In this document: positions 1-26,625 of the stretch, piece after piece
How positions within the stretch are numbered: position 1 is the stretch's first letter
Layout: each line of letters begins with the position of its first letter
Position numbers and translations under genes: made by a program
Notes under the pieces: generated by a model
Seen by the model: only the letters and a program-made list of their open reading frames with translations
What the model was told of the DNA's origin: nothing
The model's database searches: none
Source of the DNA: a virus
Reading direction: 5' to 3' (one strand)
DNA length: 26,625 bases
IMG/VR virus record: IMGVR_UViG_3300020437_000915
Span: 1-26,625 of that record

Positions 1-551
1 TTAATACCTAATGGTCTTGCTCTTGTTCTTAATACTTCTAATGTTTGTGGAAATATTTTACTATCAACTATAAAATCTTTTTTCTTACTCTGACTATGTG
101 CTAGTAGCATTGCTTCGGCAGCAGCAGTTCCCTCATCTAGTAAAGATGCATTTGCTACTGGTAATCCAGTTAGTTCTGTAATCAGTGTTTGATAATTAAA
201 TAATGCTTCTAATCTACCTTGTGATATCTCTGCCTGATATGGTGTATAGGATGTGTACCATGCAGGATTTTCAAATACATTTCTTTGTATAACTGGTGGT
301 GTAATTGTTCCATAATATCCCTGTCCTATCAAACTTCTTTTAACAATATTATGTCTTGCAATATTCTTTAATTCTGTAAGTGCCTGTTGTTCACTACAAC
401 CCTCTGGTAATTTACTATCACCACGAAGTAAGATTGAAGTTGGCACAACCTCTCTTACTAATTCTTCTATGGTTGATAAACCAAGATCAGTAAGCATCTC
501 TTGTTGTTCAGACTCTGAAGGTCCGATATGTCTTTGTATAAATTCTGACAT
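1..551 (-). CDS. gcvP: Glycine decarboxylase P-protein, N-terminal part (runs off left edge)
   Basis: About 183 N-terminal residues of a protein that continues past base 1. It begins [16 protein letters not shown], the characteristic opening of P-protein (FxxRHIGPsxxEq), followed by the conserved block around residues 75-120 ([45 protein letters not shown]) and by [12 protein letters not shown]-protein is the PLP-dependent decarboxylase of the glycine cleavage system; it passes the aminomethyl group to the lipoyl H-protein. The PLP lysine lies far downstream in this roughly 950-residue family, so catalytic competence cannot be judged here. The start codon overlaps the stop of the upstream 80-residue gene (TAATG), so it is the last visible gene of the talC operon. 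Family call is firm; whether the gene is full length is unknown. Confidence 0.9.
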
Positions 552-793
552 TATTTTCTAATAATCATGATGTCACCGTCATCATCTTCATCTTCATCTT
601 CTGCCTTGAATACTAGGAGTTCTTCTCCAGATTTAACATCTGACATTTCTGGGTGTATTTTACGAGATGGTCTATCTACATACTTTTCCATGTTTTTAAT
701 AACAAAACCCATGGATCTCCACATAAAAGCAAATGTTGCACCTGCAACAGCAGCAAAACAAATGAAATATAAGAAGACAGTTGTATCGTTCAT
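551..793 (-). CDS. Small single-helix membrane protein with acidic tail
   Basis: 80 residues. A hydrophobic helix (about residues 5-28, [19 protein letters not shown]) is followed by a basic and polar stretch and then by a low-complexity acidic segment ([10 protein letters not shown], about residues 66-75). I do not recognise the family. The gene overlaps the upstream membrane protein by 4 nt (ATGA type) and gcvP by 1 nt, so it is translated as part of the talC-gcvP operon. The topology suggests a short N-terminus outside the cytoplasm and the acidic tail in the cytoplasm. No functional residues are evident. Confidence 0.75.
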
Positions 794-1179
794 TTAAGGA
801 ATTTTTGAATCTGCACTTGCTTTACCCTATCTATAATATCAGTTTCAATCTTATCTAAAATATTAATATCAATCTCCATAAAAGGAGGAATAATACCAAG
901 TAATCTCAACAAACCATCTACAAATAATGCAAGAGCAGTAAACCCAAGTATCATACTGATGATAGTAGCATCTCTGTTGTGCTTACGCATAGATTCTTCA
1001 TCAATGCGTCTTGCTTCATCTAATGTTTCTTTGAGTAATTTTTCTACTTCATCTTTAGTGTAGAAACTACCTAATCCTGGAATTTTCATATAAGGTTTTA
1101 TACGTGAGAATCCTTGAATCAAACCCTTCTCAAAAGGTTTTACATATTCTGATGATGGAAAATTATTTGTTGACATCAT
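790..1179 (-). CDS. Membrane protein of unknown function between talC and gcvP
   Basis: 129 residues with a charged, helix-forming N-terminal half (DEVEKLLKETLDEARRIDEE, about residues 42-61), one hydrophobic segment (about residues 73-96, ISMILGFTALALFVDGLLRL) and an amphipathic C-terminal tail (ILDKIETDIIDRVKQVQIQK). The reading frame opens MMS, so the start is at 1179 or 1176; both lie inside the 3' end of talC (17 nt overlap). No family recognised. Its position between two carbon-metabolism enzymes need not imply a metabolic role, because unrelated small membrane genes are scattered through this window. Confidence 0.75.
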   Translation of the reverse strand: MMSTNNFPSSEYVKPFEKGLIQGFSRIKPYMKIPGLGSFYTKDEVEKLLKETLDEARRIDEESMRKHNRDATIISMILGFTALALFVDGLLRLLGIIPPFMEIDINILDKIETDIIDRVKQVQIQKFLK

Positions 1180-1816
1180 CCCAATCCGCTTGGAATAATT
1201 CCAACCCTTTGTCAGTTAAAATGTTTTTGTACATCTTCCAGAATACTAGTGGTGGAATAGTACATACATCTGCACCCATCAAAAATGATTGTTCCACTTG
1301 TCTAACATCTCTAAGTGATGCACTAAGCACATTGGTGGTCTGGAAGCGTCCATGATTATTGTATACTCTTTTAATATCTTTGATGAGTCCAATTCCATCG
1401 ACGGAATTATCAACCCACCTTCCGACGAAAGGTGATACATATGTGGCACCTGCTTTTTCAGCCAAGATCGCTTGCGCGACCGAGAAGACCAAAGTAACGT
1501 TAACACTCTTCTGTTGCTCCCTAATCATACGGCATGCCTTAAGACCTTCTACTGTACAAGGAACTTTAATAGTAACAGTTCTATAATCTTTAAATGCTTG
1601 TGCTTGCTCATACATCTCTTCAGCAGTATCAGCAACAACCTCAGCAGAAATTGATTGGAGCATTTTAAACTCTGTTGCAATTTCTTGTATCACTTCAATA
1701 GGATCACGACCGCTTCTTTTTATTAATGTTGGATTTGTGGTAATTCCATCAATCAATCCTGTTTCATAGGCAGGAGCAATCATGTCCACATCAGCGGTGT
1801 CTAGAAAAATTTTCAT
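1163..1816 (-). CDS. talC: Transaldolase, TalC/fructose-6-phosphate aldolase family
   Basis: 217 residues, the full length of the short TalC/FSA subfamily. Diagnostic motifs are FLDTAD with the active-site Asp6, GITTNPTLI (residues 24-32), and TVTIKVPCT with the Schiff-base lysine at residue 84; FSA-type enzymes have the equivalent lysine at about 85. A further conserved block lies around SPFVGRWVD (about 128-136). The enzyme transfers a dihydroxyacetone unit in the pentose phosphate pathway. In cyanophages talC is a well-known auxiliary gene thought to push host carbon from the Calvin cycle toward the pentose phosphate pathway, supplying NADPH and ribose. It follows the 44-residue ORF after a 17 nt gap. 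There is no frame damage and all key residues are present. Confidence 0.97.
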   Translation of the reverse strand: MKIFLDTADVDMIAPAYETGLIDGITTNPTLIKRSGRDPIEVIQEIATEFKMLQSISAEVVADTAEEMYEQAQAFKDYRTVTIKVPCTVEGLKACRMIREQQKSVNVTLVFSVAQAILAEKAGATYVSPFVGRWVDNSVDGIGLIKDIKRVYNNHGRFQTTNVLSASLRDVRQVEQSFLMGADVCTIPPLVFWKMYKNILTDKGLELFQADWDDVNK

Positions 1817-1833
1817 ATAAGTCTCAGGTTTTA

Positions 1834-1968
1834 TTATATATTATCAGATTTTTTCTTGTCGTCTAGTTTTTTGAGGAACTCCTCATCAGGTGTGAATAAT
1901 ACATTACCTTCAAGTATTCTCTCTTCGAGTTCTTCTAATAGTGGGTCTCTTTTCTTAGAATCGGGCAT
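1834..1968 (-). CDS. Small charged protein, first gene of the talC operon
   Basis: 44 residues opening MPDSKKRDPLLEELEERIL and ending KKLDDKKKSDNI. It is rich in Lys, Asp and Glu, lacks a hydrophobic segment, and may form a short amphipathic helix around residues 9-20. It begins directly after a terminator hairpin and a consensus promoter (1970-2024), so it would be the first product of that transcript. Function unknown. Its short length means the coding call rests on position, clean start and stop, and coding-like composition. Confidence 0.6.
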   Translation of the reverse strand: MPDSKKRDPLLEELEERILEGNVLFTPDEEFLKKLDDKKKSDNI

Positions 1969-1969
1969 T

Positions 1970-1994
1970 AAAAAAGGGGGGCATAAGTCCCCCC
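1970..1994 (-). terminator. Rho-independent terminator after psbA
   Basis: On the minus strand a perfect 6-bp GGGGGG/CCCCCC stem with a 7-nt loop (ACTTATG) is followed directly by six T residues. It lies 27 nt past the stop of the psbA-coupled mini-ORF and should end the psbA transcript. The -10 box of the next promoter abuts its 5' arm. Confidence 0.85.
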
Positions 1995-1995
1995 A

Positions 1996-2024
1996 AGTAT
2001 ACAATAGATTCAATCGTATGTCAA
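1996..2024 (-). promoter_or_regulatory. Sigma70-type promoter for the talC operon
   Basis: The minus strand reads TTGACA (2024-2019), a 17-nt spacer, then TATACT (2001-1996). The -35 box contains the TGA stop of the psbA-coupled mini-ORF. The predicted start site, near 1989, falls at the end of the 5' arm of the terminator hairpin, so transcripts begun here would lack that arm and should escape termination. Confidence 0.75.
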
Positions 2025-2113
2025 CTAATTATAGATCCTGCCGTGATACCAACCACGATAAAGAAACCAAATTCAATTAAGTCTCTATAAGGACTATACA
2101 ATAAGTTTTTCAT
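2021..2113 (-). CDS. 30-residue membrane mini-ORF coupled to psbA
   Basis: 30 residues: [16 protein letters not shown] followed by one hydrophobic helix (FFIVVGITAGSII, about residues 17-29). Its ATG overlaps the psbA stop codon (TAATG), which suggests translational re-initiation behind D1. It is the only other ORF on the psbA transcript before the terminator. The size and topology resemble single-helix photosystem II subunits (PsbI, PsbT, PsbM and similar), but I cannot match it to any of them. The coding call rests on the overlap and the helix. Confidence 0.55.
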   Translation of the reverse strand: MKNLLYSPYRDLIEFGFFIVVGITAGSIIS

Positions 2114-3201
2114 TAACCGATAGATGGTGCTGTTAGTGCAACTTCTGTAGTCTCAGCAGATGCTAAGTCTAATGGGAAGTTGTGTGCATTTCTCTCATGC
2201 ATAACTTCCATACCTAAGTTTGCTCTGTTAAGAACGTCACCCCATGTAGGAATGATTTTGCCATTAACATCTACAACACTTTGGTTGAAGTTAAATCCAT
2301 TCAAGTTAAATGCCATTGTACAGATACCCATAGAGGTTAACCATACACATACGACTGGGAACACTGCTAAGAAGAAGTGTAGAGATCTACTGTTGTTGAA
2401 TGATGCATACTGGAAGATTAATCTACCGAAGTATCCATGAGCAGCAACAATGTTGTATGTCTCCTCTTCTTGTCCGAACTTATAACCGTAGTTCTGGGAC
2501 TCATCCTCTGTAGTTTCTCTGATTAGAGATGAAGTAACTAAAGAACCGTGCATTGCACTAAAGAGTGATCCCCCAAACATACCTGCTACACCTGCCATGT
2601 GGAAAGGATGCATTAGGATGTTATGCTCAGCTTGGAACACGAACATAAAGTTAAATGTACCAGAAATACCTAGAGGCATTCCATCAGAGAATGAACCCTG
2701 ACCGAAAGGATACACTAAGAATACAGCGAATGCTGCTGATACTGGAGCAGAGTATGCTACACATATCCATGGTCTCATACCTAGTCTGTATGATAGTTCC
2801 CACTGTCTACCCATGTATGCTGAGATACCGATTAGGAAGTGGAAGATAACCAACTGGTAAGGACCACCGTTGTATAACCATTCGTCTACTGTTGCTGCTT
2901 CCCAGATTGGGTAGAAGTGTAGACCAATAGCGTTTGAAGAAGGAACAACTGCACCAGAGATGATGTTGTTACCATACATTAGAGCACCTGCTACAGGTTC
3001 TCTGATTCCGTCGATATCGACAGGAGGAGCAGCAATGAATGCTACTACGAAACATGCTGCTGCTGTGAGCAAGCATGGGATCATGAGTACACCAAACCAA
3101 CCAACGTAAAGTCTGTTGTTAGTTGAAGTTACCCATTCGCAGAACTCAGGCCAGCCTTGAAGTAGACCAGTCGATCTGCCTTGTCTTGTAAGAGTTGCCA
3201 T
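2113..3201 (-). CDS. psbA: Photosystem II D1 reaction-centre protein
   Basis: 362 residues, full-length D1, three residues longer at the N-terminus than the common numbering. All key residues are present (standard numbering in brackets): Tyr164 (YZ161), Asp173 (170), Glu192 (189), His193 (190), His201 (198), His335/Glu336 (332/333), His340 (337), Asp345 (342) and Ala347 (344), with a C-terminal extension ([15 protein letters not shown]) for CtpA processing. Position 130 (standard) is Gln, in [10 protein letters not shown], as in D1:1-type proteins rather than the Glu130 high-light form. D1 binds the manganese cluster and the P680 chlorophylls and turns over quickly; phage copies are known to maintain photosynthesis during infection. 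The frame is unbroken, with no intron. No clear ribosome binding site precedes the ATG. Confidence 0.99.
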
Positions 3202-3388
3202 TATTAGGACGTTTTTAAGTAGGGCACCAAGGGTATGGATGCGAAACTTATTTCCAGTAATCCCTTACTACTGGATAAAAGACGAAGTATTATAGTGCCT
3301 ATAGGTCTTGGTTTGAGAGCACTTGTAGCAAGGGTTACGATACTTTCGAGTCCTTCCTAAAAAAATGGTGAGGATTTCCTCACTAAGT
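3202..3388 (-). promoter_or_regulatory. Long structured psbA 5' leader
   Basis: About 185 nt lie between the predicted transcription start and the psbA ATG. On the minus strand the leader holds the hairpin at 3383-3359, a CTTG-CTA-CAAG mini-stem near 3333-3323, a TATAAT box at 3294-3289 that could be a second promoter (its -35 is poor), and a CCAGTA/TACTGG stem with a 9-nt loop at 3274-3254. There is no coding ORF here. The structure is seen; a regulatory role is inferred. Confidence 0.45.
3359..3383 (-). terminator. Hairpin with U-tract: terminator or 5'-end stem-loop of the psbA mRNA
   Basis: On the minus strand a GTGAGG/CCTCAC stem (6 bp, 4-nt loop) is followed by CA and seven T residues. 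It lies 58 nt past the end of the upstream hli/peroxiredoxin operon, which it could terminate. It also begins about 4 nt after the predicted start from the promoter at 3394-3422, so it would form the extreme 5' end of the psbA mRNA. Confidence 0.6.
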
Positions 3389-3396
3389 TATTTATT
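3389..3396 (-). promoter_or_regulatory. Late-type promoter box upstream of psbA
   Basis: The minus strand reads AATAAATA, matching the NATAAATA late-promoter form reported for T4-like cyanophages. It shares three bases with the -10 box of the sigma70 promoter at 3394-3422, giving the composite TATAATAAATA. Confidence 0.5.
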
Positions 3397-3422
3397 ATAA
3401 AGTTTTATTAAGGAATTGTCAA
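3394..3422 (-). promoter_or_regulatory. Consensus sigma70 promoter upstream of psbA
   Basis: The minus strand reads TTGACA (3422-3417), exactly 17 nt, then TATAAT (3399-3394): a perfect match to both consensus hexamers. It sits just past the stop of the 54-residue gene and would start RNA near 3387. Confidence 0.85.
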
Positions 3423-3441
3423 TAAGTATTAACTACTATTT

Positions 3442-3606
3442 CTACTGCCAATATTCATCTAGTATATCAAAGACTCTATTAAGGTATTCATTTGCTCCAT
3501 TGCACTCCCACTCTCCCTTTTCGCCAATCTCACACTTATAATGCAACTCTCTTTTAAGTTGCATTAACTTATTAGTCATTGCAACTTTGTCTAGTCTGCC
3601 GTTCAT
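3442..3606 (-). CDS. Small Cys-containing soluble protein
   Basis: 54 residues, MNGRLDKVAMTNKLMQLKRE at the N-terminus, two cysteines (residues 25 and 35, in KCEIGEKGEWECNG) and an aromatic C-terminus (DILDEYWQ). An internal ATG at residue 10 would give a 45-residue form; neither start has a strong ribosome binding site. It is mostly helical and charged with no membrane segment. The two cysteines ten apart could bind a metal or form a disulfide, but nothing more is evident. It is the last gene of the hli/peroxiredoxin operon, just before the psbA promoter. Function unknown. Confidence 0.7.
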   Translation of the reverse strand: MNGRLDKVAMTNKLMQLKRELHYKCEIGEKGEWECNGANEYLNRVFDILDEYWQ

Positions 3607-3627
3607 TTTTCTTTTCTACACAATATA

Positions 3628-3741
3628 TTATATATTTGTATCTTCCATTATTGTGGACATCATTACTACGAAAAGTGAAGTTAATATCACGGTTCCAGAA
3701 AATATCACTATGAACATTTGTAGAGCGTGATAATAATTCAT
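3628..3741 (-). CDS. 37-residue single-helix membrane protein
   Basis: Begins MNYYHALQMF and consists mostly of one hydrophobic helix (residues 9-32, with IVIFSGTVILTSLFVVMM), ending EDTNI. Its ATG overlaps the peroxiredoxin stop codon (ATGA), which supports translation by coupling. Function unknown. Confidence 0.6.
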   Translation of the reverse strand: MNYYHALQMFIVIFSGTVILTSLFVVMMSTIMEDTNI

Positions 3742-4298
3742 GAAGATTTTAACCAAAGAAGAACTGCACTTGGAGTACTTGCGATGTATGGGTCTTCATC
3801 TGTATTATCTGCCATTCCAGGTTCAACAAAAACCTGTTCAACTACACCATTGTTAACTACAGCAGCATATCTCCAAGAGCGTTTACCCATACCTTGATTT
3901 GATTTATCAACTAACATTCCTAATGCTTCTGTTATTTCTGCATTACCATCAGATAAAAGTTTTACTTTAGTCTCAGTAATATCATCTGCCATTTCTACAA
4001 ATGTTTCCCATGCACCCATGACATATGGGTCATTTACACTAATACAATATACATCATCTACACCAGCAGCAACTAATTCTTCATACTTTGCTTCAAACTC
4101 AGGAAATTGTTTAGTAGTACACACAGGTGTAAATGCACCAGGAAGTGCAAAAATAACTACCCTAGTACCTCCAAACATTGCTTCTGCATTAGCAACTTCA
4201 TACTGTTGGAAACTTTCACCATTAACTTCATAATGATCACCACCAGGATATCCTATCTTTGCTGTCATTGGAATTTTACTTCCTACTTCAATTGCCAT
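3738..4298 (-). CDS. Peroxiredoxin, Prx5 type
   Basis: 186 residues. The peroxidatic-cysteine loop PGAFTPVCTTKQFPEF (PxxxTxxC, Cys at about residue 60) and the later blocks VYCISVNDPYVM, LLSDGNAEITEALGM and GMGKRSWRYAAVV are typical of Prx5-type peroxiredoxins. The enzyme reduces hydrogen peroxide and alkyl hydroperoxides using thioredoxin- or glutaredoxin-type reductants. There is no fused glutaredoxin domain, so it would depend on host electron donors. In an operon with hli genes it fits protection of the photosynthetic host from light-driven oxidative stress. The frame is intact and length is usual for the family. Confidence 0.93.
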   Translation of the reverse strand: MAIEVGSKIPMTAKIGYPGGDHYEVNGESFQQYEVANAEAMFGGTRVVIFALPGAFTPVCTTKQFPEFEAKYEELVAAGVDDVYCISVNDPYVMGAWETFVEMADDITETKVKLLSDGNAEITEALGMLVDKSNQGMGKRSWRYAAVVNNGVVEQVFVEPGMADNTDEDPYIASTPSAVLLWLKSS

Positions 4299-4318
4299 CT
4301 GTTTAATTCTTTACTATA

Positions 4319-4492
4319 TTATATAGGATTATAAGCGGGAATCGCCATACCTCCGCCACCATCATCGTCGTCATCGTTATCTACTGAACGTAAAAAATAT
4401 TCGATGGCGACCAGTGCACCCACGGGATAGAAAACCCAGAGCACTGCTTTCCAAATTGGAAATGATTGTGCAGCAATTTCGTATTCTGCCAT
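4319..4492 (-). CDS. Membrane microprotein with Asp/Gly-rich linker
   Basis: 57 residues: MAEYEIAAQSFPIWK, one hydrophobic helix (about residues 16-34, VLWVFYPVGALVAIEYFL), then a low-complexity DNDDDDDGGGG linker and a short tail MAIPAYNPI. An upstream in-frame ATG at 4531 would add 13 residues but lies inside the neighbouring hli gene; the start at 4492, two bases before the hli stop, is preferred. Found between two hli genes and peroxiredoxin, it probably sits in the thylakoid or plasma membrane. Family not recognised. Confidence 0.7.
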   Translation of the reverse strand: MAEYEIAAQSFPIWKAVLWVFYPVGALVAIEYFLRSVDNDDDDDGGGGMAIPAYNPI

Positions 4493-4493
4493 A

Positions 4494-4607
4494 TTAGAAT
4501 ATGCCTGGTGCGATCCAACCAGTAAAACCATAATTAACTACTGCTGCGACTAGACCTATCATTGCTAGTCTACCATTTAATTTTTCTGCAAAAATCCAAT
4601 GTTTCAT
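4494..4607 (-). CDS. hli: High-light-inducible (Hli) protein, minimal form
   Basis: 37 residues. Residues 8-24 carry the one-helix chlorophyll a/b-binding motif (EKLNGRLAMIGLVAAVV: ExxNxRxAMxG) and the end GWIAPGIF resembles the TGQIIPG ending of phage Hli proteins. The conserved Glu, Asn and Arg bind and orient chlorophyll in this family. Hli proteins bind pigments near photosystem II and dissipate excess light. Its ATG overlaps the stop of the upstream hli gene (TAATG), indicating coupled translation. Confidence 0.9.
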   Translation of the reverse strand: MKHWIFAEKLNGRLAMIGLVAAVVNYGFTGWIAPGIF

Positions 4608-4735
4608 TATACAAAACCTGGTATGAGTTGACCTGTTGTTAGGTATGCTCCGATACCTGCGATGATGCCGAGCATGGCAAGTCTGCCATTTAATTTCTCA
4701 GCAACTAGTTTTTCTTTTTCAATTTCTTTTTTCAT
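4607..4735 (-). CDS. hli: High-light-inducible (Hli) protein
   Basis: 42 residues. A lysine- and glutamate-rich start (MKKEIEKEKLVA) leads into EKLNGRLAMLGIIAGIGAYL, the chlorophyll-binding helix with ExxNxRxAM, and ends TTGQLIPGFV, the signature ending of phage Hli proteins. Overlaps the upstream 54-residue gene by 17 nt and the downstream hli gene by 1 nt, so these genes are translated as a chain. Confidence 0.93.
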   Translation of the reverse strand: MKKEIEKEKLVAEKLNGRLAMLGIIAGIGAYLTTGQLIPGFV

Positions 4736-4883
4736 GAGTTTTTAGTTCTTGAGTTTTGTTTATAATAATGATGCGTTGACCATCATGTGTGAACTGTAAT
4801 TCGTCATCAGGATGCCAGAGTAACTCTTCGTACATGTCGTCAAGCTTCTGCATGTCCTGATATAAAGCATTTGGATCTGGCAT
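4719..4883 (-). CDS. Small soluble protein within the hli operon
   Basis: 54 residues opening MPDPNALYQDMQKLDDMYEE, then LLWHPDDELQFTHDGQRIII and a lysine-rich tail. No membrane segment; an N-terminal helix followed by a beta-hairpin-like stretch is plausible. It overlaps the next hli gene by 17 nt. Family not recognised; the coding call rests on length, position and the amphipathic N-terminal helix. Confidence 0.7.
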   Translation of the reverse strand: MPDPNALYQDMQKLDDMYEELLWHPDDELQFTHDGQRIIIINKTQELKTHEKRN

Positions 4884-4894
4884 TTGATTTTGTA

Positions 4895-4910
4895 ATAAGG
4901 AATACCTTAT
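4895..4910 (-). other. Intercistronic hairpin in the hli operon
   Basis: A perfect ATAAGG/CCTTAT inverted repeat with a 4-nt loop lies between the 24-residue ORF and the 54-residue ORF. It has no T-run on either strand, so it is more likely an mRNA processing or stability element than a terminator. It lies just ahead of the ATG at 4883 and could affect its translation. Confidence 0.4.
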
Positions 4911-4985
4911 CTAGGCAAATGCTACTGATCCTACACCTGATACGATGTATGCTGTGACGATGGTTGTGAATAGAATGTGTTGCAT
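4911..4985 (-). CDS. 24-residue hydrophobic microprotein
   Basis: MQHILFTTIVTAYIVSGVGS plus four residues, essentially one short membrane helix. It fits between two genes of the hli operon with 7 nt to the hli gene before it. This is close to the lower limit for calling a gene; compact packing, the ATG start and a helix of membrane-spanning length are the evidence. Confidence 0.45.
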   Translation of the reverse strand: MQHILFTTIVTAYIVSGVGSVAFA

Positions 4986-4992
4986 TTTTGTA

Positions 4993-5100
4993 TCAAAAAA
5001 TACCTGGAATGATTTGTCCTGTTGTGACATAAGCACCGACTGCTGCAACAAATCCGATCATTGCTGCCCATCCGTTAAATCTTTCTGCTTCTGGTGTCAT
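4993..5100 (-). CDS. hli: High-light-inducible (Hli) protein
   Basis: 35 residues from the start at 5100: MTPEAERFNGWAAMIGFVAA, then GAYVTTGQIIPGIF. The motif ExxNGxxAMIG is the chlorophyll-binding core, with Trp in place of the usual Arg. An AAGGAG ribosome binding site 8 nt before the ATG at 5100 decides the start; an in-frame ATG at 5144 would add 15 residues but lacks such a site. Ends with the usual phage Hli signature. Confidence 0.9.
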   Translation of the reverse strand: MTPEAERFNGWAAMIGFVAAVGAYVTTGQIIPGIF

Positions 5101-5147
5101 TAGATTTTCTCCTTTTTGTGTTGTAAATTGAGTAATAAGTTTCATCT

Positions 5148-5354
5148 TTAGAATCCTAAGATTCCGCCGAAGAAGAAGTTTCCTGTGGTAATGTAAGATA
5201 CAAAACCAGCGATTAGACCTAACATTGCCCATCTACCATTGATCTTTTCAGCATTTTTTGCCCATGATTCATAGGAAATGCTCTCATCAATGTAAGGTTT
5301 TGTTTCATTTGGGAACGCATTTTGTCTCCCACCTGATTCAGTTGTAACAGTCAT
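5148..5354 (-). CDS. hli: High-light-inducible (Hli) protein, longer form
   Basis: 68 residues, the first gene after the promoter at 5382-5410. A polar 30-residue N-terminus is followed by ESWAKNAEKINGRWAMLG and the helix LIAGFVSYITTGNFFFGGIL. The ExxNGRxAMxG chlorophyll-binding motif is intact (Glu36, Asn39, Arg41). The longer N-terminus is more like host-type Hli proteins than the three minimal copies downstream. Expected to join photosystem II or its repair intermediates and protect against excess light. Confidence 0.95.
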   Translation of the reverse strand: MTVTTESGGRQNAFPNETKPYIDESISYESWAKNAEKINGRWAMLGLIAGFVSYITTGNFFFGGILGF

Positions 5355-5381
5355 TTAAGTTTTGTTAAGAAACGTAACATA

Positions 5382-5410
5382 ATTATATAGGAAATATTAA
5401 ATTCTGTCAA
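5382..5410 (-). promoter_or_regulatory. Consensus sigma70 promoter for the hli/peroxiredoxin operon
   Basis: The minus strand reads TTGACA (5410-5405), 17 nt, then TATAAT (5387-5382), perfect at both hexamers, 28 nt before the first hli ATG. No late-type box follows the -10, which suggests early, host-polymerase expression. Confidence 0.88.
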
Positions 5411-5480
5411 CTTTTTATGTCAGGATTATCAAATGTAAAAGTACCTATATATCAATAGGGAAATAAGAGTAAAAATTCCA

Positions 5481-5981
5481 ATGAAAAAATTATTGCCCGT
5501 TATCATGCTTTTGTTATCTGCTGGCACTGCCCACGCAGGTGGTCTTGTGACTAAACATGCATCCAGTGTGCAACTTACCGTGGACGCAGCACGTACAACT
5601 GCATCAAGAGTTGGGAATAGTTACGCTATTTCAGGAACTAACGTTACAACAACAGATGGTACTACTTCAGGTGTACTGAGTAGTGGTACTATTGCTTCTG
5701 GTGTTTACGGACCAGGTACTATCAAAGCTACTCAGACAAGTGCAACTAGTGGGGACAATTTCTCATTTAGTACTTCATTCACTCAAGGGGACGCTTTAAT
5801 AACAACTGCTCCTACTGTAGGTGCTGTTAGTGCATTCAGTTCACAGACTTCTTATGCTGCTGGTTCTGCTGGTGATCTTGCTGGTACTGTTGGACAAGAT
5901 GGCGCGGTCGCAGTAACAGCTGGTGGAGCTGGTACCGTGGCTACAGGACAATTCGTAACGGAAATCACAGTAATAGACTGA
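5481..5981 (+). CDS. Exported Ser/Thr/Gly/Ala-rich protein of unknown function
   Basis: 166 residues with a clear Sec signal peptide (MKKLLPVIMLLLSAGTAHA, cleavage after residue 19). The mature part is almost entirely small and polar residues, with many Thr, Ser, Gly and Ala, few charges, no cysteine, and short repeated phrases such as TTDGTTSG and GTIASG, as in beta-rich surface or fibre proteins. First of three plus-strand genes, with stop TGA-TAA followed 3 nt later by the next ATG. No convincing promoter is seen; an imperfect CTATATATC box lies near 5443-5452. Function unknown. Confidence 0.85.
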   Translation: MKKLLPVIMLLLSAGTAHAGGLVTKHASSVQLTVDAARTTASRVGNSYAISGTNVTTTDGTTSGVLSSGTIASGVYGPGTIKATQTSATSGDNFSFSTSFTQGDALITTAPTVGAVSAFSSQTSYAAGSAGDLAGTVGQDGAVAVTAGGAGTVATGQFVTEITVID

Positions 5982-5987
5982 TAAACT

Positions 5988-6419
5988 ATGAGGAATAGAC
6001 TTAAGTTATTCCTTTTAGTTGCTGCTATGGGTGGCATAAACCCAGTCATAGCAGTGCCTGTGGTGCCAAATTTCACCCAAGGCTCGATGACGTCTCATAC
6101 TGAGACTACTTCGACAGTGACTGAGACAATAAATTCGATGGATTATTCTACGGGGTATCAATACACCTCGACGGGATCAGGGGTAACAGCGAGTGGTAAC
6201 TTATCACCTACGACTGGTACTAACAATGTAACTATTAATGGCGTGACATCATCATGGACGGGAATAACAAACAAACCAACCTTCACACAGACAACACCAG
6301 GAGAAGCGTTCCAGTTTACAGAGACGTATTCAGGTCCTGGTTTACAAAATCACACGATCATCCAAAGGGTAACAGAAGTGACAAGCGTAACAGACACTAC
6401 AAGCATCTTCTCGCAATAA
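5988..6419 (+). CDS. Second exported Thr/Ser-rich protein
   Basis: 143 residues beginning MRNRLKLFLLVAAMGGINPV, a signal peptide likely cleaved after IAVP or nearby (about residue 22). The mature part is rich in Thr, Ser and Gly (SHTETTSTVTETINS, SGNLSPTTGTNNVTING), has no cysteine, and ends IIQRVTEVTSVTDTTSIFSQ. It resembles the preceding gene in composition, so both may have a common function or fold. It is in the same reading frame as that gene after a 6-nt gap. The last 166 nt are shared with the third gene if that one starts at 6254. Family not recognised. Confidence 0.82.
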   Translation: MRNRLKLFLLVAAMGGINPVIAVPVVPNFTQGSMTSHTETTSTVTETINSMDYSTGYQYTSTGSGVTASGNLSPTTGTNNVTINGVTSSWTGITNKPTFTQTTPGEAFQFTETYSGPGLQNHTIIQRVTEVTSVTDTTSIFSQ

Positions 6420-7114
6420 GTGGAATCTGTCTTAGTCTTCATCCTACTAATGCTTTTGCTGAGGGCATTGGCGGGGTAAGTGCAACTGCATCGCCGATCG
6501 CGAATAGTTCTGGCTCAGTGACCAACCAAGCTATACAAGTTTTACAAGGACCGTATATAACAAACACATATGGTGGTGGCATTCAGTGTCAAGGACCCAC
6601 CAGAAATTTTACGCCATTCCTCACAGGGACTGCTTCATGGACAAAACCGTACGAGGGATATTATGATTCGCCAGTGTACGACATGCGTGACTTAGATGAT
6701 GATGGTGCACCAGATAATCCAGGTGACATCCTCTATCATGTTCCCACAAGAACTGGACAGAAAGATAATTATAGTTTAAGTGCAGGTTTCTCCATGACAT
6801 GGAGTACACCATTAGATAAAGAACTACAGCAGCAATGTAAAGATGCAGCTGCTGCAAACATAGCATATATGCTACAAAACACTGCTAATAAAAGATTAGA
6901 CTTTGAGATAGCCAGATTGAAAAATTGTGGAAGTTTGATGAAAGAGGGTATCATGTTCCATCCAAAGTCTCCTTATTATAGTGTATGTGCTGACGTTGTT
7001 GTACAGAATGTAAATAATATAGCTCCACATGCACATAGCATCCCTAAGATTACTCCTAAGGTTAGTAATGATGCTAGTGTTTTAAAAGAAGTATCAATAG
7101 GATACGGTAAATAA
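6254..7114 (+). CDS. Third exported protein, four cysteines in the mature part; start uncertain
   Basis: 286 residues from the only usual in-frame start, ATG at 6254. A signal-peptide-like stretch (KHLLAISGICLSLHPTNAFA, predicted cut before EGIGG) begins only at about residue 49, yet no ATG, GTG or TTG lies in frame between 6254 and it. The real start may be a rare codon, or the product may be joined to the preceding frame. The mature part contains TNTYGGGIQCQGPTRNF, an Asp-rich segment DLDDDGAPDNPGD (calcium-loop-like) and a helical C-terminal half with cysteines in QQQCKDAAA, LKNCGS and YSVCADV. It ends 0 nt from the next, convergent gene. Function unknown. Confidence 0.7.
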   Translation: MDGNNKQTNLHTDNTRRSVPVYRDVFRSWFTKSHDHPKGNRSDKRNRHYKHLLAISGICLSLHPTNAFAEGIGGVSATASPIANSSGSVTNQAIQVLQGPYITNTYGGGIQCQGPTRNFTPFLTGTASWTKPYEGYYDSPVYDMRDLDDDGAPDNPGDILYHVPTRTGQKDNYSLSAGFSMTWSTPLDKELQQQCKDAAAANIAYMLQNTANKRLDFEIARLKNCGSLMKEGIMFHPKSPYYSVCADVVVQNVNNIAPHAHSIPKITPKVSNDASVLKEVSIGYGK

Positions 7115-7846
7115 TTATTTCTTTATAGGTGGCAAACCTTTCTTTGCACGATATTCATTAGTTTTTATTTCTGAACGGGTAGGTGGAGTAATCTTCTTAC
7201 CCAATTTTTTTTGTACAGTTGTAGTAAGTTTTTTGATAATTGGTTTTATAAGTCTTAATAGTAATGGTGTTGCTGCAGCTCCTGCTGTTGCTACCACTGC
7301 TATAGCCACTGTAGTCGTTGCTTGATTTATAGAAGGTAAAAATTTCTCGGCTGGTGTGGTAGGTTCATACAACGTTATACAGGTTTTACCATCTGTACTT
7401 AGTTCATGACCAGTCACTCTCTCATCACCTGACTGTGTTAAGTCACCAACTCTTAAGTTGGCAGGACCTGGACAAGGTACTTCTCCTCCAAGATCACCAG
7501 TAGGGGGAACCTCAGGTGGTTCAACCTCTGGTGGTGGTTCAACTTGTGGTGGTGGAACATCTCTTTGTATTACTAATTGCTCTGGTGTATAGTCCATCGC
7601 ATCATAAGATGGATACTGACCATCACAAAAAGTAACAGTCCCTTCAGGATCTTCCTTAGGAAGAGAGGGACTTTTACCTTTATCTTCTGGGTGTGCTTCC
7701 ACACAACCTGGCATATCAACTATTGGACTCCCAATGTTTACTGTCACGGGTGGTGCCCATGGAACTAATGGAGTACTAACATTAGGATTCACAATAGGGA
7801 TCTCAGGTACACTGACACCTCTAATATTAATCTCTTCTATTTCCAT
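7115..7846 (-). CDS. Proline-rich protein with C-terminal membrane helix
   Basis: 243 residues. The N-terminal 170 are rich in Pro, Val and Glu, with a proline repeat at about residues 98-115 (PPPQVEPPPEVEPPEVPP) and five cysteines (at about 48, 74, 125, 156 and none in the tail). A hydrophobic helix (about 177-200) is followed by a basic tail (KPIIKKLTTTVQKKLGKKI). This suggests a tail-anchored protein with an extended stalk. The start overlaps the upstream gene's stop (TAATG). Family not recognised. It is the last gene of the run behind the late box at 9268. Confidence 0.75.
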   Translation of the reverse strand: MEIEEINIRGVSVPEIPIVNPNVSTPLVPWAPPVTVNIGSPIVDMPGCVEAHPEDKGKSPSLPKEDPEGTVTFCDGQYPSYDAMDYTPEQLVIQRDVPPPQVEPPPEVEPPEVPPTGDLGGEVPCPGPANLRVGDLTQSGDERVTGHELSTDGKTCITLYEPTTPAEKFLPSINQATTTVAIAVVATAGAAATPLLLRLIKPIIKKLTTTVQKKLGKKITPPTRSEIKTNEYRAKKGLPPIKK

Positions 7847-8454
7847 TAACAGTTTTTATTCAAGTCCTCCGCCATATTTCCACCTATATCAGCTCCCTGA
7901 TTACCACCAAACATTGCCACCCAACCAGCAGCGACCCAACCAACAAAGGGGATACTACTGAGAGAAGGAGCAGCAGCCGCACCAATGCTTGTACCAACAA
8001 GACGACCTGTACCTTCTGCTGATCCGATTGCTTTGATACATGCTTCGCTTTTTCGGGCAGCAGTTATCTCCGCAGCTTGTCCAGCAGTCAAACCAGGTTG
8101 CATATCAATCCAAGATCTATGATTTGATACAGGACCTCCTTGGTTGATCTGACCATCCATGAAGTATTCTTCTACTACCTTAGTAGTTTCATTTGCAAGA
8201 CCTAAGAAACCACCTTTCTCTTTGATATCCTTAGTGATATATGCTGTCTTAGGATCATTAGCAGTATAACTTAACTTATATCCTTCCTTATCTGCCTGTA
8301 CAACATAAGATGTGTATGGTGTTACTGGGATGTCTAACTTAGGTAACTTACTTTCAGTTTTTCTACTAGCAATATATCCTATCATTCCCAGATGAGATAC
8401 TGCAAATAAACTACCAACCACTCCAATTGATATCCATTTGATATCTAATTTCAT
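7846..8454 (-). CDS. Membrane-anchored protein with Gly-rich hydrophobic C-terminus
   Basis: 202 residues. An N-terminal hydrophobic helix (about residues 8-29, WISIGVVGSLFAVSHLGMIG) is followed by a soluble domain and then by a Gly/Ala-rich hydrophobic hairpin (about 152-190: GTSIGAAAAPSLSS, PFVGWVAAGWVAMFGG), reminiscent of glycine-zipper or pore-forming segments. An AGGAGG ribosome binding site stands just ahead of the ATG. One possibility is a membrane-inserting phage protein; nothing ties it to a named family. Confidence 0.75.
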   Translation of the reverse strand: MKLDIKWISIGVVGSLFAVSHLGMIGYIASRKTESKLPKLDIPVTPYTSYVVQADKEGYKLSYTANDPKTAYITKDIKEKGGFLGLANETTKVVEEYFMDGQINQGGPVSNHRSWIDMQPGLTAGQAAEITAARKSEACIKAIGSAEGTGRLVGTSIGAAAAPSLSSIPFVGWVAAGWVAMFGGNQGADIGGNMAEDLNKNC

Positions 8455-8463
8455 AATAACCTC

Positions 8464-8676
8464 CTAGAATGGTGCTACTGGTAAAGCAGGACCAGTGGCA
8501 TCAGGCATCATATCTGGAAGAGATCCAGTAACAGATCCTAACGCTGCTTCTGTAATTTTTGATTTGACGCTATCGATAATCGCGTCCTTGCGTATGAATA
8601 CGTAACCACCAAGACCAACAACGGTGAGAGATACAATACCACTTGCAATAGCGATTCCATTAATCAGTTTTTGCAT
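8464..8676 (-). CDS. 70-residue single-helix membrane protein
   Basis: MQKLINGIAIASGIVSLTVV starts one membrane helix (about residues 5-28), followed by a basic, helical middle (IRKDAIIDSVKSKITEAALG) and a Pro/Ala-rich end (PDMMPDATGPALPVAPF). It overlaps the upstream 39-residue ORF by 17 nt and lies 9 nt before the 202-residue gene. Part of the membrane-protein run; function unknown. Confidence 0.72.
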   Translation of the reverse strand: MQKLINGIAIASGIVSLTVVGLGGYVFIRKDAIIDSVKSKITEAALGSVTGSLPDMMPDATGPALPVAPF

Positions 8677-8779
8677 CGTTCATTTCCTCATAAGCATATT
8701 TCATTATATAGGCTATCAGAATTGTAACTGATATTACCAAGATCAGTACCATTATATTCACACCGTGAACTACGGTCAT
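8660..8779 (-). CDS. 39-residue single-helix membrane microprotein
   Basis: MTVVHGVNIMVLILVISVTI continues into LIAYIM and a charged tail KYAYEEMNDAKTD. One helix with a short external N-terminus is likely. The ATG overlaps the stop of the 27-residue ORF (ATGA), and the 3' end overlaps the 70-residue gene, indicating a translationally chained series. Confidence 0.6.
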   Translation of the reverse strand: MTVVHGVNIMVLILVISVTILIAYIMKYAYEEMNDAKTD

Positions 8780-8859
8780 TTCTTGAATACACCTACTTTT
8801 GCAAGTAAGTAAATAGATAATGTTGTCCAGAAGACAACTTCCAATCCAATGTTATTCAT
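8776..8859 (-). CDS. 27-residue single-helix membrane microprotein
   Basis: MNNIGLEVVFWTTLSIYLLA followed by KVGVFKK: one short hydrophobic helix with a basic end. It sits 3 nt after the stop of the 127-residue membrane gene and overlaps the next ORF by 4 nt. The call rests on chain position and topology. Confidence 0.5.
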   Translation of the reverse strand: MNNIGLEVVFWTTLSIYLLAKVGVFKK

Positions 8860-8862
8860 GTT

Positions 8863-9246
8863 TTAAGAACTAATTTTTACTGCAGGAACTTCTAATTTGA
8901 TAGTTTGAGTTGGTGCTGACTGTGTTGCTTTTTCAATTAGTTTCTCCATATCTGCTTTTGATATGTTTGGAGCATCACTGTTAGAACTCTTCTTCTTACC
9001 CCCAGCTTGGACACCGAAAGTAGCTGTAACTCCCGTAAACACTGAAGCTATAAAGGTCGGATCAATTTTGTCTTGTTCCCATCCAGGTATTGTAACATAA
9101 TTTAATGTCAATATTCCACCAGACCAGATCAAGATACCTAATCGTACAAACGTACTAAGAATAGCAAGTTGCTCTTCCTTGTCGTCCATTGCATCTTTAA
9201 GTTTGCCAATAGGACCTTTAGGTTTCTCAACTTTAGTATCTGCCAT
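8863..9246 (-). CDS. Two-helix membrane protein, holin-like in topology
   Basis: 127 residues: a basic N-terminus (MADTKVEKPKGPIGKLKDAM), two hydrophobic segments (about residues 28-48, LSTFVRLGILIWSGGILTLN, and 66-82, FIASVFTGVTATFGVQA), then a charged tail (GGKKKSS..., KADMEKLIEKA). Small size, two helices and a charged C-terminus are shared with many holins, but I see no family signature, so this is a topology argument only. It is the first gene behind the late-type box at 9268-9275. Confidence 0.8.
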   Translation of the reverse strand: MADTKVEKPKGPIGKLKDAMDDKEEQLAILSTFVRLGILIWSGGILTLNYVTIPGWEQDKIDPTFIASVFTGVTATFGVQAGGKKKSSNSDAPNISKADMEKLIEKATQSAPTQTIKLEVPAVKISS

Positions 9247-9266
9247 AGTTATATTTTAATGCTGCT

Positions 9267-10142
9267 TTATTTATCAAGTTCAACTTCTTCTGTTTTTGCT
9301 TCTTTACCTACAGGTGTTGGTTCAACATCTGAAGATGGTGCTACCCTTCCTAAGTATGGGTCATAATCAAATAAACCATCTAAAGTTTTTGAATCCAACT
9401 GAGGTGCTTGTTGATCCCAAAAGTTCTTAACACCCATGTAACTACTACGATGGAAAACATCAACATGCTCTGGATGAATAGAAGAACCCAAAGGAATATG
9501 ATAAAGCATCAATGGCATAGCATAAGATTTACCAGGATTATAAAGTAAGTCATCAGCAACTGGACGTGGTTTGACTCCACTATCAAGTTTCCATTTACCA
9601 TTACGTCTTTCATGAAAACGCATGAGTTTCTCTGCATGGGATCTACGAATAGCATAACAGGCAGTAGAGAAATCATTTACAAATCTTTCATGAAGTCTTG
9701 CATGAATAGTTGTAGTACTAATAATTGCCATCTGGAAAATGTCCCAGTCATAAGGTAACTTAGATATAACATGTTTCCAATTAAATCTCCAAGATTTTAC
9801 AATACTCATATCACAATCATCTTCCATCATGATTGCATACTCACTATCAGATGTTTCTAACCAAGTCTTGATTGCCTTAAGGTGAGAAGTAACACATCCA
9901 ATTTCACCAGAGGTCATCATCTCAGGATACCTACCAGCAAGTACATCACTAAGGTCATCATCTCTACCATCATATGCAGAAATTCTGGTTACGTCAGTGA
10001 GTTCCCATTCTTTAAATTGAGATTGCATGTATTCCCATCTCTCTGGTTGACCATCAAGATTGATACAGTAGACAGGACCAAATCCTCTTAGTTTTTCTAC
10101 TGCTTTATTTTTAATTACTGGTGGTGGTAGTTCTTGAAACAT
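9267..10142 (-). CDS. Glycosyltransferase family 25 (LPS-type)
   Basis: 291 residues. The GT25 marks are CINLDGQPERWEYM (about residues 26-40), SGEIGCVTSHLKAI (78-91) and MMEDDCDMS (105-113), the last holding the metal- and nucleotide-binding acidic residues. GT25 enzymes (for example Lex2B or LpsA types) add galactose or glucose to bacterial lipo-oligosaccharide. There is no signal peptide, so it acts in the cytoplasm. Its start lies 32 nt inside the upstream glycosyltransferase. It is the last gene of the glycan cluster; the acidic C-terminus (KEAKTEEVELDK) looks disordered. Acceptor and donor sugar cannot be read from sequence. Confidence 0.9.
   Translation of the reverse strand: MFQELPPPVIKNKAVEKLRGFGPVYCINLDGQPERWEYMQSQFKEWELTDVTRISAYDGRDDDLSDVLAGRYPEMMTSGEIGCVTSHLKAIKTWLETSDSEYAIMMEDDCDMSIVKSWRFNWKHVISKLPYDWDIFQMAIISTTTIHARLHERFVNDFSTACYAIRRSHAEKLMRFHERRNGKWKLDSGVKPRPVADDLLYNPGKSYAMPLMLYHIPLGSSIHPEHVDVFHRSSYMGVKNFWDQQAPQLDSKTLDGLFDYDPYLGRVAPSSDVEPTPVGKEAKTEEVELDK
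9268..9275 (-). promoter_or_regulatory. Late-type promoter box for the membrane-protein run
   Basis: The minus strand reads GATAAATA, matching the NATAAATA late form, 21 nt before the ATG at 9246 and overlapping the end of the GT25 gene. No sigma70 -35 box is found at the right distance, so expression late in infection is the likely reading. Confidence 0.5.
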
Positions 10143-10938
10143 AGTATGGAAGATTAGTAATGTAGTCTTTTAGTTGGTGTTTATCAAATCTTTGGGTCTT
10201 TTCCCATTCCTTATTATTATGATCCATGTGTGGGTTATTGAACCAAGAGTTTTCAGTTCGGGAATGTTCTAAGTGGTATACTGTATTACCACACCTCTGT
10301 ACATTATACCCTAACTTTTTGAATCTGTGGTATCTTTCAACATCTTCTGGTGCATATGCCCTGAAGTTTTCATTCTCCATGCCACCCTCAATGTAAGACT
10401 TAGTATTAAAGAATTGACAAAATCCATATTGTGCGTCATAAGGAGTAGATACATCGATCAAGGTTCTGAAATCGAAATTATTATTTAAGAAATTAGAGAC
10501 GACTTCATCGGTTGCGTTTACTCTTTGTTGAGCAGTTCCTCTTGCATATGGATACACAAGATCAGCACCTTCCCTAATTAATTTATATGCTTCTTTATAG
10601 GAGGTTTTAGGAAGTAAAATATCTGTATCATAATTTACAACAACAGAAGTCTCTACCTCCATCAACATATCATTGAGAACCTTTTGTCTATGAAACAATG
10701 GTTCATCAGTTTGAATAAAGGAATGATGAATATTAAAAATATCACCCTCACAATATTCTTCAATTTGTGGAAGAGCTGAAGTAAAAAAGATAGATTCTTC
10801 ATCATGCTCATGTATAATAAAGTTTGTATCAAATATTGTGTTTAGATAGCATAAAGATGTAATGACATTCCTAAGTCTGTCATCAGATTCAATCCTTACA
10901 GGAATAATAAAAGTTACATCTTTTAAATTATCTTTCAT
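10111..10938 (-). CDS. GT2-like glycosyltransferase (GT-A fold)
   Basis: 275 residues from the ATG at 10938 (MKDNLKDVTFIIPVRIES). Upstream in-frame ATGs at 10950 and 10971 would add 4 or 11 residues; the chosen one puts the first beta strand (VTFIIPVR) in the usual place. VVNYDTDILLP carries the DxD metal site; GFCQFFNTKSYIEGGMENEN and YAPEDVERYHRFKKLGY match the acceptor side of chondroitin-polymerase or galactosyltransferase-type GT-A domains. Soluble cytoplasmic enzyme of the glycan cluster; sugar specificity unknown. Confidence 0.82.
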   Translation of the reverse strand: MKDNLKDVTFIIPVRIESDDRLRNVITSLCYLNTIFDTNFIIHEHDEESIFFTSALPQIEEYCEGDIFNIHHSFIQTDEPLFHRQKVLNDMLMEVETSVVVNYDTDILLPKTSYKEAYKLIREGADLVYPYARGTAQQRVNATDEVVSNFLNNNFDFRTLIDVSTPYDAQYGFCQFFNTKSYIEGGMENENFRAYAPEDVERYHRFKKLGYNVQRCGNTVYHLEHSRTENSWFNNPHMDHNNKEWEKTQRFDKHQLKDYITNLPYYVSRTTTTSN

Positions 10939-11665
10939 CTGGTTTACCATACTTATGCCAAAGGTATTCAATTTCTTCTTTATTAATTAACCAAGAAGTT
11001 CCATCCTCTGGATTTGAAAACTGACCATCATATTTTGTATTAGCACTTACTCTATCATCATGCTCTCTTATAGAAACAATAGTCTTATCAATAATCTTTG
11101 GTAAACCAAACGAAGAATAAAGACGTTGGTAGAAATCAGTGTCCATAAACAAGTCTACATTATCATCAAAGAATTCAGTAATTTCTGTTCTGAATGTAAT
11201 GACAGATGGATTACCAATCAGGTTGTTTCCTTCAAGTTGAAACTTTGCCCATTTAGGTGTCCTCTCTCTAAAGTATTCTTTAGTATTCTTAGTGTGGTTG
11301 TAACCACATGCTGCCCATTTTGATCCATCTGACATGGCATTGACAATAGTTTCTAGAGCAAGATTAGAATAGAAGAAATCATCCATAAACATAATCTTAG
11401 TGATATCTCCTGAAGCAAGTGATAATGCTACGTTGATGTTAGGAGAGATTCTACCTCTTCCATAGAAGTTGCGAACATATCTAATCTCAATGGCATCAGA
11501 GTATGCCTCACATACAGTCATAATATCATTGTTTTTACTATGATCAGATACAATGACTTCAAAATCTTGATAGGACTGACCTTTAATTGTTCCTAACAAT
11601 TCATTTAAATATTCATGTCCGTGTCCACCTGCCTCATGGGTAGGAATACAAATAGAAACTCTCAT
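10928..11665 (-). CDS. Glycosyltransferase family 2
   Basis: 245 residues from the ATG at 11665, which overlaps the stop of the GT11-like gene (ATGA); another in-frame ATG at 11677 would add MDKI. MRVSICIPTHEAGGHGHEYL opens the GT-A fold, FEVIVSDHSKNND follows, and IMFMDDFF supplies the acidic DxD-like site. These inverting enzymes transfer a sugar from a nucleotide donor in the cytoplasm. The C-terminus ends in a charged helix (EIEYLWHKYGKPDER). Donor and acceptor cannot be told. Confidence 0.88.
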   Translation of the reverse strand: MRVSICIPTHEAGGHGHEYLNELLGTIKGQSYQDFEVIVSDHSKNNDIMTVCEAYSDAIEIRYVRNFYGRGRISPNINVALSLASGDITKIMFMDDFFYSNLALETIVNAMSDGSKWAACGYNHTKNTKEYFRERTPKWAKFQLEGNNLIGNPSVITFRTEITEFFDDNVDLFMDTDFYQRLYSSFGLPKIIDKTIVSIREHDDRVSANTKYDGQFSNPEDGTSWLINKEEIEYLWHKYGKPDER

Positions 11666-12447
11666 AATTTTATCCAAGTATCGGGTATAATGTCTTGCGT
11701 ATTATTTGCTGCTGTATATCCTTCAGTTCCAAACCATCTATTAGGTGCAATAATCTGTTCACTCTTAGATAAGAAAGCACCCCACCAACTGAAGGAACTA
11801 TTAGCAATGATGTGGTGTGTACACATAGTCATCAAACACATATCAATTAAATTATCACCTGATTCAGAAACCATAAATCTATTACCTGAGAAAAGTTTTT
11901 CTTTCATACACCACTCAGGTTCATCAGAGAAAACAAGTACAGGTATTTTAGCATCAAACTTTGATAGTGCTTTCTCATAATACTCCATTGAACATGGTGG
12001 ATGATCAACTGCCTTCTCAACATAGTCAGTTCTACGAACATGAAGTGAAATAATCTCATCAAAATCTTCCATCATTTCTTTACAAGGTTCAAGAACATCT
12101 TTTTTAAATGTGAAGTCTTGACGTATACTATCTTCAATGTCAGAGAAATACTTATAAGTTTGAAAATAACCAAACAAGTTTACATTGTCTGGGCAGTTAT
12201 CAACATACTCTTGATCATAATGAAACTGTTTCTCTTGATGATATGTACCAGGAATAAATGTTTTTGATTTTAAATTAGGAAGAGTAAATGCTTCAAATAA
12301 TTGATGATCGTGCCACTCATCTTTAAAGGTGCAATCAGGGATAGTAAATTCATATCCATGTTTATTAGCAATACCTCTCAAGGCAGCATACTGAAACATC
12401 TGATTACCAAGTCGTCCATGCCGACCAATATGATTAAAACCGATCAT
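11662..12447 (-). CDS. GT11 family glycosyltransferase (alpha-1,2-fucosyltransferase-like)
   Basis: 261 residues with the full GT11 signature set: GRLGNQMFQYAALRGIANKH (residues 11-30), LHVRRTDYV (135-143, the GDP-sugar-binding HxRRxDY motif), VFSDEPEWC (172-180) and ANSSFSWWGAFLS (215-227). GT11 enzymes move L-fucose from GDP-L-fucose, usually to galactose. No GDP-fucose synthesis gene is in the window, but a GDP-mannose 3,5-epimerase (20584-21714) would yield GDP-L-galactose, which differs from GDP-L-fucose only by a hydroxyl at C6; use of that donor is an inference. All motifs are intact. Confidence 0.93.
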   Translation of the reverse strand: MIGFNHIGRHGRLGNQMFQYAALRGIANKHGYEFTIPDCTFKDEWHDHQLFEAFTLPNLKSKTFIPGTYHQEKQFHYDQEYVDNCPDNVNLFGYFQTYKYFSDIEDSIRQDFTFKKDVLEPCKEMMEDFDEIISLHVRRTDYVEKAVDHPPCSMEYYEKALSKFDAKIPVLVFSDEPEWCMKEKLFSGNRFMVSESGDNLIDMCLMTMCTHHIIANSSFSWWGAFLSKSEQIIAPNRWFGTEGYTAANNTQDIIPDTWIKL

Positions 12448-13313
12448 AAGAATTTCAGGAGATTGTTTACACGATTGATGAAGGTATGGTTTTCTTTAAC
12501 ATAAGTCATTGCTGCCTTCATGTCAACTGTTCTATTTACCTCTGCATTTAAAAGGTTTTCATACAAAGTATGAGGTGTACCACCAAACACAATGTGATCT
12601 CCTAATGCTCTTTTCACCAGTGGAGAATTAGTACCAGTAATTCTACCATAACTAATATTCTTAAACATTCTACACGGAATGTATCCACATTGCAAGTGCC
12701 AATCACTTCTAAAGTCAGGACATAAAAACGAAGATCTAATTAAGTTCCTATTCTCTTCATCAGATGCATTCTGAGTATAAACATCAAACTGAACCTGGTG
12801 CTTTTCATTCATAATATTTGCGAACTCTTGTGCCCACCATGGTCCTTGTTCATAGAGCATTGCAACATAATTTACTTTCTTTCTGGTAGGTACGAATTCA
12901 ACATAATCATCAGTATCAATTTCATCTGGTAGAAGATCAGTTCCCCAACATTGATAAATTGATCTTGTAGATTCATCCCAATAAGTAAGATCGGCAACCT
13001 TCTCATGGATCTCTTCTTGAGGAAGATAGTTACCAAGTTTTATAATATTCTCATATGGAATACCTTGATCAACCAACTCTTGTGTGGGAAGATGATGAGT
13101 AATATATTTACAATCTTTTCTGATTGGCATACCTGCCTTCACAGAATCTTCTACAAAAATTACAGAGTTTGATACGTCTACACTATCTACGTCAGTAGTA
13201 TCAACCCAATGTGTTTCCCAACCAAGTTTCTTGAATGCTCTGTAGTATCCGTTCTGAACGTAACTATGAGTTGAGGTATGAAGTTTATGTGCCCAAATAA
13301 TAACTTTGTTCAT
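12444..13313 (-). CDS. Probable glycosyltransferase, family unassigned
   Basis: 289 residues: MNKVIIWAHKLHTSTHSYVQ, then GYYRAFKKLGWETHWVDTTD, an N-terminal alternation of strand and helix like a GT-B fold. Later blocks include CKYITHHLPTQELVDQGIP, VPTRKKVNYVAMLYEQGPWW and ISYGRITGTNSPLVKRALGD; the last lies where GT-B enzymes bind the donor sugar. I cannot give a CAZy family. It overlaps its neighbours by 4 nt on each side, within a run of glycosyltransferases, which is the main support for its role. Confidence 0.65.
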   Translation of the reverse strand: MNKVIIWAHKLHTSTHSYVQNGYYRAFKKLGWETHWVDTTDVDSVDVSNSVIFVEDSVKAGMPIRKDCKYITHHLPTQELVDQGIPYENIIKLGNYLPQEEIHEKVADLTYWDESTRSIYQCWGTDLLPDEIDTDDYVEFVPTRKKVNYVAMLYEQGPWWAQEFANIMNEKHQVQFDVYTQNASDEENRNLIRSSFLCPDFRSDWHLQCGYIPCRMFKNISYGRITGTNSPLVKRALGDHIVFGGTPHTLYENLLNAEVNRTVDMKAAMTYVKENHTFINRVNNLLKFL

Positions 13314-13990
13314 CGTAATGAAGGGGGTAATGTATAGTGAAATACGAAAGGAGTTAGTCCTTTGTTCTCTGGAAGGTCTCTTTCATATGAGAACCTTGCT
13401 GCAACTTCTACAGGAGCATATTTACATCCTTGTTCTTCATATAGATGTCTGTTATGAACACAGATATTTCCATCTTCATTAAACAAACCAGCGTCCATGT
13501 GCTTATAAAAGTCTCCTTGGTTTACATCCCATGGGATGACAACTTTATTAGGAACATCCATTAGTTTTTTACTGCGGAGAGAAACTCCACCATTTCCAAC
13601 TCTTTGATGATTACCAAAAGGATCGATGTATGCATTCTCAGACCATGCCCATGGTGCACCAATGTAATCATACTCTAAGAACTCATCAGTCCATGCTTCA
13701 GGATTGACAACAAACCCATGATCCTGAATGATCAACATGTGGTTTGTTTCAATGTGCTGTCCAATGTTATAGATCATGTAAAAACTATAATCATCAATAC
13801 TACGAATAGGATAAATCATCTCCTCAACGTTGATCACACTAGGTAGACCTGAGGGGACTTTATCCTTTTCACTGATTAGTTTTACATCACCAAATTTGAT
13901 GTGTTCAGTACTTTCCATAAGGGCAGAGATGTGCCCTTCCATACGCATGTTAGTTAATGCTACTAACGTTACATCTTTTAGATCAAGCAT
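13310..13990 (-). CDS. DUF5672-type glycosyltransferase-like protein
   Basis: 226 residues. QDHGFVVNPEAW (89-100), YDYIGAPWAW (107-116) and RVGNGGVSLRSKKLM (130-144) match the DUF5672 domain, found in many LPS and capsule clusters and thought to be a GT-A type transferase. Short overlaps link it to both neighbours. Probably cytoplasmic; no signal or membrane helix. Substrate unknown. Confidence 0.8.
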   Translation of the reverse strand: MLDLKDVTLVALTNMRMEGHISALMESTEHIKFGDVKLISEKDKVPSGLPSVINVEEMIYPIRSIDDYSFYMIYNIGQHIETNHMLIIQDHGFVVNPEAWTDEFLEYDYIGAPWAWSENAYIDPFGNHQRVGNGGVSLRSKKLMDVPNKVVIPWDVNQGDFYKHMDAGLFNEDGNICVHNRHLYEEQGCKYAPVEVAARFSYERDLPENKGLTPFVFHYTLPPSLR

Positions 13991-14942
13991 AGTATGGACT
14001 CTTCTTCTTATACTCTTGATATTCTACTCTACAATCATAACCTTTGCAAAGGTTACCTTCTCTATCCATATACGTCCAGTTATCAACGATTGAATCATCA
14101 GGTCTCCACCATCCATCAGATTTATTCCAATCAAACCAATATCTAGGAGAGATAACAACATTTGAAACATCATTCAACCAGACTGGCCAAAAACAAAAAG
14201 TAGATGCACTCATAATAATATACTTTGCCTTGTTTAGAATAGAGTAATCAATTCCAATAGGACCACCAGGATACTTATACCAACCAATACTACCCTGTAG
14301 TTCATCTTTCTCTTCATCGATAGCAGATCCAATTACCTCAGCATCAGGAATATACTTCTTTGCAGCACCAGGATCATCAGTAACAACATAGAATTTTAAA
14401 TTATAATTACCAGTAACGTGTCTCATATTATCCATTGCCATAGAATAATATTCTGGAGGAAGCACAGATGCACCAGTTAGATAATCACCACCACGAAATT
14501 GAATAATACAACAGTCATGACAATCGTAATATTCCTGTAAGTGAGAAGGTTTATATTCTAACCACTTTTGAATCTTACTACGATGTTCTCTAATGTATGA
14601 CATCTTCTGCATCGTACCTTCAATTTTAGTATTGTCAGAAACACATAAAAGTCCTGGATCAATAAATCCCATATTCCAACCATTCTTAGGATGAGGAATC
14701 TTAAGTTCTGCATAGTATCTTTCGATGCCTTCAGGTAAAGAAGTAGGAGGTCCACCTTCAGGACCAGATCCACCAATGACTTCTTTACCAAGATCTACAG
14801 GCATAAACTTAGCACCCTTCCAACGTTCTGGACATTGGATACCAAACTCATATCCATTTGCTTCAGCAATTAATCGAGTTACAACATAGTTCCACAATTG
14901 ATTACCGATTCCAGATCCTTTATAAATTTCAGTTGTCAGCAT
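13983..14942 (-). CDS. GT11-like (fucosyltransferase-type) glycosyltransferase, divergent
   Basis: 319 residues. KGSGIGNQLWNYVVTRLIAE (residues 8-27) matches the N-terminal GxGNQxxxY motif; IIQFRGGDYL (146-155) replaces the usual HxRRxDY; FYVVTDDP (184-191) and MSASTFCFWPVWL (244-256) correspond to the later motifs. The changed sugar-nucleotide loop (FRGGDY) suggests a different donor or acceptor from the other GT11-like enzyme at 11662. Overlaps the GT17-like gene by 14 nt. It is a second candidate for use of GDP-L-galactose. Confidence 0.8.
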   Translation of the reverse strand: MLTTEIYKGSGIGNQLWNYVVTRLIAEANGYEFGIQCPERWKGAKFMPVDLGKEVIGGSGPEGGPPTSLPEGIERYYAELKIPHPKNGWNMGFIDPGLLCVSDNTKIEGTMQKMSYIREHRSKIQKWLEYKPSHLQEYYDCHDCCIIQFRGGDYLTGASVLPPEYYSMAMDNMRHVTGNYNLKFYVVTDDPGAAKKYIPDAEVIGSAIDEEKDELQGSIGWYKYPGGPIGIDYSILNKAKYIIMSASTFCFWPVWLNDVSNVVISPRYWFDWNKSDGWWRPDDSIVDNWTYMDREGNLCKGYDCRVEYQEYKKKSPYYA

Positions 14943-15831
14943 AGATAAACTCCTCGTAGAATTCTTGGTTCAATACTAATTCCCTAGGGTACTCTTCGGG
15001 ATCAAAAGGAACTATTTTATAATCATAATAACCTCTTCCAAGAATATCTTTATTGTTTTTAATATTCTCCTCAAGGTTATCTTTCACCATGTCATTATTA
15101 TGTTCTTGGTGACCATAACCCTGTAGTTTCTCCTTGATTTTATCATTACCACCAAGGAAACTAAAGTGCCAACCACAACCATCAATAAGATATTCTTTAA
15201 CATGATCAGGACCTTTACCAGGATTACGACAAGTATTGAATCCACCAAATGCTTTCATATATGCAAGAGTGCAGAACTGAGGACCTCTCCACTTCTCAAC
15301 AGGTTCACCATTTTCATACATCAATCGATTAACATGACACATAAAAAACTTTTGATGACCAGTATACATTGCTTTGTCATCAGTAAACCATTCTTGAATA
15401 TCTGCTAATGCCTCAGGAAGGATAATCTCATCAAGATCACTCTGAATAATAATGTCATCATTACTGGCATGTTCTAAAGGTGATTCAATCAAACAATCTC
15501 TACCATACATTGAACGTTGCCAACGTTCTGGCCAGTTTCTTTTATCTTCTACATCTCTATCAGAATGATAGTCCTGTTTAAAAGTTGACCAATCTAAATT
15601 TCTTTCTCTAATATCAATCTGACGATAGATGATCTTATCCATGTATGGTTCAAGTTCCTTTTCATACTTGGGGATCATCCATTCCCTTTCAACACCACTA
15701 TAAGTAATGGCATTCTCATTGATACAGAAATGATCTACATGATCATAATGAGTTTTAAGTCTTAGAAGTAAGAGTTTGATTGGTTCATGAGATAAATTAA
15801 AACAATCAAATACTTTACGAATCTTTTTCAT
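14929..15831 (-). CDS. Glycosyltransferase family 17
   Basis: 300 residues. The opening KVFDCFNLSHEPIKLLLLRL (residues 6-25), the segment HVDHFCINEN (31-40), IIQSDLDEIILPEAL (128-142, with the metal-binding DxDE) and GWHFSFLGG match GT17. The eukaryotic founder of GT17 (MGAT3) adds a bisecting beta-1,4-GlcNAc; bacterial and viral members are largely uncharacterised. No membrane anchor is present, unlike the Golgi enzymes. Its ATG overlaps the preceding small gene's stop. Confidence 0.9.
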   Translation of the reverse strand: MKKIRKVFDCFNLSHEPIKLLLLRLKTHYDHVDHFCINENAITYSGVEREWMIPKYEKELEPYMDKIIYRQIDIRERNLDWSTFKQDYHSDRDVEDKRNWPERWQRSMYGRDCLIESPLEHASNDDIIIQSDLDEIILPEALADIQEWFTDDKAMYTGHQKFFMCHVNRLMYENGEPVEKWRGPQFCTLAYMKAFGGFNTCRNPGKGPDHVKEYLIDGCGWHFSFLGGNDKIKEKLQGYGHQEHNNDMVKDNLEENIKNNKDILGRGYYDYKIVPFDPEEYPRELVLNQEFYEEFIYADN

Positions 15832-16010
15832 TCTTCAACACTCTCCAAACTTTCAATTGAATCACATGGTACTTCATGATCACCGATTTTATACCAGTGC
15901 TGTGGAATACCAATACTGTCTTTCCTAACACCTAAGTATGAGAGATCACTGTAGCGATCCTCACGCAAGATTGCCTGTAATCTCCAATGCACTAGTTCAG
16001 ACTTCTTCAT
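15828..16010 (-). CDS. Small unknown protein in the glycan cluster
   Basis: 60 residues opening MKKSELVHWRLQAILREDRY; polar, no membrane helix, acidic C-terminus (DSIESLESVEE). It overlaps GT17 by 4 nt (ATGA) and the upstream small gene by 14 nt. Function unknown; packing in the gene chain supports it as real. Confidence 0.65.
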   Translation of the reverse strand: MKKSELVHWRLQAILREDRYSDLSYLGVRKDSIGIPQHWYKIGDHEVPCDSIESLESVEE

Positions 16011-16167
16011 GTTTCTTCTCCAGTTCTAATTTCAATTGTCTTTCGCATTCATACTCAAGAGTATATACTGCATCTTGCAAGTATTTTTCAAACTGGTTGT
16101 CTTCAAATAAATCATGCAAGTGTGCGATATGTTCAAGTGCAAATACCAGTTTGGTTTTGCTATCCAT
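15997..16167 (-). CDS. Small helical protein in the glycan cluster
   Basis: 56 residues from the ATG at 16167: MDSKTKLVFALEHIAHLHDL, then FEDNQFEKYLQDAVYTLEYE and a charged tail LKLELEKKHEEV. Likely all-helical and able to form a coiled coil. A longer in-frame reading from 16233 would sit inside the methyltransferase gene, so the shorter start (8 nt overlap) is preferred; 16173 is another option. Function unknown. Confidence 0.65.
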   Translation of the reverse strand: MDSKTKLVFALEHIAHLHDLFEDNQFEKYLQDAVYTLEYECERQLKLELEKKHEEV

Positions 16168-16969
16168 TTTCATCTTTTTTGACATAAACAACACGGTTTT
16201 GACTCCACTTCTCTTCAATCTTCTCACTATCATCTACCAAGAAGGTATCATCTAAAGCACGTATACATTCTTTATGTTTGAATACGTTTTCTTCAGAGTC
16301 AATGTTCCTAACAATGTAAGTGTATTGTGATTGCGTGATCACTTTATTCACATACATCAATTGTGTTTTTAGGTCACATTCAGATAGAGAGTTGACTGCG
16401 ATAGTCAAATCAATTCTATCACCAAAGTCATAATTTTCAACTTCAGTGCAAGGTAATGTTATAATTTTACCACTCTTTCCAATTTCTTTCAAGTACCTAT
16501 CTGCCAACTTACATGCTTCGGGAGTATCAATCAAAATATACTTGTCAAAGTTATCTGATAATTCATGAAGCATACAAGCAACACCACCATATCCTCCACC
16601 AATTTCTACGATAGTCTGAACACTAGAGTCTGCAATAAAATTCATAACATCTAACATGTTATATGAATTTTTTAATGTGGCAGAAGAGCACTTACCAAAT
16701 TCAAATTCATACTGTTTAGGTCTGCAATAAGATTCATTTACTAAGAACTTATCTACGTTATCTTTCCAAATACTATAGAGAGGGTGAGTCAAGATTTTAC
16801 TATAGTAATAATCAGCTACTTCTCTAGGTCCTCCCTCAAGAATCTTAGTGTAGTCAGGATCTATTTTGAATGTAGAAAATGCTTCGTCATCTTCTGCTGC
16901 TTTTAGACAGGCAGCATTGTATTTTTCATTGTTGTTGGAGTTGATTGCCCAACCATAATGATTACTCAT
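16160..16969 (-). CDS. Putative sugar O-methyltransferase
   Basis: 269 residues. TIVEIGGGYGGVACMLHEL (about 119-137) is the SAM-binding glycine-rich motif, followed by KYILIDTPEAC with the acidic residue that binds the SAM ribose and by DLTIAVNSLSECD. This layout matches the putative sugar O-methyltransferase group in LPS and capsule clusters. The preceding segment (YSKILTHPLYSIWKDN...) is the usual N-terminal extension. It would methylate a sugar on the finished or growing glycan. Start overlaps the SDR gene by 8 nt. Confidence 0.85.
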   Translation of the reverse strand: MSNHYGWAINSNNNEKYNAACLKAAEDDEAFSTFKIDPDYTKILEGGPREVADYYYSKILTHPLYSIWKDNVDKFLVNESYCRPKQYEFEFGKCSSATLKNSYNMLDVMNFIADSSVQTIVEIGGGYGGVACMLHELSDNFDKYILIDTPEACKLADRYLKEIGKSGKIITLPCTEVENYDFGDRIDLTIAVNSLSECDLKTQLMYVNKVITQSQYTYIVRNIDSEENVFKHKECIRALDDTFLVDDSEKIEEKWSQNRVVYVKKDENG

Positions 16970-17813
16970 AACTTTTTTTCATCTCCGAAAATACTTTTTT
17001 TAATCCTTCTTTAACAGAAGTCTTAGGTGTCCAGAATTGTTTTATATATGGGTCTGGTATATTTCTTGCGTCTTTCTGTACTTCATCTTTTGACTCAGCT
17101 GGTTTAATGATAACATCTCTTCCAATACCAGAAAATAATAATTTAATTTCTTCTGCAATTTCTAAGATAGTTGTATAGTTTCCAGTTGTAATATGTAGTT
17201 CATCATCAGAAGTGAGTTTTTCATAATTTTTCATGACTGACTCCAATGCTTCACAACAGTCTTCTGCATATAAAAATTCTCTTGCCTCTGTACCATCAGT
17301 CATCATATCAATTACACCAGTTTTAAATCCCTTTACAATAAAATCTGTTATAACATGTGCCTTTTCCATATCATGTTCAATACCATATACATTCCAGAAC
17401 TTAACAATCAATCCACCAAGAGACTTGGTGTATAGTTCACCCACTCTTTTCATAACACCATAAGGTGAGTAAGACATATTACTCATTTGAGATGATGCAA
17501 ATAGAAATGGTTTTTTATATTCACTCAGATGTCCAAATACATTTGCCATCATTCGAGTGTTGTTATCTATAAACTTAAAAGTATGTTGATATTTCTTAAG
17601 ATAATGTGATCCACCTACATCGAAAGCAAGAAAGAAAACAAAATCAGAATCCATAATTAAATTTCTTAAAAATGGATTTGGAATATGTGTCATGTCTTCA
17701 TGTTGACCATTTGCAATATCAAACTCTCTTACAAGATATCCTTTCTTTGTAAAATATTGTGTCAAATATGCACCGATTTGTCCTGAAGATCCAAGTATTG
17801 TTATTTTATTCAT
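16962..17813 (-). CDS. NAD-dependent sugar epimerase/dehydratase (extended SDR)
   Basis: 283 residues. ITILGSSGQIGAYL (4-17) is the Rossmann nucleotide-binding loop (GxxGxIG); SSQMSNMSYSPYGVMKRVGE holds the active-site YxxxK pair (Tyr118, Lys122); KFWNVYGIEHD is the substrate-side block. Extended SDRs of this kind epimerise, dehydrate or reduce nucleotide sugars. The substrate cannot be told from sequence. Its ATG overlaps the stop of the upstream oxygenase (ATGA). Confidence 0.87.
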   Translation of the reverse strand: MNKITILGSSGQIGAYLTQYFTKKGYLVREFDIANGQHEDMTHIPNPFLRNLIMDSDFVFFLAFDVGGSHYLKKYQHTFKFIDNNTRMMANVFGHLSEYKKPFLFASSQMSNMSYSPYGVMKRVGELYTKSLGGLIVKFWNVYGIEHDMEKAHVITDFIVKGFKTGVIDMMTDGTEAREFLYAEDCCEALESVMKNYEKLTSDDELHITTGNYTTILEIAEEIKLLFSGIGRDVIIKPAESKDEVQKDARNIPDPYIKQFWTPKTSVKEGLKKVFSEMKKSYE

Positions 17814-18454
17814 TTAGATAACTCCACATTAAATGAAAATGACACATACAATTCATCATTTTTAGGTTGCATTTGAACTCCATGTTCTATTTGAGAAGGA
17901 AAAATTACAATATCACCTTCTTCAATAGTAGGTCTCATTTCTTCCTGATAACAACCATAACCATATAAGGTAGGGTCGTACTCCTGAATATTATATCTTG
18001 GTGCTTCATAGAACATTTTATTAGGATTCATAAATGATGTTGAATTATGCTTGTCTGGATTATAGTTAATATAATAGACACCCGACAGATGTGAAGGAAC
18101 ATGGTTATGTCCCTCTTGATTCTGTCCTGAACCATATGCGTTAAACCATTGTTGAGATACAAAAAAAGAATTAGGGTAAAACTCTGCCATTTTAATTGCT
18201 TCTTGGATATTCTGTGACATGTCCTGTAGTAATTCTCCTATAGGGATCTCAGTTTCCTTAGTATAGTCAACCATACTATCATCAAAGAATGAGGTGTAGC
18301 AATCACAATTCCAAGAAGAACTATTTGACCCATTCTGTTCTTCGTATCTACGTTTTATAATTGGAAAAATCTTTTCTTTCCACTTTGAATGAGTTTGAAA
18401 CTTTCCACGATATAGAAACATCGGGAATAGTGGTAACAAACCATAATTAGTCAT
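17810..18454 (-). CDS. 2OG-Fe(II) oxygenase inside the glycan cluster
   Basis: 214 residues. The metal site is probably in GHNHVPSHLSGVYYIN (His116/His118 region) with the distal histidine in FPSQIEHGVQ (His191) and a C-terminal VSFSFNV strand; this is the pattern of the putative 2OG-Fe(II) oxygenase family TIGR02466. Such enzymes use 2-oxoglutarate and oxygen to hydroxylate a substrate. Within a sugar operon the substrate could be a sugar intermediate or glycoconjugate, but family members act on many substrates. Overlaps the 3-dehydratase gene by 8 nt. Confidence 0.82.
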   Translation of the reverse strand: MTNYGLLPLFPMFLYRGKFQTHSKWKEKIFPIIKRRYEEQNGSNSSSWNCDCYTSFFDDSMVDYTKETEIPIGELLQDMSQNIQEAIKMAEFYPNSFFVSQQWFNAYGSGQNQEGHNHVPSHLSGVYYINYNPDKHNSTSFMNPNKMFYEAPRYNIQEYDPTLYGYGCYQEEMRPTIEEGDIVIFPSQIEHGVQMQPKNDELYVSFSFNVELSK

Positions 18455-19748
18455 TAGGAAACTTCGTAACTACTTGATCAACATACTCAATCATCTCCTC
18501 AGTAATTGTAGGAGAACAACCAACAAAGAATACCTTGTCTAATACTTGATTAGCATTTGGGTATTTGGATGCATCACCAAGGTGACGATAACCAGGATGC
18601 TGAAGAATATTACCTGCAAAATAATTTCTTGTTTGAACTCTATTATCTTCCAGATGTTTAACTAGTGCTGTCTTTTGTTTCTTATCTCTACAAACAATAG
18701 GAACACCAAACCAACTAGTCTCTGATTCTTCTAGTTCATTAATAGTACGGAGACCATCAACTTTCTCAAAGATACCATCTAAGTTTGCTTTGTTTATTCT
18801 ACGTTTAGCATGGATCTCACCAAACTTCTTGAGTTGAACAGAACCAACTGCACCTTGTAGATCAAGTGGTTTTAAATTATAACCTGCAACACCAAACACA
18901 TACTTATGATCTACAATACCAATCTCATCACCTAACCAATTATCAAATCGTTTACCACATACACCATTAGGAAGTTTATTCTGTGAACCAACACACCAAC
19001 AACCACGACCCCACCATGCAAAACTACGGGCAAGATCAACAATATCAGGAATATTAGAAGAAACCATACCACCTTCCATAGTAGAAATGTGGTGAGCAGG
19101 ATAGAAAGAACAAGATGCTGCAACAGAGCATGATGTAAGGAAGTTACCTTTGTAAGTACTTCCAAGAGAATCACAATTATCAGAAATCATCTGAAGATTA
19201 TTTGTCTCACAGATGTCAAGTAACCATTCAAGATCATAAGAGTTACCTAAAACAGGTGAAGAAAATACTGCTCTAGTTCTTTCATTAATTTTAGATGAGA
19301 TCTGGTCTATATCCCAGTTAAGATCTTTCCAATCAATATCAACAAAGACAGGTTTTAAATTGTTTTGAATAATAGGTGCAATCGTAGTTGCAAATCCACA
19401 ACAACATACAATAATCTCATCACCATCTTGCCAATTATAATACTTCTTGAGTGCAGCAAGCATCACAAGATTAGCAGAACTACCAGAGTTTACCATGATG
19501 GACTTATCAAATCCAAACATCTTGGAGAACTCACGTTCAAACTTATTGACTTTCTCACCAGCAGGTAACCACTTACCTTTCAGTATTGCTTCAATAATTG
19601 TAGTTGGTTCTTCATCATCCCAATAAGGACCACTATAATAAACAGTATCTTTTGTAGGATCAAATGATTTCTTATTGGCAAGATATGGGAAGAGGTCTAA
19701 GTCACGTTCCTTAGCCGTAGAAATAAAATTTTTAATCAGATCTTGCAT
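18447..19748 (-). CDS. rfbH: PLP-dependent nucleotide-sugar 3-dehydratase, RfbH/E1 type
   Basis: 433 residues, close to the 437 of RfbH. MVNSGSSANLVML (85-97) and FVDIDWKDLNWDID place it in the DegT/DnrJ/EryC1/StrS aminotransferase fold. In SFYPAHHISTMEGG the usual PLP lysine is replaced by histidine (His220), the hallmark of 3-dehydratases such as RfbH (CDP-6-deoxy-4-hexulose 3-dehydrase) and ColD. The following block WWGRGCWCV...GVCGKRF carries cysteines 250, 252 and 264, in the region of the RfbH [2Fe-2S] cluster; a fourth is not evident. Product would be a 3-deoxy or 3,6-dideoxy sugar nucleotide. Overlaps the next SDR gene by 13 nt. Confidence 0.88.
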   Translation of the reverse strand: MQDLIKNFISTAKERDLDLFPYLANKKSFDPTKDTVYYSGPYWDDEEPTTIIEAILKGKWLPAGEKVNKFEREFSKMFGFDKSIMVNSGSSANLVMLAALKKYYNWQDGDEIIVCCCGFATTIAPIIQNNLKPVFVDIDWKDLNWDIDQISSKINERTRAVFSSPVLGNSYDLEWLLDICETNNLQMISDNCDSLGSTYKGNFLTSCSVAASCSFYPAHHISTMEGGMVSSNIPDIVDLARSFAWWGRGCWCVGSQNKLPNGVCGKRFDNWLGDEIGIVDHKYVFGVAGYNLKPLDLQGAVGSVQLKKFGEIHAKRRINKANLDGIFEKVDGLRTINELEESETSWFGVPIVCRDKKQKTALVKHLEDNRVQTRNYFAGNILQHPGYRHLGDASKYPNANQVLDKVFFVGCSPTITEEMIEYVDQVVTKFPND

Positions 19749-20587
19749 AGTTGTTTAATCAAATCATCAGTAGAAATCTGTGGTTCAAAACCAAGAGATT
19801 TTAATTTAGTAGTATCCATCCAGAAATCTTTTGTCTGCACAATAGAATGAAACTTAGGAGATGGCACAGAAACAATTTCAGAGGGAGAGTTTAAAAGTTC
19901 TTTTGCTCTGTCAATTATATCACCAACCTTAGTAGGTTGTCCACTTCCAATGTTATAAATCTGGTTTTTCTCTCCCTTGGTAATCACCAAATCAATTGCT
20001 CTACAAACATCTTTTACATGTAAGATATCTCTAATATCTGTTCCTTCATTATACAATCTAATTGGTTGACCATTTCTCATATTGTCAATCATCTGTGTGA
20101 TTGCATTTTTCTGTAGTGATGCATCAGGGTCATTATCACCTAGAACATTACATAACCTAAGGATTCTATACTTAACTCCAAAGGTTTCACAAAAAGAAAT
20201 GATTAGTTGTTCTGCTGCTCTCTTCGTAATGGAGTAGAACCCTCTTGGATCACAGAGTCCGTCTTCGGAAACTGGATTGTCATTTGCATCACCGTATACA
20301 AACCAAGAACTAATAAAATTAAACGTAATGTCTTCATGATTATCGAACCTACGATCTTTAACTTCTACAACTCGGTCAAGTACTTCAGTGAGAACCATAA
20401 GGTTACTCTTTACATCCAATGTAATTTCCTTGAACACATTATAGTTGTGTGTTGTACTAATAAAATATAAAATGTCTTTGTGCATTGGAGTCCTTTGCCC
20501 TCTATCGATGGCATGAGACTTTTTAGGAAACATATTACAAAATGTGCGACCGATATATCCAGTCGCACCATACACAGATAAACTCAT
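19736..20587 (-). CDS. NAD(P)-dependent sugar epimerase/reductase (extended SDR)
   Basis: 283 residues. YGATGYIGRTF (6-16) is the cofactor loop, FISSWFVYGDANDNP the catalytic Ser region, and GFYSITKRAAEQ carries Tyr118 and Lys122 (YxxxK). RLCNVLGDNDP and RDILHVKDVCRAID are the usual later blocks. Next to the RfbH-type dehydratase, it may be the final 4-keto reductase (as RfbJ or RfbS do for abequose and paratose), but this is inference from position. The ATG overlaps the epimerase stop codon (ATGA). Confidence 0.87.
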   Translation of the reverse strand: MSLSVYGATGYIGRTFCNMFPKKSHAIDRGQRTPMHKDILYFISTTHNYNVFKEITLDVKSNLMVLTEVLDRVVEVKDRRFDNHEDITFNFISSWFVYGDANDNPVSEDGLCDPRGFYSITKRAAEQLIISFCETFGVKYRILRLCNVLGDNDPDASLQKNAITQMIDNMRNGQPIRLYNEGTDIRDILHVKDVCRAIDLVITKGEKNQIYNIGSGQPTKVGDIIDRAKELLNSPSEIVSVPSPKFHSIVQTKDFWMDTTKLKSLGFEPQISTDDLIKQLCKI

Positions 20588-21714
20588 GCTAAAACTTCAT
20601 CAAGAACTTCGGTTTGGAATGTACTTTCAGATTTAATTTGTTCTGAAATCCATTCATATGTTTTACGGATACCTTCTTCAAGAGGTTGTGAATAATCCCA
20701 TCCAAGTTTCTCTCTTACAAGATCATTGTTTGAGTTACGACCACGGACTCCAAGGGGTGCATCTAATTTATGTCTTCTCTGAACTGCTTTACCTGCAACT
20801 TTTGCAGTAATAGTTACAAGTTCATTAATAGTAACCATTTCTTCTGAACCAATATTTACAGGTCCTAAGAAATCAGAGTTCATTAATCTCCAAGTTGCTT
20901 CAACACATTCATCAATATAAAGGAATGAACGTGTCTGTTCACCATCACCCCATACTTCGATTGCTCCTCCTGTATCAGGAAGGTATGCTACTTTTCTACA
21001 AATTGCTGCTGGTGCCTTTTCTCTTCCCCCATTCCATGTTCCTTGTGGTCCAAAGATATTATGATACCTGGCAACACGCACAGGAATACCGTGATTACGA
21101 TTGTAAGCAAGATAGAGACGTTCTGAAAAGAGTTTTTCCCATCCGTACTCTGAGTCTGGTGCTGCGGGATATGCTGATTCTTCACGACAATCTGGATTAT
21201 TAGGGTCAAGTTGGTTGTACTCTGGATACATGCAAGCAGAACTAGAGTAGAAAATCTTAGTTGGTTGATCCAACTTAGGACGATTACAAACAGTATATTC
21301 TTTTACTACACCATCAAAGGTTTTATTTAATTGATGGACACCTTCAAGCACGTTTAAGTTTATAGAAGCAGAGTTATGCATGATATCTGCATCATTCTCT
21401 CCTGTGAATATAAAACCTGCACCACCCATATCAGCAGCGAACTGGTAGATCTCATCAAAGGGAAGGATATGTTGATAAGGAACAGAATTATAATAGTTGC
21501 CTTGATACCCTTTGAACTCAAGAACAGAATTTACGAATGCAGCACTACGGAGATCACCCGAAATGAATTCGTTTGCTTCTGTCTTAGCAAAGTCAGGGTA
21601 CTTTAGATCTACACCTCTTACCCAATAACCTTCTTTACGCAGTCTCTTTACCATATGACTGCCAATAAAACCACCTGCACCTAATACTAGGGCGGTCTTT
21701 TTGTATTCGCTCAT
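20584..21714 (-). CDS. GDP-mannose 3,5-epimerase-like (GME) SDR
   Basis: 376 residues. GAGGFIGSHMVKRLRKEGY is the NAD loop; FAADMGGAGFI (92-102), SSSACMYPEYNQL (157-169), ESAYPAAPDSEYGWEKL, YHNIFGPQGTWNGGREKAPA and WGDGEQTRSFLYIDECVEA are the near-unique GME blocks. Cys161, Tyr190, Lys194 and Lys233 line up at a constant offset of 16 with Cys145, Tyr174, Lys178 and Lys217 of the plant enzyme, so the catalytic set is complete. GME converts GDP-mannose to GDP-L-galactose and GDP-L-gulose. It is the first gene of the 12-kb glycan run, 24 nt after its promoter. Confidence 0.93.
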   Translation of the reverse strand: MSEYKKTALVLGAGGFIGSHMVKRLRKEGYWVRGVDLKYPDFAKTEANEFISGDLRSAAFVNSVLEFKGYQGNYYNSVPYQHILPFDEIYQFAADMGGAGFIFTGENDADIMHNSASINLNVLEGVHQLNKTFDGVVKEYTVCNRPKLDQPTKIFYSSSACMYPEYNQLDPNNPDCREESAYPAAPDSEYGWEKLFSERLYLAYNRNHGIPVRVARYHNIFGPQGTWNGGREKAPAAICRKVAYLPDTGGAIEVWGDGEQTRSFLYIDECVEATWRLMNSDFLGPVNIGSEEMVTINELVTITAKVAGKAVQRRHKLDAPLGVRGRNSNNDLVREKLGWDYSQPLEEGIRKTYEWISEQIKSESTFQTEVLDEVLA

Positions 21715-21737
21715 TGCTCGAAATTACTTATGTTAAT

Positions 21738-21766
21738 AGTATACACAAAAAAAGGGGTCTTGTAAA
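21738..21766 (-). promoter_or_regulatory. Sigma70-type promoter for the glycan cluster
   Basis: The minus strand reads TTTACA (21766-21761), 17 nt, then TATACT (21743-21738). The -35 lies in the loop of the terminator hairpin and the spacer covers its T-run, so the two elements share the same bases. RNA would start near 21731, 17 nt before the GME ATG. Confidence 0.6.
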
Positions 21767-21772
21767 CCCTCC
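21747..21772 (-). terminator. Rho-independent terminator before the glycan cluster
   Basis: On the minus strand GGGTT/GACCC (one U-G pair, 5-nt loop) is flanked by A/G and T/C residues that can extend the stem, and is followed by seven T residues. It lies directly after the stop codon of the 219-residue gene and should end that transcript. Confidence 0.65.
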
Positions 21773-22432
21773 TTATTTAGACAGAAAATGAAGAAATGGA
21801 AATGGACATTTTTTGGTTTCAGAAAATAATTTGTTTCCTTCTTTATAATCTTTATTTTTTGATAGATGAAATTTTAATTTAGACGCTCTAGTTCTTTCTT
21901 TTAATATAACTCCACTGTTTAAATCAGGAGATAAAAAAGTTATTCTGAATAGAGGATCACCTTTTTTGATAATAAGAGGTTTAGTTTTGTCCACTAGTCT
22001 AGTTGCCAAACTAGTATCCCTACTCCAATTAGATATGTTAAACCATCCTTCAACTACAGTAAAATTATTGTTCAAGGAAGTTAATGGATGAGAACTATAA
22101 TCCATCCAAACATCAGGTTCATTTGTCCAGAGAGCAAAATTACAAATTTCCAACTGAAAAACTAATTCAGTAGGATGGTCAGGATCTGTTACGTTCACTG
22201 AGTTAATACAATCAGGATCAGATGACCACATAGTACCATTATCAAATCCTAGTTTAAAATTTACAGGAGAATATCCAACAAAGGTTCTGTTTTTTCTGTG
22301 TTTAAAAACAGGACATTTATTATATTGTTGTGTTTTATCGACACTATCATATTCCCTGACAAGCAATTTCATTTTGTCAGGGTTATCTCCAGTAGATATG
22401 TAATTGACTTTAAAACTCTTCTGCTTTGACAT
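21773..22432 (-). CDS. Unknown protein in a separate two-gene unit
   Basis: 219 residues: MSKQKSFKVNYISTGDNPDK, a beta-rich middle (VFQLEICNFALWTNEPDVWM, TVVEGWFNISNWSRD), then KTKPLIIKKGDPLFRITFLS and a basic C-terminus. The motif of a tryptophan-containing strand followed by IIKKGDPLFRI recalls small cyanophage proteins annotated only as DUFs (perhaps DUF6065), but I am not certain. No membrane helix or catalytic motif is visible. It overlaps the upstream gene by 23 nt, has a terminator right after its stop, and is separated by promoter and terminator from the sugar genes on both sides. Confidence 0.75.
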   Translation of the reverse strand: MSKQKSFKVNYISTGDNPDKMKLLVREYDSVDKTQQYNKCPVFKHRKNRTFVGYSPVNFKLGFDNGTMWSSDPDCINSVNVTDPDHPTELVFQLEICNFALWTNEPDVWMDYSSHPLTSLNNNFTVVEGWFNISNWSRDTSLATRLVDKTKPLIIKKGDPLFRITFLSPDLNSGVILKERTRASKLKFHLSKNKDYKEGNKLFSETKKCPFPFLHFLSK

Positions 22433-22655
22433 GATCTTTTACATAGCAAGGAACACCTGCAGGATCTAACCATTTAGTATACTCAAAGTCTTCAATAGCA
22501 GTTTTCATTTGCATGAAGTTATCACACAAGTACATGTCCTTGTATCCATTGTGGTTGTTCCACTTTTGAATACGATAATCTGGATGTCCATTCTCTAAGA
22601 GATCAGGCATTTTTATATACCTGTATGGATCATTTTGACATAATACTTCGATCAT
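22410..22655 (-). CDS. Unknown 81-residue protein, first gene after a strong promoter
   Basis: Opens MIEVLCQNDPYRYIKMPDLL and is rich in aromatic residues (PDYRIQKWNNHNGYKDMY, FEYTKWLDPAG), with three cysteines and no membrane helix. The leader is only about 17 nt and lacks a ribosome binding site. With the following gene it forms a compact, probably early-expressed unit. Family not recognised. Confidence 0.7.
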   Translation of the reverse strand: MIEVLCQNDPYRYIKMPDLLENGHPDYRIQKWNNHNGYKDMYLCDNFMQMKTAIEDFEYTKWLDPAGVPCYVKDHVKAEEF

Positions 22656-22677
22656 TGGTTTGTTTGTTTCTATAATA

Positions 22678-22706
22678 ATTATAGAATTAACTTAGTGATA
22701 AGTCAA
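22678..22706 (-). promoter_or_regulatory. Strong sigma70-type promoter for the two-gene unit
   Basis: The minus strand reads TTGACT (22706-22701), 17 nt, then TATAAT (22683-22678). It lies between the rmlB-type gene and the 81-residue gene, with the -10 box 23 nt before that ATG. No hairpin and no late-type box accompany it. Confidence 0.8.
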
Positions 22707-22718
22707 TAGATCCAATCT

Positions 22719-23684
22719 TTAAAGTGGCACATTAATAGTACCGTAGTAACGAGACAGATACCATTGTATTGTAGAGTTAATATTTTCTAACCATTTGTCA
22801 CCAGGTTTCCAACCTATTGCATTAGTAAGTTTAGAATGATCCATGGCATAGCGTTTGTCATGACCAGGTCGATCAGCAGTAACACCAATAAGATCATGTG
22901 ACTTACCTAGGATATCTAATATATCTTTTACAACATCCTTATTTTTCTTCTCACATGAACCACCAATATTAAATGTATCATTCATGATACCTTGTTCATA
23001 TAACATCCAGATTGCTTCACAATGGTCTTTGACATATAACCAATCTCTGATCTGATCTCCACCACCATGCATGTAGGTAGTTCTATCATTAATAGCATTT
23101 GTGATAGTAAGAGGAATCAGTTTCTCAGGATGTTGTCTAGGTCCATAATTATTAGAACAGTTTGTTATAAGATATGGAACTCCATAAGTGTTATGCCATG
23201 CTTTAACAAAATAATCTGACGCTGCTTTACTTGCAGAGTATGGATTTCTAGGATTGTATAGGGTTTCTTCTGTGAATATATTTGGGTCATCATATTCTAG
23301 TGATCCAAATACTTCATCAGTAGAGATATGATGGAACTTGTCTACAACATCTCTACTAGCATTCAATAAATTAATTGTACCTAAAATATTTGCCTGAATA
23401 AATGGTCGATAGTTTTTAATAGAATTATCTACATGACTTTCTGCAGCAAAATGAAAGACTATGTTAGGTTTATATGAAACAAATAATTCATCAACCGCTT
23501 GTTCATCAGCAATATCAATCTCAATAAACTTGACTCTTTTATTATCGACTAGTTTATCAATATATTTAATATCAGATGCATAAGTGAGATTATCTACAAT
23601 AACAATCTCGTCATCAGTTTTCTTGTGAATGTAATGTAAAAAATTACTGCCTATAAAACCAGCAGCACCTGTAACTAAAATCAT
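22719..23684 (-). CDS. rfbB: dTDP-glucose 4,6-dehydratase
   Basis: 321 residues. ILVTGAAGFIGSNFL is the NAD loop; AAESHVDNSI (80-89), HHISTDEVFGSLEY with the catalytic Asp-Glu pair (Thr122-Asp123-Glu124), NPYSASKAASDYFV with Tyr149 and Lys153, and NNYGPRQHPEKLIP are the family blocks. It converts dTDP-glucose to dTDP-4-keto-6-deoxyglucose, the entry to rhamnose and other 6-deoxy sugars. No RmlA, RmlC or RmlD is in the window, so host enzymes or genes outside it would have to supply substrate and later steps. It is slightly shorter than the 350-360 residues of enterobacterial RmlB. Confidence 0.93.
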   Translation of the reverse strand: MILVTGAAGFIGSNFLHYIHKKTDDEIVIVDNLTYASDIKYIDKLVDNKRVKFIEIDIADEQAVDELFVSYKPNIVFHFAAESHVDNSIKNYRPFIQANILGTINLLNASRDVVDKFHHISTDEVFGSLEYDDPNIFTEETLYNPRNPYSASKAASDYFVKAWHNTYGVPYLITNCSNNYGPRQHPEKLIPLTITNAINDRTTYMHGGGDQIRDWLYVKDHCEAIWMLYEQGIMNDTFNIGGSCEKKNKDVVKDILDILGKSHDLIGVTADRPGHDKRYAMDHSKLTNAIGWKPGDKWLENINSTIQWYLSRYYGTINVPL

Positions 23685-23685
23685 T

Positions 23686-24381
23686 TTAATGTTTTTGGGA
23701 TTGTCTAATGTACTCTATGTAATCAGCATCACTGGGAAGGTCTGCTTTACCCTCATTGATTGCTTGTTGTAACCATGTAGTTATAACATATTTACATCCG
23801 TTTTTTGGCACTCTTCCTTTGTGAATCCAATGATGACCTGATGGGAAAAATGCAATCTTTCCTGTTTTAGGTATTATTTTGTGCCAATAAAAATCAGTTT
23901 CTCCTTCTTCAAAGTCATCATTAAGATATATTAAACAACTGAATGCTCTTTGTCTAGTTTTTCTATCGTCATCTAATCGATCAAAGTGCCAGTCAAACCA
24001 ACCATCATCACTATCATACTTTACAATAGAATATCCTTCATCTACATATATGAAATTTGACATTAAGTTTTCTGGAACATCTTTCTCTTGGTTCTTTTCC
24101 CATTCACTATCAAACATTTTATTAATGTCCCAATGATATTGAGCAAAGAACTTATTAATTTTTTGCTCAATTAAAGCATCAACTGGAGCATCAAAAGGTA
24201 CAGTCAGTTGTCTAGACTTTCTAGAATCTGATACTGACTCTAAATTATTATGATGATGAGCAGTGTATACTTCAGAACTGAAAGACTGTGCTACATTGTC
24301 TTCATAAAATTCAATGATTAAATCACATTCATCTTTTGTAAATGCGATATACTCCTTAATATAATCACTTAATTGGTTCAT
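23686..24381 (-). CDS. 2OG-Fe(II) oxygenase, prolyl 4-hydroxylase-like
   Basis: 231 residues. FDWHFDRLDDD has the HxD iron ligands (His132, Asp134); FFPSGHHWIHKGRVPKNGCKYVITTW has the distal His187 and the 2OG-binding Lys197, the spacing seen in prolyl 4-hydroxylase alpha-subunit homologues. RAFSCLIYLNDDFEEGETDF is the family's core strand. Such proteins are common in T4-like cyanophages, where the substrate is unknown. Ends 1 nt before the rmlB-type gene's ATG and overlaps the cupin gene by 4 nt. Confidence 0.92.
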   Translation of the reverse strand: MNQLSDYIKEYIAFTKDECDLIIEFYEDNVAQSFSSEVYTAHHHNNLESVSDSRKSRQLTVPFDAPVDALIEQKINKFFAQYHWDINKMFDSEWEKNQEKDVPENLMSNFIYVDEGYSIVKYDSDDGWFDWHFDRLDDDRKTRQRAFSCLIYLNDDFEEGETDFYWHKIIPKTGKIAFFPSGHHWIHKGRVPKNGCKYVITTWLQQAINEGKADLPSDADYIEYIRQSQKH

Positions 24382-24770
24382 ACTGTGATTTCTCTTTGTT
24401 CACCTAATTCTATAGGACTTATCTTTTCTATTCTACCATAATCATCTTCAAGACGCACTATATCTTCTTCTTCACACTTTCCTATTTGCACTTCGATGAA
24501 TACTAAACCATCATCTCCTGCAGTTGCCCTATGCATATGTTTCTTTGGGATGTGGAATCGGTCACCAACAGCACAAGGTTTTATTATTCCAACTTTCAGT
24601 GGAGGAGCAGTTGCTACAGTGCCAGATCCCTCAACAATAACCCAGTCTTCAGAACGATTATTATGATATTGTAATGAGAACTGTTGATTAGGATTCAAAG
24701 TAATTTTCTTGACTTTGTATTCAGGTTCATCAAGTAGAACTTCGTACTTCCCCCAAGGTTTTTCCATCAT
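24378..24770 (-). CDS. Mannose-6-phosphate isomerase type II-like cupin
   Basis: 130 residues. KPWGKYEVLLDEPEYKVKKI (4-23), LNPNQQFSLQYHNNRSEDWV with the metal-binding His, VEGSGTVA and FIEVQIGKCEEEDIVRLEDD match the C-terminal isomerase domain of ManC/AlgA bifunctional enzymes. The guanylyltransferase half is missing; it is a stand-alone cupin. It would interconvert fructose-6-phosphate and mannose-6-phosphate, feeding GDP-mannose, the substrate of the epimerase at 20584. MEK at 24767 is an alternative start. Confidence 0.9.
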   Translation of the reverse strand: MMEKPWGKYEVLLDEPEYKVKKITLNPNQQFSLQYHNNRSEDWVIVEGSGTVATAPPLKVGIIKPCAVGDRFHIPKKHMHRATAGDDGLVFIEVQIGKCEEEDIVRLEDDYGRIEKISPIELGEQREITV

Positions 24771-24903
24771 GTTTTTTTGAATCAGTCCAGTATTCTTTAT
24801 ATAGGGTTTGATTTTTACCTTCTATTTTCTTCTCTAATGCTTCTAATCTTTCTATAATTTCATCGTATTTTCTATCAGTATGTGAATAATAATCTCCTGA
24901 CAT
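24730..24903 (-). CDS. 57-residue coiled-coil protein
   Basis: MSGDYYSHTDRKYDEIIERL followed by EALEKKIEGKN, a heptad-like helix (about residues 11-30). A very strong AAGGAGG ribosome binding site (6 nt before the ATG) marks the start, so this is very likely a real gene although it overlaps the cupin gene by 41 nt. Function unknown. Confidence 0.72.
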   Translation of the reverse strand: MSGDYYSHTDRKYDEIIERLEALEKKIEGKNQTLYKEYWTDSKKHDGKTLGEVRSST

Positions 24904-24911
24904 AATCCTCC

Positions 24912-25088
24912 TTAGTTTTGCTTAATATCCCAATGCCATTTGATAGCCTTGATGTGGTCAAACGTATCTTCCATATATGTTCTATCGCCAATGTCATACT
25001 TTCTTTCACATAGAAAGTTTCTCATCTGTTGTATACTGTCAAAAGTTCCGACGTGATCGTAGTTTTCGTTATACAGGACGTATTGCAT
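24912..25088 (-). CDS. 58-residue small soluble protein
   Basis: MQYVLYNENYDHVGTFDSIQ, then QMRNFLCERKYDIGDRTYME and WHWDIKQN. A mixed helix/strand protein with many aromatic residues, no membrane segment and no recognised motif. It is the first gene after the composite early/late promoter at 25108-25141, and the stop lies within the ribosome binding site of the next gene. Confidence 0.7.
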   Translation of the reverse strand: MQYVLYNENYDHVGTFDSIQQMRNFLCERKYDIGDRTYMEDTFDHIKAIKWHWDIKQN

Positions 25089-25107
25089 AGGAAGTGGGGA
25101 TGTGTAG

Positions 25108-25115
25108 TATTTATT
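25108..25115 (-). promoter_or_regulatory. Late-type promoter box
   Basis: The minus strand reads AATAAATA, sharing three bases with the TACAAT -10 box of the adjacent sigma70-type promoter (TACAATAAATA), the same layout as upstream of psbA. Confidence 0.45.
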
Positions 25116-25141
25116 GTATCAGGATTTCAACATATTGTCAA
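25113..25141 (-). promoter_or_regulatory. Sigma70-type promoter, 25.1 kb
   Basis: The minus strand reads TTGACA (25141-25136), 17 nt, then TACAAT (25118-25113), partly inside the 3' end of the upstream oxygenase gene and 25 nt before the ATG at 25088. Confidence 0.7.
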
Positions 25142-25640
25142 CAATTTTATAGTTAATTCCGAGTGATGTTCTCAGTTGGTCGGTCATTCTATTGGGAGGA
25201 AATCCTTGATGTTGCCATAAGGCAGGTATTAATACAGATCTATTGGGTTTATATGTAATGTAATGAAGTTTACCTTTATCATCTTCACATACAAACTCTC
25301 CTCCCCATTCAGCATTCCATTCAGAGTTAGTGAATAAAACCAAAGTTAAATCACCAGGATCAGTATGGAACATAGATGTTTGATTTGTTACTTGCCCGTT
25401 ACAAAGTACTCTTTCAATAGTTAAATTAGATTTTACTACTCTTTGTACTTTTAATTTTAAGTAATCAGCGACTTCAATAAATTCAGGACTTGAAGACCAG
25501 AGAATATTTTTGGAAAAACTTAAACAACATTCGTCATAAGTTTTATTGTTTAGAACCCAACCTTCTTGCCAGTGCATAAATTCATACACTTTCCAAAACA
25601 TATTTTTTGGTATAGAATCCTCAATTACATAAGGAAACAT
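25119..25640 (-). CDS. 2OG-Fe(II) oxygenase
   Basis: 173 residues. MFHTDPGDLTLVLF (90-103) provides His92 and Asp94; SVLIPALWQHQGFPPNR provides the distal His144; LRTSLGINYK supplies Arg157 for 2-oxoglutarate. WNAEWGGEFVCEDDKG is the typical family strand pair. This is the short phage form without extra domains. Substrate unknown. It lies downstream of the 56-residue ORF and contains the promoter for the next unit at its 3' end. Confidence 0.88.
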   Translation of the reverse strand: MFPYVIEDSIPKNMFWKVYEFMHWQEGWVLNNKTYDECCLSFSKNILWSSSPEFIEVADYLKLKVQRVVKSNLTIERVLCNGQVTNQTSMFHTDPGDLTLVLFTNSEWNAEWGGEFVCEDDKGKLHYITYKPNRSVLIPALWQHQGFPPNRMTDQLRTSLGINYKIVDNMLKS

Positions 25641-25644
25641 AAAA

Positions 25645-25815
25645 TTATTGTTGCTTGTTACACTCTAGCATATGTTCTACTGTATTTGCAACATCGTTCA
25701 TTGCATGTTTTAACACTGGGTGTTGTCCTGACTCCTGTAACATATTTTCCGAATCATCACATAGAGTCCATCTCCATTGACTTAGTTTGTCTGAATACCA
25801 TAGATTAATCTTCAT
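25645..25815 (-). CDS. 56-residue small protein between two oxygenases
   Basis: MKINLWYSDKLSQWRWTLCD, then DSENMLQESGQHPVLKHAMN and a helical end (DVANTVEHMLECNKQQ). Two cysteines, no membrane helix. It overlaps the upstream oxygenase by 11 nt. The family is not recognised; position and a clean frame support it. Confidence 0.65.
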   Translation of the reverse strand: MKINLWYSDKLSQWRWTLCDDSENMLQESGQHPVLKHAMNDVANTVEHMLECNKQQ

Positions 25816-26335
25816 ACTCGTCGTAGTCTTTATCTTGCCCCCAAATCTGAATAGTATATCTTAAATCAGTAGAATAGGGTGACACAGCTGTTACCATATG
25901 TAGTTCATGCTCATCATTCAAAACCATATTATTTCGTTCTGGTAACAAAGCATTCCACTCTTGTCCTGAGTTTTTTTTATCTTTGTATAGAAAAATTCCA
26001 CCGTTTTCAGGTTCCCATCTTTCATTTAGATATATTGTTGCACCAAATATTTTATCTTCATCATCATGAACAGCAATACCAGAGAGTTGTTGCCAAATAT
26101 AATATTGCAAATAGTATACGTTACATTCTGGTATAAGTGGTTTGATCTCTTTTAAAATTTTTTCTTTCATTTCCCCTTCAATAGTTCTTGATAAACAATT
26201 TGAAAAGAAACCTGTTGTCAATCCATAACGCCAGGCAAAACTAGATTTCCATGCTTCCTCATCATGTGCTTCAGATATGTCCATACGAATATCTGAGAGC
26301 AAGTTTTCTGTAAGTACATTGTTAAAAATTTTCAT
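25805..26335 (-). CDS. 2OG-Fe(II) oxygenase
   Basis: 176 residues. SGIAVHDDEDKIFGATIYLN carries His90 and Asp92; HELHMVTAVSPYSTDLRYTI carries the distal His146 and Arg159. WEPENGGIFLYKD is the family's central strand block. It is close in length to the oxygenase at 25119 but differs clearly in sequence, so the two are not a recent duplication. Its ATG overlaps the stop of the nuclease gene (ATGA). Substrate unknown. Confidence 0.88.
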   Translation of the reverse strand: MKIFNNVLTENLLSDIRMDISEAHDEEAWKSSFAWRYGLTTGFFSNCLSRTIEGEMKEKILKEIKPLIPECNVYYLQYYIWQQLSGIAVHDDEDKIFGATIYLNERWEPENGGIFLYKDKKNSGQEWNALLPERNNMVLNDEHELHMVTAVSPYSTDLRYTIQIWGQDKDYDEYED

Positions 26336-26625
26336 TCAAAGTTTCCATAATCTTTTTTCATGTAACGTCCGAGGATGTTGCTATTGTAATACTTTGGTGT
26401 CCCATCGTCAAGTGATTCTGTCAGGACATCATTAAGAAACAGTTGTCTTGTCTCTTCGTAGTTTACTTTTCCAAGGGTTGTGTGGAGGGATATGATTTCT
26501 CTTCGGAAATTATCTCTACCGTATTCTTTAATGTCTTGTTTAAGTTCGTCAGAGCTTCCGTAATACCGCTTCCAGTCAGACTCTGACGTAACACGTCGCT
26601 TGCCTCCTTTAGGTTTTCGTTTCTG
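26332..26625 (-). CDS. SegE-like GIY-YIG nuclease domain protein, C-terminal part
   Basis: 97 C-terminal residues of a gene entering from the right edge. KRRVTSESDWKRYYGSSDEL, IKEYGRDNFRREIISLHTTL, NYEETRQLFLNDVLTE and PKYYNSNILGRYMKKDY match the SegE-type GIY-YIG domain of T4-like phages; the GIY-YIG strands themselves would lie further upstream. In T4, Seg proteins are homing endonucleases, but the cyanophage version need not be one and may act in genome metabolism. Rich in Lys and Arg, as for a DNA-binding protein. Confidence 0.75.
   Translation of the reverse strand, partial: QKRKPKGGKRRVTSESDWKRYYGSSDELKQDIKEYGRDNFRREIISLHTTLGKVNYEETRQLFLNDVLTESLDDGTPKYYNSNILGRYMKKDYGNFE

Follow-up and report, generated by a model that had tools for sequence, protein, structure and literature searches.

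Two-component spanins (Rz/Rz1) are exported pairs of proteins whose genes overlap or are embedded one in the other and are read in different frames. In T7, the holin gene is flanked by gene 17 and the gene for the small terminase subunit; Rz/Rz1 precede the large terminase gene. Holins of the class II type are small proteins with two membrane segments and charged ends. Cyanophages are also known to code for periplasmic proteins, PstS and PhoA, which are host-derived enzymes or binding proteins. The gene clusters T4-GC 235, 236 and 237 (Sullivan et al. 2010), together with the families PF19847, phrog_564, phrog_650 and phrog_848/phrog_1755, have until now contained only hypothetical proteins with no assigned function. 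The locus described here carries the genes of these three clusters, in the same order and on the same strand as in P-SSM4, S-SM1, Syn9 and P-HM1.

The window, that is the whole stretch of DNA that was analysed, is a virus fragment of 26,625 bases from a T4-like marine cyanophage. Its minus-strand genes include psbA, two hli genes, a transaldolase-like gene and a peroxiredoxin gene (names partly assigned by eye). A PhotoRC-II RNA is located at 3240-3337 on the minus strand, directly upstream of psbA (RF01717, 62.6 bits, gathering threshold 39). Three genes are found on the plus strand. ORF1 (5481-5981) encodes a predicted exported, Ser/Thr/Gly-rich, Cys-free protein matching phrog_564 (E=1e-68). 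ORF2 (5988-6419) encodes a predicted exported, Thr-rich, beta-type protein matching PF19847 (DUF6322, E=1e-40) and phrog_650 (E=3e-66), and ORF3 (6254-7114) a predicted exported protein with four cysteines and a long helix matching phrog_848 (E=2e-140) and phrog_1755. An earlier note on this DNA had described the three genes as the only plus-strand block, and this is borne out, as all other long convincing frames in the ORF list are on the minus strand; the remaining plus-strand frames are short and mostly lie over longer minus-strand ones, judged from the ORF list and not each by homology. The note had also called the genes consecutive and their families unrecognised. They do stand three in a row, but ORF3 overlaps ORF2 by 166 nt in another frame, and the profile matches given above refute the absence of families.

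Membership in T4-GC 235-237, PF19847 and phrog_564, 650 and 848 was established from profile matches over the full proteins together with gene order; by position in the P-SSM4, S-SM1 and P-HM1 records, T4-GC 237, 236 and 235 correspond to ORF1, ORF2 and ORF3, respectively. ORF1 and ORF2 are probably related to each other, judging from profile comparison (hhalign probability 88.5%) and from the match of the ORF1 of phage MED4-184 to phrog_650 (E=5e-4). The three plus-strand genes are real, near-universal in marine T4-like cyanophages, and not orphans. As DNA, the block matched 402 of 50,697 phage records; at the protein level, 402 of these records were matched by ORF2 and 439 by full-length ORF3. 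For scale, the cyanophage-core Hsp20 of S-SM1 found 507 records, and the Hsp20 and ORF2 tallies agreed in containing 66 entries named 'Cyanophage' and 24 named 'Prochlorococcus' each.

All three products begin with a basic stretch followed by a hydrophobic core and a small-x-Ala site. The signal peptides claimed by the earlier note for all three are upheld, the -3/-1 rule being kept in 32 of 32, 23 of 23 and 29 of 29 aligned relatives of ORF1, ORF2 and ORF3, with cleavage sites placed by eye. The A-x-A before the mature part of ORF1 is invariant among its aligned relatives, and the small-x-Ala site of ORF3 is present in all 29 of its relatives. In ORF3 a basic n-region of 49 residues comes before the hydrophobic region of the signal (about 6401-6460), and the mature protein begins with Glu. 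Export to the periplasm or envelope, which the note had raised in proposing the periplasm as a site of action, is thus supported by signals conserved in three families, as far as sequence can indicate. The description of the products as Ser/Thr-rich holds for mature ORF1 (31% Ser+Thr) and ORF2 (38%) but fails for ORF3 (15%), the 27 minus-strand genes used for comparison having 5-17% Ser+Thr and 11-32% charged residues. Two products are indeed nearly free of charge and of cysteine: mature ORF1 and ORF2 contain 8.2% and 7.4% charged residues and no Cys. Mature ORF3 has a normal 17% charged residues and four Cys, all in columns invariant across 29 sequences. The mature parts of ORF2 and ORF3 are strongly conserved in the alignments, and the C-terminal strands are conserved in ORF1 and ORF2. 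As phage-coded periplasmic proteins, the three would resemble PstS and PhoA, which lie near the block in S-SM1; unlike these, they are without a cellular homologue found.

The hydrophobic signal of ORF3 sits at the ORF2 stop junction, and the sole usable earlier start is the ATG at 6254; the end of ORF2 (6254-6419, plus strand, 166 nt) is at the same time the N-terminal extension of ORF3. Starts were compared in 83 loci that had been fetched with ORF3 or were annotated, the window included (L007 and L067 were left out as truncated). The first ORF3 ATG precedes the ORF2 end by 166 nt in 76 of them, by 172 nt in 6 and by 169 nt in 1. Because loci fetched with ORF3 are biased, a second set was fetched by ORF2 alone, and the ATG was found exactly 166 nt before the ORF2 end in 75 of 76 new loci, the ORF3 frame being broken in the exception, L154. 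Ten loci from genome assemblies gave distances of 166 nt (four), 172 nt (two) and 178 nt (two), a TTG at 172 nt (one) and one case without an internal start. The Trp is missing from L092, where the first ATG lies 493 nt upstream, and the ORF3 of L095 starts with TTG.

The 169 loci were reduced to 137 distinct sequences by dropping one (unreadable or with too few codons) and merging duplicates. In these 137, the ORF2 Trp codon that supplies the 'TG' of the ORF3 ATG is invariant. In 134 of the 135 sequences ungapped at this place, A is the last letter of the preceding codon; the exception, AGT, would fit the TTG start of L095. All 49 Ser/Thr codons at this place in the first set end in A, against a background in these genes of 24% TCA among Ser codons and 38% ACA among Thr codons. 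Third-position changes at conserved four-fold columns of ORF2 were counted on a tree built from the rest of ORF3 for 132 of the sequences, with codon columns present in at least 60% of them, and came to 40.6 upstream (14 columns), 15.0 in the ten codons before the ATG (5) and 30.0 in the overlap (17). A ribosome-binding region would be expected to produce just such a quiet stretch. Internal initiation of ORF3 within ORF2 is well supported by these comparisons, and strongly so because the 30 nt up to the ATG (6225-6254, plus strand) are constrained at silent sites. Two Val codons in this stretch are nearly fixed (GTA in 107 of 111 and GTG in 129 of 133); read by eye, the third frame also gains ATG-TAA and TGA from these codons.

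It could be argued that the overlap is incidental: ribosomes reading ORF2 might shift into the ORF3 frame, or ORF3 might begin at an unusual start further downstream, and the frame would be open merely through ORF2 composition. The part of ORF3 encoded in the overlap would agree with this, its amino-acid sequence being little conserved away from M1, R47 and the start of the hydrophobic stretch. Against it, resampling of synonymous ORF2 codons gave an expectation of 2.87 stops per sequence, and none was observed in 53 sequences; the start position, the A before TGG and the silent sites upstream are all fixed as well. The 7,421 overlap codons of the ORF3 frame contain 2 stops, which belong to a single sequence; upstream, this frame has 502 stops among 6,211 codons. 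Incidental overlap is accordingly regarded as very improbable. Frameshift expression as such was set aside because the ATG is fixed. Overlapping genes are annotated in the S-SM1, Syn9 and P-HM1 records, the S-RSM4 record omits ORF3, and the P-SSM4 and P-SSP7 records start it behind most or all of the signal; the second gene has been mis-started or omitted in some records probably because of the overlap.

Four minus-strand genes converge on the block. They encode a Pro-rich protein with a C-terminal membrane segment (7115-7846; phrog_570), a protein with an N-terminal membrane anchor (7846-8454; phrog_605), a small protein with an N-terminal membrane anchor (8464-8676; phrog_568) and a DUF6450 protein with two membrane segments (8863-9246; PF20048, E=2e-34), the membrane segments being judged by eye. 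By position these are T4-GC 234, 219, 414 and 218, respectively. The Pro-rich gene adjoins ORF3 in 150 of 152 loci with enough flank, convergently in 138 of the 150 and on the same strand in 12; as L083 and these 12 loci (P-SSM4, for example) illustrate, one gene of the module can invert. Relatives of the other three were present in 94 of 139 (T4-GC 219), 122 of 137 (T4-GC 414) and 120 of 127 (DUF6450) loci with enough flank. The 7846-8454 protein shows a weak match to a tape-measure family (E=0.005). In DUF6450, two hydrophobic stretches are conserved in 9 aligned sequences (by eye). Adjoining the module on the minus strand (9267-24770) is a long run of sugar genes, probably for surface polysaccharide, of which the first, a family 25 glycosyltransferase, was assigned by profile and the further glycosyltransferase-, epimerase- and aminotransferase-like frames were named by eye.

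A late motif of S-PM2, NATAAATA, is given in a passage of PMC2984593. The region 10-65 nt upstream of ORF1 was searched for gp55-type late promoter motifs in 45 distinct upstream regions. Strict [CA]TAAATA was present in 28 of the 45, vs 1.66 in dinucleotide shuffles, and a wider pattern, chosen post hoc, in all 45 vs 2.34 in shuffles. The window itself carries CTATATA (5445-5451, plus strand), 36 nt upstream of ORF1, which matches the wider post hoc pattern only and not the strict motif. On the minus strand, ATAAATA (9268-9274) stands just upstream of the DUF6450 gene and is one of four strict-motif matches in the 26.6-kb window. The motif is thus found ahead of ORF1 in relatives and, in the window, ahead of the convergent gene for DUF6450; with motifs on both strands, both arms therefore look late. 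Infection time courses have been published (in passages of PMC5082946).

Sequence comparison shows that the core trio DUF6450-ORF2-ORF3 recurs in T7-like cyanophages and in one 38-kb phage, MED4-184, its genes again adjoining one another and with the overlap retained. In P-SSP7 the order is a Pro-rich protein with one membrane segment, DUF6450 (PF20048, E=2e-32), the ORF2 family (phrog_650, E=2e-32) and the ORF3 family (phrog_1755, E=3e-51), flanked by tail-fibre genes and the terminase small subunit; the record annotates the first three genes with '1 transmembrane region', '2 transmembrane regions predicted by TMHMM' and 'possible SignalP', the second of these being the DUF6450 gene. The ORF2-ORF3 pair was also found in P-SSP3, SS120-1, P-RSP2, P-SCSP1q and P-SCSP2, where the ORF2 family was confirmed by profile, and in S-RIP1, S-TIP37 and MED4-184, where it was confirmed by alignment. 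For S-TIP37 a genetic system is available (PMC8776855). The ORF3 ATG precedes the ORF2 stop by 193 nt in S-RIP1 and S-TIP37, 112 nt in SS120-1, 67 nt in P-SSP3 and 56 nt in P-SCSP1q and P-SCSP2. The only upstream ORF3 start is a GTG at 112 nt in P-SSP7 and P-RSP2 and a TTG at 11 nt in MED4-184. In DSL-LC02 a stop falls inside the stretch called open, and 64 nt of the overlap are usable. The genes read in 9515-10a were ORF3 and DUF6450; in this podovirus (L182, 4602-5597) about 120 codons without a stop precede the signal in the ORF3 frame, and almost all of the ORF2 region may thus have a second open frame. MED4-184, whose record does not state a morphotype, also carries ORF1 (phrog_564, E=1e-41) and DUF6450-type proteins in line. 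The T7-like site of the trio is mostly between tail-fibre and terminase genes. This position is not universal, because the trio is inverted in P-RSP2, P-SCSP1q and P-SCSP2, lying on the strand opposite to its neighbours on at least one side. The ORF2-ORF3 overlap and the shared cassette may be taken as firm at the level of sequence.

The distribution of the cassette follows the host group. Mature ORF3 reaches the T7-like cyanophages, with 459 records in all, and in the tallies of 459, 449, 402 and 269 records the organism names were Synechococcus, Prochlorococcus, cyanophage, Tiamatvirus, marine or uncultured; the 269 records matched by the DUF6450 of P-SSP7 were all named Synechococcus, cyanophage, Prochlorococcus, marine or Tiamatvirus. 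Among 151 genomes of the host family, DUF6450 matched 2, and the same 2 matched DUF6322, each pair on one contig and one of the two DUF6322 matches below the family cut-off. The two are consistent with viral sequence in those assemblies. In G068, a genome of the host family, DUF6450 lies next to a weak match to DUF6322 (L185, L187) on one strand in the T7-like arrangement, and this locus is possibly an integrated or captured phage. Cellular homologues of ORF1-3 were not found in a survey made up mainly of two family searches of the 151 host-family genomes, with a contig scan for two peptide patterns.

Searches with the cassette proteins against Pfam, NCBIfam and PHROG profiles found no homology to known holins, endolysins or spanins. 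DUF6450 matched only DUF6450 and PHROGs of unknown function above noise, and no named holin family. In none of the loci read did an endolysin gene adjoin the cassette; only DSL-LC02 has a lysozyme gene in the vicinity, at a distance of about 4 kb. Profile searches of the PDB gave nothing credible (no match for ORF3, best E 0.3 for ORF2 and 0.25 for ORF1). AlphaFold models were poor, with mean pLDDT 53.2 for ORF2 and 51.6 for ORF3 (from 23 and 29 sequences); long strands are predicted in ORF2, and at this pLDDT they are unreadable as a fold. A Foldseek search with this low-confidence ORF3 model gave 16 matches at E <= 0.001 (17-62% identity); the named ones come from cyanophages or uncultured marine phages and served solely to point to P-SSP10.

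ORF2/ORF3 resemble Rz/Rz1 in being a predicted exported pair from overlapping genes in different frames and, in T7-like cyanophages, in belonging to a cassette at the lysis-gene site. Unlike Rz/Rz1, they have no lipobox (mature ORF1 and ORF2 are without Cys and mature ORF3 starts with Glu), no lipoprotein and no sequence relation found, and both members look secreted by signal peptidase I. As for an i-spanin anchor, the small-x-Ala sites of ORF1-3 suggest cleavage, and anchored proteins, judged by eye, are in the convergent arm. DUF6450 resembles class II type holins in its small size, two membrane segments and charged ends, and it is a late-motif gene beside genes for exported proteins; it differs in being without homology to a named holin family, and its holin-like role is putative. 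With the lipobox absent and no named-holin homology, the proteins fall outside the spanin and holin families; they could nevertheless function in a similar way.

Four features go beyond the earlier note: dual coding, the late-promoter motif, the convergent membrane arm and the homologous T7-like cassette. Taken together, they suggest that phages of unrelated types have in common a function late in infection at the host envelope. Action on the host envelope is most likely because a late cassette of membrane and overlapping exported proteins is found in unrelated phages of one host group. Our preferred reading, held with a little less than even confidence, is an envelope cassette that is host-specific, acts late and most likely serves lysis or egress; to much the same degree, we suggest that the plus-strand block is one arm of a two-armed late envelope module present in nearly all T4-like marine cyanophages. 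Lysis or egress is favoured because of the place of the trio in T7-like genomes and the late motif. After late transcription, the exported proteins would gather in the periplasm or outer envelope. DUF6450 would enter the inner membrane and behave like a holin, with ORF2-ORF3 as its counterpart further out, and together these proteins could breach or loosen the picocyanobacterial envelope. The overlap would couple ORF2 and ORF3 synthesis, and the two proteins probably act as a pair. Against lysis, seven genes in two operons are many for this purpose, the T7-like position is not universal, and the models are poor.

The main rival to lysis is surface remodelling or exclusion, in which the exported proteins late in infection coat or alter the outer envelope and block other phages or readsorption of progeny. 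The conserved export signals, the low-charge, Ser/Thr-rich beta-type sequences and the host-restricted distribution over T4-like and T7-like phages would all suit it. The late-promoter motif suits lysis better, as superinfection exclusion usually acts early; exclusion proteins also tend to vary, and mature ORF2 and ORF3 are strongly conserved. We consider this reading unlikely, though the first to be weighed after lysis or egress. Next comes virion association, with the proteins crossing or sitting in a membrane during assembly, or forming part of the particle or injection path. The T7-like site following tail-fibre genes and the weak tape-measure match of the 7846-8454 protein speak for it, and the 13 virion proteins of unknown function of S-SCSM1, mentioned in a passage of PMC9602691, could include these. 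Signal peptides of the cleavable type in all three families speak against it, as does the record of S-SM1, whose virion proteome was measured and where these genes are called 'hypothetical protein' and 'virion structural protein' is used elsewhere; an ordinary virion role, which the earlier note had set as its refuting outcome, is unsupported, and we hold it improbable. The note's own suggestion of surface fibres or amyloid, with ORF1 and ORF2 polymerising outside the cell, is less probable again. Low complexity, the lack of Cys, the long predicted ORF2 strands, the conserved C-terminal strands and the relatedness of ORF1 and ORF2 are in keeping with it; however, no curli, adhesin or beta-solenoid family was matched in PHROG, or in Pfam, NCBIfam or PDB up to E=1, and the ORF2 and ORF3 models are too poor to show a fibre fold.

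Neither the overlap nor the cassette was found described in the open-licence cyanophage literature searched, within the passages of PMC3037559, PMC2984593, PMC5082946, PMC9860041, PMC10575957, PMC9602691, PMC4646655, PMC13002823, PMC2784084 and PMC8776855, which is weak evidence of absence. The open-licence searches covered DUF6322, DUF6450, the PHROG names, cyanomyovirus and cyanopodovirus lysis and overlapping genes, and gave no description of the cassette; nothing usable was obtained on exported or membrane proteins in infected cells, and the word 'holin' was absent from the cyanophage papers searched for it.

Within the preferred reading of a late envelope cassette for lysis or egress, a broader and more tentative proposal can be made: picocyanobacterial phages of any virion type may share a lineage-specific lysis or egress machine, consisting of DUF6450 and a translationally overlapping pair of Sec-exported non-lipoproteins, which would replace the holin and spanin systems known from other phages of Gram-negative bacteria and would have been transferred as one block between T4-like and T7-like phages. 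The overlap is a clean case of dual coding kept across these phages, in which the Trp codon of one exported protein gives the start codon of the next. The opening of Prochlorococcus and Synechococcus cells by cyanophages is a central step in the release of carbon in the ocean, and a cassette common to T4-like and T7-like cyanophages offers named, testable genes for this opening of the cell.
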